A stretch of 64,000 nt of DNA from Flavobacterium flevense (GTDB lineage: Bacteria > Bacteroidota > Bacteroidia > Flavobacteriales > Flavobacteriaceae): positions 62,001 through 126,000 of the forward strand of contig NZ_FRCC01000008.1 in the NCBI RefSeq assembly GCF_900142775.1, given 5' to 3'. The number at the start of each line of letters is the position of its first letter. The stretch's first letter is position 1. The notes below the pieces were generated by a model. It did not search any database and was not told the DNA's origin. It saw only the letters and a program-made list of their open reading frames with translations. The translations under genes and the position numbers were made by a program. Below are positions 1-64,000 of the stretch, one piece after another.

Positions 1-1
1 T

Positions 2-223
2 AATGTATTGCTTTTTGCCCAGCCTTTAGCCGGAGGAAACTATCAGCTTATTGACAACAAACCAAGTGTAGTAATGAAAATTTATAAAACTTCGGATGCT
101 AATTCGTTTCTGGCTCAAAAAGGAAGTCAGCAAGGGGTATTAGTTAAGAAAGACAATCAGTGGTTTTTTGAATATTATCAAAATGACCAACTGGTTTCAG
201 AAAAAATAAACGTTAAGTTTTAG
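2..223 (+). CDS. C-terminal end of an unknown protein (5' truncated)
   Basis: The frame is open from the left edge, and an upstream in-frame Asn-Val precedes the first possible TTG start. I therefore read this as the last 73 residues of a longer gene cut by the window boundary. The piece is soluble-looking and rich in Lys, Gln and aromatic residues (NQWFFEYYQND). No catalytic motif, signal peptide or membrane segment is visible. A good terminator follows at once, so this is the end of its transcription unit. I do not recognise the family. Confidence 0.6.
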   Translation, partial: NVLLFAQPLAGGNYQLIDNKPSVVMKIYKTSDANSFLAQKGSQQGVLVKKDNQWFFEYYQNDQLVSEKINVKF

Positions 224-229
224 TTCGGT

Positions 230-267
230 AAACGGCTTTCAAAATCAAATTTGGAAGCCGTTTTTTT
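230..267 (+). terminator. Intrinsic terminator after the partial gene
   Basis: The arms AAACGGCTTTC and GGAAGCCGTTT form a stem of about 11 bp around a 12-nt AT-rich loop. A run of T follows directly. It starts 6 nt after the stop codon at 223. Confidence 0.85.
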
Positions 268-268
268 A

Positions 269-303
269 CTTCCAGCTTCCAACTCCCCGCTTCCAACTTC
301 CTC
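269..303. repeat. Short CTTCCAAC-type phrase repeat
   Basis: Three imperfect copies of a CTTCCAR/GCTTCCAAC phrase lie between the terminator and the rarA stop codon. They belong to a set of similar low-complexity, phrase-like runs at gene boundaries in this window (see findings). No function is evident. Confidence 0.5.
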
Positions 304-1579
304 AATAACCGTATTTGTCTTTCCAGCGGTTTTTAAGAAACTCTCGGGTAGTGTTTTCTCTGGCATTTTCTCCGGGAATATAAATGGGAGTATTTTCTAT
401 TTCTTTGGGTAAATATTCCTGTTCCGCAAAATTATTAGCATACTCATGAGAATATTTATACTCCTCACCATATCCTAATTCTTTCATTAATTTGGTTGGC
501 GCATTTCGCAAATGAATTGGAACGGATAAATCTCCGGTTTGTTTTACAATCTGTTGTGCGGTATTAATAGCCATATACGAAGCATTACTTTTAGGTGAAG
601 TGGCCAGATAAATAGCGCATTGGCTCAATAAAATCCGGCTTTCTGGATAACCAATAGTAGTTACCGCCTGAAATGTATTATTAGCCATAATTAAGGCAGT
701 AGGATTGGCGTTTCCAATATCTTCACTAGCCGAAATAAGTAATCGTCGGGCAATAAACTTTACATCTTCACCGCCTTCAATCATTCGTGCCAGCCAATAA
801 ACGGCACCGTTAGGATCGCTTCCGCGAATGGATTTTATAAATGCCGAAATAATATCATAATGTTGCTCGCCACTTTTGTCATACAAAACCGTATTTTGTT
901 GCACTAATTCTAAAACACGTTGATTAGTAATTATAATTTCGTCTTCTGCTGAAGCGTTTACAACCAATTCGAAAATATTCAACAGTTTTCGACCGTCTCC
1001 ACCCGAAAGTCGTAATAAAGCCTCGGTTTCTTTTAATTGGATATTTTTGCTTTTTAAATAAGTATCTGTTTTCATTGCCCGTGCTAAAAGAGATTCTAAA
1101 TCTGATTTAGTAAACGCATTTAAAGTATAAACCTGACAGCGGGAAAGCAGTGCCGGAATGACTTCAAAACTTGGGTTTTCGGTTGTAGCACCAATTAGTG
1201 TAATCCATCCTTTTTCAACAGCAGCCAATAAGGAATCCTGTTGTGATTTGCTAAAACGATGAATCTCATCAATGAACAAAATAGGGTTTTTGGCAGTAAA
1301 AAGTCCGCCGCTTTGCTTAGCTTTTTCAATTACATCCCGAATGTCTTTCACTCCCGAATTGATAGCACTTAAGATGAAAAAAGGGCGTTGTGATTCCTGT
1401 GCAATAATTTGAGCTAAAGTGGTTTTTCCTGTTCCTGGTGGTCCCCAAAATATTAATGACGGAATTATTCCTTTGGCAATTTGCTGCGTCAGGGAGCCAT
1501 TTGGTCCAACCAAATGAGCCTGACTAATATATTCCTCTAATTTTTGCGGGCGTATGCGTTCTGCTAGTGGTGCTTCCAT
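302..1579 (-). CDS. rarA: Replication-associated recombination protein A (RarA/MgsA), AAA+ ATPase
   Basis: RarA is a clamp-loader-like AAA+ ATPase that acts at stalled replication forks. Visible motifs are Walker [10 protein letters not shown], Walker [11 protein letters not shown], the sensor-1 strand [12 protein letters not shown] and an arginine-finger region [10 protein letters not shown] long helical C-terminal tetramerisation half follows and ends near WKDKYGY. The longest frame begins at 1606, but I place the start at 1579. There the protein begins [11 protein letters not shown], the usual RarA N-terminus, giving 425 residues. The nine extra codons upstream are encoded by an AAATCTG repeat. 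The gene is monocistronic and transcribed away from the rhomboid gene. Confidence 0.93.
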
Positions 1580-1585
1580 TTTTTT

Positions 1586-1635
1586 AAATCTGAAATCTGA
1601 AATCAAAAATCGTTATTCGTTAATCTGAAATCAAA
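1586..1635. repeat. AATCTGAAATC phrase repeat between divergent genes
   Basis: Three copies of AATCTGAAATC or a close variant lie just upstream of the rarA start. A pyrimidine-rich TTTTCTATTCTC run follows at about 1681-1715. The 177-nt gap between rarA and the rhomboid gene must hold both promoters, but I could not identify a convincing TTTG/TAnnTTTG pair for either. Confidence 0.45.
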
Positions 1636-1783
1636 CAATAACTTTTGTAAAATTACTGTTTTTATTTGATGCAATAGCTCTGTTTTCTATTCTCTATTTT
1701 CTGTTTTTTCTTTTCTAAGTATGACAAAATAGCATTATATTGTATTTGGTTACATAATTGATTGTATGTTTTAAAATAATAAA

Positions 1784-2560
1784 ATGGATCAAAATTTCAA
1801 ATTTACAAATGCAGTTGTAGGGCTCCCACTTTTTTTTGTGCTGTTGCTTTGGTTTGTGTATTGGCTGGAAATTCGATTTGATTTTGATTTTGTGGAGAAT
1901 GGCATTTATCCCCGCACTTTTTCGGGATTACAAGGTGTGATTTTTAGTCCGTTTGTTCATTCTGATCTGGAACATCTGTATAATAATTCTCTTCCGCTTT
2001 TGGTATTATTAGCCGCTTTGCAATTTTTCTATTCAAGACAATCTGTACCGGTTGTGGGTTATGGTATTTTATTTTCGGGAATTTTAACTTGGTTAATTGG
2101 AAGAGAAAGTTATCACATTGGCGCAAGCGGATTGATTTATGTGTTGTTTGCTTTTATTTTTTTTAAAGGAATAATGACAAGATATTATAGATTAGTGGCT
2201 TTGTCTTTAGCTGTAATTACAATTTATGGCGGAATGATATGGTATGTTTTTCCAGAAGTTGATGATAAAGTTTCGTGGGAAGGACATTTAGCAGGTTTGA
2301 TTACTGGTTTTGTTCTGGCTCTTTTATATCAAACACCTGAGTTTAAAAAAGTACCTAAATACGAATGGGAAATGCCTGGTTATAATCCTGAAGAAGATAA
2401 GTTTATGCAACGTTTTGATGAAAATGGCAATTTTGTGAATCCTCCAAAAAATGAAGATGATGATGAATTAGATGATTTTCAAAATTATTATATTTCGAGT
2501 CAGGAAGTAAATTATGATATTGTCCCAAAAGAAAAAAACGAATCAAAACCACAGTCTTAA
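1784..2560 (+). CDS. Rhomboid family intramembrane serine protease
   Basis: Rhomboids are polytopic membrane proteases that cut substrate transmembrane helices. This 258-residue protein has a hydrophobic N-terminal helix (about residues 11-29) and HLYNN (64-68), the HxxxN oxyanion region. The nucleophile motif GASG lies at 113-116 with Ser115, and the partner His168 sits in WEGHLAG. Together these give the complete Ser-His dyad across about six membrane segments. The tail after residue 190 is hydrophilic and strongly acidic (NEDDDELDDF) and is probably cytoplasmic. The substrate cannot be inferred. It stands alone between rarA and rlmB. Confidence 0.9.
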   Translation: MDQNFKFTNAVVGLPLFFVLLLWFVYWLEIRFDFDFVENGIYPRTFSGLQGVIFSPFVHSDLEHLYNNSLPLLVLLAALQFFYSRQSVPVVGYGILFSGILTWLIGRESYHIGASGLIYVLFAFIFFKGIMTRYYRLVALSLAVITIYGGMIWYVFPEVDDKVSWEGHLAGLITGFVLALLYQTPEFKKVPKYEWEMPGYNPEEDKFMQRFDENGNFVNPPKNEDDDELDDFQNYYISSQEVNYDIVPKEKNESKPQS

Positions 2561-2579
2561 TTCGTTTTATATATTTTTT

Positions 2580-2622
2580 AAAATCTAGTCTTCTGCAATC
2601 TAAAATCTGCGTTCTAAAATTC
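2580..2622. repeat. AATCTAAAATCTGCG-type phrase repeat
   Basis: Imperfect repeats of AATCTR/GTTCTAAAAT fill the short gap between the convergent rhomboid and rlmB genes. They resemble the run upstream of rarA. No hairpin with a T-run is evident here. Confidence 0.4.
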
Positions 2623-3357
2623 TTAACTTCTTTGTCTTACTGCTTCATATAAAAAAGCACCACAAGCAACTGATACATTCAGAGAACCAATTGTTCCAAA
2701 CATAGGAAGCTTAGCTTTTTCATCTACAATTTTTAAAACAGATGGATTTACTCCTCGATCTTCCGATCCCATGATAATTGCTACACCTTCAGTTAAGTTT
2801 ACGTTATAGATAGTTTCATCTGTTTTTTCAGTTGCGGCAACGGTTTTGATTCCGCTTCCCTGCAAAAGAAAAATAGCATCTTTAATGTGTTCTACTTTAC
2901 AAATAGGAATGTTAAAAACTGCACCAGCCGATGTTTTTACGGTATCACCATTTACAGGAGCTGAGCCTGATTTTTGAATGATTATTCCGTTTACTCCGGT
3001 ACATTCGGCAGTTCTGATAATAGCTCCAAAATTACGGGCATCAGAGATTTGATCTAAGATTAGAAACAATGGTTTTTTTCCGTTTTCAACAACAGTTTCA
3101 ATTAATGATTCTAAGTCAAAAAATGAAATAGGAGAGATGGTAGCTACTGCACCCTGATGGTTGTTAGGAGTAAGTTTGTTTAGCTTTTCAACAGGAACAT
3201 ACGAGAAATTTACATTAGCGCGTTTCATTACCTTCATCAGGTCTTTCATTAACTCACCTGAAGCTTCTTTTTGAATGTACACTTTGTCAATTGTTGTGCC
3301 AGCCTGAATAGCTTCTATAATGGCTCTAATCCCGAATATTTGATGTTCTTTTTCCAT
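2623..3357 (-). CDS. rlmB: 23S rRNA (guanosine-2'-O)-methyltransferase RlmB, SPOUT/TrmH family
   Basis: RlmB uses S-adenosylmethionine to 2'-O-methylate G2251 in the 23S rRNA P-loop. The N-terminal domain (about residues 1-75) is the small RNA-binding substrate domain, starting EHQIFGIRAIIEAI. The C-terminal SPOUT knot carries three family motifs: motif 1 ARNFGAIIRTAE, motif 2 IIMGSEDRGV and motif 3 GSLNVSVACGAFLYEA. At 244 residues it has the usual length. Its start lies just below the terminator that ends the SusCD operon, so it is a separate unit. A paralogous TrmH enzyme is the main alternative, but the conserved N-terminal domain favours RlmB. Confidence 0.92.
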   Translation of the reverse strand: MEKEHQIFGIRAIIEAIQAGTTIDKVYIQKEASGELMKDLMKVMKRANVNFSYVPVEKLNKLTPNNHQGAVATISPISFFDLESLIETVVENGKKPLFLILDQISDARNFGAIIRTAECTGVNGIIIQKSGSAPVNGDTVKTSAGAVFNIPICKVEHIKDAIFLLQGSGIKTVAATEKTDETIYNVNLTEGVAIIMGSEDRGVNPSVLKIVDEKAKLPMFGTIGSLNVSVACGAFLYEAVRQRS

Positions 3358-3370
3358 GGCGCAAATATAT

Positions 3371-3407
3371 AAAAAAAATCCATCCTGTTTTTGGCAGGAT
3401 GGATTTT
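3371..3407 (-). terminator. Intrinsic terminator of the SusCD operon
   Basis: The arms AAAATCCATCCTG and CAGGATGGATTTT form a perfect 13-bp stem with a 7-nt loop. On the minus strand a T-run follows. It lies just past the stop codon of the last gene in the minus-strand operon. Confidence 0.85.
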
Positions 3408-3428
3408 AGAGTAATTAATAGATAGATG

Positions 3429-4316
3429 TTAATTAACTTTTTTTAATTCTAAATTATAAGAGCCATAAGGGCCAAAAGTCAATGTTATCACTACGTCTCC
3501 AGTACAAGAACCAACTGCTCCAGAACCTGTTACATTTATTATATCAAATCCTGTATAGTTTAATGCTTCATTAGATGCTACACTTACAGAGGAATCTGTT
3601 GGATTTATGGTCACTAGAAAATAGGAATCAGTGTTTGATATGTATGGATTATTTGTGTTTAAAATTTTAAATTTTAAAGTTCCTAAATTACTATCATATT
3701 CTAAAGGAATAATATCACCTGCTCCGTAATCTGCCCAATCATCTACGACCACTTCATAGTCACCATTAAATAAGGAGGCATCGTCTAATGGGCAGGAAAT
3801 AATGTAAGTTTGTGCAGCAGCATATTGAGACTGATTTGATATATCGGCACCATAATTTTTAATTCCTTCATCTGAATACATTTTTATAACTCGGCCATCT
3901 TTCAATGTCATTTCAGCAGTAATGATTAATCTATCGGTAATTGTAACATCGTCACCATTGTCAATTGAAAAAGCGCTAAATAAGTCATTTTGATCCAAAT
4001 GCATAGTATATGGAAATTCTGTAACATTTGACTGGAATACATGTTTTTCAACTCCGTCTTCAGTGAAATAAAAACCAACAACATCAACTGATGTAATATT
4101 GCCATAATAACGATCTACAGTAAATCCTAAATCAATATCATCGCCATTTTTAAGTGCAACGAGATTTATTGATTGATCAGAGGTGCTTAGTTTAGTAATG
4201 TTTGGTGTAGCACCACTTATGAAAGTTTTTTTTGATTTTCCACCATCATCTTCACAGGATACTATTATCGAAACAATCAATAATAGAGGTATAATAAGTG
4301 ATTTTATATTTTTCAT
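3429..4316 (-). CDS. Outer-membrane lipoprotein of the SusCD operon, function unknown
   Basis: The N-terminus has Lys residues, a hydrophobic stretch and a lipobox ending in Cys21 (IIVSCEDDGG). This predicts a lipoprotein, and the acidic residues after Cys fit surface export in Bacteroidota. The remaining 270 residues look beta-rich, with many Asp, Asn, Thr and Ser residues and no catalytic motif I recognise. The gene follows the SusD-like gene by 11 nt and ends at a terminator, so it is the third gene of the uptake operon. By position it may help bind ligand, like SusE/SusF, but I see no sequence evidence for homology to them. Confidence 0.75.
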   Translation of the reverse strand: MKNIKSLIIPLLLIVSIIVSCEDDGGKSKKTFISGATPNITKLSTSDQSINLVALKNGDDIDLGFTVDRYYGNITSVDVVGFYFTEDGVEKHVFQSNVTEFPYTMHLDQNDLFSAFSIDNGDDVTITDRLIITAEMTLKDGRVIKMYSDEGIKNYGADISNQSQYAAAQTYIISCPLDDASLFNGDYEVVVDDWADYGAGDIIPLEYDSNLGTLKFKILNTNNPYISNTDSYFLVTINPTDSSVSVASNEALNYTGFDIINVTGSGAVGSCTGDVVITLTFGPYGSYNLELKKVN

Positions 4317-4327
4317 ATTTTTTTGTT

Positions 4328-6037
4328 TTAGTTAGCCCAAAAGATTTTGTATGTTGTTGGGTTTTTTTGTTCTGGAGCATTCGCATTGTTGCTTAGTTCA
4401 TTTTGAGGCCAGTAAAATGATAATTGGAAATTATTGTTCAATACAGTTTGCGAATCATCTAGAGGGAAACCATCATTGTTGTTTAATTGATATTCTGGAG
4501 TCGTACTCTTTGGATTTGCTAAAATTGGGTAACCTGTTCTTCTGTAATCAGTGTATTGATCAGCTGGATCTCCGAAAGTTCCGACCCATTTTTGAGTCAT
4601 AATTATTTCGAGTTTTTTTGCAGCAGAAGCATTGTTGAATTCCGTAATTATATTGCTGATAAAGTCAAGAACAGCAGTAGAACCCGATAATACAGGGACT
4701 GTTTGGGTTGTGCCGCTCTTAGCAACTACTTGGTCAACTTTAGCAAAACTAGCAGTAATAGCTTCTTCTAAAATATCAGCTGCATTTCCTGAAAGTTTTT
4801 GTTGTTGTACTAATTTAGCTTTAATATATAAGTACTCATCATAAGTTAAAATTCTGTGCGGAGCGATACCTTTCCCGGAGAATGATTCATTGAATGTACT
4901 TACAGAGCCGCCATTGCCGTCATTATATCGACCTCCTGAAGGAAAAATTCCAGGGTAGGTATATGAGTTTTCAGCACTTTTATCTCTGTCTGGACCTGTG
5001 CTACCAAAGCGGTTGCTGAAAAAACCAGTTGATTCATCCCAATAATCAGCATTAGGGTCTCCTGTTGCGGCATCTCCTTGATCCGAAGGGAATTCGCCTG
5101 GTTCTAATTGATTGTAGAAGTAATAATTCATTCTAGGATCTGGATTCCCCGAGTGAATATTTGGATTAACGCCTTTTAAAATCTCGTAGAACCATGGACT
5201 TTGATAGCTGCCAAATTGTGTACTTTCATATGCTTCTTTGAATAGGGTGTTTCTTTCGTATGAAGGAGAAATTGAATTAAAATGATTGAATTGGAAATCA
5301 TCTTCAATTGATTTAAAGAAATTATTTTCAGCAATCAATGCGTTGAAACCAGCGGTGTCGAAATCTGGAGTTAATCGCGTTTGGTTGTATAGTTTTAATT
5401 TAAAAGTATTGGCGAATCGTATCCATTTGTCTGTGTTGCCTCCATAAATCAAATCATCAGTGCTGGGTTTTAATCCCTTTCCTGTGTTGATATTAGCTTT
5501 AGCAGTTTCAATAAGTTCAAAAATTGATGTATATATTTCTTTTTGATTATCAAATTTAGCCGAAATAATTCCATTTGTCAATTTTGTAGCCTCACTAAAT
5601 GGTACATCTCCCCATAAGTCTACTGCATTTGCGATTACATACGCTTTCTCTAATTGTGCAATTCCTACATAAATCAAGTCTTCAGTTTCTGTACCTTGAG
5701 TTATCATTGTTTCAATATCTGTTAATGATAAATAGGTAGCATCCCAGTCATTTTGTAATTGAATGTCATCAACTTTAACGCCGTATTGGTCTTCGTCTTC
5801 TCTTGAAGTAAACTGGTGAGTATAGGTAGATAAAATTCTTCCCATATTAACGTCATAAGCTCCAATTGAGGAAATGCTTACCTGAGTGCTGGTTAATAAG
5901 AAATTTAGAGGTGCAACTTTTGGGTAGTCTTTGTCTGTGTCAACATCTAAATAGTTTTCGCAACTAATAAACATGGTGGATATTATTGATAAAACTACTA
6001 GTGCTTTATTTGATTTTATTTTGTGTATGAGTCTCAT
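4328..6037 (-). CDS. SusD/RagB-family nutrient-binding outer-membrane lipoprotein
   Basis: SusD-like lipoproteins form a lid on the SusC transporter and capture the ligand at the cell surface. The lipobox Cys26 lies in TMFISCENYLDV, followed by the NYLDVDTD motif typical of SusD N-termini. The helical core contains IGIAQLEKAYVIANAVDLWGD and WIRFANTFKLKLYNQ-type TPR-like segments (quoted in part). The C-terminus has the TQKWVGTFGDP and YTDYRRTGYP signature shared by the SusD_2 subgroup. The protein has 569 residues. It lies 4 nt downstream of susC. No glycoside hydrolase or regulator accompanies it, so the substrate is unknown and may not be a glycan. Confidence 0.92.
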   Translation of the reverse strand: MRLIHKIKSNKALVVLSIISTMFISCENYLDVDTDKDYPKVAPLNFLLTSTQVSISSIGAYDVNMGRILSTYTHQFTSREDEDQYGVKVDDIQLQNDWDATYLSLTDIETMITQGTETEDLIYVGIAQLEKAYVIANAVDLWGDVPFSEATKLTNGIISAKFDNQKEIYTSIFELIETAKANINTGKGLKPSTDDLIYGGNTDKWIRFANTFKLKLYNQTRLTPDFDTAGFNALIAENNFFKSIEDDFQFNHFNSISPSYERNTLFKEAYESTQFGSYQSPWFYEILKGVNPNIHSGNPDPRMNYYFYNQLEPGEFPSDQGDAATGDPNADYWDESTGFFSNRFGSTGPDRDKSAENSYTYPGIFPSGGRYNDGNGGSVSTFNESFSGKGIAPHRILTYDEYLYIKAKLVQQQKLSGNAADILEEAITASFAKVDQVVAKSGTTQTVPVLSGSTAVLDFISNIITEFNNASAAKKLEIIMTQKWVGTFGDPADQYTDYRRTGYPILANPKSTTPEYQLNNNDGFPLDDSQTVLNNNFQLSFYWPQNELSNNANAPEQKNPTTYKIFWAN

Positions 6038-6041
6038 CTGA

Positions 6042-9000
6042 TTAAAATGTTAAGTTTACTTTAAATCCTAGTCTTTTAGCTGTTGGGGCAGCAGAAGTTT
6101 CTATTCCTTGTAATTTGCTAGAACCATAGCTGGTTACTTCAGGATCAAAATTGGTGTATTTAGGAACATTTGGAGCAAAATACCATAAGTTATTTCCAAT
6201 GATACTAAAACTCATTTTGCCAAATGGAGTTTTCTTTAAAAGGTTGTTTGGTAAATCATACGTTAAGCTCAATTCTCTTAATCTAAATACTGTTCCATCA
6301 TATACAGATGCTTCATCTACACTATTTATGGCAAATGTGTTTCCTCCAGCAGGGGAGAAGTACAATTCGTTCATGCTTAACTGGATACTGTTTGGTATTT
6401 TGTTTCCTTGATCATCTAATATTGGGTTAAGGTCACTGTCGGCATAATAACCTGGGATAATAAATGTGCTTTCTCTGTTTTCGGTATCTTTTGTTACTCC
6501 TCTACCAAGTAAGCTTTGAATAGTAACTGAGCTAAAATCTCCACCTTGTTTCCAGTCAAATTGAGAACCTAATGTGAATCCTTTATATTTAAAGGTGTTA
6601 TTGAACGTAATTTTAAAATCGGCATTAGGATCGCCTATAATCCCCAGTTTTGTATCTTCATAGATTGCCCCGCCACTTTCATTGATTAAAAAGTTGCCTT
6701 GTTCATCACGTGCAAATTTAGTTCCGTAAAATACTCCAAATGGTTGTCCTGGAATAGCATATGCAACTTCATTAGGATCTAATTGAATTCTATCTAATCC
6801 TTCGCGTAATTTTGTAACCTCATTCTTGTTTTTAGTGAATAAAGTACCAAATGTCCATTGGAAATTTTCAGTTTTGATAGGGATTAGAGTTAAACTAACC
6901 TCGATACCTTTGTTTAGGATGTCTCCTGCATTTGTGTTGATTTTGTCATAACCAGATGTTGTTGCTACTGTTACAGGAGTTAATAAATCTGTAGTTTTTT
7001 TGTGATACAAACTTAAATCTAATGTAATACGTCTGTTAAAAAATTCTAAGTCTGTACCTATTTCAAATTCGTTTGAAAATTCAGGTGTAATGTTTTGGTC
7101 TCCTAAGCTAGTGTTGTTTCCAATTGTAGGAAGACCATTAAATGAGTCACCTTGCTCAAAAGAAATTCTTAAAAATTCTGCATCAACATCTCGACCCACT
7201 CTGGCAAAACTTCCTCGAATTTTAGCAAAAGTTAAAACATCACTTTTAATATTTAAGGCATCTGTAAGTATAGCAGAAGCACTTACTGATGGGTAGAAAT
7301 AAGAGTTGTTGTTTTTTGGTAATGAAGAACTCCAGTCTTTTCTTGCCGTAGCATTAAGGAACAGATAATCGTTATATGATAAAGTGATATCTGCAAAAAC
7401 ACCTGCATTTCTTTTTTGAGCAGATTCGTCAGTAATATTCTTTATTGTTTTAACATTTTTAAAATTGAAAATGTCTGGAAGAATAAATTCGTTACCAGTA
7501 TTCGTTTCTCTCTGAAATTCGTTTTGCAATAAATTGTTACCTAAAATCGCGGCAAATTTAATCTTATTAGTCAGGTCATAATTAAAATTAACCAAAAAGG
7601 TTGATTCAATATCCTGATTCATGTAGTAGTCTTTTTTAAGTGACCCCAAGCCGTTATCAGCTCTGGAGGCTAGGTCTCGTATCTCATCACGATCAAGTTT
7701 GTAATTGTTTATACCCACTCGGTAAGAGGCAGATATATTGTCATTAAATTTATAATTCAAATTTAATCCCGCTACAATTCTGTCAGTATGTGTGATAATT
7801 TGATCGTGTTTCCAAGACCACATTGGGTGATCATACCCAGTACCGTTTGGAATAACAGAACCTCCTGTTGTTGGGTCGACATAAGGTAGGTTGAAATCCC
7901 AGTTACGTGCTAAAAACAATGTTCTTGCAAATGATGAAGAGGCACCGTCATATTGATTTTCTCCAAAGAAACCTCCTATTTGTTTGGTTTTGGAATAACT
8001 AAAATTTGATCCAACCGTTAATTTATTACTTAATTTAAAATTACCTCCCGCTGACATCGAAGTTCTGTCATATGTGTTATAGGGGATGTATCCATCTTGA
8101 GCCATGTTAGATAATGTAGCATTGAAATTTCCGTCCTCACCAGAGTAATTAAAACCTATTGTTTTGTCTAATACTAGACCTGTTCTGAATAGATCTTTTA
8201 CGTTGTTAGGTTTGGCTACATAAGGAACCGTAGGTCCAAATTTATCCGGATATGCTTCTAATAGTGACGCCCATGTAGGTATTGTTTCTCGCGAGTCAAA
8301 ACGTGCTCCCCATGAACCGTTTACATTTCCGTAGTCAAATAACGTTCCTGCTCCATAGGTATTTTGGTAATCAGGTAGGTTTGCAATAGTTTCAAAGTAT
8401 GAACCTATTCCGATATTTATATTTAATTTTTCAGCTTTTTTGAATTTAGAAGATCCGGATTTTGTTGTAATCACAATTACACCATTCATGGCTCTTGATC
8501 CGTATAAAGCTGCAGCAGCAGTACTCTTAAGTACGTTTATCTCAGCAATATCATTTGGATCTAACGTTGAAAGGGCACTTTCGTAACCACCACCTCCGGT
8601 AACTTGGTCAGAACTGGTTACTTGATTGTTACTATAAGCTACTCCGTCTACAATGATTAAAGGATTAGTGTTTCCTGTTAATGAGTTAGTTCCTCGAATA
8701 GTAATTTGGTTTGCTGCTCCAGCAACACCAGTTGAAAAATTAACATTTACACCTGCTACTTTTCCGGAAAGCGCTCTTGTTAAATCTGGTTCAGATGTCT
8801 CAGTTATATTTTCCGATTTAACCGAACTGGTGGAATAACCTAATTGTTTAGGATTTCTTTTGATTCCAAAAGCGGTAACTACTACTCCTTCAAGTTCAAG
8901 TGCATCTCCTTGAAGTTTTACACTAATATTTGTTGAGCTGGCTGGTATTTCCTGTGATTTCATACCAATGTAGCTAAATACTAATATTTGTGATGCTGTG

Positions 9001-9197
9001 GCTTTGATGCTGAATTTTCCATCAAAATCTGTTTGTGTACCCGACTGAGTGCCTTTGACTAAAACACTGGCGCCTGGTAGAGGAAGACCTGTATTGTCTA
9101 ATACAGTACCGGTTACGGTTCTTTCTTGTGAATAAGAAAGTTGGTTGATTATCATTAATAATAATAATGACAAAAATACATTAAGTTTTCGTTTCAT
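6042..9197 (-). CDS. SusC/RagA-family TonB-linked outer-membrane transporter
   Basis: This is the 22-stranded TonB-dependent barrel that imports the ligand captured by its SusD partner. A signal peptide (about residues 1-23) ends at YSQ. Next comes a carboxypeptidase-regulatory-like domain, about 27-110, with GTVLDNTGLPLPGASV and DFDGKFSI. The plug follows with LTRALSGKVAGVNV, IRGTNSL, IIVDGV and ALYGSRAMNGVIVITTK, the hallmark SusC plug motifs. The barrel ends in GFKVNLTF with a C-terminal Phe, as expected for BAM recognition. At 1051 residues it is full length. It is the first gene of the minus-strand operon. I found no convincing promoter in the 289-nt gap shared with rpsL. Confidence 0.95.
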   Translation of the reverse strand: MKRKLNVFLSLLLLMIINQLSYSQERTVTGTVLDNTGLPLPGASVLVKGTQSGTQTDFDGKFSIKATASQILVFSYIGMKSQEIPASSTNISVKLQGDALELEGVVVTAFGIKRNPKQLGYSTSSVKSENITETSEPDLTRALSGKVAGVNVNFSTGVAGAANQITIRGTNSLTGNTNPLIIVDGVAYSNNQVTSSDQVTGGGGYESALSTLDPNDIAEINVLKSTAAAALYGSRAMNGVIVITTKSGSSKFKKAEKLNINIGIGSYFETIANLPDYQNTYGAGTLFDYGNVNGSWGARFDSRETIPTWASLLEAYPDKFGPTVPYVAKPNNVKDLFRTGLVLDKTIGFNYSGEDGNFNATLSNMAQDGYIPYNTYDRTSMSAGGNFKLSNKLTVGSNFSYSKTKQIGGFFGENQYDGASSSFARTLFLARNWDFNLPYVDPTTGGSVIPNGTGYDHPMWSWKHDQIITHTDRIVAGLNLNYKFNDNISASYRVGINNYKLDRDEIRDLASRADNGLGSLKKDYYMNQDIESTFLVNFNYDLTNKIKFAAILGNNLLQNEFQRETNTGNEFILPDIFNFKNVKTIKNITDESAQKRNAGVFADITLSYNDYLFLNATARKDWSSSLPKNNNSYFYPSVSASAILTDALNIKSDVLTFAKIRGSFARVGRDVDAEFLRISFEQGDSFNGLPTIGNNTSLGDQNITPEFSNEFEIGTDLEFFNRRITLDLSLYHKKTTDLLTPVTVATTSGYDKINTNAGDILNKGIEVSLTLIPIKTENFQWTFGTLFTKNKNEVTKLREGLDRIQLDPNEVAYAIPGQPFGVFYGTKFARDEQGNFLINESGGAIYEDTKLGIIGDPNADFKITFNNTFKYKGFTLGSQFDWKQGGDFSSVTIQSLLGRGVTKDTENRESTFIIPGYYADSDLNPILDDQGNKIPNSIQLSMNELYFSPAGGNTFAINSVDEASVYDGTVFRLRELSLTYDLPNNLLKKTPFGKMSFSIIGNNLWYFAPNVPKYTNFDPEVTSYGSSKLQGIETSAAPTAKRLGFKVNLTF

Positions 9198-9403
9198 TGA
9201 GTGTAGCTTTTGGGTTCCAGAAACAAATCTCTTAATTTTTTGTTAAACTACCTAATTGTTGCAGCTTGTTTTTTTGTTTTTGTAGCTTTTTTAAGAATGT
9301 CTCTAAAATATCACTTTTTTTAATGCAAATGTTATAAAATTGTTGTCTTTTTTTTAATAATTAATAGTGCAAGATGATGTTATTGAAAATTAATGAATTA
9401 ACA

Positions 9404-9434
9404 TTTGTAGAGTAAAAAATAATTTATACATTTG
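9404..9434 (+). promoter_or_regulatory. Bacteroidota-type promoter of the rpsL operon
   Basis: TTTG at 9404-9407 and TACATTTG at 9427-9434 are separated by 19 nt. This matches the known Bacteroidota -33/-7 consensus TTTG and TAnnTTTG. Transcription would begin near 9440 and leave a leader of about 45 nt before rpsL. Confidence 0.8.
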
Positions 9435-9486
9435 CAGCCCGTAAAAAGCGGGATTTAAATTTACATAATAATTTTTAGTATTAATT

Positions 9487-9870
9487 ATGCCAACAATTCA
9501 ACAATTAGTAAGAACAGGAAGAACTCAGATAACTAAGAAGAGTAAATCGGTTGCTTTAGATTCTTGTCCTCAAAGAAGAGGGGTTTGTACGCGTGTTTAC
9601 ACTACTACACCAAAAAAACCAAACTCTGCAATGCGTAAAGTTGCGCGTGTACGTTTGACAAATGGTAATGAAGTGAATGCTTACATCCCTGGAGAAGGAC
9701 ACAATTTACAAGAGCACTCGATAGTATTAGTTAGGGGTGGAAGGGTAAAAGATTTACCAGGAGTTAGATATCACATCGTTCGTGGTGCGCTTGATACGTC
9801 AGGAGTAGCAGGAAGAACGCAAAGAAGATCTAAGTATGGTGCTAAACGCCCAAAAGAAGCAAAAAAGTAA
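9487..9870 (+). CDS. rpsL: 30S ribosomal protein S12
   Basis: S12 lies at the decoding centre and helps control accuracy. This 127-residue protein has the expected [12 protein letters not shown] loop, with Lys43 and Lys44, and [13 protein letters not shown] with Lys88. These two lysine loops contact the decoding site, and both are wild type, so none of the classical streptomycin-resistance changes at Lys43 or Lys88 is present. It is the first gene of the str operon and follows the strong promoter at 9404-9434. A 115-nt gap filled with short repeats separates it from rpsG, which is longer than the other gaps in this operon. Confidence 0.98.
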
Positions 9871-9875
9871 TTTAA

Positions 9876-9976
9876 AACGTTAAGAGTTGGAGGTTAGGAG
9901 TTAAGAGTTAGGATTGGATCGAAAGAAAAAATCGTAACACATAGCATTTAACGGATAACCCATAACTTTTTATTAA
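9876..9976. repeat. GTTAGGAGTTAAGAG phrase repeats inside the str operon
   Basis: GTTAAGAGTTGGAGGTTAGGAGTT-like phrases repeat through about 9880-9915. ACACATAGCATTTAACGGATAACCCATAAC then runs up to 9968. The ATAACCCATAAC end resembles ACCGATAACACATAACAG at 38014-38031 and, inverted, GAGTTATCTGTTATA at 45352-45366. It lies between two co-transcribed ribosomal genes, an odd place for non-coding repeats. Confidence 0.55.
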
Positions 9977-9985
9977 AAAAAAGAC

Positions 9986-10462
9986 ATGAGAAAAAGAGCG
10001 GCAAAAAAGAGACCACTTTTACCAGATCCAAGATTTAATGATCAACTGGTAACACGTTTTGTGAATAACTTAATGTGGGATGGTAAAAAATCTACAGCTT
10101 TTAAAGTTTTTTATGATGCAATTGATATCATTGAAACAAAAAAGCAAAATGACGAGAAAACTTCGTTAGAAATTTGGAAAGATGCTTTAACTAATGTTAT
10201 GCCTCACGTAGAAGTACGTAGTCGTAGAGTAGGTGGAGCTACATTTCAAATTCCAATGCAAATTCGTCCAGACAGAAAAATTTCTATGGCAATGAAGTGG
10301 TTGATACTTTATTCAAGAAGAAGAAACGAAAAGTCAATGGCGCAAAGGTTAGCTTCAGAATGTTTAGCTGCGGCTAAAGAAGAAGGAGCGGCTGTTAAGA
10401 AAAGAATGGATACTCACAAAATGGCAGAGGCTAATAAAGCTTTCTCTCACTTTAGATTTTAA
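9986..10462 (+). CDS. rpsG: 30S ribosomal protein S7
   Basis: S7 is the primary binder that organises the head of the 30S subunit and contacts E-site tRNA. The protein has 158 residues. It starts [15 protein letters not shown] and carries the conserved [17 protein letters not shown] region and the [12 protein letters not shown] helix. The start is fixed by an A-rich stretch directly before the ATG. fusA follows after 10 nt, so the two are cotranscribed, as in most bacteria. Confidence 0.98.
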
Positions 10463-10472
10463 TTCGTAAGAA

Positions 10473-12629
10473 ATGGCTAGAGACTTAAAATATACAAGAA
10501 ATATAGGAATTGCGGCTCACATTGATGCTGGTAAAACAACAACAACTGAGCGTATTCTTTTTTACACAGGTAAATCACATAAGATTGGTGAGGTGCACGA
10601 TGGTGCTGCAACAATGGACTGGATGGCGCAAGAGCAAGAAAGAGGTATTACTATTACTTCTGCTGCTACAACTTGTGAGTGGAATTTTCCAACTGAGCAA
10701 GGTAAGTTATTGCCGGAATCATTGCCTTACCACTTTAATATTATTGATACTCCCGGACACGTTGATTTTACTGTAGAGGTAAATCGTTCTTTACGTGTAC
10801 TTGATGGGTTAGTTTTCTTGTTTTCTGCTGTTGATGGTGTTGAGCCTCAATCAGAAACTAACTGGAGACTTGCTGATCAATACAGAGTTCCTCGTATGGG
10901 ATTCGTAAACAAAATGGACCGTCAGGGATCTAACTTTTTGGCAGTTTGTCAACAAGTAAGAGATATGTTGAAATCAAACGCTGTTGCAATCACTTTGCCA
11001 ATTGGTGAAGAAAATGATTTCAGAGGTGTGGTTGATTTAGTTAAAAACCAAGCTATTGTTTGGCATGATGCTACTCAGGGAGCTACTTTTGATATTATCG
11101 ATATCCCTGCGGATATGGTTGATGAAGTGAAAGAATACAGAGATATTCTTATTGAAGCGGTTGCTGATTATGATGAGAACTTGCTTGATAAGTATATGGA
11201 AGATCCAGATTCTATCACGGAAGAAGAAATCAATAAAGCTTTAAGAGCTGCTACTATGGATATGGCTATCATTCCTATGATTGCTGGTTCATCTTTCAAA
11301 AACAAAGGAGTTCAATTCATGTTAGATGCAGTATGTAAATACTTGCCGTCTCCAATGGATAAAGAAGGTATTACAGGAATTCATCCTGATGATGCTGAAT
11401 TATTAGAAGAAGATCAAACTCAAATTTTGCGTAAGCCAGATGTTAAAGAGCCATTTGCTGCTTTAGCGTTTAAGATTGCTACTGATCCTTTCGTAGGTCG
11501 TTTGGCTTTCTTCCGTGCTTATTCAGGAAGATTAGATGCTGGTTCTTATGTTTTGAACACTCGTTCAGGAAACAAAGAAAGAATTTCTCGTATCTACCAA
11601 ATGCACGCTAACAAACAAAATCCAATCGAATATATTGAGGCTGGAGATATTGGAGCTGCTGTTGGATTTAAAGATATTAAAACCGGAGATACATTGTGTG
11701 ATGAAAAACACCCAATTATTCTTGAGTCTATGAAATTCCCTGCACCGGTAATTGGTATTGCTATTGAGCCTAAAACTAAGGCTGATGTAGATAAAATGGG
11801 TATGGCTTTGGCTAAATTAGCTGAGGAAGATCCAACATTTACTGTTAGAACAGATGAGGCTTCAGGACAAACTATTATCTCAGGTATGGGTGAGCTTCAC
11901 TTAGATATCTTAGTTGATAGAATGAAACGTGAATTCAAAGTTGAGGTAAATCAAGGTGAGCCTCAGGTTGAGTACAAAGAAGCGTTTACAAAAACAGCTA
12001 CTCACAGAGAAACTTACAAAAAACAATCTGGAGGTCGTGGTAAATTCGGTGATATCGTATTTAGACTTGAGCCTGCTGATGAAGTTGATGGTAAAGTTCC
12101 TGTAGGATTACAGTTTGTTAATGAAGTTAAAGGTGGTAACGTTCCTAAAGAATATATCCCTGCTGTTGAAAAAGGTTTCCGTGAAGCTATGAAAACAGGT
12201 CCTTTGGCTGGTTACCAAGTTGATAGTTTAAAAGTAACTTTGTTAGATGGATCTTTCCACCCGGTGGATTCGGATGCACTTTCTTTTGAATTAGCAGCCA
12301 GAATGGGTTATAGAGAAGTAGCTAAGGCTGCCGGAGCTGTAATTCTTGAGCCAATCATGAAAATGGAAGTTATTACACCGGAAGAAAACATGGGAGATAT
12401 CGTAGGTGATATCAACCGTCGTAGAGGTCAGGTGAATGACATGGGTGATAGAAATGGTGCGAAAACTATTAAGGCAGATGTGCCTTTATCAGAAATGTTT
12501 GGTTATGTAACTACATTAAGAACATTGTCTTCTGGTAGAGCAACTTCTACAATGGAATTCTCTCACTATTCAGAAACACCTTCTAATATTTCAGAAGCAG
12601 TAATCAAAAAAGCAAAAGGAAACGCTTAA
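10473..12629 (+). CDS. fusA: Translation elongation factor G
   Basis: EF-G is the GTPase that drives translocation on the ribosome and, with RRF, recycling. The GTPase motifs are intact: G1 AHIDAGKT (15-22), G2 RGIT (57-60), G3 DTPGH (92-96) and G4 NKMD (146-149). Domains II to V follow, including [17 protein letters not shown] in domain III/IV. At 718 residues it is slightly longer than the E. coli protein, partly through a short insertion between G2 and G3 ([13 protein letters not shown]). It is followed by rpsJ rather than tuf. In this lineage tuf is usually elsewhere. Confidence 0.98.
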
Positions 12630-12640
12630 TCTTTAAGAAA

Positions 12641-12946
12641 ATGAGTCAAAAAATCAGAATAAAATTAAAATCTTACGATCATATGTTGGTAGATAAGTCT
12701 GCTGAAAAGATTGTAAAAACGGTTAAGACTACCGGAGCAGTGGTAACAGGACCAATTCCTTTGCCAACTCATAAAAAATTATTTACAGTATTGCGTTCTC
12801 CGCACGTAAATAAAAAAGCAAGAGAGCAATTTGAAGTAATGTCATATAAGAGATTAATTGATATTTATTCATCTTCATCTAAAACTATCGATGCTTTAAT
12901 GAAATTAGAATTGCCTAGTGGAGTTGAAGTAGAAATCAAAGTTTAA
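12641..12946 (+). CDS. rpsJ: 30S ribosomal protein S10
   Basis: S10 is a 30S head protein and, with NusB, a transcription antitermination factor. The 101-residue protein starts [15 protein letters not shown] and contains [29 protein letters not shown] (quoted in parts), the NusB/RNA-contacting region. It sits at the end of the str block, 11 nt after fusA, although it names the S10 operon. A 154-nt gap with its own promoter separates it from rplC, so transcription of rpsJ probably depends mainly on the rpsL promoter. Confidence 0.98.
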
Positions 12947-12976
12947 GTTTTTTTTCAAGAGTAAATTAGAGCACTT

Positions 12977-13057
12977 CGTTTAAGTGAAAAGTTTTTTTGG
13001 TTTGTGTGTAAATAAGTTATACTTTTGCACCACTTTAAAAACAGCTTCACTTAAACG
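12977..13057. promoter_or_regulatory. 12-bp inverted repeat flanking the rplC promoter
   Basis: CGTTTAAGTGAA at 12977-12988 is the exact reverse complement of TTCACTTAAACG at 13046-13057. The rplC promoter lies between the arms. Only read-through RNA from rpsJ would contain both arms; RNA started at the internal promoter would carry only the second. A small CACTT/AAGTG hairpin also exists inside the left arm (12972-12986). Confidence 0.5.
12996..13027 (+). promoter_or_regulatory. Bacteroidota-type promoter of the rplC (S10/spc/alpha) operon
   Basis: TTTG at 12996-12999 and TACTTTTG at 13020-13027 are 20 nt apart, fitting the TTTG / TAnnTTTG consensus. The predicted leader before rplC is about 65 nt, long enough to hold a regulatory element. 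Confidence 0.75.
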
Positions 13058-13100
13058 ATTGTGTTCTGTTTTTATATTTAATAATTAATAATTAATATTT

Positions 13101-13718
13101 ATGTCTGGGTTAATTGGTAGAAAAATCGGCATGACTAGTCTTTTTGATGAGAACGGGAAGAATATTCCTTGTACTGTTATTGAGGCAGGTCCATGTGTTG
13201 TTACCCAAGTCAGAACCAAAGGTGTTGACGGGTACGAAGCGTTGCAACTTGGTTTCGATGACAAAAACGAGAAACATTCCACAAAAGCGGCTTTAGGTCA
13301 CTTTAAAAAAGCGGGAACTGTAGCTAAGAAAAAAGTCGTTGAATTCAAAGAGTTTGCAACTGAACAAAAATTAGGAGATCTTATTGATGTTTCTATTTTT
13401 GAAGAAGGAGAATTTGTGGATGTACAAGGTGTATCTAAAGGTAAAGGTTTTCAAGGTGTTGTGAAACGTCACGGTTTTGGTGGTGTTGGACAAGCAACTC
13501 ATGGTCAGCACAACCGTTTAAGAGCGCCAGGTTCTGTGGGAGCTTCTTCTTATCCATCTAGAGTATTCAAAGGAATGCGTATGGCTGGAAGAATGGGAGG
13601 AGATAATGTAAAAGTACAAAACCTTAGAGTTTTAAAAGTAGTTGCTGAAAAGAACCTACTTGTTATTAAAGGATGTGTTCCTGGGCATAACAACTCTTAT
13701 GTAATCATTCAGAAGTAA
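13101..13718 (+). CDS. rplC: 50S ribosomal protein L3
   Basis: L3 is an early assembly protein of the 50S subunit whose long loop reaches the peptidyl transferase centre. The protein has 205 residues, starting [18 protein letters not shown]. The central loop [16 protein letters not shown] and the following [15 protein letters not shown] match the family, including the Gln that PrmB methylates in the GQATHGQ region. It is the first gene after the internal promoter at 12996-13027. Its stop codon overlaps the rplD start by one base (TAATG), which suggests translational coupling. Confidence 0.98.
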
Positions 13719-14347
13719 TGGAAGTAAAAGTATTAGATTTCAACGGAAAAGATACTGGGAGAAAAGTTCAACTTTCTGATTCAGTATTCGCAATTGAACC
13801 AAACAATCACGCAGTATACCTTGATGTAAAGCAATATCTTGCTAATCAAAGACAAGGAACGCACAAAGCTAAAGAAAGAGCTGAAGTAGCGGGAAGTACT
13901 CGTAAGATTAAAAAACAAAAAGGAACAGGTACTGCTCGTGCGGGTAGTGCAAAAAACCCTTTGTTTAAAGGAGGAGGAACTGTTTTTGGACCTAGACCAA
14001 GAAGTTATTCATTTAAATTGAATAAAAACTTGAAACGTTTAGCTAGAAAATCAGCGTTCTCTATTAAGGCAAAAGAATCAAATATTATCGTTCTTGAGGA
14101 CTTTAATTTTGAAACTCCAAACACTAAGAATTTCATTAACGTTTTGAAAGCTTTAGAGTTAGAAAATAAAAAATCATTGTTTGTGTTGGGTAATACCAAT
14201 AAAAATGTATATTTGTCGTCACGCAATTTAAAAGCATCTAGCGTTGTAAGTAGTTCAGAATTAAGTACTTATGAGATTTTGAATGCTAATAATTTAGTGC
14301 TTTTGGAGAGTTCTTTGGAGGTAATTGAAGAAAATTTAAGTAAATAA
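13718..14347 (+). CDS. rplD: 50S ribosomal protein L4
   Basis: L4 binds 23S rRNA domain I and lines the peptide exit tunnel; in enterobacteria it represses its own operon. The 209-residue protein has the tunnel loop region KKQKGTGTARAGSAKNPLFKGG (quoted in part) and GPRPRSYSFKLNKNLKRLA. Its ATG overlaps the rplC stop codon. If L4-type autoregulation exists here, the target would be the rplC leader, but I see no copy of the E. coli S10 leader. Confidence 0.98.
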   Translation: MEVKVLDFNGKDTGRKVQLSDSVFAIEPNNHAVYLDVKQYLANQRQGTHKAKERAEVAGSTRKIKKQKGTGTARAGSAKNPLFKGGGTVFGPRPRSYSFKLNKNLKRLARKSAFSIKAKESNIIVLEDFNFETPNTKNFINVLKALELENKKSLFVLGNTNKNVYLSSRNLKASSVVSSSELSTYEILNANNLVLLESSLEVIEENLSK

Positions 14348-14354
14348 TAGGAAT

Positions 14355-14645
14355 ATGAGTATCATAATTAAACCTATAGTAACGGAAAAAGTAACCAAAG
14401 AAAGTGAAGTTTTAAACCGTTTTGGATTTGTTGTTAACAAAAAAGCAAATAAAGTTGAGATTAAGAAAGCTGTTGAAGCTGCTTATGGAGTAACTGTTTT
14501 GAGTGTTAACACCATTAATGTAAGACCGGACAGAACTACAAAATACACTAAAAGTGGTTTAATCAGTGGAAAGACAAATGCAATTAAAAAAGCAATTGTA
14601 CAAGTACAAGAAGGAGAAACAATTGATTTTTACAACAATATCTAA
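14355..14645 (+). CDS. rplW: 50S ribosomal protein L23
   Basis: L23 lies at the exit tunnel and docks trigger factor and SRP. The 96-residue protein starts IIIKPIVTEKVTKESE and keeps the NKKANKVEIKKAVEAAYGV segment and the VRPDRTTKYTKSG loop. It lies 7 nt after rplD and 9 nt before rplB. Confidence 0.97.
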   Translation: MSIIIKPIVTEKVTKESEVLNRFGFVVNKKANKVEIKKAVEAAYGVTVLSVNTINVRPDRTTKYTKSGLISGKTNAIKKAIVQVQEGETIDFYNNI

Positions 14646-14654
14646 GATATAACA

Positions 14655-15479
14655 ATGTCAGTAAGAAAATTAAAACCTATTACCGCAGGTCAGCGATTTA
14701 GAGTTGTGAATGGTTATGACGTCATTACAACTGATAAGCCGGAACGCTCTTTGATAGCGCCGATAAAAAACTCTGGAGGTAGAAATAGTCAAGGAAAGAT
14801 GACCATGCGTTATACGGGTGGTGGTCACAAGCAAAGATATCGTATTATTGATTTCAAAAGAACTAAAGATGGAATTCCAGCTACAGTGAAATCAATTGAG
14901 TACGATCCAAACAGAACTGCATTTATCGCTTTATTAGCTTATGCTGATGGAGAGAAAACATATGTAATTGCTCAAAATGGTTTGAAAGTAGGTCAGAAAT
15001 TAGTTTCTGGTGCTGAAGCTCAACCAGAAATTGGTAATACATTACCTTTAAGCAGAGTTCCACTAGGAACTGTGATTTCTTGTATCGAATTGAGACCTGG
15101 TCAGGGAGCTGTAATTGCTCGTTCAGCAGGAACATTTGCTCAATTAATGGCAAGAGATGGAAAATATGCTACAATTAAAATGCCGTCAGGAGAAACAAGA
15201 TTGATCTTGTTAACTTGTTCAGCAACTATTGGAGCAGTATCTAATTCTGATCATCAATTAGTAGTATCTGGTAAAGCAGGTAGAACAAGATGGTTAGGTA
15301 GAAGACCAAGAACAAGACCGGTTGCGATGAACCCTGTTGATCACCCTATGGGAGGTGGTGAAGGTCGTTCTTCTGGAGGTCATCCACGTTCTAGAAACGG
15401 AGTACCGGCTAAAGGTTATAGAACTCGTTCTCCGAAAAACCCGAGTAGTAAGTATATCGTAGAACGTAGAAAGAAATAA
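14655..15479 (+). CDS. rplB: 50S ribosomal protein L2
   Basis: L2 is needed for subunit association and supports the peptidyl transferase centre. The protein has 274 residues, the standard size. The RNA-binding core contains [15 protein letters not shown] and the C-terminal [18 protein letters not shown] motif. The latter includes the conserved His of HPMGGGEG that sits near the peptidyl transferase centre. It lies between rplW and rpsS with short gaps. Confidence 0.98.
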
Positions 15480-15486
15480 TTAAGAT

Positions 15487-15765
15487 ATGGCACGTTCATT
15501 AAAAAAAGGACCTTTCGTTCATTATAAGTTAGAAAAGAAAGTTGAAGAAAACATCGCAGGTGGAAATAAAGGAGTGGTTAAGACTTGGTCTAGAGCTTCT
15601 ATGATTACTCCTGACTTTGTTGGACAAACTATCGCAGTTCATAACGGTCGTCAATTTGTACCGGTTTACGTAACAGAAAACATGGTAGGACACAAATTAG
15701 GAGAATTTTCACCAACTAGATCTTTTAGAGGTCATGCTGGAGCAAAAAATAAAGGTAAAAAATAA
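15487..15765 (+). CDS. rpsS: 30S ribosomal protein S19
   Basis: S19 is a 30S head protein that pairs with S13 and forms intersubunit bridge B1a. The 92-residue protein starts [18 protein letters not shown] and has the [23 protein letters not shown] core and an [13 protein letters not shown] tail (quoted in part). It lies 7 nt after rplB and 6 nt before rplV. Confidence 0.98.
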
Positions 15766-15771
15766 GAAGCA

Positions 15772-16182
15772 ATGGGAGTTCGTAAAAGAGAAACAGCAGA
15801 TGCGAGAAAAGAGGCTAATAAGTCTATTGCTTTCGCGAAATTGAATAACTGCCCTACTTCACCTAGAAAAATGCGCTTAGTAGCGGACTTGGTAAGAGGT
15901 CAGAAGGTAGAAAGAGCACTTAACATATTAAGATTCAGTTCTAAAGAAGCATCTAGAAAATTAGAAAAACTATTATTATCTGCAATCAACAACTGGGAGC
16001 AAAAAAATAGTGAAGGTAATTTAGAAGAAGCTGGATTATTTGTTAAAGAGATCAGAGTAGATGGTGGAATGATGTTGAAAAGACTTCGTCCAGCTCCACA
16101 AGGTCGCGCACACAGAATTAGAAAACGTTCAAATCACGTAACAATCGTGTTAGGAGCTATTAATAACACACAAGCAAATTAA
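15772..16182 (+). CDS. rplV: 50S ribosomal protein L22
   Basis: L22 contributes the second protein loop of the exit tunnel constriction. The 136-residue protein contains the family pattern [21 protein letters not shown] and the tunnel hairpin [20 protein letters not shown]. The hairpin shows no deletion of the kind seen in macrolide-resistant mutants. It is 4 nt from rpsC. Confidence 0.97.
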
Positions 16183-16186
16183 TAAG

Positions 16187-16936
16187 ATGGGACAAAAGAC
16201 AAATCCAATTGGAAATAGACTTGGTATCATCAGAGGATGGGACTCAAACTGGTATGGTGGAAATGATTACGGCGATAAATTAGCTGAAGATCACAAAATC
16301 AGAAAGTATGTACATGCTCGTTTATCAAAAGCTAGTGTATCAAAAGTAATTATCGAGAGAACTTTGAAACTTGTAACCGTTACTATCACTACTGCCAGAC
16401 CTGGTATCATTATCGGAAAAGGTGGTCAAGAGGTAGACAAGTTAAAAGAAGAACTTAAGAAAATTACTGACAAAGAGGTTCAGATTAATATCTTTGAAAT
16501 TAAAAGACCTGAGTTAGATGCTTATCTTGTGGCGACAAGCATCGCTCGTCAAATCGAAAGCCGTATTTCTTACAGACGTGCAATCAAAATGGCTATTGCT
16601 GCTTCTATGCGTATGAACGCTGAAGGTATCAAAGTCTTGATTTCTGGTCGTTTAAATGGTGCTGAGATGGCGCGTTCAGAAGGTTTCAAAGAAGGAAGAA
16701 TTCCTTTGTCAACTTTCAGAGCTGATATTGATTATGCACTTGCTGAAGCTCATACTACTTATGGTAGAATGGGAATTAAAGTGTGGATCATGAAAGGTGA
16801 AGTTTACGGAAAGAGAGATCTTTCTCCGCTTGCTGGAATGGATAAAAAACAATCTGGTGGAAAAGGTGGAGATGCTCCTCGTGGTAAATCTAACTTTAAC
16901 AAAGGTGGAAAACCAGACGCTCGTAAAAGAAAGTAA
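16187..16936 (+). CDS. rpsC: 30S ribosomal protein S3
   Basis: S3 lines the mRNA entry channel and acts with S4 and S5 as the ribosomal helicase. The KH type-II domain has [20 protein letters not shown], and the C-terminal domain has [20 protein letters not shown]. At 249 residues it is longer than the 233-residue E. coli protein. The extra length is a flexible Gly/Lys-rich tail after [16 protein letters not shown], common in this phylum. It starts [13 protein letters not shown]. Confidence 0.98.
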
Positions 16937-16954
16937 TTTTTAAATTAAAGAAAA

Positions 16955-17380
16955 ATGTTACAGCCTAAAAGAACAAAATACCGTAAGGTACAAAAAGGTA
17001 GAATGAAAGGGAACTCTCAAAGAGGGCATGAACTTTCAAATGGAATGTTTGGTATTAAATCTGTTCATGAAGATGGTATGTTTCTTACTTCACGTCAAAT
17101 CGAGGCTGCACGTATTGCTGCAACTCGTTACATGAAAAGAGAGGGACAATTATGGATTAAAATATTTCCAGACAAACCTATTACTAAGAAACCATTAGAG
17201 GTACGTATGGGTAAAGGTAAAGGTGCCGTTGAATATTGGGCAGCTGTTGTTAAACCCGGAAGAATTATGTTTGAAGTTGGTGGAGTTCCATTGTCAGTTG
17301 CAAAAGAGGCTTTGCGTCTTGCAGCTCAAAAACTACCAGTAAAAACTAAATTCGTCGTTGCTAGAGATTTCGAAGCATAA
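16955..17380 (+). CDS. rplP: 50S ribosomal protein L16
   Basis: L16 positions the A-site tRNA elbow and is needed for late 50S assembly. The 141-residue protein starts [19 protein letters not shown] and contains [19 protein letters not shown] and [19 protein letters not shown]. The latter is the loop with the Arg that YcfD-type oxygenases hydroxylate in E. coli. The gap before it (18 nt) is among the longer ones in this part of the operon. Confidence 0.98.
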
Positions 17381-17391
17381 TCTATATTATT

Positions 17392-17583
17392 ATGAAACAA
17401 TCAGAAATAAAAGATCTTTCTGCAGCACAGTTGCAAGAAAATCTTAGCCAGGCTAAGAAAACATATGCTGACCTAAAATTGGCTCATGCAATATCTCCAA
17501 TTGAGAATCCGCTTCAAATTAGAAGTATGAGAAGAACAGTTGCTAGATTAGCTACAGAGCTTACAAAAAGAGAGTTGCAATAA
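17392..17583 (+). CDS. rpmC: 50S ribosomal protein L29
   Basis: L29 is a small helical-hairpin protein next to L23 at the exit tunnel. The 63-residue protein shows [29 protein letters not shown] and a second helix [19 protein letters not shown] (both quoted in part), the two-helix pattern of the family. It lies between rplP and rpsQ, the usual order. Confidence 0.96.
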
Positions 17584-17599
17584 TTGTAATCTGCGAAAG

Positions 17600-17857
17600 A
17601 TGGAAAAAAGAAATTTAAGAAAAGAAAGAATTGGTGTTGTAACTTCAAACAAAATGGATAAATCTATTGTTGTTGCTCAGGTTACTAAAGTAAAACACCC
17701 ATTATACGGTAAATTCGTATTGAAAACAAAGAAATTTGTTGCACATGACGAAACAAACGACTGTAACATTGGAGATACTGTAAGAATTAGCGAAACGCGT
17801 CCTTTAAGTAAATCTAAATGTTGGAGATTAGTTGAAATCCTAGAAAGAGCTAAATAA
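17600..17857 (+). CDS. rpsQ: 30S ribosomal protein S17
   Basis: S17 is a primary 16S rRNA binder in the 30S body with an OB fold. The 85-residue protein has [39 protein letters not shown] and the conserved [20 protein letters not shown] signature. rplN begins 2 nt after its stop, so translation is likely coupled. Confidence 0.98.
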
Positions 17858-17859
17858 TT

Positions 17860-18228
17860 ATGGTACAACAAGAATCAAGACTAAAAGTAGCAGATAACAC
17901 AGGAGCTAAAGAAGTTTTAACTATCCGTGTTTTAGGAGGTACCAAAAGAAGGTATGCTTCTGTAGGTGATAAGATTGTAGTGTCTATAAAAGATTCAACT
18001 CCGAACGGAAACGTGAAAAAAGGAGCTGTTTCAACTGCAGTTGTTGTACGTACCAAAAAAGAAGTGAGAAGAGCCGATGGTTCTTATATCCGTTTCGATG
18101 ATAATGCATGTGTTCTTTTGAACGCTGCAGGAGAAATGAGAGGAACTCGTGTTTTTGGTCCGGTAGCAAGAGAACTTCGTGAAAAACAATTCATGAAAAT
18201 TGTATCATTAGCACCAGAAGTGCTTTAA
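17860..18228 (+). CDS. rplN: 50S ribosomal protein L14
   Basis: L14 binds at the subunit interface (bridge B8) and interacts with L19. The protein has 122 residues, the canonical length. It starts [19 protein letters not shown] and has [18 protein letters not shown] and [13 protein letters not shown], the standard signatures. Confidence 0.98.
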
Positions 18229-18239
18229 TTCGTTTTAAG

Positions 18240-18554
18240 ATGATAAAGCTAAAAATAAAATCAGGTGACATTGTAAGAGTAATTGCTGGAGATCACAAAG
18301 GTGCTGAAGGTAAAGTATTACGTGTTGACCGTGAGAAAAACAAAGCGATTGTTGAAGGTGTAAACATGGTTTCAAAACACACGAAACCAAGTGCGAAAAA
18401 CCCTCAAGGTGGTATCGTAAAGAAAGAAGCTCCTATTCAAATTTCTAATATCTCTTTAATTGATCCTAAAACTAAGGAAACAACTAGAGTAGGTGTAAGA
18501 GTTGAAGGAGATAAGAAAGTAAGATTTTCAAAAAAATCTAATCAAGTACTATAG
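18240..18554 (+). CDS. rplX: 50S ribosomal protein L24
   Basis: L24 starts 50S assembly by binding domain I of 23S rRNA. The 104-residue protein has the N-terminal KOW motif [20 protein letters not shown] and the downstream [21 protein letters not shown]. The start at ATGATAAAG gives the usual length. rplE follows after 2 nt. Confidence 0.97.
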
Positions 18555-18556
18555 TA

Positions 18557-19108
18557 ATGGCGTATATACCTAGATTAAAAGAAGAATATAAGAGTAGAGT
18601 AATCTCTGCTCTTAAAGAAGAATTCGGATACACAAACGTAATGCAAGTTCCTAAACTTGAAAAAATCGTTTTAAGCCGTGGAGTAGGTGCAGCAGTATCT
18701 GATAAAAAATTAATTGACTATGCAGTTGATGAATTGACTAAGATCACTGGACAAAAAGCAGTTTCTACAATCTCTAAGAAAGACGTTGCGTCTTTTAAAT
18801 TGAGAAAAGGAATGCCAATTGGAGCAAAAGTTACTTTGCGTGGAGAAAGAATGTATGAGTTTTTAGATAGACTTATTACTTCAGCTTTACCACGTGTAAG
18901 AGATTTTAGTGGTATCAAAGCTACTGGATTCGATGGTAGAGGTAACTATAACCTTGGAGTTTTAGAGCAAATCATTTTCCCAGAAATTGATATTGATAAA
19001 GTGAACAAAATTTCAGGAATGGATATCACTTTTGTTACAACTGCTCAAACAGACAAAGAAGCAAAGTCATTATTGGCTGAATTAGGTTTACCTTTTAAAA
19101 AGAATTAA
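18557..19108 (+). CDS. rplE: 50S ribosomal protein L5
   Basis: L5 binds 5S rRNA in the central protuberance and contacts P-site tRNA. The 183-residue protein contains [37 protein letters not shown] and [20 protein letters not shown], all characteristic. rpsN follows after 3 nt. Confidence 0.98.
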
Positions 19109-19111
19109 GAT

Positions 19112-19381
19112 ATGGCTAAAGAATCAATGAAAGCCCGTGAGGTTAAGAGAGAAAAAACGGTAGCTAAATATGCTGAGAAAAGAAAAGCTTTGTTAGAAGC
19201 TGGAGATTTCGTAGGTTTGCAAAAATTACCGAAAAATGCTTCACCAGTTCGTTTACACAATCGTTGTAAATTAACAGGTAGACCAAGAGGGTACATGCGT
19301 CAATTCGGTATTTCACGTGTAACTTTCCGTGAAATGGCTAATAATGGATTGATACCAGGAGTTAAAAAAGCCAGCTGGTAA
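19112..19381 (+). CDS. rpsN: 30S ribosomal protein S14, long zinc-free form
   Basis: S14 helps assemble the 30S head. The 89-residue length and the single cysteine ([18 protein letters not shown]) show the long form that lacks the two CxxC zinc pairs of the 61-residue zinc-binding type. The start [14 protein letters not shown] is followed by the usual Lys/Arg-rich helix. A 72-nt gap with a nested hairpin separates it from rpsH. Confidence 0.97.
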
Positions 19382-19395
19382 AAAACGAATTTTAA

Positions 19396-19439
19396 TTGGT
19401 TAAAGGTTCAATGAGAAAGTCTCAAAGAAAACCATAACC
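19396..19439 (+). promoter_or_regulatory. Nested hairpin in the rpsN-rpsH gap (candidate regulatory leader)
   Basis: Three nested arm pairs are visible: GGTTA 19398-19402 with TAACC 19435-19439, GGTT 19405-19408 with AACC 19430-19433, and TGAGA 19412-19416 with TCTCA 19420-19424. Each pair is separated by small internal loops. No T-run follows, so it is not a terminator. A protein-binding RNA acting on rpsH is plausible but inferred. Confidence 0.45.
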
Positions 19440-19453
19440 GCAAATTAATAAAT

Positions 19454-19852
19454 ATGAATACAGATCCTATTGCAGATTATTTAACGCGAGTTAGAAACGC
19501 TGTGGCTGCAAACCACAAAGTTGTTGAAATTCCGGCATCTAATCTAAAAAAAGAAATTACCAAGATCTTATTTGATCAAGGTTATATCTTAAGTTACAAA
19601 TTTGAAGAAAACACTGTTCAGGGTTCTATCAAAATTGCTTTAAAGTATGATAAAGATACTAAAGAGCCAGTTATTAAAGATATCCAAAGAATTAGTAAAC
19701 CAGGTTTACGTAAATATTCAAGTTCTTCAAATATTCCTAGAATCCTTAACGGATTAGGTATTGCTATTGTTTCTACTTCAAAAGGTTTGATGACTGGAAA
19801 GAAAGCTAAGCAATTAAATGTAGGTGGTGAAGTAATTTGCTACGTATACTAA
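19454..19852 (+). CDS. rpsH: 30S ribosomal protein S8
   Basis: S8 is a primary 16S rRNA binder of the central domain; in E. coli it represses the spc operon. The 132-residue protein starts [18 protein letters not shown] and ends with [21 protein letters not shown] and GEVICYVY, the RNA-binding C-terminal part. Its leader carries the nested hairpin at 19396-19439. If autoregulation occurs here, that hairpin is the first place to look. Confidence 0.98.
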
Positions 19853-19872
19853 TTTAAAAAGACTTATAAGAG

Positions 19873-20415
19873 ATGTCAAGAATAGGAAAGAGTCCAATTG
19901 TAATCCCTGCTGGAGTAACTGTTGAAGTTAAAGATGGTATCATTACAGTAAAAGGAAAAAACGGTCAACTAACACAGGAGTTTTCGGATGTAACTGTAAC
20001 AGTTGAAGGTGATCAGGTTCAAGTTGAAAGATCATCTGATCACAAAGATCAAAGAGCAAAACATGGTTTATACAGATCTTTAATCAGCAATATGATTGTT
20101 GGAGTAACTGAAGGTTTTACTAAATCTTTAGAATTGGTAGGAGTAGGTTACAGAGCTTCTAACCAAGGACAAAAATTAGATTTAGCACTTGGATTTTCTC
20201 ACAATATTGTTTTAGAAGTTGCTCCAGAAGTAACAGTTGAAACTATATCTGAAAAAGGTAAGAACCCAATTGTAAAATTAACATCATTTGACAAACAACT
20301 TTTAGGAGCTGTTGCTGCGAAAATCAGAGGTTTCCGTAAGCCAGAGCCGTACAAAGGAAAAGGTGTTAAATTTGTAGGTGAAGTATTAAGAAGAAAAGCA
20401 GGTAAATCAGCTTAA
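19873..20415 (+). CDS. rplF: 50S ribosomal protein L6
   Basis: L6 sits near the factor-binding site and the sarcin-ricin loop. The protein has 180 residues with two duplicated domains. It starts [19 protein letters not shown] and ends with the conserved [20 protein letters not shown] motif. It lies 20 nt after rpsH and 11 nt before rplR. Confidence 0.98.
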
Positions 20416-20426
20416 AAAATAAGATT

Positions 20427-20777
20427 ATGTCATTAACAAAACCTGAAAGAAGACAGAGAATCAGATTCAGAATCAGAAAGACGATCAGCGGTACTGCTGC
20501 TACTCCTAGATTATCTGTATTTAGAAGTAACAAAGAAATTTATGCTCAACTTATTGATGACGTAAACGGTGTTACATTATTGTCTGCTTCTTCAAGAGAA
20601 AAAGAAATAGGAAAAGGTACTAACGTTGAAGTTGCGACTGCAGTTGGAAAACTTGTTGCAGAAAAAGCGTTAAAAGCCGGGGTTGAAACAGTAAAATTCG
20701 ATAGAGGAGGATACTTATACCACGGTCGTATTAAATCATTAGCAGAAGGCGCAAGAGCGGCTGGACTTAAATTCTAA
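20427..20777 (+). CDS. rplR: 50S ribosomal protein L18
   Basis: L18 brings 5S rRNA into the 50S subunit. The 116-residue protein shows [38 protein letters not shown] (quoted from start to end of the conserved block only in outline) and the C-terminal [20 protein letters not shown] signature. rpsE follows after 6 nt. Confidence 0.97.
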
Positions 20778-20783
20778 TATATT

Positions 20784-21305
20784 ATGTCTAAATACAAAAA
20801 TGTAGAATTGGTAAAACCAAGTGGTCTTGAACTTAAAGATCGTCTGGTAAGTGTTAATCGTGTTACTAAGGTTACAAAAGGAGGTAGAGCTTTTGGTTTT
20901 TCTGCGATTGTAGTTGTAGGTGATGAAAATGGAGTAGTTGGTCACGGATTAGGAAAATCTAAAGACGTTTCTGAAGCAATTGCGAAAGCAGTAGAAGATG
21001 CTAAGAAAAATTTAGTAAAAATTCCTTTGAACGGACAATCAGTTCCTCACGAACAAAAAGGTAAATTTGGTGGTGCACGTGTATTTTTAATTCCTGCCTC
21101 TCATGGTACAGGAGTTATTGCTGGTGGAGCTGTTCGTTCAGTTCTTGAATCAGTAGGAATTCATGATGTATTATCTAAATCTCAAGGATCATCAAATCCT
21201 CACAACGTAGTTAAAGCAACTTTTGATGCTTTATTACAAATGAGAAGTGCTCATACTGTTGCAAAACAAAGAGGAGTATCTTTAGAGAAAGTTTTTAAAG
21301 GTTAA
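20784..21305 (+). CDS. rpsE: 30S ribosomal protein S5
   Basis: S5 acts with S3 and S4 in mRNA entry and in decoding fidelity. The 173-residue protein has the dsRNA-binding-like N-terminal domain with [21 protein letters not shown] and [12 protein letters not shown]. The C-terminal domain contains [17 protein letters not shown]. The loop targeted by spectinomycin-resistance mutations (VTKGGR) is unaltered. Confidence 0.98.
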
Positions 21306-21317
21306 TTCAAGGAAATT

Positions 21318-21500
21318 ATGGCTAAATTATTAGTAAAACAAGTTAGAAGTAAAATCAACTGTCCACTTGATCAAAAAAGAGGATTAGAGGCTTTAGGTCT
21401 ACGTAAAATGGGTCAGGTTGTAGAACATGATTCAAACCCTGCAATCCTTGGGATGATAAACAAAGTTAAACACTTAGTTTCTGTAGAAGAAGCTAAATAA
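21318..21500 (+). CDS. rpmD: 50S ribosomal protein L30
   Basis: L30 is a small peripheral 50S protein with a ferredoxin-like fold. The 60-residue protein has VKQVRSKINCPLDQKRGLEALGLRKMGQVVEHD (quoted only in outline here), the usual single-domain L30 pattern with LGLRKMG. It lies between rpsE and rplO, as in most spc operons. Confidence 0.95.
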   Translation: MAKLLVKQVRSKINCPLDQKRGLEALGLRKMGQVVEHDSNPAILGMINKVKHLVSVEEAK

Positions 21501-21512
21501 CAAATAACTGTT

Positions 21513-21965
21513 ATGAATTTAAGTAACTTACAACCAGCTGAAGGGTCAACACATAATCAAAATAAAAGATTAGGTAGAGGAGAAGGTTCTGGAAAAGGTG
21601 GTACCGCTGCACGTGGACACAAAGGAGCAAAATCTCGTTCTGGATATTCTAAAAAAATTGGTTTTGAAGGAGGTCAAATGCCACTTCAAAGACGTGTTCC
21701 TAAGTTTGGTTTTACAAACATCAATCGTAAAGAATACGAAGGTGTAAATCTTGATACACTTCAATTATTAGTTGATAATGGTGTGATTACAGATACTGTT
21801 GATATGTCAGTTTTTGTTTCAAACCGTTTAGCAACTAAGAATGAAATTGTTAAGATTTTAGGAAGAGGAGAATTGAAAGCTAAATTAAAAGTAACTGCTC
21901 ACAAATTTACTGCTACTGCAAAAGCTGCTATTGAAGCTGCTGGAGGAGAGGCTGTAACAATATAA
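21513..21965 (+). CDS. rplO: 50S ribosomal protein L15
   Basis: L15 is a late assembly protein with a long basic N-terminal extension. The 150-residue protein shows LQPAEGSTHNQNKRLGRGEG, GSGKGGTAARGHKGAKSRSG and EGGQMPLQRRVPKFGF, which are diagnostic. It is followed after 14 nt by secY, the conserved order. Confidence 0.98.
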   Translation: MNLSNLQPAEGSTHNQNKRLGRGEGSGKGGTAARGHKGAKSRSGYSKKIGFEGGQMPLQRRVPKFGFTNINRKEYEGVNLDTLQLLVDNGVITDTVDMSVFVSNRLATKNEIVKILGRGELKAKLKVTAHKFTATAKAAIEAAGGEAVTI

Positions 21966-21979
21966 TTTTTCAATTAACT

Positions 21980-23326
21980 ATGAAGAAATTTATTGAATCA
22001 ATTAGTAATGTTTGGAAAATCGAGGAGCTAAAAAACAGAATCCTGATTACTTTAGGTCTGCTTTTAGTTTATCGTTTTGGAGCTCAAGTAACACTTCCAG
22101 GTATAGATGCGACTCAGCTGGCTAATTTAGCTGGTCAAACTAAGGAAGGGATTGGTTCAATTCTTGACATGTTTACTGGAGGTGCATTTTCACAAGCATC
22201 AGTTTTTGCTTTAGGAATTATGCCTTATATTTCTGCATCTATCGTTGTACAGCTTATGGGAATTGCTATTCCTTATTTGCAAAAATTACAAAGTGATGGA
22301 GAAAGTGGTAGAAAGAAGATTAATCAAATTACTCGTTGGTTAACTATCGTTATTACTTTAGTTCAAGGGCCTACGTATATTTATAATCTTTACAAAACTT
22401 TACCAGGAAGTGCATTTTTATTAGGTTTTAGTTCTTTTGAATTCTTATTTTCTTCAGTAATTATCTTAGTTACAGGTACAATTTTTGCCATGTGGTTAGG
22501 AGAAAAAATAACTGATAAAGGAATTGGAAACGGAATTTCACTATTAATTATGGTGGGTATTCTAGCAAGATTTCCTCAAGCATTTATTCAGGAGTTTACA
22601 ACTAGAGTTACTAATAACAACGGTGGACCAATGTTGTTAGTGATTGAAATAATTATTTGGCTTTTAGTTATCATTGCTTGTGTTTTGTTAACTATGGCTA
22701 TTCGAAAAATACCAGTTCAGTATGCACGTCGTACTGCTTCTGGTGATTTTGAACAAGATATGTTAGGAGGAAATAGACAATGGATTCCTTTGAAGCTTAA
22801 TGCTTCCGGGGTTATGCCAATTATTTTTGCGCAAGCAATTATGTTTATTCCTGCTGCTTTAGCAGGATTGTCAAATTCCGATACTTCACAGTCTATTGCA
22901 GGTGCATTTAGTAATATGTTTGGGTTTTGGTACAATTTTGTATTCGCTACATTAATTGTAGTATTTACTTTCTTTTACACAGCAATTACAGTTCCTACTA
23001 ATAAGATGTCAGATGATCTTAAAAGAAGTGGTGGTTTTATTCCGGGTGTAAGACCTGGAGCTGAAACTTCTGATTTTCTTGACAAGGTAATGTCTTTGAT
23101 AACTTTTCCAGGTTCTTTATTTCTTGCTCTAATAGCTGTGTTCCCAGCCATAGTTGTAAGTCTTATGGATGTTCAACAATCTTGGGCAATGTTTTTTGGA
23201 GGTACTTCATTGATAATTATGGTAGGTGTTGCAATTGACACAATTCAGCAAATCAATTCATATTTGTTGAATAAGCATTATGATGGTTTAATGAAAAGCG
23301 GAAAAAATAGAAAAGCAGTAGCTTAA
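21980..23326 (+). CDS. secY: Preprotein translocase subunit SecY
   Basis: SecY is the protein-conducting channel of the inner membrane and works with SecE, SecG and SecA. The 448-residue protein has ten hydrophobic segments. The N-terminal helix [20 protein letters not shown] is followed by a plug-like [20 protein letters not shown] region. The cytoplasmic C5 loop has [15 protein letters not shown] and the conserved RPG. Its place inside the ribosomal operon ties translocon supply to ribosome synthesis. adk and map, which often follow secY in other phyla, are absent, and infA follows after 4 nt. Confidence 0.98.
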
Positions 23327-23330
23327 TTTT

Positions 23331-23546
23331 ATGGCAAAACAATCAGCAATAGAACAAGACGGATCAATCATTGAAGCATTGTCAAATGCAATGTTCCGTG
23401 TAGAATTAGAGAATGGACATGTTGTAATTGCTCATATTTCAGGAAAAATGCGTATGCATTATATCAAATTATTACCAGGTGATAAAGTGAAATTGGAAAT
23501 GAGCCCTTATGATTTGTCTAAAGCAAGAATTACTTATAGATATTAA
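23331..23546 (+). CDS. infA: Translation initiation factor IF-1
   Basis: IF-1 is a single OB-fold protein that occupies the A site during initiation. The 71-residue protein has [40 protein letters not shown] and the conserved [20 protein letters not shown] motif. Only 4 nt separate it from secY. Confidence 0.98.
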
Positions 23547-23557
23547 AGATATTCACA

Positions 23558-23674
23558 ATGAAAGTAAGAGCATCAGTAAAAAAGAGAAGTGCCGAGTGCA
23601 TTATCGTACGTAGAAAAGGAAGATTATACGTAATAAACAAAAAGAATCCTAGATTTAAACAAAGACAAGGATAA
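23558..23674 (+). CDS. rpmJ: 50S ribosomal protein L36, zinc-free form
   Basis: This very short gene encodes 38 residues, starting [19 protein letters not shown] and ending NPRFKQRQG. It fills the space between infA and rpsM exactly, with 11 nt and 2 nt gaps. The start and end match the L36 family. Of the usual CxxC...C...H zinc ligands only one Cys (Cys14) remains: position 11 is Ser, position 27 is Asn, and the usual His near position 32 is Phe. It should therefore fold without zinc. Confidence 0.95.
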
Positions 23675-23676
23675 TT

Positions 23677-24051
23677 ATGGCAAGAATAGCAGGGGTAGAT
23701 ATCCCAAAAAACAAGAGAGGTGTTATTGCACTTACCTACATCTTCGGATTAGGAAAAAGTAGAGCTATAGAGATTTTAGAGAAAGCTCAGGTTAGCCAGG
23801 ACAAAAAAGTTCAAGATTGGAATGATGACGAGATCGGAGCAATTCGTGAAGCTGTTGGAGCATTCAAAATTGAAGGAGAATTGCGTTCAGAAGTTTCTTT
23901 GAATATCAAACGTTTAATGGATATTGGATGTTACAGAGGTATTCGTCACAGAACTGGTCTTCCATTAAGAGGACAAAGAACTAAAAACAACTCTAGAACT
24001 AGAAAAGGTAAAAGAAAAACTGTTGCTAACAAGAAAAAAGCAACTAAATAA
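23677..24051 (+). CDS. rpsM: 30S ribosomal protein S13
   Basis: S13 lies in the 30S head and contacts P-site tRNA and 50S bridges B1a and B1b. The 124-residue protein starts [20 protein letters not shown] and ends with the basic tail containing [20 protein letters not shown]. It begins the alpha-operon part of the cluster (S13-S11-S4-alpha-L17). Confidence 0.98.
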
Positions 24052-24059
24052 TAAGTAAT

Positions 24060-24443
24060 ATGGCTAAAGCAACTACAAAAAAACGTAAAGTTATCGTTGA
24101 ATCAACGGGAGAAGCTCATATTTCTGCTACCTTCAATAACATCATCATTTCTTTGACAAACAAAAAAGGTGAAGTTATTTCTTGGTCTTCAGCTGGTAAA
24201 ATGGGTTTTAGAGGTTCTAAAAAGAACACTCCATACGCAGCTCAAATGGCCGCAGAAGATTGTAGTAAAGTAGCTCTTGAAGCTGGATTGAAAAAAGTTA
24301 AGGTTTATGTAAAAGGACCAGGAAACGGACGTGAGTCTGCTATCCGTTCTATTCATAACGGAGGAATCGAAGTAACTGAAATCATTGATGTTACTCCAAT
24401 GCCTCACAACGGATGTCGTCCTCCAAAGAGACGTAGAGTTTAA
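24060..24443 (+). CDS. rpsK: 30S ribosomal protein S11
   Basis: S11 forms part of the 30S platform near the E-site mRNA. The 127-residue protein carries [34 protein letters not shown] and the C-terminal [18 protein letters not shown] signature. It lies 8 nt after rpsM and is followed by an 88-nt gap before rpsD. Confidence 0.98.
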
Positions 24444-24465
24444 TAATTTAATTTAAGTATAACTA

Positions 24466-24515
24466 GGTAGAAACACGATTATCGAAGGATATGACCTGAA
24501 TTCATAATCTCTACC
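24466..24515 (+). promoter_or_regulatory. Candidate structured leader of rpsD
   Basis: GGTAGA at 24466-24471 pairs with TCTACC at 24510-24515 and encloses 38 nt in the 88-nt rpsK-rpsD gap. No promoter consensus or T-run is seen. S4 represses the alpha operon in E. coli by binding a leader, so an S4-responsive RNA is possible. The stem is short, so this is a weak call. Confidence 0.35.
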
Positions 24516-24531
24516 TTAATAATTCATTGAA

Positions 24532-25137
24532 ATGGCAAGATATACTGGTCCTAAAACTAGAATTGCTCGTAAATTTGGCGAAGCAATCTTCGGAGATGAC
24601 AAATCTTTCGAAAAAAGAAATTATCCTCCTGGACAACACGGGATGGCTAAAAAAAGAGGTAAAAAATCTGAATATGCAATCCAGTTAATGGAAAAGCAAA
24701 AAGCTAAATATTCTTACGGAATTTTAGAAAAACAATTCAGAGGTTTATTTAAAAAAGCATCAGCTACTAAAGGTGTTACTGGTGAAGTTCTTTTACAATT
24801 ATGTGAGGCAAGATTGGATAATGTAGTTTTTAGAATGGGCGTTGCTCCTTCTAGAAGAGGTGCTAGACAATTAGTTTCTCACAGACACATCACTGTAAAC
24901 GGTGAAGTTGTAAACATTCCTTCTTACCACCTTAAACCTGGTGATAAAGTTGCAGTTCGTGAAAAATCTAAATCTTTAGAAGCAATCGAACGTTCTTTAT
25001 CTAATTCAAGTCAAGTTTATGAATGGATTACATGGAACAATGACGTTAAAGAAGGTACTTTTGTAAGTGTACCTGCGAGACTTCAAATTCCAGAAAACAT
25101 TAAAGAACAATTAATCGTAGAGTTGTACAACAAATAA
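24532..25137 (+). CDS. rpsD: 30S ribosomal protein S4, zinc-free form
   Basis: S4 starts assembly of the 30S body and affects accuracy. The 201-residue protein has the S4 RNA-binding domain with [20 protein letters not shown] and the [20 protein letters not shown] motif. The N-terminal arm has no cysteine, so this is the zinc-free form. A candidate regulatory stem lies in the 88-nt leader. rpoA follows after 21 nt. Confidence 0.98.
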
Positions 25138-25158
25138 TAATTGACTTAGTCGAAATTT

Positions 25159-26151
25159 ATGGCAATATTTAATTTTCAAAAGCCCGATAAAGTTATCATG
25201 ATCGATTCAACCGATTTTGAAGGTAAATTCGAATTTAGACCTTTAGAACCTGGTTATGGATTGACTGTTGGTAATGCACTTAGAAGAGTTTTGCTTTCAG
25301 CATTGGAAGGGTATGCAATTACATCTGTTCGCATAGAAGGTGTAGATCATGAGTTTTCTACTATTTCAGGAGTTGTTGAAGATGTTACCGAAATTATCCT
25401 TAATTTAAAACAAGTACGTTTCAAACGTCAAATTGAAGATATCGATAATGAATCAGTTTCTATTTCTGTTTCCGGTAAAGATCAATTAACAGCTGGTGAT
25501 TTTCAAAAATTTATTTCAGGTTTCCAAGTTTTGAACCCAGAACTGGTTATCTGTAATTTAGATCCAAAAATCAAATTGAGTCTTGATTTAACAATCGAGA
25601 AAGGTAGAGGATATGTTCCTGCTGAGGAGAACAAAAAACAAAATGCTGCAATTGGAACCATATTTACAGATTCTATTTTTACTCCGGTAAAAAATGTAAA
25701 ATATGCAATAGAAAACTTCCGTGTGGAGCAAAAAACAGATTATGAAAAATTAGTTTTCGAAATTAAAACTGATGGTTCTATTAATCCAAAAGATGCACTA
25801 ACTGAAGCTGCTAAAGTTCTGATTCACCATTTCATGTTGTTCTCTGACGAAAGAATTACACTTGAGGCTGATGAAATTGCACAAACAGAATCCTACGATG
25901 AGGAATCATTACACATGAGACAATTGCTTAAAACTAAGCTTGTTGATATGGATCTGTCTGTGAGAGCCTTAAATTGTTTGAAAGCGGCTGAAGTTGATAC
26001 ACTTGGTGATTTAGTATCGTTCAATAAAAATGACCTAATGAAATTCCGTAATTTCGGTAAAAAATCTTTAACAGAGCTGGATGAACTTGTAGCAGTTAAA
26101 AATTTGACTTTCGGAATGGATTTAGCTAAATACAAACTAGATAAAGAATAA
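25159..26151 (+). CDS. rpoA: DNA-directed RNA polymerase subunit alpha
   Basis: Alpha dimerises to seed RNA polymerase assembly. The N-terminal domain (about 1-230) has [20 protein letters not shown] and [20 protein letters not shown]. After an acidic linker, the C-terminal domain (about 250-325) has [20 protein letters not shown] and [18 protein letters not shown], the helix-hairpin-helix fold that touches UP elements and activators. The protein has 330 residues. It sits between rpsD and rplQ. Confidence 0.98.
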
Positions 26152-26164
26152 ATTACTCATATTT

Positions 26165-26187
26165 TGCTCTCCATAGAGGATAGTAGC
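26165..26187 (+). promoter_or_regulatory. Small hairpin in the rplQ leader
   Basis: TGCT/AGCA outer arms and CTCT/AGAG inner arms form a bulged hairpin inside the 62-nt rpoA-rplQ gap. There is no T-run, so it does not look like a terminator. A regulatory role is a guess. Confidence 0.3.
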
Positions 26188-26213
26188 AAGATGAGGGTTT
26201 AAAAAAACACGTC

Positions 26214-26711
26214 ATGAGACACGGAAAAAAATTCAATCACTTAAGCAGACAGACTGCACATAGAAAATCTATGTTAGCTAATATGGCTTGTTCTCTAATC
26301 GAGCACAAACGTATTAACACTACTGTTGCTAAAGCAAAAGCGCTTAAACAATTTGTTGAGCCGCTTATAACAAAATCTAAAAATGATACGACTCACAATC
26401 GTCGTATCGTTTTTGCTAACTTACGTAGTAAATATGCTGTAACTGACTTGTTCAGAGATGTAGCTGCTAAAGTTGGTGATCGTCCGGGAGGATACACTCG
26501 TATCATTAAAGTTGGAAATCGTTTAGGAGATAATGCTGATATGGCAATGATCGAATTAGTAGATTTTAACGAACTTTACAACGGTGGTAAAAAAGAAGTT
26601 AAAAAAGCAAAAAGCCGTCGTGGTGGTAAAGCTAAGAAAACAGAAGAAGCTCCGGTTGCCGAAGCTCCTGCTGCAGAAACTGAAACTACTGACGAAACTG
26701 CTGCTGAATAA
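26214..26711 (+). CDS. rplQ: 50S ribosomal protein L17
   Basis: L17 binds near the exit tunnel. The conserved domain (about residues 1-115) starts [20 protein letters not shown] and contains [19 protein letters not shown]. The protein has 165 residues against 127 in E. coli. The extra part is a basic stretch followed by an Ala/Glu/Thr-rich acidic tail ([18 protein letters not shown]), a low-complexity extension often found in this phylum. It is the last gene of the supercluster and is followed by a terminator. Confidence 0.98.
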
Positions 26712-26738
26712 TTATGAAGATAATCATTCTATAGAATC

Positions 26739-26775
26739 AAGGATAAACTATTTTTTTAGTTTATCCTTTTTTTTT
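26739..26775 (+). terminator. Intrinsic terminator of the ribosomal supercluster
   Basis: AAGGATAAACT and AGTTTATCCTT form a perfect 11-bp stem with an 8-nt loop, followed by a T-run. It lies 27 nt after the rplQ stop codon. Confidence 0.88.
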
Positions 26776-26874
26776 GATTTTTTAGTAATGAAGTTTGTGT
26801 TAGCTTAAAATGCTATAATTATTTTCAATTCTAAAATAATTTTTAAAATTGTTGCTTTCACTGCTTTAATGAAT

Positions 26875-26882
26875 TAAATTTG
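26875..26882 (+). promoter_or_regulatory. -7 element of the carA promoter
   Basis: TAAATTTG matches TAnnTTTG and lies 18 nt before the carA ATG. The expected TTTG about 19 nt upstream is poor (TTGC), so only the -7 half is supported. Confidence 0.5.
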
Positions 26883-26900
26883 CACCATATTTAACAACAA

Positions 26901-28001
26901 ATGAAATACACAACACGAAAAAGCGCCATCCTTTTATTAAGTGACGGAACTATATTCCACGGAAAATCTATCGGAATCAGCGGAACCACTTTTGGTGAAG
27001 TATGTTTTAATACTGGTATGACCGGTTACCAGGAAATTTTTACTGACCCATCTTATTTTGGGCAAATCATGGTAGCTACTAATCCGCACATCGGGAATTA
27101 TGGCGTTAATGATAACGAGGTAGAATCAAAAGGGATTAAAATTTCCGGTTTGGTTTGTAAGAATTTTAGTTTTAATTACTCCAGAGAAGATGCTTCAGGA
27201 AGTTTAGAAGAATATTTTACAAAACATAATTTGATTTGTATTTCTGATGTAGATACACGTGCACTTGTTAGCTATATTCGTGATAACGGTGCTATGAACG
27301 CTGTAATTTGTACAGATGATACTCCGGTTGAAGAACTTAAAGCTGCTTTAGCTGATGTTCCGGATATGAAAGGTTTAGAGTTAGCATCAAAAGTTTCTAC
27401 TAAGGAGCCTTATTTTTATGGAGACAAAAATGCTACTTACAGAGTTTCGGCTTTAGATTTAGGAATCAAAACAAATATTTTACGTAATCTTGCTAAAAGA
27501 GACTGTTATATTAAGGTGTACCCGTATAATTCATCTTATGCTGAGTTAGAGTCTTTTAATCCCGATGGTTTTTTCTTGTCAAACGGACCTGGTGATCCGG
27601 AGCCTTTAGAGAATGCAATTGAGGTGGCTAAAGAAATCTTAGTAAGTAAAAAGCCTTTGTTTGGAATTTGCTTAGGGCATCAGGTAATGGGATTGGCAAA
27701 TGGAATTTCTACCTATAAAATGTTTAATGGGCACCGAGGAATTAATCATCCAGTGATGAACTTAGTTTCAGGAAAAGGAGAAATTACTTCTCAAAATCAT
27801 GGTTTTGCTGTGAACAGAGAAGAAGTAGAAGCGCATCCGGAATTGGAAATCACGCATCTTCACCTTAATGACGGAACAGTAGCCGGTATGCGAGTGAAAG
27901 GTACAAACTGTTTTTCAGTTCAATACCATCCCGAAGCAAGTCCTGGACCACATGATTCTTCGTACTTATTTGATCAGTTTATAGAAACTTTGAAAAAATA
28001 A
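26901..28001 (+). CDS. carA: Carbamoyl-phosphate synthase small (glutaminase) subunit
   Basis: CarA hydrolyses glutamine and channels ammonia to CarB for carbamoyl phosphate, the precursor of pyrimidines and arginine. The N-terminal domain has GTTFGEVCFNTGMTGYQEI. The C-terminal class-I glutaminase has the nucleophile motif GICLGHQVMGL and the partner QYHPEASPGPHDS with His and Glu, so the triad is complete. The protein has 366 residues. carB is not adjacent. The gene is monocistronic between two terminators. Confidence 0.97.
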   Translation: MKYTTRKSAILLLSDGTIFHGKSIGISGTTFGEVCFNTGMTGYQEIFTDPSYFGQIMVATNPHIGNYGVNDNEVESKGIKISGLVCKNFSFNYSREDASGSLEEYFTKHNLICISDVDTRALVSYIRDNGAMNAVICTDDTPVEELKAALADVPDMKGLELASKVSTKEPYFYGDKNATYRVSALDLGIKTNILRNLAKRDCYIKVYPYNSSYAELESFNPDGFFLSNGPGDPEPLENAIEVAKEILVSKKPLFGICLGHQVMGLANGISTYKMFNGHRGINHPVMNLVSGKGEITSQNHGFAVNREEVEAHPELEITHLHLNDGTVAGMRVKGTNCFSVQYHPEASPGPHDSSYLFDQFIETLKK

Positions 28002-28022
28002 TTCCTTTTTTAAAAGATAATG

Positions 28023-28058
28023 ACAGGCTAAACATTTTTTGTTTAGCCTGTTTTTTTT
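28023..28058 (+). terminator. Intrinsic terminator of carA
   Basis: ACAGGCTAAAC and GTTTAGCCTGT form a perfect 11-bp stem with a 7-nt loop and are followed by a T-run. Confidence 0.9.
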
Positions 28059-28182
28059 GTTTTGAGTTTTTTTAATGCCATTTTATTGTAAATTTTATTT
28101 TAAATTATGTTTAAAAAAAAGATTTATAACGTTTTCGTTGATAAGATTAAAAAAATAAATACCGTGTTTGAAAAACTTAGAA

Positions 28183-28190
28183 TATATTTG
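28183..28190 (+). promoter_or_regulatory. -7 element of the eno promoter
   Basis: TATATTTG matches TAnnTTTG and lies 27 nt before the eno ATG. A TTTG is present at 28167-28170, but the 12-nt spacing is shorter than the usual 17-20, so the -33 half is uncertain. Confidence 0.5.
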
Positions 28191-28205
28191 TATTTTAAAA
28201 TTTAA

Positions 28206-29510
<1,305 letters not shown>

Positions 29511-29533
29511 GAATAACAAATTGTTATTTTTTT

Positions 29534-29567
29534 AAAGCCATTCATTTTAAATGAATGGCTTTTTTTG
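29534..29567 (+). terminator. Intrinsic terminator of eno
   Basis: AAAGCCATTCATTT and AAATGAATGGCTTT form a perfect 14-bp palindrome around a single base, followed by a T-run. Confidence 0.9.
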
Positions 29568-29621
29568 TCAAATTTAACAATATCACTGTTTTTTTCTCTT
29601 TTTAATTAACGTTATTATCCT

Positions 29622-29629
29622 TAGATTTG
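29622..29629 (+). promoter_or_regulatory. -7 element of the gltA promoter
   Basis: TAGATTTG matches TAnnTTTG and lies 37 nt before the gltA ATG. The -33 position carries TTTT instead of TTTG. Confidence 0.5.
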
Positions 29630-29666
29630 GTAAATTATTAAGTGTAAAGATTTATTTCAAATTATT

Positions 29667-30944
29667 ATGTCAAAAACAGCTATATTAGAAATTGATGGTC
29701 AGAAGTATGAGTTTCCTGTTATTAAAGGGAGTGAGAACGAAGAAGCTATCAATATTAACAAATTAAGAGATTTAACAGGAACAATTACAATTGATCCCGG
29801 TTTTAAAAATTCAGGTTCTTGTACTAGTGCAATCACTTTCCTGGATGGAGAATTAGGAATTTTACGCTACAGAGGATATGCTATTGAAGATTTAGCAGAT
29901 CAGGCCAACTTCTTAGAAGTTTCTTATCTTTTGATTTTTGGTGAATTACCAACAGCTGCTCAATTAGAACAATTTGAAACAGATATCCGAAAACATACCT
30001 TAGTAAATGAGGAAATGAAAGGTATTATCGATGGATTTCCAAAGACAGCACATCCAATGGGTGTTTTAGCTGCTTTAACGAGTGCATTGACTGCTTTCAA
30101 TCCAAAGTCTGTAAATGTTGAAAATGAAAAAGAATTGTACCAGGCAGTTTGTAAAACTATGGGTAAATTCTTAGTAATTGCAACCTGGACTTATAGAAAG
30201 TCTATGGGGTATCCTTTAAATTATTATGATAATACTAAAGGATATGTAGAGAACTTTATGAATTTAATGTTTGCTTTACCTACAGAGCCTTATAAATTAA
30301 GCCCTATTGTAACTGAAGCCTTAGATAAATTATTTATTCTTCACGCTGATCACGAGCAAAACTGTTCTACTTCTACAGTAAGAATGGTAGGTTCTTCTCA
30401 CGCAGGTTTATTTGCTTCTATCTCTGCCGGAGTTTCTGCTTTATGGGGACCTTTACACGGAGGTGCTAACCAGGCGGTACTGGAAATGCTGGAAGAAATT
30501 CATCAAAATGGTGGAGATACTGAAAAGTATTTGGCTAAAGCAAAAGATAAAAACGATCCTTTTAGATTAATGGGATTTGGACACAGAGTTTATAAAAACT
30601 TCGATCCGCGTGCTAAAATTATCAAAAAAGCAGCTAAAGAGGTATTAGAAACTTTAGGAGTTGAAGATCCAATTTTAGAAATTGCTAAAAAACTGGAAGC
30701 AGCAGCTTTAGAAGACGAATATTTCAAATCCAGAAACTTATATCCGAATGTTGATTTCTATTCAGGAATTATTTACAGAGCATTAGGAATTCCTACTGAT
30801 ATGTTTACAGTAATGTTTGCTATAGGTAGATTACCGGGTTGGATTGCGCAATGGAAAGAAATGCGTGAAAACAAAGAACCAATTGGAAGACCAAGACAAG
30901 TTTATACAGGATCTCCTTTAAGAGAGTTTAAAAAACCAGTATAA
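29667..30944 (+). CDS. gltA: Citrate synthase
   Basis: This enzyme condenses acetyl-CoA and oxaloacetate at the entry to the TCA cycle. The 425-residue protein has an N-terminal beta domain (SKTAILEIDGQKYEFPVI) typical of the type-II hexameric enzymes. The active-site histidines are in LFILHADHEQNCSTSTVRM and GPLHGGANQAVLEML, and GFGHRVYKNFDPRA is the family signature. It is a monocistronic gene with a terminator 20 nt downstream. Confidence 0.97.
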   Translation: MSKTAILEIDGQKYEFPVIKGSENEEAININKLRDLTGTITIDPGFKNSGSCTSAITFLDGELGILRYRGYAIEDLADQANFLEVSYLLIFGELPTAAQLEQFETDIRKHTLVNEEMKGIIDGFPKTAHPMGVLAALTSALTAFNPKSVNVENEKELYQAVCKTMGKFLVIATWTYRKSMGYPLNYYDNTKGYVENFMNLMFALPTEPYKLSPIVTEALDKLFILHADHEQNCSTSTVRMVGSSHAGLFASISAGVSALWGPLHGGANQAVLEMLEEIHQNGGDTEKYLAKAKDKNDPFRLMGFGHRVYKNFDPRAKIIKKAAKEVLETLGVEDPILEIAKKLEAAALEDEYFKSRNLYPNVDFYSGIIYRALGIPTDMFTVMFAIGRLPGWIAQWKEMRENKEPIGRPRQVYTGSPLREFKKPV

Positions 30945-30963
30945 TTTTAAATGATATCAAGCT

Positions 30964-30994
30964 AAAGCTTCACTGAAAAGTGAGGCTTTTTTTT
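30964..30994 (+). terminator. Intrinsic terminator of gltA
   Basis: AAAGCTTCACT and AGTGAGGCTTT form an 11-bp stem with one T-G pair, a 4-nt loop and a T-run. Confidence 0.85.
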
Positions 30995-31030
30995 ATCTTT
31001 GATGTAAGCAATAAATAATAGGTTTATAAA

Positions 31031-31972
31031 ATGAAACAAGTGACCCAATCGGTTTTAATGATACGTCCGGTAGCTTTTCGGATGAATGAGCAAACGACAG
31101 CCAATAATTATTTCCAAAAAGAAATAAGCGGAGTATTACCGGCAGCTATAAATGCTAAAGCCCAACAGGAATTTGATGGTTTAGTTAGTCAGCTTGAAAG
31201 TGTGGGAGTTCAGGTTGTGGTGGTGGATGATACTTTAGAAACAGATACTCCTGACAGTGTTTTTCCAAATAATTGGATTTCTTTTCATGCAAATGGGGAT
31301 GTGGTTTTGTATCCCATGTTTGCTGAGAATCGTAGAGCGGAACGACGTGATGATATTTTAGATTTATTGGAGGAAAAAGGTTTTGTAATTGAAAATAGTA
31401 TCGATTTTACATCGGCAGAAGAGGATGGGCTTTTTCTGGAAGGTACAGGAAGCTTGGTTTTAGACAGGGTTAATGCAATTGCATATTGTGCCTTATCACC
31501 AAGGGCTGATGAAGAGCTTTTTATTGAGTTTTGTGAAGATTTTGATTATGCTCCGGTTATTTTTGAAGCTTTTCATACGGTAGATGGCAAACTGGAACTG
31601 GTTTATCATACGAATGTAATGATGAGTATTGGTGAGCATTTTGCTGTTATCTGTGCTGATATGATTGCAGATAAAAAAGAACGTAAAATGGTACTGGATA
31701 ATTTAAGAGCAAGTGGCAAAGAGGTTATTTTGATTAGTGAGAAACAGGTTAATCATTTTGCTGCAAACCTACTTGAAGTTTCAGGAACTGATGATAAAAG
31801 GTATATTGTAATGAGTACTACAGCTTTTGAGTCGCTCCATCAAAACCAAATTGCGCAATTAGAAAAATACGGAAGTATTTTAAAAACTAACTTGCAAACT
31901 ATCGAATCTTGTGGCGGAGGAAGTGCAAGATGCATGATGGCTGAAATTTTCCTGCCTAAAAATAGTTTATAA
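31031..31972 (+). CDS. ctlX: Arginine deiminase-related / amidinotransferase-fold hydrolase (CtlX-like)
   Basis: The protein belongs to the guanidino-group modifying superfamily (arginine deiminase, dimethylargininase, amidinotransferase). The 313-residue protein shows SVFPNNWISFHANGDVVLYP, which supplies the acidic substrate residues. It also has GTGSLVLDR, the catalytic His in VYHTNVMMSIGEHF, and the nucleophile Cys in GGGSARCMMAEIFLP. All key positions of the fold are therefore present. CtlX-type proteins were proposed to hydrolyse citrulline, but the substrate cannot be told by eye. It stands alone downstream of gltA. Confidence 0.8.
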   Translation: MKQVTQSVLMIRPVAFRMNEQTTANNYFQKEISGVLPAAINAKAQQEFDGLVSQLESVGVQVVVVDDTLETDTPDSVFPNNWISFHANGDVVLYPMFAENRRAERRDDILDLLEEKGFVIENSIDFTSAEEDGLFLEGTGSLVLDRVNAIAYCALSPRADEELFIEFCEDFDYAPVIFEAFHTVDGKLELVYHTNVMMSIGEHFAVICADMIADKKERKMVLDNLRASGKEVILISEKQVNHFAANLLEVSGTDDKRYIVMSTTAFESLHQNQIAQLEKYGSILKTNLQTIESCGGGSARCMMAEIFLPKNSL

Positions 31973-32015
31973 AAGTATTGAAATACAGCATCGTTCTACT
32001 TCAATTCTATTTGAG

Positions 32016-32023
32016 TACCTTTG
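32016..32023 (+). promoter_or_regulatory. -7 element before the CoA-binding protein gene
   Basis: TACCTTTG matches TAnnTTTG. Transcription would start near 32028-32030, only a few bases before the possible ATG codons at 32032 and 32041. This argues against the upstream TTG start at 31978. The -33 half is weak. Confidence 0.45.
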
Positions 32024-32040
32024 CAGAAATAATGAACGAA

Positions 32041-32406
32041 ATGAAAAATAAAAAAACTTTAGTTTTGGGAGCAACTACAAAACCCGACCGTTATGCTTAT
32101 AAAGCCATAAATATGTTAGCACAAAAAGGGCATACCGTATTGGCTATAGGTCAAAATCAAGGTGAAGTTGCAGGTGTAAAAATACACACCAAAGCTATTC
32201 CGGTTAAAAACATAGATACAATCACTTTATATTTGAATCCCAAAAATCAACGATTTTATTATAATTATATTGTCGAGGCTCAGCCTAAGCGAGTGGTGTT
32301 TAATCCGGGAACTGAAAATCCTGAGTTGTATCAGCTTTTAGAATTAAATAATATCAAGGTTGATGTAGCTTGTACGTTAGTTTTATTGGCTACAAATCAA
32401 TATTAA
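32041..32406 (+). CDS. CoA-binding domain protein (YccU-like), Rossmann fold
   Basis: The protein is a small single-domain Rossmann protein of the CoA_binding family, related to the nucleotide-binding part of succinyl-CoA synthetase alpha. Motifs are KTLVLGATTKPDRYAYKAIN at the N-terminus, then YLNPKNQRFYYNYI, and VVFNPGTENPELYQLLE. I choose the start at 32041, giving 121 residues, because the strand KKTLVLGA should open the domain and a -7 box overlaps the longer versions. ATG 32032 is a close alternative. The biochemical role of the family is unknown. Confidence 0.8.
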   Translation: MKNKKTLVLGATTKPDRYAYKAINMLAQKGHTVLAIGQNQGEVAGVKIHTKAIPVKNIDTITLYLNPKNQRFYYNYIVEAQPKRVVFNPGTENPELYQLLELNNIKVDVACTLVLLATNQY

Positions 32407-32426
32407 ATTTTTAAAAAAAAAATACG

Positions 32427-32459
32427 AAGCTGTTTTCATAATTGAAGACGGCTTTTTTT
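32427..32459 (+). terminator. Intrinsic terminator after the CoA-binding gene
   Basis: AAGCTGTTTTC and GAAGACGGCTT pair over 11 positions with two T-G pairs, and a T-run follows. Confidence 0.75.
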
Positions 32460-32537
32460 GTCTAAAATAAGAGATTTCGTAAAAATATATTTTAAAAGGC
32501 ATTACGGAATAATCAATTATTTCAATGAACAAATTGT

Positions 32538-32545
32538 TACATTTG
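32538..32545 (+). promoter_or_regulatory. -7 element immediately before recR
   Basis: TACATTTG matches TAnnTTTG and ends only 5 nt before the recR ATG at 32551. If used, the transcript would begin at or very near the start codon. The -33 half is weak (TTTC). Confidence 0.5.
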
Positions 32546-32550
32546 CAACT

Positions 32551-33171
32551 ATGGAATTTTCTTCAAAATTATTAGAAAAAGCTGTTAGTGAAATATCACA
32601 ATTGCCGGGAATAGGAAAAAGAACTGCCTTGCGACTGGTTTTGCATTTATTAAAACAGCCCAAGGAACAAACTGCTTTCTTAACGCAGGCATTGGTTGCT
32701 ATGCGGGAGGAAATTAAGTTTTGCGAAAGTTGTCATAATATTTCGGATACCTTAATTTGTGAAATATGCAGCAATAAGAACAGAAACCACGAAATAGTAT
32801 GTGTTGTTGAAGATATTCGTGATGTAATGGCTATTGAAAATACGGGACAGTTCAAAGGGATTTATCATGTTTTAGGGGGTAAGATTTCGCCAATAGACGG
32901 AGTAGGACCCAGTCAGTTAAAGATTGCCAGTTTAGTAGAAAAAGTAAAATCAGGAAAATTAACAGAAGTTATTTTTGCTTTGAGCTCAACAATGGAAGGA
33001 GATACGACTAATTTTTATATTTACAAGCAAATTTTTGATTCGGATATTGTTATTTCTACTATTGCCAGAGGAATTGCTGTGGGTGACGAATTAGAATATG
33101 CTGATGAAGTTACCCTGGGAAGGAGTATTTTACAGCGTTTGCCATTTGAAAAGGCAATAAAAAATAATTAA
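32551..33171 (+). CDS. recR: Recombination protein RecR
   Basis: RecR works with RecF and RecO to load RecA at gaps. The protein starts [20 protein letters not shown] and has a helix-hairpin-helix with [12 protein letters not shown]. The four-Cys zinc finger is [16 protein letters not shown], and the Toprim domain has [17 protein letters not shown] and the conserved [17 protein letters not shown] place the start at 32551, giving 206 residues and the usual length. A frame extends upstream to 32458, but it contains the -7 element and no family-like sequence. Confidence 0.95.
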
Positions 33172-33191
33172 TAAGTTAATAGGAACGGAGC

Positions 33192-33222
33192 TTTTAATAT
33201 CCTAAATGAAAAGCTATATTTG
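33192..33222 (+). promoter_or_regulatory. Candidate promoter at the start of the polysaccharide locus
   Basis: TATATTTG at 33215-33222 matches TAnnTTTG, with TTTT (one off TTTG) at 33192-33195 and a 19-nt spacing. It lies 17 nt before the first export gene. Confidence 0.55.
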
Positions 33223-33239
33223 TTATCTAAAATTGTAAA

Positions 33240-34028
33240 ATGACTAAGTATTTATCTGGTTTATTGTTATGTATCAGTGTGTTGTTTTCGTCTTGTATAT
33301 CAAATCGGGATTTGGTTTACTTGCAAAATAAGGACGAAACAAATATTGAAACAACTATTTCGGCTGTTGCTTCTAAACCCTATCGATTGCAATCAAATGA
33401 TGTTTTGAGTATTACTATTAAAGCTAATGATCCAAAATTAGTCGAAATTTTCAGTACTACAAATGAGGGTGAATCCGGAAAATCAGAGTCGGCTTTATAT
33501 TTTAATGGCTTTACAGTAGATGATCATGGAAATATCAGGATGCCTGTTTTAGGAGAATTAAATGTAATAGGATATACTTTAGATGAAGTAAGGCAACGAA
33601 TCGAAAAACAATTATTAGCGGAATATTTTAAAAAAGAGGCCAATATTTTTGTTATAGTAAAGTTGGCCGGTTTTCGTTACACCATTAATGGTGAAGTAGG
33701 AAGTACCGGAACCAAGACCTTGTTTCAGGAACAGGTAAATATCATGGAAGCGATTGCTAATTCGGGTGATATTACACTTACAGGGAATAGAAAAGAAGTT
33801 ACTATTATCAGGAAAACGCCAACAGGGACTGAAATGCACGATATTAATCTTACTGATCGCAATATTGTAAATTCTCCTTATTTTTACCTGCAACCCAATG
33901 ATTATATTTATGTAAAACCTCTAAAACAAAAAAGCTGGGGTACCGGAAAAACAGGTATAGAATCTTTAGGTACTATATTAACGCTGATTTCTTTAGGAAC
34001 AACTGTTTTTTTATTATTAAAAAGATAA
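33240..34028 (+). CDS. Wza-like polysaccharide export outer-membrane lipoprotein
   Basis: These proteins form the outer-membrane exit channel for capsule or exopolysaccharide. The lipobox is FSSCISNR with Cys19. The Poly_export domain starts near residue 48 with YRLQSNDVLSITIKANDP and GNIRMPVLGELNVIGYTLDEV. One SLBB-type region follows (YTINGEVGSTGTKTLFQEQVN). The C-terminus ends in a hydrophobic helix, LGTILTLISLGTTVFLLLKR. At 262 residues it is the short type common in Bacteroidota. It lies 16 nt upstream of the tyrosine kinase gene and probably forms an export pair with it. Confidence 0.92.
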   Translation: MTKYLSGLLLCISVLFSSCISNRDLVYLQNKDETNIETTISAVASKPYRLQSNDVLSITIKANDPKLVEIFSTTNEGESGKSESALYFNGFTVDDHGNIRMPVLGELNVIGYTLDEVRQRIEKQLLAEYFKKEANIFVIVKLAGFRYTINGEVGSTGTKTLFQEQVNIMEAIANSGDITLTGNRKEVTIIRKTPTGTEMHDINLTDRNIVNSPYFYLQPNDYIYVKPLKQKSWGTGKTGIESLGTILTLISLGTTVFLLLKR

Positions 34029-34044
34029 AATACATTTCGACAAA

Positions 34045-36492
34045 ATGTTAGATATAAAAGACTTTTCCATTTTTGAAAATCAGGTGAGCTTTGATTTTAA
34101 AGGTTTACTTTTAAAAATAGTGAGTTACTGGAAATGGTTTTTGGTGAGTTTGATAATTGCTTTTACCATTGCTTATCAGGTAAATATTCGTAAAGAGAAG
34201 ATTTATGAAATGGAGAATTTGATTTCTATTAAAGAAGAAAGCAATCCTTTATTTACTTCTAATACGAGTTTAACATTCAACTGGGGCGGTGTTTCGGATC
34301 AAATGCAAACCATTTCTACCACGCTGCAATCACGCTCTCATAATGAATTAGTAGTTGATAAATTACAATTTTATATTGATTATTTAGAGCAGCAAAAGTA
34401 TAATATGGTGGATGCTTACGGAGCAGTTCCTTTTTATGTGGCGATAGATAAAAACAAACCTCAATTATCAGGAGGATTGATTAGTATTCTTTTTTTAAGC
34501 GAAACAGAGTATCAGATTAAAATCCCGTTCCAAAATAATGCTGCTTCTTTAGTTACTTATTCCGATAATTCCTATAGCTCAACGGCAGTACAGCCAGGCG
34601 ATTTTCTCAAAAAATATAAAGTGGGTCAGGAAGTTTCTTTGCCTTTTTTACATTGGAAATTAGAAATCAAAGACAATCCCGGATTTTATAAAGGAAAAGA
34701 ATATTTTGTAAGATTCAATAATTTTAATAGCGTGGTGTCCCGTTATAGAGGGGTGAATGTAATTCCTGATTCTAAAGGAGCTTCTATCCTTACCTTGAGA
34801 ATGCAGGGAACCAATAAAGCCAGAATGGTTGAATACCTGAATGCTACAGTAAACATGCTCATCAAGAGACAATTGGATAGTAAGAATAAATTTGCAACCA
34901 ATACGATTGCTTTTATAGACAGCACCCTTGTTTCGATGGAATCTCAATTAAAAACATCGGGAGAAGAGTTAAAATCTTTTAAGAAAGATAAAGGATTGTA
35001 TGCTGCTGAAGAGGAAGGAACGCGGTTTTCAGATAAAATTCTTCAATATGATGTTGAAAAAGATGCGATTGCCCGAAAAATAGCCTATTACAATTCGTTA
35101 AAAAACTATTTAAAAAACAGTGTTGATTATTCTAAACTTCCTGCTCCGTCAGTAGCAGGTATCGAAGATCCTAATATTGTAGCTAGTATTTCCAAACTTA
35201 TAGCACTTTCTACAGAGCGTTCGGAAATGGCTTATGCGGTAAAAAGCGATAAAATATTTCGTGATTTTGACAATCAGATGGAGGCTATTAAAAGTGTTTT
35301 ACTCGAAAATATAGCCTCAGCTAAATCCTCTTTACAGTTTGATTTAGGTTTGATAAACAGTAAGATAAATCAGGCTGAAGGAAATATTAAACAATTACCG
35401 GATGATCAGCAGGAATTAATAAAAATTAAAAGAAAATATGATTTAAGTGATAAAATATACAGTACCTTTCTTCAAAAAAGAAGTGAAGCTGATATTGTAA
35501 AAGCAGCCAATTTATCCGATATTCATTTTATAGATCCGGCTAAGGATGTGGGAGGAGGATTGATAGGTCCTAAGACATCTGTTAATTATGTTTTAGCCTC
35601 GTTTTTAGGAATCCTGATTCCGTTACTTTTCATATTTATTATCTTTTTTATTAATAATTCTGTTCAAAATGCAGAAGATGTGAGTAAGCAAACACAAATT
35701 CCATTGATAGGAGTGGTGGGTGTTTATAAAGATAAGGGAGAGCTGGCTGTTTTTGACAAGCCTAAATCAGCATTGTCAGAATCCTTTCGGGCAATTCGCT
35801 CTTCGTTACAGTTTTTATATAAAAAGCAAAAACTGGAAGGCGGAAAAACACTGATGATTACCTCTTCTATAAGTGGTGAAGGAAAAACATTTTGTTCGAT
35901 AAATATCGCTACTGTTTTTGCTTTAAGCGAAAAGAAAACGGTAATAGTGGGATTGGATTTAAGAAAACCCAAATTAGCCGAAGAATTTGGTTTGTCTAAT
36001 GACTCAGGTGTAGTAAATTATCTGATCAGACAAAAAAAGTTACAAGAAATAGTAAATACAACAGAAGTTCCTTATTTAGATGTTATTCTTTCAGGTCCTG
36101 TTCCACCCAATCCTTCTGAATTAATTATTGGGGAAACGATGGCCGAATTTATTCAGGAGCTAAAAACAAAATACGATTATATTATTCTGGATACTCCGCC
36201 TGTAGGTTTAGTAGCGGATTCTTTAGAATTAGGACAACATGCCGATGTGACTTTGTATATTATAAGGCAAAATGTCACCAAAAAGGAGATGATTCCACTG
36301 TTGAATAATCGTGTAAAAAGAGGTGAAATGAGTAATGTTAGCATTATTTTAAATGGTTTTGAAAACAAAGCTAAATATGGTTCCTCGTATGCTTACGGTT
36401 ATGGTTATGGAGATTATTCAAGCGGTTATCATGAAGAAGAGAAACCAAAGGGGTTTATTCAAAAAATGTTAAAGAAAGTAAGAAAAGCTTAA
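34045..36492 (+). CDS. Wzc-like polysaccharide co-polymerase and tyrosine autokinase
   Basis: The protein sets chain length and drives export through cycles of tyrosine autophosphorylation. Residues about 25-47 form the first membrane helix (YWKWFLVSLIIAFTIAYQ). A long periplasmic coiled-coil region follows, then a second helix, ASFLGILIPLLFIFIIFFIN. The cytoplasmic kinase has Walker A SSISGEGKTFCSINIA, Walker A' VIVGLDLRKPK and Walker B YDYIILDTPPVGLV. The C-terminus carries a Tyr-rich cluster, YGSSYAYGYGYGDYSSGY, the expected phosphorylation site. At 815 residues kinase and Wzz domains are fused. A 498-nt repeat-bearing gap follows. Confidence 0.95.
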   Translation: MLDIKDFSIFENQVSFDFKGLLLKIVSYWKWFLVSLIIAFTIAYQVNIRKEKIYEMENLISIKEESNPLFTSNTSLTFNWGGVSDQMQTISTTLQSRSHNELVVDKLQFYIDYLEQQKYNMVDAYGAVPFYVAIDKNKPQLSGGLISILFLSETEYQIKIPFQNNAASLVTYSDNSYSSTAVQPGDFLKKYKVGQEVSLPFLHWKLEIKDNPGFYKGKEYFVRFNNFNSVVSRYRGVNVIPDSKGASILTLRMQGTNKARMVEYLNATVNMLIKRQLDSKNKFATNTIAFIDSTLVSMESQLKTSGEELKSFKKDKGLYAAEEEGTRFSDKILQYDVEKDAIARKIAYYNSLKNYLKNSVDYSKLPAPSVAGIEDPNIVASISKLIALSTERSEMAYAVKSDKIFRDFDNQMEAIKSVLLENIASAKSSLQFDLGLINSKINQAEGNIKQLPDDQQELIKIKRKYDLSDKIYSTFLQKRSEADIVKAANLSDIHFIDPAKDVGGGLIGPKTSVNYVLASFLGILIPLLFIFIIFFINNSVQNAEDVSKQTQIPLIGVVGVYKDKGELAVFDKPKSALSESFRAIRSSLQFLYKKQKLEGGKTLMITSSISGEGKTFCSINIATVFALSEKKTVIVGLDLRKPKLAEEFGLSNDSGVVNYLIRQKKLQEIVNTTEVPYLDVILSGPVPPNPSELIIGETMAEFIQELKTKYDYIILDTPPVGLVADSLELGQHADVTLYIIRQNVTKKEMIPLLNNRVKRGEMSNVSIILNGFENKAKYGSSYAYGYGYGDYSSGYHEEEKPKGFIQKMLKKVRKA

Positions 36493-36550
36493 GTTTTTTT
36501 AGTTTCTCTATGTAGGTCGCTTGAGTAGCAAAGCCTCTTGGAAAGTTTAG
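36493..36550. other. Non-coding lead-in to the repeat array
   Basis: The 498-nt gap 36493-36990 contains no convincing gene. After this lead-in, most of it is the tandem repeat at 36551-36934. The last 56 nt before the epimerase start codon are AT-rich with no clear promoter. No T-run terminator follows the kinase gene. Confidence 0.5.
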
Positions 36551-36934
36551 TTGTCTGACTGGGTTCTCGATACAAATTTTCAGAAAAAGCTACTCGCATT
36601 TTCAGAAAATTCACTCGAACTGACGGTTGGAGGCATTCGCATAATCGTTGTATTGTCACTTCGAGTGTTTTGGCATGAAAGAGTTGAATTAAAAAAGGTT
36701 TTTGAATAAGCCAAAATGTATCGAGAAGTTTTGTTGTCTGACTGGTTCTCGATACAAATTTTCAGAAAAAGCTACTCGCATTTTCAGAAAATTCACTCGA
36801 AGTGACGGTCAGAGGCATTCGCATAATCGTTGTGTCGTCACTTCGAGTGTTTTGGCTTGAAAGAATTGAATTGAAAAAGGTTTTTGAATAAGCCAAAATG
36901 TAAGTTTAGTTGTCTGACTGGTTCTCGATACAAA
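36551..36934. repeat. Long intergenic tandem repeat (about 180-nt unit, 2.1 copies)
   Basis: The phrase TTGTCTGACTGGTTCTCGATA begins units at 36551, 36734 and 36910, so the periods are 183 and 176 nt. The third copy stops after 25 nt. Each full unit contains GGTTCTCGATACAAA, a CACTCGAA(C/G)TGACGG box and, about 28 nt later, its inverted partner GTCACTTCGAGTG. In unit 2 the arms 36794-36807 and 36836-36849 are exact reverse complements of 14 nt. The same two boxes recur in the palindrome at 39607-39751, so this is a dispersed repeat family. Confidence 0.85.
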
Positions 36935-36990
36935 CGGATGTTTTTCATGCCTTTTAAACAAGGTCTTAGTTGTGAATTTTAAATATAAAC

Positions 36991-37974
36991 ATGAGAGAAA
37001 TAACAAAATATACCATTTTAATTACCGGAGGAGCCGGCTTTATTGGTTCTAATTTGTGTGAGTACTTTTTAGCAAAAGGTAATAAAGTAATTTGTCTGGA
37101 TAATTTTGCTACTGGTCATCGTCATAATTTAAAAGCATGTCTGGATAATCCTGATTTTTCTTTGATTGAAGGTGATATTCGAAATTTTGAAGATTGTAAA
37201 AAAGCAATGACAGCTGTTGATTATGTTTTGCATCAGGCGGCGTTGGGTTCAGTGCCACGTTCTATAAATGATCCTGTTACCACTAATGATGTTAATGTAT
37301 CCGGTTTTTTGAATGTATTACAAGCGGCGACTCAGGCTAAGGTAAAGCGTTTTATATATGCAGCGAGCTCCTCTACTTATGGAGATTCTGTAGGATTGCC
37401 TAAAGTAGAAGACGTTATTGGAAAGCCACTTTCGCCTTATGCTATTACAAAATATGTAAATGAGCTGTATGCTGAAATTTTTAGCAAAACCTATAAAATA
37501 GAAACTATTGGTTTGCGTTATTTCAATGTTTTTGGAAGAAAACAGGATCCAAACGGCGCTTATGCAGCAGTGATTCCTAAATTTGTAACGCAGCTTATGA
37601 ATCACGAAAGTATCACTATAAATGGTGATGGGAATCATTCCCGGGATTTTACCTATATTGATAATGTGATTCAAATGAATGAACTGGCTATGGCAACCGA
37701 TCAGTTAAATGCAGTGAATACTGTTTATAACACGGCTTTCGGAGATAGAAATACACTGAATGATTTAGTGAATTATTTAAAAGAATATTTGAGTCACTAT
37801 GATCCTGAAATTGCAAACGTTAAAGTGATTCACGGTCCTAACCGGGCGGGAGATATTCCGCATTCTTTAGCTAGTATTGATAAGGCAAAAGAATTGTTAG
37901 GGTATGATCCTGAATATTCTTTGCAGCAAGGACTTAAGATTGCAGTTGGTTGGTATTGGGAAAATTTAAAATAG
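36991..37974 (+). CDS. NAD-dependent UDP-sugar 4-epimerase (WbpP/TviC-like)
   Basis: This extended SDR enzyme most resembles UDP-GlcNAc or UDP-GlcNAcA 4-epimerases. It has the nucleotide motif ILITGGAGFIGSNLCEYF, the LHQAALGSVPRSINDP region typical of WbpP/TviC, the Ser of AASSSTYGDS and the catalytic YAITKYVNELYAE pair. RYFNVFGRKQDPNGAYAAVI also fits that subgroup. The protein has 327 residues. With the TviB-like dehydrogenase at 40534 it could make UDP-GalNAcA, as in Vi antigen synthesis. A plain UDP-glucose 4-epimerase is less likely because of the VPRS motif. Confidence 0.82.
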   Translation: MREITKYTILITGGAGFIGSNLCEYFLAKGNKVICLDNFATGHRHNLKACLDNPDFSLIEGDIRNFEDCKKAMTAVDYVLHQAALGSVPRSINDPVTTNDVNVSGFLNVLQAATQAKVKRFIYAASSSTYGDSVGLPKVEDVIGKPLSPYAITKYVNELYAEIFSKTYKIETIGLRYFNVFGRKQDPNGAYAAVIPKFVTQLMNHESITINGDGNHSRDFTYIDNVIQMNELAMATDQLNAVNTVYNTAFGDRNTLNDLVNYLKEYLSHYDPEIANVKVIHGPNRAGDIPHSLASIDKAKELLGYDPEYSLQQGLKIAVGWYWENLK

Positions 37975-37981
37975 CGATTCA

Positions 37982-38036
37982 GTTGTCAGTTGTCGGTTTT
38001 CTGACAATTGACAACCGATAACACATAACAGAAATA
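37982..38036. repeat. GTTGTCAGTTGTCGG phrase repeat with hairpin potential
   Basis: GTTGTCA at 37982-37988 pairs with TGACAAC at 38009-38015, with an inner TTGTC/GACAA stem. It is followed by CCGATAACACATAACAGAAA, which resembles the runs at 9940-9970 and (inverted) 45331-45366. There is no T-run, so I do not call a terminator. Confidence 0.5.
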
Positions 38037-38049
38037 AATAATATAATAA

Positions 38050-39441
38050 ATGAAAATTACAAAAATTTGTTGCATTGGAGCAGGCTATGTTGGAGGGCCT
38101 ACAATGGCAATTATAGCACAAAAATGCCCACAGATACAAGTTACAGTGGTGGACCTTAATCACGAAAGAATAGCAGCGTGGAATGATGCTGATGTGAATA
38201 ATATCCCAATTTATGAGCCGGGACTTTCGGAGATTGTAAAAGAAGCGAGAGGAAGAAACCTGTTTTTTTCTACGGAAGTAGATCAGGCCATTGACGAAGC
38301 ACAAATGGTTTTTATTTCAGTAAATACGCCAACTAAAACCTATGGGAAAGGGAAAGGAATGGCTGCTGACTTAAAATTTATAGAACTTTGTGCCAGACAA
38401 ATTGCAAAAGTATCTAAGTCAGATAAAATAGTAGTAGAAAAATCTACTTTGCCGGTACGAACTGCCGAAGCTATTAAAAGTATTCTGGATAACACCGGAA
38501 ACGGAGTGAAGTTCCAAATTCTGTCTAATCCGGAGTTTTTAGCCGAAGGAACTGCTGTTCAGGATTTGCTGCAACCGGATCGGATTTTGATAGGTGGTGA
38601 TACTGCCGAAGAAGGACAAAAAGCCATTCAGGCATTGGTAGAGGTATATGCTAACTGGGTGCCGGAAGACAAAATCCTGACCACTAATGTATGGTCATCT
38701 GAACTGTCAAAGTTAACGGCCAACGCTTTTTTAGCACAAAGAATTTCGTCTATAAATGCCATGTCTGAACTTTGTGAAAAAACAGGTGCAAATGTCAATG
38801 AGGTAGCTAAGGCTATTGGAATGGACAGCAGGATTGGTTCGAAATTTCTAAAAGCTTCTGTAGGTTTTGGCGGTTCTTGTTTTCAAAAAGATATTCTGAA
38901 TCTGGTTTATATTGCCAAATCATACGGACTGAATGAGGTAGCCGATTATTGGGAGCAGGTTATTATCATGAATGACCATCAAAAGAGACGTTTTTCAGAT
39001 ACTATTGTAAGAAAATTGTACAATACCGTTTCTGATAAAAAGATTGCATTTTTAGGTTGGGCATTTAAAAAAGATACGAATGATACCAGAGAGTCTGCAG
39101 CGATATATGTAGCAGATGATTTAATTAGTGAAAATGCTAAAATAGCGGTTTATGATCCAAAGGTAACCCGAAAAAAGATTTTGGCTGATTTAGATTATTT
39201 AGAAAGCAGATCTGCTGAAGCTAATGCAGCTCATATTTTGTCTTTTCAAACTGCTTACGAGACCTGCGAAGGTGCTCATGCTATTGCTATTCTTACTGAA
39301 TGGGATGAATTTATTTCTTATGACTGGCAAAAAATTTACAATTCTATGCAAAAACCTGCGTTTGTATTTGACGGAAGAAATATTTTAGATGGTCCTGCGT
39401 TAGAAAAAATAGGATTTATTTATCAGGCTATCGGATCATAA
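38050..39441 (+). CDS. ugd: UDP-glucose 6-dehydrogenase, long (animal-like) type
   Basis: The enzyme oxidises UDP-glucose to UDP-glucuronate with two NAD+. The 463-residue protein has [20 protein letters not shown], the GGPT variant typical of the animal-type branch. It also has [34 protein letters not shown] and the catalytic Cys277 in [17 protein letters not shown]. The C-terminal NAD/UDP domain has [14 protein letters not shown]. It follows the epimerase gene by 75 nt. It is clearly distinct from the second dehydrogenase at 40534, so the locus has two different acidic-sugar routes. Confidence 0.93.
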
Positions 39442-39606
39442 TGTAAAAATGATATTGTTATAGACTCATTTCTTTAATCAGGGGATGAGTTTGTTGTTTT
39501 TAGCAGGAAACGAAAATGATGATTAACTTACACAGGCAGAACAAGAGATAACATTTAGTATAAAAATTGACCCGTTGGGTGTAATTAGTTTTTGATGCTA
39601 ATTTTT
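39442..39606. other. Non-coding stretch between ugd and the antiterminator gene
   Basis: The whole gap is 345 nt (39442-39786) and shows no gene. A weak ACTCAT/ATGAGT stem (39464-39490) followed by TTGTTGTTTTT may act as a poor terminator. The second half is the palindrome at 39607-39751. No clear promoter was found. Confidence 0.4.
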
Positions 39607-39751
39607 CGTCAGTTCGAGTGATCCCGTTTTCGGACGGGATTGTATCGAGAACAAGAAAAATTTCATTAAAAACGGTTCTCGATACATTTTTTGTCTCGTC
39701 CCGTCCCGATGTTCGGGATCGGGACTGCACAAAAAAACACTCGAACTGACG
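39607..39751. repeat. Nested palindromic repeat (REP-like) upstream of the UpxY gene
   Basis: The outer arms CGTCAGTTCGAGTG (39607-39620) and CACTCGAACTGACG (39738-39751) are exact reverse complements. Inside them TGTATCGAGAAC (39641-39652) pairs with GTTCTCGATACA (39675-39686). Two small hairpins sit in the arms: ATCCCGT/ACGGGAT at 39621-39640 and TCCCGA/TCGGGA at 39704-39718. The element could extrude as a cruciform or form a strong RNA fold in either orientation. Its boxes recur in the array at 36551-36934. Confidence 0.85.
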
Positions 39752-39786
39752 TTTTTAACACCGAACGGTTATAAAAATTTAGAAGT

Positions 39787-40251
39787 ATGAATTGGTATGT
39801 AGTATATACAAAACCAAAATGGGAGAAGAAAGTTGCGGAACAATTAACTCAAAAGGGAATAGAATGTTATTGTCCTTTAGTGACACAAGTGAGGCAGTGG
39901 ACTGACCGGAAAAAGAAAGTACAGGTTCCGCTTTTTAATTCTTATGTTTTTGTCCATTTGGAAGAAGCAGACAGAAACTTGGTTTTTCAGTCTACAGGAG
40001 TGGTACGTTATCTTTTTTGGTTAGGAAAACCCGCTGTTGTACTGGATCAGGAAATTAACACGATTAAAGAATGGTTGGGCTCTTCGGATAAATATGAGGT
40101 TTCCTTAACTCCTTTGCAGGTGGGAGACAGAATCATATTGGAATCAGGACCGTTTAAATCACAATCTGCCATAGTTCAGGAGGTGGGTAAATCACATTAT
40201 ATGTTGGTTTTAGAATCTATGGGATGTGTTTTAAAAATGAAATTAAAATAA
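39787..40251 (+). CDS. upxY: UpxY-family transcription antiterminator (NusG/RfaH paralogue)
   Basis: UpxY proteins bind RNA polymerase early in capsule operons and prevent premature termination, each for its own operon. The NGN domain starts NWYVVYTKPKWEKKVAEQL and has CYCPLVTQVRQWTDRKKKVQ and PLFNSYVFVHL. The C-terminal KOW-like domain has VGDRIILESGPFKSQSAIVQ. At 154 residues it is shorter than NusG and fits the specialised paralogues. It lies directly ahead of the downstream polysaccharide genes, the classical position. The 282-nt untranslated region after it may hold its target. Confidence 0.9.
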   Translation: MNWYVVYTKPKWEKKVAEQLTQKGIECYCPLVTQVRQWTDRKKKVQVPLFNSYVFVHLEEADRNLVFQSTGVVRYLFWLGKPAVVLDQEINTIKEWLGSSDKYEVSLTPLQVGDRIILESGPFKSQSAIVQEVGKSHYMLVLESMGCVLKMKLK

Positions 40252-40426
40252 CATATAGAACTTTTAAGTCTTTTGAGTAGTAGTATTTCGACGTAAGAAA
40301 GTTTTGATATCGCTAAATAACTGGTTTTTAACTTTTTTGAGTTATTCCTTTTCGAAAAATAAGCTTTAGGTTCTTATTCTAGTTTCGATTTTGAAGTTTT
40401 TTATAGGAATTCCGCTTATAGTCTGT

Positions 40427-40434
40427 TATATTTG
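40427..40434 (+). promoter_or_regulatory. -7 element before the TviB-like operon
   Basis: TATATTTG matches TAnnTTTG and lies 99 nt before the dehydrogenase start. No TTTG sits at the right upstream distance. A CAACC/GGTTG hairpin (40458-40477) lies in the predicted leader. Confidence 0.45.
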
Positions 40435-40467
40435 CGCACTGAAAAAAAACGGATTTTCAACCTATTT

Positions 40468-40518
40468 ATGTGGGTTGGAGTCGCGAAGCGGTGGAAGAAA
40501 AACAATGAAAGTAGTTAA
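40468..40518 (+). other. Possible 16-codon leader ORF in the TviB-like operon leader
   Basis: An ATG at 40468, inside the loop of the CAACC/GGTTG hairpin, opens a frame reading MWVGVAKRWKKNNESS that stops at 40518, 15 nt before the dehydrogenase start. It follows the -7 box at 40427-40434 by 33 nt. Its composition is basic and Trp-containing. It may be chance; the evidence is position only. Confidence 0.2.
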
Positions 40519-40533
40519 TACAAGAGTAAATTA

Positions 40534-41832
40534 ATGAATTCTGATTCTAAAATAGCAATTATCGGTCTTGGTTATGTAGGCTTGCCTTTGGCTCGCTTAT
40601 TTGCTACAAAATTTGCTGTTGTAGGCTTTGATATTAACGAATCCAGAGTGGGGCAGTTACAATCAGGAGTTGATGTAACTTTAGAGATTGATTCCACTAC
40701 CCTGAATTCAGTATTAGTGAATAAAAAATCGGAGGAAACTGGTTTGTATTGCACTTCTGATATAAATGATATAGCATCTTGCAATTATTATATTGTAACC
40801 GTTCCTACACCGGTAGATAAAAACAGCCGTCCTGATTTAACACCTTTGTATAAGGCAAGTGAAACGGTGGCTAAAGTTTTGAAAAAAGGCGATATCGTCA
40901 TCTATGAATCTACTGTTTATCCTGGAGTTACTGAGGAGGAATGTGTTCCTGTTTTAGAACGAATATCAGGATTGAAATTCAATAGTGATTTTTTTGCAGG
41001 TTATTCGCCTGAGCGAATTAATCCGGGTGATAAAGAACATACCGTTGATAAAATTTTGAAAGTTACTGCCGGTTCTACTCCTGAAACAGCACAAAAAGTA
41101 AATCAGTTATACCAATCCGTAATTACAGCCGGAACCTATTTGGCTCCCTCAATAAAAATAGCCGAAGCCGCTAAAGTAATTGAGAATTCCCAGCGTGACA
41201 TTAATATCGCTTTTGTAAATGAACTGGCTAAAATATTCAATCTGATGGATATTGATACTCAGTCTGTTCTGGAAGCTGCGGGAACCAAATGGAATTTTTT
41301 ACCCTTCAAACCAGGTTTGGTGGGAGGACATTGTATTGGGGTAGATCCTTATTATTTAGCTCAAAAAGCGCAGGAATTAGGATATCATCCTGAAATAATT
41401 TTGGCAGGACGACGTTTAAATGACAGTATGGGCGAATATGTGGCTTCACAGGTGGTGAAACTGATGATTAAAAAAGGAATTTCTGTTAGTGGAGCTGAGC
41501 TGTTGATGCTTGGGATCACTTTTAAAGAAAATTGTCCTGATGTACGCAATACTAAAATAGTAGATGTTATTAAGGCATTAAAAGAGTACGGAATAACCGT
41601 TACCCTGTTTGATCCTTTGGCTAACCCTACTGAAGTAAAAAAAGAATACGAATTGATTTGTCATCCTGTCCCGACGTTTCGGGATGTTGAAGGACAAAAA
41701 TTTGATGCCGTGGTTTTAGGAGTTGCACATGCTGATTTCCTGACTATGGATTTGTCAAAATTCCAGAAAGCAACAAGTGTCATTTATGATGTAAAAGGTG
41801 TTTTGGGTGATTGCGTAGATGGCAGACTGTGA
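40534..41832 (+). CDS. UDP-N-acetylhexosamine 6-dehydrogenase (TviB/WbpA/VipA-like)
   Basis: The enzyme oxidises C6 of a UDP-HexNAc to the uronic acid. It has the NAD motif IAIIGLGYVGLPLARLF, TVPTPVDKNSRPDLTPL and YESTVYPGVTEEECVPVLE. AGYSPERINPGDKEHT and NSQRDINIAFVNEL are typical of the TviB/WbpA branch. The catalytic Cys267 lies in LVGGHCIGVDPYYLA. The protein has 432 residues. A palindrome, TCCCGA-CGTT-TCGGGA at 41669-41684, encodes about residues 378-384 in the C-terminal domain and matches the intergenic repeat core at 39703-39719. With the epimerase at 36991 it would yield UDP-GalNAcA. Confidence 0.88.
   Translation: MNSDSKIAIIGLGYVGLPLARLFATKFAVVGFDINESRVGQLQSGVDVTLEIDSTTLNSVLVNKKSEETGLYCTSDINDIASCNYYIVTVPTPVDKNSRPDLTPLYKASETVAKVLKKGDIVIYESTVYPGVTEEECVPVLERISGLKFNSDFFAGYSPERINPGDKEHTVDKILKVTAGSTPETAQKVNQLYQSVITAGTYLAPSIKIAEAAKVIENSQRDINIAFVNELAKIFNLMDIDTQSVLEAAGTKWNFLPFKPGLVGGHCIGVDPYYLAQKAQELGYHPEIILAGRRLNDSMGEYVASQVVKLMIKKGISVSGAELLMLGITFKENCPDVRNTKIVDVIKALKEYGITVTLFDPLANPTEVKKEYELICHPVPTFRDVEGQKFDAVVLGVAHADFLTMDLSKFQKATSVIYDVKGVLGDCVDGRL
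41669..41684. repeat. REP-like palindromic core inside a coding frame
   Basis: TCCCGACGTTTCGGGA is a perfect 6-bp inverted repeat around 4 nt, inside the TviB-like gene. With one flanking base on each side it reads GTCCCGACGTTTCGGGAT, close to GTCCCGATGTTCGGGAT at 39703-39719. The reading frame is preserved. Confidence 0.6.
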
Positions 41833-41883
41833 TTAATCGGTTATTGTCCATCGAAAATTGAGAATCGAACAAGGAATTAAATT

Positions 41884-42891
41884 ATGGAAAAGAAACATAC
41901 AATCATACACGTAATTCTTACCGGAGGGGTTGGAAGTCGTTTGTGGCCTTTATCCAGAAAAAGCAGACCCAAACAATATTTAGAGATTTTTGAAGGAAAA
42001 TCATTATTTGAATTAACAGTAGACCGTAACCGTGAAATTGCAGATCAGGTTATCGTGGTAGGAAATGTGGATAACTGTCATTTGAGCAGGCATATTTTAG
42101 AAAAAAATAATATTCCTTATCTGGATATTGTGGAGTCAACGCCCCGAAATACTGCTGCGGCTATTGCTTTTGCAGCTTTTGCAGCTGACCCGGAAGCCAT
42201 TTTGATTGTTACTCCAATGGATCATATTATTGAAAAGAAAGATTTATATGATCAGGCTGTAGCTGATGCAATTGCAAAAGCAGCTAATGGTTACATAGTA
42301 ACTTTTGGAATTGTTCCTACTAAGCCGGAAACAGGATACGGTTATATAGAGTATAAAGGAGAAAATGTACTTTCATTCAGAGAAAAACCAAACCTAGAAA
42401 CGGCAAAATCTTTTATAGCGAAGAAAAACTTCTTATGGAACAGCGGGATGTTTTGTTTTAAAGCCAGTGTTTTTCTGGATGAATTAAAAAACTTCAAACC
42501 CAAAGTGTATAAGAAATCTAAAATTGCATGGGAAAATAATACCGATGGAAAACTGGATTTAGAATTATCTCTTGCTATTCCTTCTATTAGTATTGATTAT
42601 GCGGTAATGGAAAGAAGTAAAAAAATTAAGGTAGTTCCTTCCCAGTTTTTATGGTCTGATTTAGGATCGTTTGAATCGGTTTATGATTATTTGGTTTCTA
42701 AAGGACATGCGGTGGATGAAAACGGTAATATGACCATTGGAACACAGAATTATACGGCTTTTATTGGTATGAAAAACACCATCTTAATTGCTACGGATAA
42801 TGCGAATCTGGTGTTGCAAAAAGAATATTCTCAGGATGTGAAGGATTTGTATAATGAATTGGAAATAAAAAAACCGGAGCTGTTAGAATAA
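41884..42891 (+). CDS. manC: Mannose-1-phosphate guanylyltransferase
   Basis: ManC makes GDP-mannose from mannose-1-phosphate and GTP. The pyrophosphorylase signature TGGVGSRLWPLSRKSRPKQ occupies residues 13-31, with TPMDHIIEKK as the second nucleotide-binding motif. FREKPNLETAKSFI and FLWNSGMFCFKASVFLDEL follow. The protein has 335 residues and lacks the C-terminal phosphomannose isomerase domain of bifunctional ManC/AlgA. GDP-mannose may feed mannose, fucose or related sugars. It lies 51 nt after the dehydrogenase gene. Confidence 0.93.
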   Translation: MEKKHTIIHVILTGGVGSRLWPLSRKSRPKQYLEIFEGKSLFELTVDRNREIADQVIVVGNVDNCHLSRHILEKNNIPYLDIVESTPRNTAAAIAFAAFAADPEAILIVTPMDHIIEKKDLYDQAVADAIAKAANGYIVTFGIVPTKPETGYGYIEYKGENVLSFREKPNLETAKSFIAKKNFLWNSGMFCFKASVFLDELKNFKPKVYKKSKIAWENNTDGKLDLELSLAIPSISIDYAVMERSKKIKVVPSQFLWSDLGSFESVYDYLVSKGHAVDENGNMTIGTQNYTAFIGMKNTILIATDNANLVLQKEYSQDVKDLYNELEIKKPELLE

Positions 42892-42918
42892 AAAATACAG
42901 TTTAACAATAAACGAGAC

Positions 42919-45330
42919 ATGAAAAAAAGATATACATTCATTTTATTATTAGTCACTTTTTTACAATTTTCAACCGGATTTGCTCAGGATTTATTGAAAA
43001 GTGCAGATTTAAGTACTTTGAAAGTGGATAATTTAACTGAAGCTGATTTGTCCAAAATCAAAGCACAGCTGCAATCGAATAATATGACTTTAGATCAGGC
43101 TGAGCCAATGGCTTTGGCCAAAGGTATGTCTGCTGCCGAATTTTCAAAATTACGTGCCCGCTTGGCAAACCCAACAATAAGTGGAGGAAGTTCCGATACT
43201 AAGCCGCAGCTTCAAAAAATTGGAAGAACACAAGATAAAATCACTAATACAAAAGTGAAAGATTCTGTAAATGCATTGATTTTTGGATCGGAATTGTTTG
43301 ATAATCCAACATTGAATTTTGAACCCGATTTAAAATTAGCTACTCCCATGAATTACATCTTAGGTCCCGGAGATGAGTTACAAGTTAGTGTGTATGGCGT
43401 GCAAGAATACAATGAAAGTATTCCTGTAAGTGTTGAAGGAAAAATTACTATTCAATATGTAGGACAAATTGCGGTGTCAGGAATGACCATCGAAGCAGCT
43501 ACTCAAAAAATAAAAGCTGCTATTGCAAGAGTTTATAGTACGGTAGGTTCCGGACAATCACAGGTTAGTGTGAGTTTAGGTCGTATTCGTACCATTAAAA
43601 TCACCGTAGTAGGAGGAAAACAACCGGGGAATTATTCTATTTCTTCTTTAGGTACTGTGTATAATGCACTGCATTTAGCAGGAGGACCGGGGAGAAATGG
43701 AAGTTATAGAAATATTGAATTAATTAGAAACAATAAAGTATATAAAAATATTGATATTTACAGGTTTTTGGTCAAAGGGGATCAGTCTGATAATGTTAGT
43801 TTAAAAGACAATGATGTGATACGTATTCCTGCCTATAGTCAACGTGTTACTATAACGGGAGAGGTTAAGCGTCCCGGTATTTTTGAAATGAAAAAAGGGG
43901 AAACTTTTTCTGACTTAGTTAGCTTTGCTTCCGGTTTCAATGAAATAGCTTATACAGCATCAGTCAGTGTAACCCAAAAAACCAATAAGGAATTTAAAGT
44001 TCGTGATATTCTTAAAAGTGAATTCAACAGCTATCTTCCGCAGTCAGGTGATGTGTTTCATGTTTCTAAAATATTAAATCGTTTTGAAAACCGTATCACT
44101 ATTGAAGGAGCAGTTTTTAGACCCAATACTTATTCTTTTTACGAAGGAATGCGAATTTCTGATTTGGTAGCTAAAGCGGAAGGTTTAAAAGAAGATGCTT
44201 ATACACAAAGAGCACGTATTGTTCGTTTAAAAAGTGATTTGAGTACCGAAATTATAAATGCCAATTTAGCAGCGGCACTTTCAGGAGATTCAAATGCTGA
44301 TATTTTATTACAAAGAGAAGATATTGTGACTGTATATTCTGTTTTGGATTTCAGAGAAGAATACAATATTACGATAGCCGGTGAAGTGAAAAATCCCGGT
44401 GAGTATACGTATTTAGATAATTTAACTCTAAACGATTTGCTGGTACAGGCAGGTGGCTTAACAGGTTCAGCCTCTAAACGTGTCGAAATAGCAAGAATGG
44501 TGAAGTCAGATACTATTGATGATAGCAATCCCAACCGCATCGAACTGATTAATTTAGAGTTGACTCCTGAGAATAATGAACAGCTTAAAAACTATGCTTT
44601 AATGCCTTTTGATGTGATTAGCATCAGGAGAGTAGCTGTTTATGAAAAACCGCAAATGGTAAGCATTAGCGGAGCAGTGGTTTATCCGGGTAGTTATGTT
44701 TTAGAAAATAAAAAAGAAACGATTTATAATATTGTTTCCCGTGCCGGAGGATTGAAGGATATTGCGAATACTCATGGTGTCAAAATCAAAAGACCCCTTA
44801 AAGCAGAGCAGGTAGAACAATTAAAAAGTATTGATTTAAATTTACCTCTTTCAGATTCAAGTGCTGTGAATTCCAATGAAAAATTAAAGAATCAATTGAA
44901 GTATGCTACGATACCGGTAGATTGGAACAAAATTGAAAAAGACCCAAAACATTATTCTAATGTGACCTTATTTCCCGGAGATCAGATTGAAGTGGCTGAA
45001 TTTAATGAAGGTGTAAGAGTTTCCGGAAATGTGTTGCTGAACTCTGAAATTCCGTATCGAAAAGGCAAATCATTTAAATACTATTTAAGTTCAGTAGGTG
45101 GTGTAGATGCTAAAGGCTGGAAAAAGAAAGCCTACATTATCTATCCTAACGGAAAAGCAGATGTTACCGGTTCTTTCCTGTTTTTCAGATCCTATCCTAA
45201 AGTATTACCTGATTCTCAAATTATAGTACCTGAAAAACCGGAACGTAAAAAATTAAGTGCTGGGGAGGTAGTTGGTTTTGGAAGTGTGATTACCAGTTTA
45301 GCATTATTGATTATTACGGCTTTTAAATAA
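42919..45330 (+). CDS. Large SLBB-domain polysaccharide export protein
   Basis: This 803-residue secreted protein belongs to the polysaccharide export family with multiple SLBB domains. The signal peptide ends near STGFAQD. A helical region contains LSKIKAQLQSNNMTLDQAEP. The Poly_export domain (about residues 140-225) has YILGPGDELQVSVYGVQEYN. Four or more SLBB repeats follow, marked by ITGEVKRPGIFEMKKGE, IEGAVFRPNTYSFYEGM, IAGEVKNPGEYTYLDNL and ISGAVVYPGSYVLENKK. A hydrophobic C-terminal helix ends it. It is not a lipoprotein and is much larger than the first Wza-like gene, so it marks a second export system. Confidence 0.9.
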   Translation: MKKRYTFILLLVTFLQFSTGFAQDLLKSADLSTLKVDNLTEADLSKIKAQLQSNNMTLDQAEPMALAKGMSAAEFSKLRARLANPTISGGSSDTKPQLQKIGRTQDKITNTKVKDSVNALIFGSELFDNPTLNFEPDLKLATPMNYILGPGDELQVSVYGVQEYNESIPVSVEGKITIQYVGQIAVSGMTIEAATQKIKAAIARVYSTVGSGQSQVSVSLGRIRTIKITVVGGKQPGNYSISSLGTVYNALHLAGGPGRNGSYRNIELIRNNKVYKNIDIYRFLVKGDQSDNVSLKDNDVIRIPAYSQRVTITGEVKRPGIFEMKKGETFSDLVSFASGFNEIAYTASVSVTQKTNKEFKVRDILKSEFNSYLPQSGDVFHVSKILNRFENRITIEGAVFRPNTYSFYEGMRISDLVAKAEGLKEDAYTQRARIVRLKSDLSTEIINANLAAALSGDSNADILLQREDIVTVYSVLDFREEYNITIAGEVKNPGEYTYLDNLTLNDLLVQAGGLTGSASKRVEIARMVKSDTIDDSNPNRIELINLELTPENNEQLKNYALMPFDVISIRRVAVYEKPQMVSISGAVVYPGSYVLENKKETIYNIVSRAGGLKDIANTHGVKIKRPLKAEQVEQLKSIDLNLPLSDSSAVNSNEKLKNQLKYATIPVDWNKIEKDPKHYSNVTLFPGDQIEVAEFNEGVRVSGNVLLNSEIPYRKGKSFKYYLSSVGGVDAKGWKKKAYIIYPNGKADVTGSFLFFRSYPKVLPDSQIIVPEKPERKKLSAGEVVGFGSVITSLALLIITAFK

Positions 45331-45390
45331 TGTTGTCAGTTGTGGGTTGTGAGTTATCTGTTATAAAAAGGGATACTTATGAACGTAAAA

Positions 45391-45459
45391 CAGAGAATAG
45401 AGAATAGAGAATAGAGAATAGAATATAGAGAATAGAATATAGAGAATAGAATATAGAGG
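45391..45459. repeat. AATAGAG heptamer repeat array abutting a start codon
   Basis: About four copies of AATAGAG are followed by three copies of the 14-mer AATAGAATATAGAG. The run ends directly at the ATG of the Wzz-like gene. The preceding TTGTCAGTTGTGGGTTGTGAG (45333-45353) is another phrase-like run. The array occupies the place of the ribosome-binding region, so copy-number change could alter spacing and translation. Confidence 0.8.
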
Positions 45460-46527
45460 ATGGAAAATATGAATGAAAAATATCCAAACGACGAAATATC
45501 TCTTAAAGAATTAATAGAAAAGGGAAAAGAATGGTATCAATACCTGCTTTCGAAATGGAAAGTGATTGTATTGGCTGGCATTATAGGTGCTGCTTTGGGT
45601 CTTACTTATTCATTTATTAAAAAACCTATTTATACCGCTACTTTATCTTTTGCATTAGAAGATGAAAAATCCGGTGGAGGTATTGGTAGTTTGGCCAGTT
45701 CCTTTGGGCTGGATTTAGGAGGCAGTGGCGGTGGTGCTTTTTCAGCATCTAATTTGATTGAGTTGTTCAAATCCCGATCAATGGTGGAGAAAACCTTACT
45801 AAGTCCTGTAGTAGTAGATGGAAAGACTATTTCATTAGCAGAGATGTATATTCAAAATAATGAATGGCGTAAATCGTGGAAGAAAAATACAAATCTTGCA
45901 AAATTAGATTTTTTGCCTAATGCCAATCGACAAAAATTCACTCGGGTTCAGGATAGTATAATGGGGACAATGTATTCTATTTTATCTAAGTCCTCTTTGT
46001 CCGTAGCTCAAAAAGATAAAAAAATCTCTATTATCAGTATTGATGTTTCCTCTCAAAATGAATTGTTTTCAAAATATTTTTGTGAAGCTCTGGTAGATGA
46101 AGTATCTGATTTTTATGTGGAGACCAAAAGCAAAAAGGCCAGAGAAAACATGCTGATTTTAGAAAGACAAACCGATTCTGTCCGTAGGGAATTAAATGGA
46201 GCCATTACAGGCGTAGCGGTGGCTAATGATAATACTTTTAATTTGAATCCGGCTTTGAATGTACGTCGTGCTCCATCGGCAAGAAGACAGGTTGACGTAC
46301 AGGCTAATACAGCTATTTTATCTGAATTGGTTAAGCAAACAGAACTGGCTAAAGTAAGTCTTCGTAAAGAAACGCCTTTAATTCAGGTGATTGATCGGCC
46401 TATTTTACCCTTGGCTAAAGAAAGATTTGGTAAGGCTAAAGGAATAGTTTTAGGTGGGTTTTTGGCTGGGTTTTTAACAGTACTGGGATTAATAGTAAAA
46501 CGGTTTTTGAAAGAGTTATCGTTGTGA
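45460..46527 (+). CDS. Wzz-type chain-length determinant without kinase domain
   Basis: The protein is a polysaccharide co-polymerase that sits in the inner membrane. It has two membrane helices, WKVIVLAGIIGAALGLTYSF (about residues 32-52) and GIVLGGFLAGFLTVLGLIVK near the C-terminus. The periplasmic domain between them has SARRQVDVQANTAILSELVKQ before the second helix. The Pro-rich PLIQVIDRPILPLAKERFG motif directly before the second helix is typical of Wzz. At 355 residues it lacks the tyrosine kinase of the 34045 gene. It follows the SLBB gene, and the two likely form the second export pair. Confidence 0.9.
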   Translation: MENMNEKYPNDEISLKELIEKGKEWYQYLLSKWKVIVLAGIIGAALGLTYSFIKKPIYTATLSFALEDEKSGGGIGSLASSFGLDLGGSGGGAFSASNLIELFKSRSMVEKTLLSPVVVDGKTISLAEMYIQNNEWRKSWKKNTNLAKLDFLPNANRQKFTRVQDSIMGTMYSILSKSSLSVAQKDKKISIISIDVSSQNELFSKYFCEALVDEVSDFYVETKSKKARENMLILERQTDSVRRELNGAITGVAVANDNTFNLNPALNVRRAPSARRQVDVQANTAILSELVKQTELAKVSLRKETPLIQVIDRPILPLAKERFGKAKGIVLGGFLAGFLTVLGLIVKRFLKELSL

Positions 46528-46579
46528 TATAGCTATCAACTATATTTTGTGAAATTATTAATATTTTTAGAATTATAAA

Positions 46580-47767
46580 ATGAATATTCTTAAACTAATT
46601 GGACGAGATGCAGAAATATTTGAAAATGATATTGCTGTTTATGAAATGGAATTAATTACTATTATCCAATCGTCAAGTTTTCTTGTAATAGGTGGCGCCG
46701 GATCTATAGGTCAGGCTGTTACTAAAGAATTATTCAAAAGAAATCCTAAAAAGTTACATGTTGTTGATATTAGTGAAAACAATATGGTAGAATTAGTAAG
46801 AGATTTAAGAAGTTCATATGGCTATATTGATGGTGATTTTCAAACTTTCGCATTAGATATTGGTTCTGTGGAATATGATGCATTTATTAATGCTGATGGT
46901 CAATTTGATTATGTTTTAAATTTATCCGCATTAAAACATGTTAGAAGTGAGAAAGATCCGTTCACTTTGATGCGAATGATTGATGTGAATGTTTTTAATA
47001 CCGAAAAGACACTGCAACAATCTATAGACAAGAGAACAAAGAAATATTTTTGTGTTTCAACTGATAAAGCAGCTAATCCTGTAAATATGATGGGAGCTTC
47101 TAAGCGAATCATGGAAATGTATTTGATGCGAAAAAGTTTAGATATCAAAATTTCCACGGCTCGTTTTGCTAATGTAGCTTTTTCTGATGGTTCTTTGTTG
47201 CATGGTTTTAATCAAAGGATTTTGAAAAAACAACCTATAGTAGCACCAAATGATATTAAAAGATATTTTGTTACACCTAAAGAATCAGGTGAGCTTTGTT
47301 TAATGTCCTGTATTTTTGGAGAGAACAGAGATGTTTTCTTTCCGAAGTTAAGCGAAAATTTACATTTGATTTCTTTTGCTGATATAGCGGTTAAATATTT
47401 AAATGAAATTGGTTACGAGCCCTATTTGTGCAAAACTGAAGCTGAAGCAAGAGATAATGTTGAAGAGTTAATAAAGCAAAAAAAATGGCCTTGTTTATTT
47501 ACAGAAAGCGATACTACAGGAGAAAAAGATTTTGAAGAATTTTTTACCGATAGCGAAATTTTAGATATGCAACGTTTTGAGAATTTTGGTGTTATTAAAA
47601 ATGAGGCTAACTTTGATGAAATTAAATTAGAAGAATTTACTGTTAAAATTAATAAAATGAAAGCTGATAAAAAGTGGGTAAAAGAAGAAATTGTAGATAT
47701 GTTTCATACTATGATTCCTAATTTTGGACATAAGGAAACAGGCAAATATTTAGATTCAAAAATGTAA
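46580..47767 (+). CDS. legB: NDP-GlcNAc 4,6-dehydratase (LegB-like)
   Basis: LegB removes water from an NDP-GlcNAc to give the 4-keto-6-deoxy sugar that starts legionaminic acid synthesis. The Rossmann motif GGAGSIGQAVTKEL lies at about 38-51. LSALKHVRSEKDPF and STDKAANPVNMMGASKR are the CapD/PglF-type active-site segments, where Met replaces the SDR Tyr and Lys is kept. The protein has 395 residues. In C. jejuni the LegB substrate is GDP-GlcNAc, and the PtmE-like guanylyltransferase at 51647 suggests the same here. A UDP-GlcNAc 4,6-dehydratase of another pathway is the alternative. legC follows after 2 nt. Confidence 0.85.
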   Translation: MNILKLIGRDAEIFENDIAVYEMELITIIQSSSFLVIGGAGSIGQAVTKELFKRNPKKLHVVDISENNMVELVRDLRSSYGYIDGDFQTFALDIGSVEYDAFINADGQFDYVLNLSALKHVRSEKDPFTLMRMIDVNVFNTEKTLQQSIDKRTKKYFCVSTDKAANPVNMMGASKRIMEMYLMRKSLDIKISTARFANVAFSDGSLLHGFNQRILKKQPIVAPNDIKRYFVTPKESGELCLMSCIFGENRDVFFPKLSENLHLISFADIAVKYLNEIGYEPYLCKTEAEARDNVEELIKQKKWPCLFTESDTTGEKDFEEFFTDSEILDMQRFENFGVIKNEANFDEIKLEEFTVKINKMKADKKWVKEEIVDMFHTMIPNFGHKETGKYLDSKM

Positions 47768-47769
47768 TT

Positions 47770-48912
47770 ATGAGTGCTATTAATTCAGCTATATCTTTTA
47801 TAAAGCAGCAATATAAAACTGAAAATTTTATACCATTGCATGTTCCGCATTTTGGAGGTAATGAGAAAAAATATTTATTAGAAACCATAGATTCCACTTT
47901 TGTCTCCTCTGTTGGTGCTTTTGTAGACCAATTTGAGGTAACAATGCAAAATATCACCCAGACACAAAAAGCTGTCGCGGTAGTAAATGGCACTGCTTCA
48001 ATTCAGGTTGCTTTGCGCTTAATTGGAGTTAAGGCTGGTGATGAGGTATTAACCCAAGCGCTAACTTTTGTAGCTACAGCAAATGCTATTGCTTATCAAA
48101 ATGCAACTCCTGTATTTTTAGATGTTGATCTCGATACAATGGGATTATCGCCAAAAGCCGTTTCGGTTTTTTTGGAAGAATTTGGAGAATTACGTGAAGA
48201 TGGTTGTTACAATAAAAAAACACAAAAAAAGATAAGTGCTTGCTTACCTATGCATACTTTTGGATTTCCTGTTCATCTGGACGAATTAATTGCTGTTTGT
48301 AACGCATGGAAAATTCCAGTTCTAGAAGATGCCGCTGAGTCTTTAGGAAGCGAGTACAAAGGAAAACCAACAGGAAGTTTTGGTAAGTTAGGAGCTTTTT
48401 CATTCAATGGAAACAAGATTGTTACATGCGGAGGAGGAGGAGCTATTGTTACGAATGACTTTAAGCTAGGAGAGAAAGGAAAGTATTTAACTACTACTGC
48501 AAAAATTCCACATCCCTATGAATATGTACATGATGAGATGGGGTATAATTTTAGAATGCCAAATTTGAATGCTGCTCTAGCTTGTGCACAATTAGAACAA
48601 CTAAATGTTTTTCTTGAAAATAAAAGAAAATTGGCAAAAGAATATGAATCTTTTTTTGATACTAACGGTATAAAATTTAGAACTGAAACCCCGGATACTA
48701 AAGCTAATTATTGGTTGATGTGTGTAGAATTAGAAAATAAAGCTGAGCGGGATTTATTTTTAAAATCTACAAATGAAAATGGAGTAATGACACGACCAAT
48801 ATGGCAATTAATGTTTCGCTTACCAATGTATTCTCATTGTCAAAAAGATGGACAAAAGAATGCAATGTTTTTAGAGGAAAGAATAGTTAATATACCAAGC
48901 AGTGTCAGATAA
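47770..48912 (+). CDS. legC: PLP-dependent sugar aminotransferase (LegC-like)
   Basis: LegC transfers an amino group to C4 of the LegB product. It is a DegT/DnrJ/EryC1 family enzyme with FIPLHVPHFGGNEKKYLLET, an N-terminus typical of the LegC subgroup. Further motifs are AVVNGTASIQVALRL, VLEDAAESLGSEYKGKPTGS and the PLP lysine in GAFSFNGNKIVTCGGGGAI. The protein has 380 residues. It overlaps legH by 11 nt, so translation is coupled. Confidence 0.88.
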   Translation: MSAINSAISFIKQQYKTENFIPLHVPHFGGNEKKYLLETIDSTFVSSVGAFVDQFEVTMQNITQTQKAVAVVNGTASIQVALRLIGVKAGDEVLTQALTFVATANAIAYQNATPVFLDVDLDTMGLSPKAVSVFLEEFGELREDGCYNKKTQKKISACLPMHTFGFPVHLDELIAVCNAWKIPVLEDAAESLGSEYKGKPTGSFGKLGAFSFNGNKIVTCGGGGAIVTNDFKLGEKGKYLTTTAKIPHPYEYVHDEMGYNFRMPNLNAALACAQLEQLNVFLENKRKLAKEYESFFDTNGIKFRTETPDTKANYWLMCVELENKAERDLFLKSTNENGVMTRPIWQLMFRLPMYSHCQKDGQKNAMFLEERIVNIPSSVR

Positions 48913-49525
48913 AGAAATAATTCTTGTAGGCTATTCTGGGCATGCATATGTGGTTGCCGATACTATTTTGGATAGTGGGTATAGTATTGCGGGATATTCA
49001 GATAGGCAAAAAGCAAATTTAGATCCTTATAACTTAATATATTTAGGATTCGAAAAAGAAACAGATTTTATCGGATGGTTCAGTGAAATCCCTTTTGCAC
49101 TTGGGATTGGAGACAATAAAATAAGACAAAGTGTTGCAAATTTAATTGAAGAGAATGGAAAAATAGTTGAAACTATTATAGATAAGACAGCTGTTATTTC
49201 TAAAAATGTTTTAATTGGATCGGGTACTTTTATTAATAAAAATGTAATTATTAATGCTCTTGTCAAAGTTGGTAAAAATGTAATTTTGAATAGCGGTTGT
49301 ATCATTGAACATGAATGTATTTTACAAGATGCTGTTCATATTGCACCGGGAGCAGTTTTAGCTGGAAATGTTACGATTGGGGAAAGAAGTTTTGTTGGAG
49401 CAAATGCTGTAATAAAACAAGGAGTCACTATAGGCAAAGATGTTGTTATAGGTGCAGGATCTGTTATTATAGCGAATGTCCCTGATGGAAAGAAAGTTGT
49501 TGGTAATCCAGGGAGAATAATATAA
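48902..49525 (+). CDS. legH: NeuD/PglD-family sugar N-acetyltransferase (LegH-like)
   Basis: LegH acetylates the 4-amino group made by LegC. The N-terminal Rossmann-like part has IILVGYSGHAYVVADTILDS. The left-handed beta-helix has repeated hexapeptides (VLIGSGTFINKNVIINALVKVG) and the catalytic His in GCIIEHECILQDAVHIAPGA. The protein has 207 residues. It starts with GTG at 48902 within the end of legC. I favour this start because the strand KEIILVGYSGHA must follow immediately. Confidence 0.85.
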   Translation: MSDKEIILVGYSGHAYVVADTILDSGYSIAGYSDRQKANLDPYNLIYLGFEKETDFIGWFSEIPFALGIGDNKIRQSVANLIEENGKIVETIIDKTAVISKNVLIGSGTFINKNVIINALVKVGKNVILNSGCIIEHECILQDAVHIAPGAVLAGNVTIGERSFVGANAVIKQGVTIGKDVVIGAGSVIIANVPDGKKVVGNPGRII

Positions 49526-49527
49526 CT

Positions 49528-50547
49528 ATGAATAGAGTAATAATAATAGCGGAAGCTGGAGTAAACCATAATGGTGATATTAATATAGCTAAGCAATTAA
49601 TTGATGCGGCAGTTGATGCAGGTGTTGACTATGTGAAATTTCAAACGTTTAAGGCAGATAGTTTAGTTAGTAAGTCTGCTAAAAAAGCAGATTATCAAAC
49701 GGCTAACATAGGTGATAATGATGATTCTCAATATAATATGCTTAAAAATTTAGAATTAAGCCATGAGAATCATTTAGAATTAATGTCATACTGTGAGAAA
49801 AAAAAAATTAATTTTTTTTCAACAGCATTTGACGTAGAGGGTGTAAAATATTTAAATGATTTAGGATTGTCGTTTTTTAAAATTCCAAGTGGAGAAATAA
49901 CAAACTATCCCTATTTAAGAGAAATTGCTTTATTTGGAAAGCCAGTTATCATGTCTACTGGCATGTGTTCTGAAATTGAAGTAAAAAATGCTTTAGAGGT
50001 TTTAATTAAATTTGGATTAAAAAAAGAGCAAATTTCAATTTTGCATTGCAATACGGAATATCCAACTCCAATGAAAGATGTTAATCTGAAAGCGATGTTA
50101 AATATAAAAGATATTTTCGATGTAGAAATTGGATACTCAGATCATACATTGGGAATAGAGGTTCCTATTGCTGCGGTAGCTTTGGGAGCTAAAATAATAG
50201 AAAAACATTTTACTTTAGACAGGTCTTTGCCTGGTCCTGATCATTTGGCATCACTAGAACCTGAAGAGTTAAAAGCGATGGTTAAAGCCATTAGGAATAT
50301 AGAATCTGCAATTAGTGGGAGTGGAGTTAAAATTCCAAGTGAAAGTGAAACTAAAAATATTTTAATTGCAAGGAAAAGTATTCATCTTAATAAAAACTTG
50401 CCTAAAGGATCAGTTTTAACTGAGAACGATATTATTTCATTGAGACCCGGAAATGGAGTTTCTCCGATGGAGTGGGAAAATATTATTGGTAAAGCTCTTC
50501 TGGTTGATAAAAATGAATTTGATACACTTTTAGCATCCGATATTTAA
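49528..50547 (+). CDS. legI: N,N'-diacetyllegionaminate synthase (NeuB family, LegI-like)
   Basis: The enzyme condenses phosphoenolpyruvate with the six-carbon 2,4-diacetamido sugar to form the nine-carbon nonulosonic acid. The NeuB barrel has IIAEAGVNHNGDINIAKQLI, DYVKFQTFKADSLVS, FKIPSGEITNYPYLREIA, STGMCSEIEV and HCNTEYPTP, ending with IIEKHFTLDRSLPGPDH. The C-terminal SAF (antifreeze-like) domain covers about 285-339 with LPKGSVLTENDIISLRPGNG. At 339 residues it is full length. Assignment to legionaminate rather than sialate rests on the neighbouring legB and legC genes. Confidence 0.9.
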   Translation: MNRVIIIAEAGVNHNGDINIAKQLIDAAVDAGVDYVKFQTFKADSLVSKSAKKADYQTANIGDNDDSQYNMLKNLELSHENHLELMSYCEKKKINFFSTAFDVEGVKYLNDLGLSFFKIPSGEITNYPYLREIALFGKPVIMSTGMCSEIEVKNALEVLIKFGLKKEQISILHCNTEYPTPMKDVNLKAMLNIKDIFDVEIGYSDHTLGIEVPIAAVALGAKIIEKHFTLDRSLPGPDHLASLEPEELKAMVKAIRNIESAISGSGVKIPSESETKNILIARKSIHLNKNLPKGSVLTENDIISLRPGNGVSPMEWENIIGKALLVDKNEFDTLLASDI

Positions 50548-51650
50548 TGAAATTAGGCGTTTTAACAAGTTCAAGAGCAGACTACGGAATATATCTTCCT
50601 TTGCTTCAAAAAATTAAAAAAGATAGTTTTTTTAAATTGGAGATTATTGCATTTGGTACACATATGTCCCGAAGTCATGGTTATACCTTTAGTGATATTG
50701 AAAAAGAAGGATATAATTGTATTCATAAAATTTCTTCTTTAATTTCAAATGACGACGAAGAATCCATCAGTTCTTCCTATGGTTTAACAGTTTTGAAATT
50801 TGCTGATTTTTGGTCAAAAAACACTTATGATTTAGTTTTTTGTTTGGGTGATCGTTTTGAAATGAGTGCTGCTGTACAGTCAGGAATTCCTTTTGGGATA
50901 AAATTTGCGCACATACACGGAGGAGAAACTACATTGGGGGCAATAGACAATGTGTACCGTCATCAGATTACATTAGCTTCAAAGTTGCATTTTACAGCTA
51001 CGGATATTTTTAAGAACAAAGTAGTTGATTTAATCGGTTCATCAGAGGGTGTTTTTGACGTTGGTTCTTTGAGTTTAAATGATATTAAATCTTTTACTCC
51101 AATAAAAAGAGAGGTCTTCTTTGAAAAATTTAATATACCTAATGAAGAATTCGCTCTAGTGACTTTTCATCCAGAGACGATGTCGGTGCATGAGAATGGT
51201 CAATATGCACTAGAGATGAAAAATGCATTGATGACAATTTCAGAAAAGATATTTGTAATTATTACTATGCCCAATGCCGATACACAGGGATCTGTTTATA
51301 GAGAAGCCATAGAAAAATTGAAAAATGAAAAATCAAACCATTTTTTGTTAATTGAAAATTTTGGAAAGCTTAATTATTTCTCCGCGATGCATTATGCTAA
51401 AATTTTGATTGGGAATACTTCCAGCGGAATTTTGGAAGCTGCATCTTTTTGTAAATATGTTGTTAATGTGGGGGACAGGCAAAAAGGTAGGGTGCAAAGT
51501 AAAAATGTTATAAATTGTGAATTTGAAGAAAAAGCAATTGTTTCTTCTGTTAAAAAAGCAATTGAATTTAAAGCGTATACTGGAGAGAACATTTATTTTA
51601 AATTGGATGCAGCAGATAATATAATTAAAATTATTAAACAATTCACATGA
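50547..51650 (+). CDS. legG: Hydrolysing NDP-sugar 2-epimerase (NeuC/LegG-like)
   Basis: LegG inverts C2 and releases the nucleotide to give the free 2,4-diacetamido-2,4,6-trideoxymannose used by LegI. The GT-B fold has LGVLTSSRADYGIYLPLLQK, VFCLGDRFEMSAAVQSGIPF, AHIHGGETTLGAIDNVYRHQ and TFHPETMSVHE. The C-terminal half has LIGNTSSGILEAASFCKYVV. The protein has 367 residues. Its ATG overlaps the legI stop by one base and its end overlaps the next gene by 4 nt. NeuC acting on UDP-GlcNAc would look very similar; context decides. Confidence 0.88.
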   Translation: MKLGVLTSSRADYGIYLPLLQKIKKDSFFKLEIIAFGTHMSRSHGYTFSDIEKEGYNCIHKISSLISNDDEESISSSYGLTVLKFADFWSKNTYDLVFCLGDRFEMSAAVQSGIPFGIKFAHIHGGETTLGAIDNVYRHQITLASKLHFTATDIFKNKVVDLIGSSEGVFDVGSLSLNDIKSFTPIKREVFFEKFNIPNEEFALVTFHPETMSVHENGQYALEMKNALMTISEKIFVIITMPNADTQGSVYREAIEKLKNEKSNHFLLIENFGKLNYFSAMHYAKILIGNTSSGILEAASFCKYVVNVGDRQKGRVQSKNVINCEFEEKAIVSSVKKAIEFKAYTGENIYFKLDAADNIIKIIKQFT

Positions 51651-52693
51651 GAATTTATAAAGACCACTTAATTCTTTCAGGAAGTAAAATAAAGCAGGCT
51701 TTACTTCAGTTCAATGAACTGTCACAAGATGCGATACTTTTTGTTGTTGATAATGAAGATAAATTAATAGGAGCATTAACAGATGGAGATGTTAGAAGAG
51801 GTTTGCTAAAAGGATTTACAATAGAATGTAATGTTGATGAGATTATTCAAGATAATCCAAGATATATTGTCAAAGGTGAAAATAATCTTGAAAAAGTTAT
51901 AGAATATCGCGAAGGTGATTTTAGAATTGTACCAGTTGTTGATGAAAATCGCAAAGTTTTAAATGTTATAAATTTTAGGAAAATCCGGTCATATTTACCA
52001 ATTGATGCTGTTATTATGGCTGGAGGAAGAGGACAAAGACTGCAACCATTAACGGATACAGTTCCAAAACCCCTTTTAAAAGTTGGAGATAAACCAATAA
52101 TGGAACATAATCTTGATCGATTAGCTTTATTTGGAATTGATGATTTTTGGGTGTCTGTAAAATATCTTGGCGAACAAATTGAACAACATTTTGGAAAAGG
52201 TGAAAACAAAAATGTAAAAATTGAATATGTTTGGGAAAATGAACCTTTAGGGACTATTGGAGCTGTTTCACAAATTAAGAATTTTGAACATGATTATATT
52301 CTTGTTACTAATTCTGATTTGTTGACTAATATAGATTATGAACAATTTTTTCTTGAATTTATAAGACAAGATGCTGATTTAGCTGTTTTAACAATTCCAT
52401 ATCAGGTTAATATTCCATACGCAGTTTTAGAAACAAATAAAGGTGAAGTAAAAAGTTTTAAAGAAAAGCCAACATATACTTATTACTCAAATGGCGGGAT
52501 ATATCTGATTAAAAAGCCAATGTTAAATTTCATTCCAAAAGAAGCATTTTTTAATGCAACTGATTTGATGGAAGAATTAATTAGCAAAAATCTAAAAGTT
52601 ATTTCATTTCCTTTTTCTGGTTATTGGTTAGATGTTGGTAAACATGAGGATTTTGAAAAAGCTCACATAGATATTCATAACATAAAATTTTAA
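51647..52693 (+). CDS. ptmE: CBS-domain nucleotidyltransferase (PtmE-like GlcN-1-P guanylyltransferase)
   Basis: The first 115 residues form paired CBS domains (ILFVVDNEDKLIGALTDGDV and FRIVPVVDENRKVLNVINF). The rest is a sugar-phosphate nucleotidyltransferase with VIMAGGRGQRLQPLTDTVPK, PLLKVGDKPIMEHNLDRL and LVTNSDLLTNIDYEQF. The protein has 348 residues. C. jejuni PtmE has this layout and makes the GDP-amino sugar that feeds the GDP-specific LegB pathway. Its presence suggests the pathway here also runs on GDP-linked intermediates. The CBS pair implies nucleotide sensing. Confidence 0.85.
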   Translation: MRIYKDHLILSGSKIKQALLQFNELSQDAILFVVDNEDKLIGALTDGDVRRGLLKGFTIECNVDEIIQDNPRYIVKGENNLEKVIEYREGDFRIVPVVDENRKVLNVINFRKIRSYLPIDAVIMAGGRGQRLQPLTDTVPKPLLKVGDKPIMEHNLDRLALFGIDDFWVSVKYLGEQIEQHFGKGENKNVKIEYVWENEPLGTIGAVSQIKNFEHDYILVTNSDLLTNIDYEQFFLEFIRQDADLAVLTIPYQVNIPYAVLETNKGEVKSFKEKPTYTYYSNGGIYLIKKPMLNFIPKEAFFNATDLMEELISKNLKVISFPFSGYWLDVGKHEDFEKAHIDIHNIKF

Positions 52694-52694
52694 A

Positions 52695-53417
52695 ATGAAA
52701 ATATTAATAACTATTTGTGCCAGAGGAGGGTCTAAAGGGATACCAGGTAAAAATATAAAAGATATAAATGGTAAGTCATTGATAGGATATTCGATTGATC
52801 TAACAAAAAAAATAAAAGAGAAATTTGATATAAAAGTAGCTTTATCAACAGATGATCAAGCTATAAAACAAAAAGCTGAGTTTTTTGGTTTAAATACTAA
52901 TTATATTCGGCCAGATTATTTAGCGACAGATACTGCAGGGAAAATAGATACTATAAAAGATTTGTTGCTTTATGAAGAATCGATAGCTGGTGATAAGTAT
53001 GATTTTATTTTAGATCTTGATGTTACTTCACCTTTACGAACTCTCGAAGACATTGAAAACTCTTTAAGTCTTATTCTTGAAAATCCTGAAGCCTTAAATT
53101 TATTTTCTGTAAACCCAGCTGCTAGAAGTCCGTATTTTAACATGGTTGAGAGAAACGGTGAAGGTTTTTATTCATTAGTAAAAACCAATCCTGACGGAAG
53201 TGTTATGACTCGTCAATCTGCACCAAAAGTCTACGATTTAAACGCATCATTTTATTGGTACAGGAGATCTTTTTTTGATAGAAATATAAAAAGTGCAATT
53301 ACAGACAGATCTTTAATTTATGAAATGAATCATATATGTTTTGACTTAGATCATCCTGTTGATTTTCTATTTATGGAATATCTTCTTCAAAACAATAAAC
53401 TTGATTTTAAAATATGA
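52695..53417 (+). CDS. legF: CMP-legionaminate synthase (acylneuraminate cytidylyltransferase family)
   Basis: The enzyme activates the nonulosonic acid with CTP to the CMP donor used by glycosyltransferases. The signature ICARGGSKGIPGKNIKDING occupies the N-terminus, followed by IKVALSTDDQAIKQKAEFF, FILDLDVTSPLRTLEDIENS and NASFYWYRRSFFD. At 240 residues it is a single catalytic domain. It starts one base after ptmE and overlaps the next gene by 4 nt. Preference for legionaminate over sialate is inferred from the pathway genes. Confidence 0.88.
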   Translation: MKILITICARGGSKGIPGKNIKDINGKSLIGYSIDLTKKIKEKFDIKVALSTDDQAIKQKAEFFGLNTNYIRPDYLATDTAGKIDTIKDLLLYEESIAGDKYDFILDLDVTSPLRTLEDIENSLSLILENPEALNLFSVNPAARSPYFNMVERNGEGFYSLVKTNPDGSVMTRQSAPKVYDLNASFYWYRRSFFDRNIKSAITDRSLIYEMNHICFDLDHPVDFLFMEYLLQNNKLDFKI

Positions 53418-54337
53418 ACATACTGATCATAGGACTAGGTTCAATTGCTAGAAAACATATCTATGCTTTACAAAGTTTAAGTTTAGATATTAATATATAC
53501 GCATTAAGATCAAATATAAATTCAGAAATCGAAAAAAAAATTGAAAATATTTATAATCTTGATAATTTAGAAATTTCTTTTGATTTTGCTATAATCTCAA
53601 ATCCCACTCATTTGCATTTTGAGTTTATTGAAAAATTAGCAAAACTAAATATTCCTTTATTTATTGAAAAACCTGCAGTGCATAATTTAAAAGATATTGG
53701 TGAATTAATTAAGTTAATTGAGAGTAAACGACTTATTACTTATGTTGCTTGTAATTTAAGATTTCATCCTTGTATTGGATATTTAAAAAATAAATTAAGT
53801 GATGAGTATTTAAAAATTAATGAAGTAAATGTTTATTGTGGCTCATATTTACCAGATTGGAGGCCTAACGTAGATTTTAGAAAAGTATACAGCGCAAATG
53901 CATCGATGGGCGGTGGTGTACATTTAGATTTATTCCATGAATTAGACTATGTTAATTGGTTGTTTGGGACACCAAATCAAACTAATTCTACTTTAAGAAA
54001 TGTTTCAAGTTTGCAGATTAATGCCATTGATTATGCTAACTATATATTAGAGTATAGTACATTTACAGCGAACATTGTTCTAAATTATTATAGAAAGAAA
54101 GCAAAAAGAGTAATTGAAGTAGTTTTTGATAATGAGATTCTAGAAGTTGATTTAATTAACAGTAAAATTGTTGATAATAATGATGAAATTATTTTTGAGA
54201 CTCCAAATTTTGACATAAGAAATACATACAATTATCAGCTAGATTATTTTATAAATTGTTTAAAAGAAAATATAGCACCAATGAATTCTCTTAGAGAATC
54301 TGTTGAAATATTAAAAATTGTATTGAAAGATGAATAA
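53414..54337 (+). CDS. Gfo/Idh/MocA-family oxidoreductase (PtmF-like)
   Basis: The N-terminal Rossmann fold has ILIIGLGSIARKHIYALQSL, ISNPTHLHFEFIEKLAKL and the EKP motif in PLFIEKPAVHN. The C-terminal alpha/beta domain has GGGVHLDLFHELDYVNWLFG with the conserved His. The protein has 307 residues. C. jejuni flagellar loci carry a similar gene, ptmF, next to ptmA and the leg genes. Its reaction is not firmly known, so neither is this one. The sequence is very AT-rich compared with the ribosomal region. Confidence 0.75.
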   Translation: MNILIIGLGSIARKHIYALQSLSLDINIYALRSNINSEIEKKIENIYNLDNLEISFDFAIISNPTHLHFEFIEKLAKLNIPLFIEKPAVHNLKDIGELIKLIESKRLITYVACNLRFHPCIGYLKNKLSDEYLKINEVNVYCGSYLPDWRPNVDFRKVYSANASMGGGVHLDLFHELDYVNWLFGTPNQTNSTLRNVSSLQINAIDYANYILEYSTFTANIVLNYYRKKAKRVIEVVFDNEILEVDLINSKIVDNNDEIIFETPNFDIRNTYNYQLDYFINCLKENIAPMNSLRESVEILKIVLKDE

Positions 54338-55073
54338 TAGATTAAAAAATAAGATAATTGTTATAACAGGAGGAAATGGTCTTTTAGGTAAAGCAATTAT
54401 TAGCAGATTAATTTCTGAAGGTGCCTTTTGTATTAATTTTGAAATTAATCACGATACAAACGAAGATTTGTCAAATGTTTATTGTGATATAACTGATACT
54501 GAATCAATCGATACTGCATTAGAAATAGTCTTAAAGAAATATAAAAAAATTGATGGGCTTGTAAACAATGCTTATCCTAGGACAAAAGACTGGGGAAATA
54601 AATTTGAAGATATTGTTTTTGAATCTTGGAAGCAAAATGTTGATTGGCAACTGAATAGTTATTTTTATTTAACACAGAAAGTTGCTTCAAAAATGGCTAG
54701 TCAAAAAACGGGAAGTATCATTAATATGTCCTCTATTTATGGAGTTGTTGGGCCCGACTTCGGTGTTTATGAAGGAACTACGATGACTATGCCGGCAGCT
54801 TATTCAGCTATAAAGGGAGCATTGGTGAATTTTACAAGATATGTGGCATCTTACTTTGGACCACAGCAAGTTAGGGTAAATGCTGTTTCTCCGGGTGGAA
54901 TTTTTGATAATCAAAACGAAATTTTTGTCAATAATTATTGTAAGAAAGTACCAATGAGAAGATTGGGAACCCCTGAAGATATTGCTCCTACAGTTGCTTT
55001 TTTACTATCTGATGATTCACAATATATCACAGGGCAGAACTTAATTGTCGATGGAGGCTGGACAGCCATTTAA
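54330..55073 (+). CDS. Short-chain dehydrogenase (PtmA-like)
   Basis: This is a classical SDR of 247 residues. It has IVITGGNGLLGKAIISRL, the NNAYPRTKDWG segment replacing NNAG, the Ser of NMSSIYGVVGPDFG and the YSAIKGALVNFTRYVA active-site pair. The end is GQNLIVDGGWTAI. Its insertion around VYEGTTMTMPAA and the position beside the Gfo/Idh gene match PtmA of C. jejuni. The substrate is unknown. It overlaps the previous gene by 8 nt. Confidence 0.78.
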   Translation: MNNRLKNKIIVITGGNGLLGKAIISRLISEGAFCINFEINHDTNEDLSNVYCDITDTESIDTALEIVLKKYKKIDGLVNNAYPRTKDWGNKFEDIVFESWKQNVDWQLNSYFYLTQKVASKMASQKTGSIINMSSIYGVVGPDFGVYEGTTMTMPAAYSAIKGALVNFTRYVASYFGPQQVRVNAVSPGGIFDNQNEIFVNNYCKKVPMRRLGTPEDIAPTVAFLLSDDSQYITGQNLIVDGGWTAI

Positions 55074-55107
55074 TATAAATTAAAGTATATAAAAAATAAA
55101 TAGTGTA

Positions 55108-56253
55108 ATGAGCGAAAAGAAAATAACTTGGTGTAAGAATTGTTTAAATATGTCTACTAGACCTAGAATTTCGTTTGATGATAGGGGATGGTGTAATGCT
55201 TGTCAGTGGATGGAAGAAAAAAAACAAATAGATTGGTCACAAAGACAAAAACAACTGGATGAATTAATTATTAAATATAAGTCTACAAACGGAAATTTTG
55301 ATTGTATTGTACCTGTAAGTGGTGGTAAAGACGGTTCATATGTTGCATATATGTTAAAGCATAAATATGGTATGAATCCTCTGGCGGTTACAGTGCGTCC
55401 TGCTTTATCGTTACCAATTGGAGATCAAAATCTTTTTAATTTTATCCAATCAGGATATGATCATATTCATATTTCTCCCAATCCAGTTGTGTTAGACAGA
55501 CTTAATAAGTACGGTTTTATCGAAAAAGGATTTCCTTATTATGGATGGTTAATTGCTATTATGACTGCTTGTATAAAAACTGCGGCTAATTTTAAGATAC
55601 CATTAATGTTTTATGGTGAAGATGGTGAAGTTGAGTATGGTGGTTCTACAGAGAGTAAAAATAATCCCCTTTATGATATCGAATATATGAAAAAGATATA
55701 TTTAGAAGGAGGACATCAAATAGTTTTTGATAGAATTAGAGCAGATGGTGATATTTCTGAAGCTGATTTAGCTTTTTTTAAATTTCCTACTGATGAAGAA
55801 GTTTCAAAAATTGGACTTTCTTTTACACATTGGTCTTATTTTGAAGCTTGGGATTCTTATAGAAATTATGTTGTAGCAAAAGAACATTGTGGATTAATTG
55901 AAAAAGAAGAAGGAAGTGTAGATACTTTTACTAACTTTTCACAAAATGATCAGGCATTATATACTTTACATGCTTATTTGATGTATTTAAAATTTGGATT
56001 TGGGCGTGCAACTCAAGATGCTGGTATAGAAATCAGAAGAGGATCAATGACAAGAGATCAGGCATTGAATTTAGTAAAAATGTATGATAATGCTTATCCT
56101 CATGATTTAATAGATGTATTTTTAGATTATTATAAAATGACTAAAGAAGAATTTGATGCGGTTTTAGATAAATATGCAAACAAAGATTTATTTGAGAAAA
56201 TAGATGGAATTTGGTCACCTAAATTTACACCAGGAGAAGATTTTACGATATGA
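55108..56253 (+). CDS. wbuX: N-acetyl sugar amidotransferase (WbuX/PseA family)
   Basis: These enzymes turn a sugar N-acetyl group into an acetamidino group using ATP and ammonia from a glutaminase partner. The N-terminal zinc-type CKNC...CNAC pairs lie in the first 35 residues (CKNCLNMSTRP, GWCNACQW). The ATP pyrophosphatase loop is VPVSGGKDGSYVAYML. Further conserved pieces are YGEDGEVEYGGSTESKNNPL and FGFGRATQDAGIEIRRG. The protein has 381 residues. It overlaps the HisH-like gene by 4 nt. PseA/PtmG in C. jejuni act on pseudaminic or legionaminic precursors, so legionaminate is the likely substrate. Confidence 0.88.
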   Translation: MSEKKITWCKNCLNMSTRPRISFDDRGWCNACQWMEEKKQIDWSQRQKQLDELIIKYKSTNGNFDCIVPVSGGKDGSYVAYMLKHKYGMNPLAVTVRPALSLPIGDQNLFNFIQSGYDHIHISPNPVVLDRLNKYGFIEKGFPYYGWLIAIMTACIKTAANFKIPLMFYGEDGEVEYGGSTESKNNPLYDIEYMKKIYLEGGHQIVFDRIRADGDISEADLAFFKFPTDEEVSKIGLSFTHWSYFEAWDSYRNYVVAKEHCGLIEKEEGSVDTFTNFSQNDQALYTLHAYLMYLKFGFGRATQDAGIEIRRGSMTRDQALNLVKMYDNAYPHDLIDVFLDYYKMTKEEFDAVLDKYANKDLFEKIDGIWSPKFTPGEDFTI

Positions 56254-56861
56254 AAATTGTGATAGCCGATTACGGCATGGGAAATATAAAATCCATTATC
56301 AGTGCCTTGAACTATCTAGGTGCTGATAATATTGTAGTCTCTGCAGATTATGAAACGCTTAAAATTGCTGACAAAATAATTCTTCCAGGCGTTGGATCAT
56401 TTAGAAAAGCAATGATTCAAATTAGGGAGAATAATCTCGATAAATATCTCGAAGAACTAGCAGTAGAAAATAATAAACCTTTAATTGGAATTTGTCTGGG
56501 AATGCAGCTTTTAGGAACTTCAAGTACAGAGGATGGTTTTACAGAGGGACTTGGATTTGTGAATGCACATTGTATAAAGTTTGATAATACCGATTTAAAA
56601 GTTCCTCATGTAGGATTTAATCAATTGAAAACAGATTCCGAATCAAAACTGTATGCTGGATTACCAAATGAATCGGACTTTTATTTTACCCACAGCTACA
56701 AAATGGTTAGTGAGAACGAAATAAACCAATCTTACTGTCATTATGGTTCTGACTTTATTGCAAGTTTTGAATACAATAATATTGTGGGTGTACAATTTCA
56801 TCCTGAACTTAGCCAAAAAAATGGCTTAAGATTGTTGAAAAATTTTATTGAAAAATTCTAA
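56250..56861 (+). CDS. wbuY: HisH-like glutamine amidotransferase (ammonia donor, WbuY)
   Basis: The class-I glutaminase of 203 residues resembles HisH of imidazole-glycerol-phosphate synthase. It has IADYGMGNIKSIISALNYLG, LPGVGSFRKAM and the nucleophile Cys82 in GICLGMQLLG. Glu and His lie in GVQFHPELSQKNG, so the triad is complete. It lies in a polysaccharide locus between the amidotransferase and a degenerate HisF, not in a his operon. It most likely supplies ammonia for acetamidino formation. Confidence 0.9.
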   Translation: MKIVIADYGMGNIKSIISALNYLGADNIVVSADYETLKIADKIILPGVGSFRKAMIQIRENNLDKYLEELAVENNKPLIGICLGMQLLGTSSTEDGFTEGLGFVNAHCIKFDNTDLKVPHVGFNQLKTDSESKLYAGLPNESDFYFTHSYKMVSENEINQSYCHYGSDFIASFEYNNIVGVQFHPELSQKNGLRLLKNFIEKF

Positions 56862-57640
56862 TGTTAAGAAAAAGAATAATATTCGCATTAATTTATAGTG
56901 ATGGTTTTTTTATGCAAAGCCGTAACTTTAGATTGCAGAAAGTAGGTAACTTAAATTGGCTTGAGAAAAATTACAAATTTCAAAATATTGCCTTTTCCTT
57001 AGATGAATTAGTGGTCTTAAATGCAACTCGTCAAAACAAATCAATTACAGGTTTTGCAAAAACTATCGAAAACTTGGTAAACGATGTTTTTATTCCAATT
57101 GCAGCTGGTGGAGGGATTAGATCAGTGGAAGATGCAGAATTACTTTTTAAGAGTGGGGCTGATAAGATTGTTTTGAATACAGCCTTACATACAAATCCAG
57201 AATTAGTAGAAGCATTGGTGAAAAAATATGGATCACAAAGTATTGTAGCTTCAATTGATTATAAGAAAAACGATGGAAATTTTGAAGTATATATTAATGA
57301 CGGAGGCACTAAGATAGATCTTAATTTAGAAGATTACCTAAACTATTTGGAGAGACTTGAAGTAGGAGAAATTTATTTAAATTCTATTGAACAAGATGGT
57401 ACCGGATTTGGATACGATTTTGACACAATTGAAAAGTTCGAATCAAAAATTAAAATACCTCTTATAATTGCTGGAGGTGCTGGTAATGAATCTCATTTTA
57501 TGGATGGATTAAAATATAAAAATGTTAGTGCTGTTGCTACTGCAAATTTATTTAATTTCATTGGAGATGGTCTCCCAAAAGCAAGATTAAAATTAATTGA
57601 ATCTGGTGAAAATTTAGCAAATTGGAATGTTAATAATTGA
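56861..57640 (+). CDS. wbuZ: HisF-like barrel lacking cyclase residues (WbuZ, glycosyl amidation)
   Basis: The 259-residue protein aligns from its first residue with HisF. The HisF catalytic Asp11 is Ile11 here and Lys19 is Gln19. The ammonia-gate residues equivalent to Arg5, Glu46, Lys99 and Glu167 are kept (KRIIF, DELVVLN, ADKIVLNT, VGEIYLNS), as are the Asp130-equivalent in ASIDYKK and the DGTGFGYD loop. This fits a barrel that docks the HisH glutaminase and passes ammonia on without making imidazole glycerol phosphate. It overlaps the next gene by 14 nt. Confidence 0.9.
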   Translation: MLRKRIIFALIYSDGFFMQSRNFRLQKVGNLNWLEKNYKFQNIAFSLDELVVLNATRQNKSITGFAKTIENLVNDVFIPIAAGGGIRSVEDAELLFKSGADKIVLNTALHTNPELVEALVKKYGSQSIVASIDYKKNDGNFEVYINDGGTKIDLNLEDYLNYLERLEVGEIYLNSIEQDGTGFGYDFDTIEKFESKIKIPLIIAGGAGNESHFMDGLKYKNVSAVATANLFNFIGDGLPKARLKLIESGENLANWNVNN

Positions 57641-58181
57641 TGTAATAAAAAAAATAAAGTATAATATTGGAGCTGATAGAATTGGTCCTGATCATCCTTT
57701 TACTCATTGGAGATTATACTATAAAAAACAAATGCTGTCTCTTTGCAAAAAGAAATTCAAGTATTTTTCCGATACTGCTGATTTTAGAGCAGGTGCTTAT
57801 GCTGTCGGGTGCTCTAAAATAAAAATTGGAAATAGGGTTGTAATTAGACCTGGGGTTATGTTATTTGGAGAATCTGAGAGTTTAGACACATCAATTATAA
57901 TTGAAGATAACGTTATGATGGGATGTGGAGTACACATATACATAAATAATCACAAGTTTGATCAAATTAATGTTCCTCTTATCGATCAGGGATATTATCC
58001 AGATGAAGCCGTAATTCTAAAAAACGGCTGTTGGATTGGAGCTAATTCAATCTTATTACCCGGTGTTACGATAGGAAAAAACTCTGTTGTTGGTGCGGGA
58101 TCAATAGTTACTAATTCTATACCTGATGGAGTTGTGGCTGTAGGTAGTCCTGCAAGAATAATTAAAAAAATTGCTAAATAA
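57627..58181 (+). CDS. Hexapeptide-repeat acyltransferase, first of three
   Basis: The left-handed beta-helix acyltransferase of 184 residues has repeats around KIGNRVVIRPGVMLFG, IIEDNVMMGCGVHIYINNH (the probable catalytic His) and GCWIGANSILLPGVTIGKNS. It ends GSPARIIKKIAK, typical of sugar O-acetyltransferases of the WbbJ/maltose acetyltransferase type. The N-terminus may sit against the membrane or polysaccharide. It is coupled to the HisF-like gene. Target sugar and position are unknown. Confidence 0.82.
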   Translation: MLIIDVIKKIKYNIGADRIGPDHPFTHWRLYYKKQMLSLCKKKFKYFSDTADFRAGAYAVGCSKIKIGNRVVIRPGVMLFGESESLDTSIIIEDNVMMGCGVHIYINNHKFDQINVPLIDQGYYPDEAVILKNGCWIGANSILLPGVTIGKNSVVGAGSIVTNSIPDGVVAVGSPARIIKKIAK

Positions 58182-58187
58182 AAGTAA

Positions 58188-59735
58188 ATGCAAAAATCAT
58201 TTTCAAAAAATTATTTAAAAATTTACTTTTACCAAATTTTATCCATTGTTTTAGGTTTCGCATCTTTATTTGTTGTGGTTCCTTTTCTAAGCAGTGATAA
58301 GGCAACATACGGAATTTACACTGTCTGTATCTCAATTTCAATTTTTTTATCTTATGCTGATCTTGGTTTTTTAGGTGCAGGGATGAAATATGCAGCAGAA
58401 AGTTTTTCACGGGGGGATATAGACGAAGAAATAGAAGTAGTAGGATTTTCACATTTTGTTTTATTGGTGTTCTTAATCTTACTTTCATCTGTTTTTTTAT
58501 ATTTAAGCTTTAATCCTCAGTTACTTATTAAGGACATAAAAATAGAAAGTCAGATCAGTATTGCCCGTAACTTACTTTTAATATTAGCATTATTTTCACC
58601 GACCATAATTTTACAGCGAATGATGCAAATGATATTTGGAATCAGATTACAAGATTTCATTTTGCAGAAAATAAATATTGTTGGGAATATACTTAAAATT
58701 ATTTCAGTATTTTATTTTTTTGGTTTGGAGCAGTATGATATAGTAGGTTATTTTCTGTTTGTTCAAATTGTAAATTTAGCATGTTCTTTATTTGCAATTT
58801 TTAGCGCGCATAAGAATTTTGGATATGATTTTAAAAAATTGATAAGAAAATTTAAATTTAATAATGTAATGTTTCTTAAAACGAAGCACTTAGCATTTTC
58901 AAGTTTATTTGTAACTTTTTCATGGATTTTATATTATGAATTGGATTCTTTTGCAATAGGTAAATTATTAGGCGCAAAAGAAGTTGCTATTTATGCGATT
59001 GGTTTAACAATCCTAAGTTTTTTCAGATCACTTTTAGGTGTTTTTTTCTCCCCATTTTCTGCGCGATTTAATCACTTTATAGGAAGTGAGAAAACAAATG
59101 AATTAAAGTATTTTTATCTTCATGTAATCTCAATTTCCTTTCCGATAGTAGTATTTCCAATAATTGCGATCATAATTTTTGCAAGACCATTTGTAATTTC
59201 ATGGGTAGGTTTAGAGTATGTCGAATCAATAAAAATTGTTCAATTACTTATTGCCTGTAATATTCTTGCTTTTCTTAGTTATCCAGCCGGGATGCTTATG
59301 ATTGCAAATGAAAGATTAAAAGAAATGTATATTGTAAGTGCATTAATGCCAATAATTTATTGGGTAGGAATCTATTTTACACTAGATTTTTTTGGAGTAA
59401 AGTCTTTTGCCTTTTTTAAATTCTTAGCATTCTTTTTTAGCGGCTTAGTATATCTTTGGTATTCCATATCATTTTTAAAAATTTCCTTAATTAATTTTTT
59501 CGTAAAGCAAATTATACCATTTATACCCTCAATTTTATTTCTTTGTATTGCCTTATTTATTTTTGATGATTATTATGTTACTGATAAGAATAAATTGAAC
59601 ATGATGCTTAATTGCGGAATAATTGCTACAGTACTTTTAATTTCCTTTGGAATTAGTATTCTGACGGTTAAAACCCTACGAGATTATTTTACTAAAACAC
59701 TGAAAATGCTTAAACCTATAAAAAATGAGATTTGA
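58188..59735 (+). CDS. Wzx-like oligosaccharide flippase
   Basis: The 515-residue membrane protein has about twelve to fourteen hydrophobic segments, starting FYQILSIVLGFASLFVVVPF and ending near IATVLLISFGISILTV. The pattern and the conserved LSSDKATYGIYTVCISISIF region fit the polysaccharide exporter branch of the MOP superfamily. It would move the lipid-linked repeat unit across the inner membrane. It indicates a Wzx/Wzy-dependent pathway. The polymerase and the initiating transferase are not in the window and may lie to the right. Confidence 0.88.
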   Translation: MQKSFSKNYLKIYFYQILSIVLGFASLFVVVPFLSSDKATYGIYTVCISISIFLSYADLGFLGAGMKYAAESFSRGDIDEEIEVVGFSHFVLLVFLILLSSVFLYLSFNPQLLIKDIKIESQISIARNLLLILALFSPTIILQRMMQMIFGIRLQDFILQKINIVGNILKIISVFYFFGLEQYDIVGYFLFVQIVNLACSLFAIFSAHKNFGYDFKKLIRKFKFNNVMFLKTKHLAFSSLFVTFSWILYYELDSFAIGKLLGAKEVAIYAIGLTILSFFRSLLGVFFSPFSARFNHFIGSEKTNELKYFYLHVISISFPIVVFPIIAIIIFARPFVISWVGLEYVESIKIVQLLIACNILAFLSYPAGMLMIANERLKEMYIVSALMPIIYWVGIYFTLDFFGVKSFAFFKFLAFFFSGLVYLWYSISFLKISLINFFVKQIIPFIPSILFLCIALFIFDDYYVTDKNKLNMMLNCGIIATVLLISFGISILTVKTLRDYFTKTLKMLKPIKNEI

Positions 59736-60894
59736 TAAAATAATTTATATTCGATATATGCCTCTTACTAAGAAAATATATACCGATTTTTATATGGAAG
59801 AAGTACAAAATGCCGGCTTGGAAGTGGAATATTGGGATTTAACACAGATGTTTTTTAAGAGCAATTTTGCAATGGAAGATGCATCTAATCTAGTAAAAAC
59901 AAAAGTATTTAAGTCATATGGAGAACTGGAAAAAGCGATAAAAGATGAACCAGCTTTAGCCAAGGTCCTTTTTATATCAATAATGACGTTTGAAGGAAGG
60001 ATAAAAAAATTATATCAGCTTTTTACGAAATATAATTGTAAGTTAGCAGTTTTTGGACGCAATATGTTTCCTTTAGCGCCGTCTAAATCTTTTTTTCAGA
60101 AATTAAATAAGATAAGTCCTTCCGCAGTTTTGAATAGATTAAAACTAAAAAAACTTCAGAAATTAGTGAATAATGGAAAAATAAAAAAGTACGATATTGT
60201 ATTTTTAGGTGGTTCTTTGGGCTGGCAAGGTATTGGGGCTATTGACTTGAATTATCTTAAAGACGCAGAACAAATAAAAGTCAATAGCGATGATTATGAC
60301 AATTATTTATTGTTAAAAAATCAAGAAAGTAATAACTCTGATAATTATATTCTTTTTTTAGATGAATATTTACCATTACATCCAGATACCGTTTTATTTA
60401 ATATAAAAAATGTTAAAGCTGAAAATTATTATCCTGAGCTAAACGATTATTTTGATCGTGTTGAGAAACAATTTAATCTTCCTGTTGTAATTGCTGCTCA
60501 TCCTAAGGCCATGTGTTATAAAACAGAAGATTTTTTTAATGGTAGAAAAGTTGTATTTAATCAAACAGTTCAATTAACAAAAGAGTCTACTTTTGTTATT
60601 GCCCATGATAGTACCTCAATAAATTATCCTATTGCGTTTGGTAAAAAAATTCATTTTATTACTTCTAAAAATATATTGAAGGGTATTGAAATGGTACATA
60701 GAAATGTATTGCATTTTGCAGACTATTTAGGTTGTAATTATCAGTTCATTGATGATAACAATGCAATTAATTTAATAGATCAAATTTCCGTTAAAAAATA
60801 CGAAAACTATAAATACAGTTTTCAGACTTCAAAAGAAACTGAAAATAAAACAACAAGAGAAATATTTATTGATTTTTTGACGAAAGATTTATGA
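59725..60894 (+). CDS. Unknown, GT-B glycosyltransferase-like protein
   Basis: I do not recognise the 389-residue protein by overall sequence. It has alternating strands and helices without membrane segments. Three pieces stand out: LDEYLPLHP at 212-220, IAAHPKA around 256-262 and HDSTSINYP at 294-302. Acidic-pair, HP and Ser/Thr motifs in this order occur in bacterial sialyl- and polysialyltransferase-type GT-B enzymes. The position after the CMP-legionaminate genes and flippase supports a role as the nonulosonate transferase. This is inference. It overlaps the flippase by 11 nt. Confidence 0.55.
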   Translation: MRFDKIIYIRYMPLTKKIYTDFYMEEVQNAGLEVEYWDLTQMFFKSNFAMEDASNLVKTKVFKSYGELEKAIKDEPALAKVLFISIMTFEGRIKKLYQLFTKYNCKLAVFGRNMFPLAPSKSFFQKLNKISPSAVLNRLKLKKLQKLVNNGKIKKYDIVFLGGSLGWQGIGAIDLNYLKDAEQIKVNSDDYDNYLLLKNQESNNSDNYILFLDEYLPLHPDTVLFNIKNVKAENYYPELNDYFDRVEKQFNLPVVIAAHPKAMCYKTEDFFNGRKVVFNQTVQLTKESTFVIAHDSTSINYPIAFGKKIHFITSKNILKGIEMVHRNVLHFADYLGCNYQFIDDNNAINLIDQISVKKYENYKYSFQTSKETENKTTREIFIDFLTKDL

Positions 60895-61586
60895 TATTAG
60901 TTGTTTTTATTAAAGGACTTATTATTGATTTTGTATCGAAGTTTTACAAAAGAATTAGGCTTGCTGACCTAAGATTAAAAAATACTTCTTGTAGGTTTTC
61001 TTCCTCTTCAGAAATTTTAGAGAGTAATTTTGGAAAATCAGTAGTCATTTTTGATAATAACAATATTTATAATTCAAAGGTAGATTCATATTCTTATATA
61101 CAAATGGGGAGCCGAATCTTTAATTGTGAAATTGGAAAATTTTGTTCAATTGCAAGTAATGTTTCCATTGCTCCAGGTATTCATGATCTTAATAACGTTA
61201 CAACACATCCTGTTCTAGTTCAAAAATCGGCACCTCTACCTAAAGTATTTGGTAAAAAAGATAACATAGTCACCTATAAAAAAGTTTTTATTCAAAATGA
61301 TGTATGGATTGGAGAAAAAGCAATAATTCTTGATGGTGTGAAAATTGGAAATGGAGCGGTTGTGGCATCAGGCGCAGTTGTTATCAAAGATGTAGATCCT
61401 TATTCCATCGTTGGAGGCGTACCGGCAAAGCATATAAAATATCGGTTTGATCAGGAAACCATAGACCTTTTACAAAAAAGTGAATGGTGGAACTTTTCTG
61501 ACGAATGGTTTGAGAAAAATGCAGATTTGATGTTGGATATTGACGGTTTCAAAGAATATTTAAAGAATGACAAACAGAATATTTAA
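60891..61586 (+). CDS. CatB-related hexapeptide O-acetyltransferase, second of three
   Basis: The 231-residue beta-helix protein belongs to the xenobiotic acetyltransferase/CatB branch. It shows MGSRIFNCEIGKFCSIASNV, the probable catalytic His in GIHDLNNVTTHPV, NDVWIGEKAIILDGVKIGNG and GGVPAKHIKYRF. A C-terminal helical tail (WWNFSDEWFEKNADL) is typical of this type. It likely O-acetylates a sugar of the glycan. It overlaps the genes on both sides (4 and 20 nt). Confidence 0.85.
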   Translation: MILVVFIKGLIIDFVSKFYKRIRLADLRLKNTSCRFSSSSEILESNFGKSVVIFDNNNIYNSKVDSYSYIQMGSRIFNCEIGKFCSIASNVSIAPGIHDLNNVTTHPVLVQKSAPLPKVFGKKDNIVTYKKVFIQNDVWIGEKAIILDGVKIGNGAVVASGAVVIKDVDPYSIVGGVPAKHIKYRFDQETIDLLQKSEWWNFSDEWFEKNADLMLDIDGFKEYLKNDKQNI

Positions 61587-62142
61587 TTATCTATACAGAA
61601 AGACATTTTATATTTTTAACAGTAAAAAGTATAAGTTCTTATCTTCCTCTGCCGTTGTTCAAAAGCTATTGAGGGTAGAGGGAAGGGAAAATATTTCTAT
61701 TCAGAAAAATGTAATTATCCAAAAGATGACCTGGATAGCAGCACTGCCATTAACAAATGAATCAAATTGCAATTTGATAATTGGGGAGGGAACTATCATA
61801 GGACATTTAAATCATATATATGCGACGGGAGAAATTATTATAGGTAAAAATGTACTGACTGCTGATAAAGTGTATATTTCTGATAATCTTCATAAATATG
61901 AGGATGTAAATATTCCTGTTATGCATCAGGGTATTAGGCAATTGTCGAAAGTAAAGATAGGTGATGGATCATGGATTGGTGAAAATGTTTGCGTGATGGG
62001 AGCAAGCATTGGGAGAAATTGCATCATAGGAGCAAATTCGGTAGTTACCAAAGATATACCAGATTATTGTGTAGCTGTAGGTTCGCCAGCAAGAATTATA
62101 AAAAAATATAATATAACATTACAAAAATGGGAAAAAGTATAA
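61567..62142 (+). CDS. Hexapeptide acyltransferase, third of three
   Basis: The 191-residue beta-helix acyltransferase has GEGTIIGHLNHIYATGEIII, a probable catalytic His in YISDNLHKYEDVNIPVMHQG and GDGSWIGENVCVMGASIGRN. It ends in GSPARIIKKYN. The 20-nt overlap with the previous gene and 16-nt overlap with the next imply translational coupling. The substrate is unknown. Confidence 0.82.
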   Translation: MTNRIFNYLYRKTFYIFNSKKYKFLSSSAVVQKLLRVEGRENISIQKNVIIQKMTWIAALPLTNESNCNLIIGEGTIIGHLNHIYATGEIIIGKNVLTADKVYISDNLHKYEDVNIPVMHQGIRQLSKVKIGDGSWIGENVCVMGASIGRNCIIGANSVVTKDIPDYCVAVGSPARIIKKYNITLQKWEKV

Positions 62143-63275
62143 ATAAAGTTTTAATTACGGGAGGTGCAGGTTTTATAGGTTCAAATGTTGCCAGAGTTTT
62201 ATTAAATGATGGATATGAAATTACTATTTTAGATAATTTTCTGCCTCAAATTCATGGAGACAAGAATGAATTGACTGATGACCTTAAAGATAAAGTAAGA
62301 CTAATTGTCGGAGATGTATCTGATAAAAAACTACTTTATAAAGCTTTAGAAGGACAAGATGCAGTTATTCATTATGCTGCAGAAACGGGGACTGGGCAAT
62401 CAATGTACGCTGTTTCACACTACACTAATGTTAATATTCAAGCGACGGCGGATTTATGTGATTATATTATAAATGAACCTCATAATTTACAGTCTGTAAT
62501 TGTAGCTTCATCCCGATCTATATATGGAGAAGGAAAATATACTTCACCTGATTATGGGACTGTTTATCCTAATTCGAGAACATTCCAAAATGTAAAAGAA
62601 AGTTTTGAAGTTCGTTGTCCGATCTCCGGTAAAAATAACTTAAAGTTAGAATCAACCGACGAATCTTCTAAAATTCATCCATCTTCTTTTTATGGAATTA
62701 CAAAACAGGTTCAGGAGCAGATGATAATTTTGGCGGCAAAATTAAAAAATATTAACGGTTATGCTTTGAGATATCAAAATGTTTATGGACCAGGGCAGTC
62801 ATTAAAAAATCCATATACCGGAATCTTATCAATTTTTACTCGTTTAGCTTTGCAAAATGAAGAAATTAACATTTTTGAAGATGGTTTGGAAAGCAGAGAT
62901 TTTGTTCACATTCAAGATGTTGTTAGCGCAACTATCAGTTGTTTAAAATTAGAAGAAAAGGGACAACACATTTTAAATGTTGGAAGTGGTGTACCAGTAA
63001 GTGTTATTGAAGTTGCAAATGAAATAGTAACTTACTTAAAAAGTAAATCTAAAATAAAAATATCAGGAGCTTTTAGAGAAGGAGATATCAGACATAATTT
63101 TGCCGATTTAAAATTAATCAATGAGATTACGGGTTTTGAACCAAAATGGAATTTTAAAGAAGGATTGCATAGCTTTATAGATTGGGCATTAGATCAAAAT
63201 GATATTCCAAAAGATACAGCCGATTATAAAAAATCGTTGGGAGAACTTAAAGAAAAAGGATTGTTAAATGGATAA
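62127..63275 (+). CDS. Extended SDR epimerase (dTDP-L-rhamnose 4-epimerase-like)
   Basis: The protein has 382 residues with VLITGGAGFIGSNVARVLLN, HYAAETGTGQSMYAVSHYTN, the Ser in VASSRSIYGEG and the YGITK active-site pair. Between Ser and Tyr lies an insertion with FEVRCPISG and a following LESTDESSKIHPSS. It resembles the CPxCG-type insertion of enzymes annotated as dTDP-L-rhamnose 4-epimerase / 6-deoxytalose synthase, but the second Cys is Ser. The role is thus a deoxysugar epimerase at moderate confidence, and a sugar dehydratase is the alternative. It overlaps the next gene by 8 nt. Confidence 0.65.
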   Translation: MGKSINKVLITGGAGFIGSNVARVLLNDGYEITILDNFLPQIHGDKNELTDDLKDKVRLIVGDVSDKKLLYKALEGQDAVIHYAAETGTGQSMYAVSHYTNVNIQATADLCDYIINEPHNLQSVIVASSRSIYGEGKYTSPDYGTVYPNSRTFQNVKESFEVRCPISGKNNLKLESTDESSKIHPSSFYGITKQVQEQMIILAAKLKNINGYALRYQNVYGPGQSLKNPYTGILSIFTRLALQNEEINIFEDGLESRDFVHIQDVVSATISCLKLEEKGQHILNVGSGVPVSVIEVANEIVTYLKSKSKIKISGAFREGDIRHNFADLKLINEITGFEPKWNFKEGLHSFIDWALDQNDIPKDTADYKKSLGELKEKGLLNG

Positions 63276-64000
63276 ATCAAATAAGGCTTTGGTAAGCATT
63301 GTCTTTACCAGCTATAATCATAAAGAATATTTAAGACAAGCATTAGACAGCTTGGTTGGTCAAACTTATCCAAATCTGGAAATCATAATTATAGACGATT
63401 GTTCTACCGATGGAAGTCAAGAAATTTTAAAAGAGTATAGCCACTATCCGAACATAAACCTAAAACTCCAAACTGAAAATTCTGGAAGTTATGTAAAAGC
63501 AAGTAATTATGGAGCTTCTTTTGCAAATGGTGAATATATTTTATTCGCACAATGTGATGACTTTGCAGAATCCAATCAGATTGAGGTTCTAATGGAGCAA
63601 TTTGAAAAGAACCCCTCTGCAGGTGTAGTTTTTTCAACAAGTAAACTTGTAGATGAAAAAGGGATTGCTTTCTCAGACGATTTTATTGGAAGGGAGAAAA
63701 GTTTTAAAAATGCTGTAAGTAAAAAGAGCTTGATCTCAGGAAAAGAAATGAAAGAATTTCTGTCCTTTTCATGTGTTATCCCTAATTTAAGTGCAGCTTT
63801 AATAAAACGCGAATTATTTACAAAAGTAAATGGATTATCTGATCGCTATTTAGTTGTAGCAGATTGGGAATTCTGGTTAGATATGACTGAGCTGACAGAT
63901 TTCGTTTATGTATCAATGCCACTAAATTATTTTAGGCAACATGCTACTACAATTAGAAGTAGTATCAAGATGAAAACACAGATTATAGAAATGTTCAAAA
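63268..64000 (+). CDS. Family 2 glycosyltransferase (3' end cut by window)
   Basis: The frame is open from ATG 63268 to the right edge (244 codons visible). The N-terminus ALVSIVFTSYNHKEYLRQAL, the nucleotide motif IIIDDCSTDGSQEIL, the metal-binding region LFAQCDDFAESNQIEVL and the later VADWEFWLDMTE are the standard GT2/GT-A marks. It would transfer one sugar during repeat-unit synthesis. The donor cannot be predicted. It overlaps the epimerase gene by 8 nt and continues the same operon. Confidence 0.92.
   Translation, partial: MDKSNKALVSIVFTSYNHKEYLRQALDSLVGQTYPNLEIIIIDDCSTDGSQEILKEYSHYPNINLKLQTENSGSYVKASNYGASFANGEYILFAQCDDFAESNQIEVLMEQFEKNPSAGVVFSTSKLVDEKGIAFSDDFIGREKSFKNAVSKKSLISGKEMKEFLSFSCVIPNLSAALIKRELFTKVNGLSDRYLVVADWEFWLDMTELTDFVYVSMPLNYFRQHATTIRSSIKMKTQIIEMFK

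Follow-up and report, generated by a model that had tools for sequence, protein, structure and literature searches.

Gene cluster of Flavobacterium flevense predicted to direct synthesis of an acetamidino 8-epi-legionaminic acid, with a dehydrogenase pair that follows one LegF subtype

Which nonulosonic acid (NulO) is to be expected from a gene cluster that joins legionaminic acid (Leg) enzymes to two dehydrogenases and an amidotransferase trio? The question is raised by twelve ORFs at positions 46580-57640 of a 64,000-nt stretch of the Flavobacterium flevense genome (the window), in which an earlier note had recognized a complete acetamidino-legionaminic acid pathway. The product of the cluster is very probably a surface sugar resembling sialic acid, with an unusual positively charged group, and comparison with relatives points to inversion of one of its carbons by two neighbouring enzymes, leading to 8-epi-legionaminic acid (8eLeg) rather than Leg. 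The same core was found again beside gene 1 relatives in other species, which argues against a chance assembly, and with 532 or more relatives of gene 1 on record, the cluster is a further case of a known type. What is of interest is the coupling of the dehydrogenase pair to the CMP-transferase LegF, not the cluster itself.

Gene content of the cluster

All twelve ORFs lie on the forward strand (Table 1), and 10 of the 11 junctions between them are overlaps or gaps of at most 2 nt (genes 1-7: 2 nt, overlap 11, 2 nt, overlap 1, overlap 4, and 1 nt; genes 7-12: overlap 4, overlap 8, 34 nt, overlap 4, and overlap 1). The co-directional, tightly packed arrangement described earlier is therefore present, the one exception being the 34-nt gap before WbuX. 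The gene run extends past 57640, the next ORF overlapping by 14 nt.

Table 1. Features of the NulO cluster and the adjoining export genes, with positions in the window
Feature	Coordinates	Strand	Family or model match
Surface polysaccharide export: SLBB/Poly_export protein and Wzz-type chain-length protein	42919..46527	+	PF02563, PF10531, PF02706
Gene 1, NDP-HexNAc 4,6-dehydratase of 3PVZ/Elg1/WvaM type	46580..47767	+	PF02719, PDB 3pvz
Gene 2, LegC aminotransferase	47770..48912	+	TIGR04181, 528 bits over cut-off 420
Gene 3, NeuD/PglD-type N-acetyltransferase (LegH role)	48902..49525	+	TIGR03570, 201 bits over cut-off 160.8
Gene 4, NulO synthase (LegI/NeuB)	49528..50547	+	TIGR03569, 474 over 400
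Gene 5, hydrolysing 2-epimerase (LegG/NeuC)	50547..51650	+	TIGR03568, 370 over 236
Gene 6, PtmE-like CBS + sugar-1-phosphate nucleotidyltransferase	51647..52693	+	PF00571 + PF00483
Gene 7, CMP-NulO transferase (LegF), subtype going with the Gfo + SDR pair	52695..53417	+	PF02348
Gene 8, Gfo/Idh/MocA dehydrogenase (PtmF-like), proposed half of C8 epimerisation	53414..54337	+	PF01408
Gene 9, SDR dehydrogenase (PtmA-like), proposed other half of C8 epimerisation	54330..55073	+	PRK09186
Gene 10, WbuX-type N-acetyl sugar amidotransferase (acetamidino formation)	55108..56253	+	TIGR03573, 353 over 203
Gene 11, HisH-like glutaminase of the trio	56250..56861	+	TIGR01855, 216 over 105
Gene 12, HisF/WbuZ-like trio partner	56861..57640	+	Best family WbuZ, 234, under cut-off 300

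The first gene had been taken for LegB. This assignment was ruled out, since the profile search gave no TIGR04180 match for gene 1, and the best LegB score in the whole genome is 144 against a cut-off of 475. The nearest solved structure is PDB 3pvz (704 bits, query residues 2-395), and PF02719 matches with 149 bits; by these matches gene 1 stands in the place of LegB but comes from another dehydratase family. The motif T-(x)9-M-(x)3-K, described for its dehydratase class (PMC7439481), was read in the sequence. The remaining core assignments of the earlier note, namely LegC, the N-acetyltransferase (whose gene starts with GTG), the synthase, and the 2-epimerase, were confirmed by models over cut-off, of which TIGR03569 and TIGR03568 do not separate Neu from Leg. 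The CBS and NTP_transferase domains of gene 6 agree with a nucleotidyltransferase of the PtmE type; the guanylyl specificity named in the earlier note is putative, as are GDP-linked intermediates like those of the Campylobacter pathway. At approximately 51500, identity to two other loci (L011 and L016) rises from 73-74% to 91-97%, and the gene 6 region is thus the apparent crossover region of the cluster tail.

A Leg-type rather than a pseudaminic (Pse-type) enzyme set had been proposed, and this reading is upheld. The synthase matches the sialic acid model TIGR03569 and LegB fails, but LegC passes, whereas all Pse models remain under their cut-offs (PseB 69/408, PseC 191/424, PseI 295/340 for gene 4, and PseF 81/206). 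The refuting pattern named in the earlier note, Pse or sialic acid enzymes as best matches with neither LegB nor LegC in support, is thus not what the scores show. In addition, the synthase has Gly in IPSGEI where the PseI structure 8h2c has Phe, and Gly at this position is given as the Neu/Leg state in PMC7371886. A Pse product was rejected on these grounds. At position 184, in an alignment read by eye, the F. flevense synthase has Thr, and PMC7371886 names other residues for Leg and Pse.

Genes 7-9 form the part of the cluster on which the configuration of the product would depend. For gene 7 the specific CMP-transferase models are all under cut-off, the PseF model being the best, and in the LegF tree the protein falls within the group that carries the pair. 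The PtmF- and PtmA-like oxidoreductases of the earlier note do belong to the Gfo and SDR families; the Campylobacter logic attached to both was not borne out, and gene 9 scores 269 over 255 with PRK09186 and 174 under 350 with the PtmA model. Residues E85-K86-P87, H175, and D178 of Gfo, as well as S135, Y158, and K162 of SDR, are invariant in 28 of 28 rows. All 36 first-set loci with an SDR family member also encode a second enzyme that could use a ketone, which is Gfo in 27 loci, a class-III aminotransferase in 7, and another Gfo-like protein in 2.

The amidotransferase trio stands in part: WbuX and HisH score over cut-off, whereas gene 12 is under both the WbuZ and the AglZ/HisF2 (166/310) thresholds. 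Gene 10 is the only WbuX match in the genome and aligns with PDB 8wex at 188 bits. Two HisH proteins are over cut-off, on contigs C24 and C17, so that a HisH-like partner exists besides the histidine copy; a HisF over cut-off (354 bits) is on C17. WbuX was found in 18 of 81 NulO loci, the F. flevense cluster included, and the twelve-gene order recurs in 3 of 80 loci and in 2 of the 28 second-set loci. The trio label needs 7-10 changes on each of seven enzyme trees, compared with shuffled means of 11.1-13.8. As it is not tied to any one tree, it gives no guide as to whether C5 or C7 bears the amidino group.

Coupling of the dehydrogenase pair to the LegF subtype

The presence of the Gfo + SDR pair was mapped on trees of the pathway enzymes. 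The first set comprised 60 LegF loci including the F. flevense cluster, with 6 'part' and 4 'short' loci unscored; 48 of the remaining 50 loci, having all six genes, and 4 E. coli loci made up the 52 rows of quick FastTree trees. A locus was labelled 'none' if it contained no Gfo or SDR family member and its sequence ran on for 2200 nt or more past LegF. Presence of the pair is explained by 1 change on the LegF tree, compared with 11 changes for PtmE, 12 each for LegI and LegG, 13 for the dehydratase, and 15 for LegC in the same rows, whereas 100 label shuffles gave means of 17.1-17.6 and minima of 12-13. The label is non-random on the LegI, LegG, and PtmE trees as well, their counts falling just under shuffle minima of 13, 13, and 12, respectively.

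The second set consisted of 28 regions hand-picked from 48 rows at 43 distinct places, with look-alikes of the first set passed over; it contained no copies of first-set loci (blastn, at least 700 nt; best match 87.0%), and 7 regions without LegF were unscored. Both Gfo and SDR were present in all 9 loci with type-A LegF, and either one in none of the 12 loci with type-B LegF, so that all 21 loci agreed with the coupling. On the combined LegF tree (75 scored rows) the pair again corresponds to 1 change. The gene order around LegF varies between LegF-Gfo-SDR and PtmE-Gfo-LegF-SDR, and many clusters carry PtmE without the pair. One locus in the pair group (L064) has Gfo and no SDR seen, its contig ending approximately 1.1 kb past LegF; L041 carries the pair next to a CTP_transf_3 protein that does not belong to the LegF group. 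When the two sets were taken together, 7 of 36 'none' loci gave distant tblastn matches (22-30% identity), Gfo-like in L010, L025, L028, L037, and L042 and SDR-like in L057 and L060; no 'none' locus among the 36 had both, and the 12 second-set 'none' loci had neither.

Comparison with known systems

Among the 27 E. coli genomes matched, four were read, one per identity-based group. The O61-annotated locus contains the pair, and the O61 antigen contains 8eLeg5Ac7Ac (PMC3628348); the O161-annotated locus has a PtmE-type protein and no pair, and the Leg found in its antigen bears D-alanyl at N7 (PMC10609480). Presence and absence of the pair thus match 8eLeg and Leg, respectively, in both E. coli serotypes whose sugars were checked, and these are two only. 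A further locus without the pair, NT1F31, is 67-81% identical to O61 in the dehydratase, LegC, LegG, LegI, and PtmE, but only 35% in LegF. The MSI001 group has the pair and was left out as sugar evidence because the stretches read carry no annotated O type. The O61 (elg) locus resembles that of F. flevense in the dehydratase type (76% identical), LegC, LegI, LegG, PtmE, an acetyltransferase in the NeuD position, Gfo (31%), pair-group LegF (38%), and SDR (39%). It differs in order (NeuC-NeuB-acetyltransferase, Gfo before LegF), and no WbuX, HisH, or HisF is annotated in the region read. O161 likewise shares the dehydratase type (74%), LegC, LegG, LegI, and PtmE, but has LegF of the other group and no annotated pair. 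A C5-inverting gene 1 as the source of the 8-epi configuration is not favoured, since the O161 and O61 dehydratases are 78% identical and the Met/Lys active-site motif is described in both inverting and retaining enzymes (PMC7439481).

Beyond E. coli, 8eLeg5Am7Ac is reported from Aliivibrio salmonicida (PMC7371886); as described there, this bacterium shares a Leg-pathway cluster with PtmE and the predicted type of acetamidino product, but its NeuA is a pseudogene. The V. fischeri O-antigen has 8eLeg (PMC7940393), and PtmA, NeuA, and a PtmF homologue of this species are given in PMC4481668, Table 5. In Acinetobacter, EpaA and EpaB (a CMP-transferase/aldo-keto reductase and an SDR) convert Pse to its 8-epimer, as reported with NMR (PMC12053666). 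Together with lga + elaABC (8eLeg), they share the logic of a CMP-transferase and oxidoreductases beside a NulO core that change the C8 epimer; EpaA differs in being a prophage-encoded fusion. For the acinetaminic and 8-epiacinetaminic acid pathways, biochemical studies are stated to be still needed (PMC5595891). Among the full-text papers retrieved on legionaminic acid and Flavobacterium, no title or abstract opening announces an acetamidino NulO from Flavobacterium.

Proposed pathway and alternative explanations

Each catalytic step proposed here, the order of steps, the inverted position, and amidination at C5 are predictions from gene content, families, and the pair/LegF coupling. By family membership, PtmE would supply an NDP-HexNAc precursor, which the 3PVZ-type dehydratase, LegC, and NeuD would turn into NDP-2,4-diacetamido-2,4,6-trideoxyglucose; LegG would remove NDP with 2-epimerisation, and LegI would join the sugar to PEP, giving Leg5Ac7Ac. 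Because of the LegF coupling and the O61/O161 contrast, the pair is read as a C8-epimerising module near CMP activation: one of Gfo and SDR would oxidise the hydroxyl, and the resulting ketone would be reduced by its partner from the opposite face, on free or CMP-bound NulO, and a LegF subtype suited to the 8-epi product would act with them. WbuX, with ammonia from the HisH/HisF-like pair, would convert one N-acetyl to an acetamidino group. We therefore hold it somewhat better than an even chance that the cluster leads to a CMP-activated acetamidino 8eLeg of L-glycero-D-galacto configuration, in contrast to the D-glycero-D-galacto form of Leg. CMP-8eLeg5Am7Ac is the most likely candidate, and it would be destined for a surface polysaccharide whose export is encoded in the same locus. 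Of the earlier acetamidino-legionaminic product, the Leg-type set with the trio in the same run stands, and an acetamidino group is the likely modification, in view of the trio and of the A. salmonicida sugar (PMC7371886); the 8-epimer is better supported than Leg itself, since the pair goes with the LegF subtype and separates the two sugars in two E. coli serotypes.

Campylobacter is reported to make Leg and has a similar gene order, and the presence of the pair there is a standing conflict with the C8 reading. By literature gene names, it shares LegC, LegI, LegG, PtmE, LegF, and PtmF-/PtmA-like genes; its CMP-Leg pathway, however, uses LegB (TIGR04180), the PtmA model is under cut-off in F. 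flevense, and the product configuration is predicted to differ. The product could accordingly be Leg5Am7Ac, both oxidoreductases having no role beyond the supply of GDP-GlcNAc as precursor, the task given to them in Campylobacter. PMC4481668 includes PtmF and PtmA from C. coli in its Table 5, puts C. jejuni PtmA in the GDP-GlcNAc segment, the first of the pathway, and describes a P. shigelloides ptmA insertion mutant lacking flagella like the legH mutant. Nevertheless, the pair tracks the LegF tree far more than the PtmE tree, PtmE often occurs without it, and the O161 locus combines PtmE, a Leg antigen, and no pair, which makes this alternative unlikely.

Still less probable, in our estimate, is a NulO that stays di-N-acetylated, the substrate of the trio being a different sugar in that glycan, for instance L-FucNAc. 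The Flavobacterium columnare O-antigen does contain L-FucNAm (PMC10609480), and of 12 Flavobacteriaceae genomes in which WbuX scores over cut-off, 10 have no gene 1 relative, so that the trio often serves other sugars; yet here it sits in the NulO run, it occurs in other NulO loci, the twelve-gene order recurs, and no FnlA was over cut-off among the NCBIfam-scanned proteins, which for L003-L005 were 5 proteins only. Co-transfer of the adjacent LegF, Gfo, and SDR genes could also mimic the coupling without shared function, the two dehydrogenases having a different site of action, for example C4, or a different sugar as substrate; from PtmE onwards, the tail does look swapped as a block between the F. 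flevense lineage and L011/L016. Such a hitch-hiking cassette, to which we give the same low credence as to the di-N-acetylated NulO, fits poorly with the two gene orders around LegF, with PtmE adjoining Gfo in the second order yet being weakly coupled (11 changes), and with the O61/O161 contrast, which points to C8.

Implications

Extending the C8 reading to NulO clusters of this type, we tentatively propose, at clearly less than even chance, a shared logic in which the PtmA-like SDR oxidises C8 and its partner sets the fate of the ketone, Gfo giving the 8-epimer and the class-III aminotransferase an 8-amino NulO. If so, PtmF and PtmA would be misassigned to precursor supply. Leg does not differ in mass from 8eLeg, and some legionaminic acids called by mass in pair-bearing organisms would then be 8-epi-legionaminic acid, possibly including the P. 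shigelloides flagellin sugar. The role of PtmA and PtmF in flagellar glycosylation of Campylobacter and Plesiomonas would be reopened. If the pair is a C8 epimerisation module, the step would be tractable with two small enzymes, and the epimer would become predictable from genome sequence.

Organization and Distribution of the Cluster

The twelve ORFs of the cluster encode, in this order, a dehydratase, LegC, NeuD, LegI/NeuB, LegG/NeuC, PtmE, LegF, a pair of oxidoreductases (PtmF-like Gfo and PtmA-like SDR), and the trio of WbuX and HisH- and HisF-like proteins. All are read from the plus strand, and 10 of the 11 junctions are overlapping or at most 2 nt apart, with a 34-nt gap preceding WbuX, in agreement with the tightly packed, co-directional run described in the earlier note. 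Given the export proteins upstream and the acyltransferases, candidate flippase, glycosyltransferase, and dTDP-rhamnose genes downstream, the cluster is part of a surface polysaccharide locus.

Features of the cluster and its surroundings (window positions unless a stretch is named; L003, L004, and L005 are further stretches of contig C24 of the source genome)
Feature	Position	Remarks
SLBB/Poly_export and Wzz-type export proteins		upstream of the cluster
NusG-family protein, 154 aa	39787-40251	close to the start of the polysaccharide locus
Twelve-ORF cluster	46580-57640	plus strand
WbuX	55108-56253	
389-aa protein	59725-60894	no Pfam or NCBIfam match; 37% identity to part of L017
Hexapeptide acyltransferases		downstream of the cluster
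515-aa protein		downstream of the cluster; no match; taken as candidate flippase
GT2-type glycosyltransferase		L003, downstream side
dTDP-rhamnose genes		L003; identified by eye
CMP-transferase/KdsC-phosphatase fusion; second NeuB-like synthase	L004:18156-19313, L005:895-1770	C24, ~158 and ~161 kb

The NusG-family protein is possibly a locus-specific antiterminator. The 389-aa protein is a candidate nonulosonic acid (NulO) transferase, with HP and serine/threonine motifs that we take to be those of bacterial sialyltransferases. In the profile scan, the CMP-transferase/phosphatase fusion scored above the general YrbI cut-off and below the KDN-9-phosphatase cut-off, and the second synthase scored below its cut-off; these genes suggest that a second sialic-acid- or KDN-like sugar may be made from the same genome region.

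Relatives of gene 1, the dehydratase gene, number at least 532 in a scan of named genomes; 80 loci with dehydratases 77–91% identical were retained as the first set. Across these loci and the window (81 in total, some on short contigs), family members were counted for LegC (78), PtmE (73), LegI (73), LegG (66), NeuD (65), LegF (60), SDR (36), and Gfo (28), and WbuX matches of at least 250 aa were found in 18. The exact twelve-gene order of the window recurs in three of the 80 first-set loci (L009, L011, and L016) and in two of 28 further loci (L152 and L156). Among 397 Flavobacteriaceae genomes, 18 contain gene 1, 12 contain WbuX above the cut-off, and 2 contain both.

Nucleotide identity between the window and its relatives was followed in 250-nt steps. 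Against L011 and L016 it is 68–88% over 46501-51500, jumps at ~51500, where LegG meets PtmE, from ~74% to 91–97% across PtmE, and is 75–98% over the remainder of the cluster through HisF, whereas PtmE has no such jump against L009. The cluster tail was apparently exchanged between Flavobacterium species, with PtmE as one crossover region. The WbuX protein is 97.6–99.5% identical to those of L009, L011, and L016, although the dehydratases are only 84–85% identical; just 69% of codons match at identical residues in L009, which points to strong constraint on the protein.

Enzyme Families

The LegC aminotransferase, NeuD-type acetyltransferase, NeuB-type synthase, NeuC-type epimerase, WbuX, and HisH all scored above curated cut-offs in the profile search, bearing out their earlier assignments; for LegF (the CMP-transferase), SDR, and the HisF-like protein, scores fell short of the specific models. 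The synthase aligns a Gly to the position at which the pseudaminic acid (Pse) synthase 8h2c carries Phe, Gly being described as the Neu/Leg state (PMC7371886). The earlier naming of gene 1 as LegB was ruled out, since gene 1 has no match to the LegB model TIGR04180; the whole genome has none above the cut-off. A 395-aa dehydratase of P. shigelloides is named LegB in Table 5 of PMC4481668, with WvaM and Elg1 as homologues. Because of the similar length and the 76% identity of the E. coli O61 dehydratase to gene 1, all of these proteins probably share one family. Gene 1 also matches PDB 3pvz, presumably a Vibrio fischeri protein, with 704 bits and lengths equal within a few residues.

WbuX with HisH- and HisF-like partners constitutes the known amidination set. 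Separate hisH and hisF genes were found on contig C17 by profile search of the contigs, and the copies in the cluster are therefore extra ones. We infer that the trio acts here on the NulO, at C5; an acetamidino 8-epi-legionaminic acid (8eLeg), 8eLeg5Am7Ac, is reported for A. salmonicida (PMC7371886). In that paper the LegAmAc quinoxaline obtained by DMB labeling has m/z 450, a mass that reveals the acetamidino group and does not distinguish the epimers.

Association of the Oxidoreductase Pair with a LegF Subtype

Cluster composition varies downstream of PtmE. We labeled loci by the presence of both Gfo and SDR; among the 60 loci with LegF, 26 have the pair, 24 have neither gene, 6 have one only, and 4 ended too early. 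On the LegF tree, supplemented with four E. coli loci, one side holds all 28 rows with the pair and L064, and the other holds all 26 rows with neither gene and the remaining partial or short rows (SH-aLRT 94), the label requiring one change. Across the 52 rows with all six genes, pair presence requires 12 changes for LegI, 12 for LegG, 11 for PtmE, 15 for LegC, and 13 for the dehydratase, against means of 17.1–17.6 and minima of 12–13 in 100 label shuffles. Since LegI, LegG, and PtmE each lie one change below their own lowest shuffle, their trees hold a weak pair signal too, with LegF far apart from them.

A second sample of 21 LegF proteins was sorted by profiles A and B made from the first set. 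Gfo and SDR are both present in all 9 loci nearer profile A, and either occurs in none of the 12 nearer profile B; the regions are not copies of first-set loci (best match 87%). A careful LegF tree of 85 rows required one change across 75 scored rows. As the rows are related to each other, none of these counts represents independent events. As a control for missed genes, distant Gfo- or SDR-like matches (22–30% identity) were found in 7 of 36 loci labeled as having neither gene, never both. The exceptions are L064, with Gfo and no visible SDR, and L041, where the CTP_transf_3 protein that accompanies the pair falls outside the LegF group. Adjacent LegF, Gfo, and SDR genes can be co-inherited without a common function, but gene order around LegF varies among lineages.

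In L041, L043, L055, and L065, the usual place of LegF after PtmE is taken by one other family. Its representative in L041 is a second NeuB-like protein, followed there by a 465-aa protein that matches nothing in Pfam or NCBIfam and by a further CTP_transf_3 protein.

Predicted Chemistry and Product

Gfo residues E85-K86-P87, H175, and D178 and SDR residues S135, Y158, and K162, presumably catalytic, are kept in 28 of 28 rows, and both proteins retain what is expected of working dehydrogenases. Two dehydrogenases acting on a secondary alcohol can invert it. Each of the 36 first-set loci with an SDR of this family also encodes another possible ketone-acting enzyme, namely Gfo (27 loci), a class-III aminotransferase (7), or a Gfo-like protein (2), with partner families assigned from single representatives; this suggests that SDR would produce a ketone whose fate is set by the partner enzyme. 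In L012, L015, L017, L024, L031, L038, and L040, SDR is paired with one aminotransferase family (the L015 member is class III, PRK06209-like), and some of these clusters add a second family (in L015, a carbon-nitrogen hydrolase); 8-amino nonulosonic acids are possible products.

Of 27 matching E. coli genomes, four were read. The O61-annotated locus contains the pair (PtmE-Gfo-LegF-SDR), and its antigen is reported to have 8eLeg5Ac7Ac (PMC3628348), whereas in the O161-annotated locus a dehydratase of the same type occurs without the pair, and its antigen is described with legionaminic acid (Leg) that is N-acetylated at C5 and carries D-alanyl at C7 (PMC10609480). The NT1F31 locus also lacks the pair; its dehydratase, LegC, LegG, LegI, and PtmE are 67–81% identical to those of O61, and LegF 35%. 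The V. fischeri O-antigen is reported to contain 8eLeg (PMC7940393). For A. baumannii, the predicted product is Leg from lgaABCDEFG and 8eLeg from lgaABCDEF with elaABC, where ElaA is a putative oxidoreductase (PMC9676051); NMR evidence is reported for conversion of Pse to 8ePse by EpaA and EpaB (PMC12053666).

C8 is favored over C4 as the position that would be inverted, only because, Campylobacter aside, the pair carriers whose sugar is known (E. coli O61 and, by literature, V. fischeri) make 8eLeg. Campylobacter has ptmF and ptmA with Leg as the reported product, which counts against the 8-epi reading; PtmA has been assigned to the GDP-GlcNAc segment (PMC4481668). Synthesis of CMP-activated 8eLeg5Am7Ac, with the pair as a C8-epimerizing module, is a supported prediction. 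Epimers arising from additional genes next to the Leg core have already been published for Acinetobacter (PMC5595891); new here are the coupling of the pair with LegF, seen across phyla, and the connection with PtmF/PtmA-like genes.
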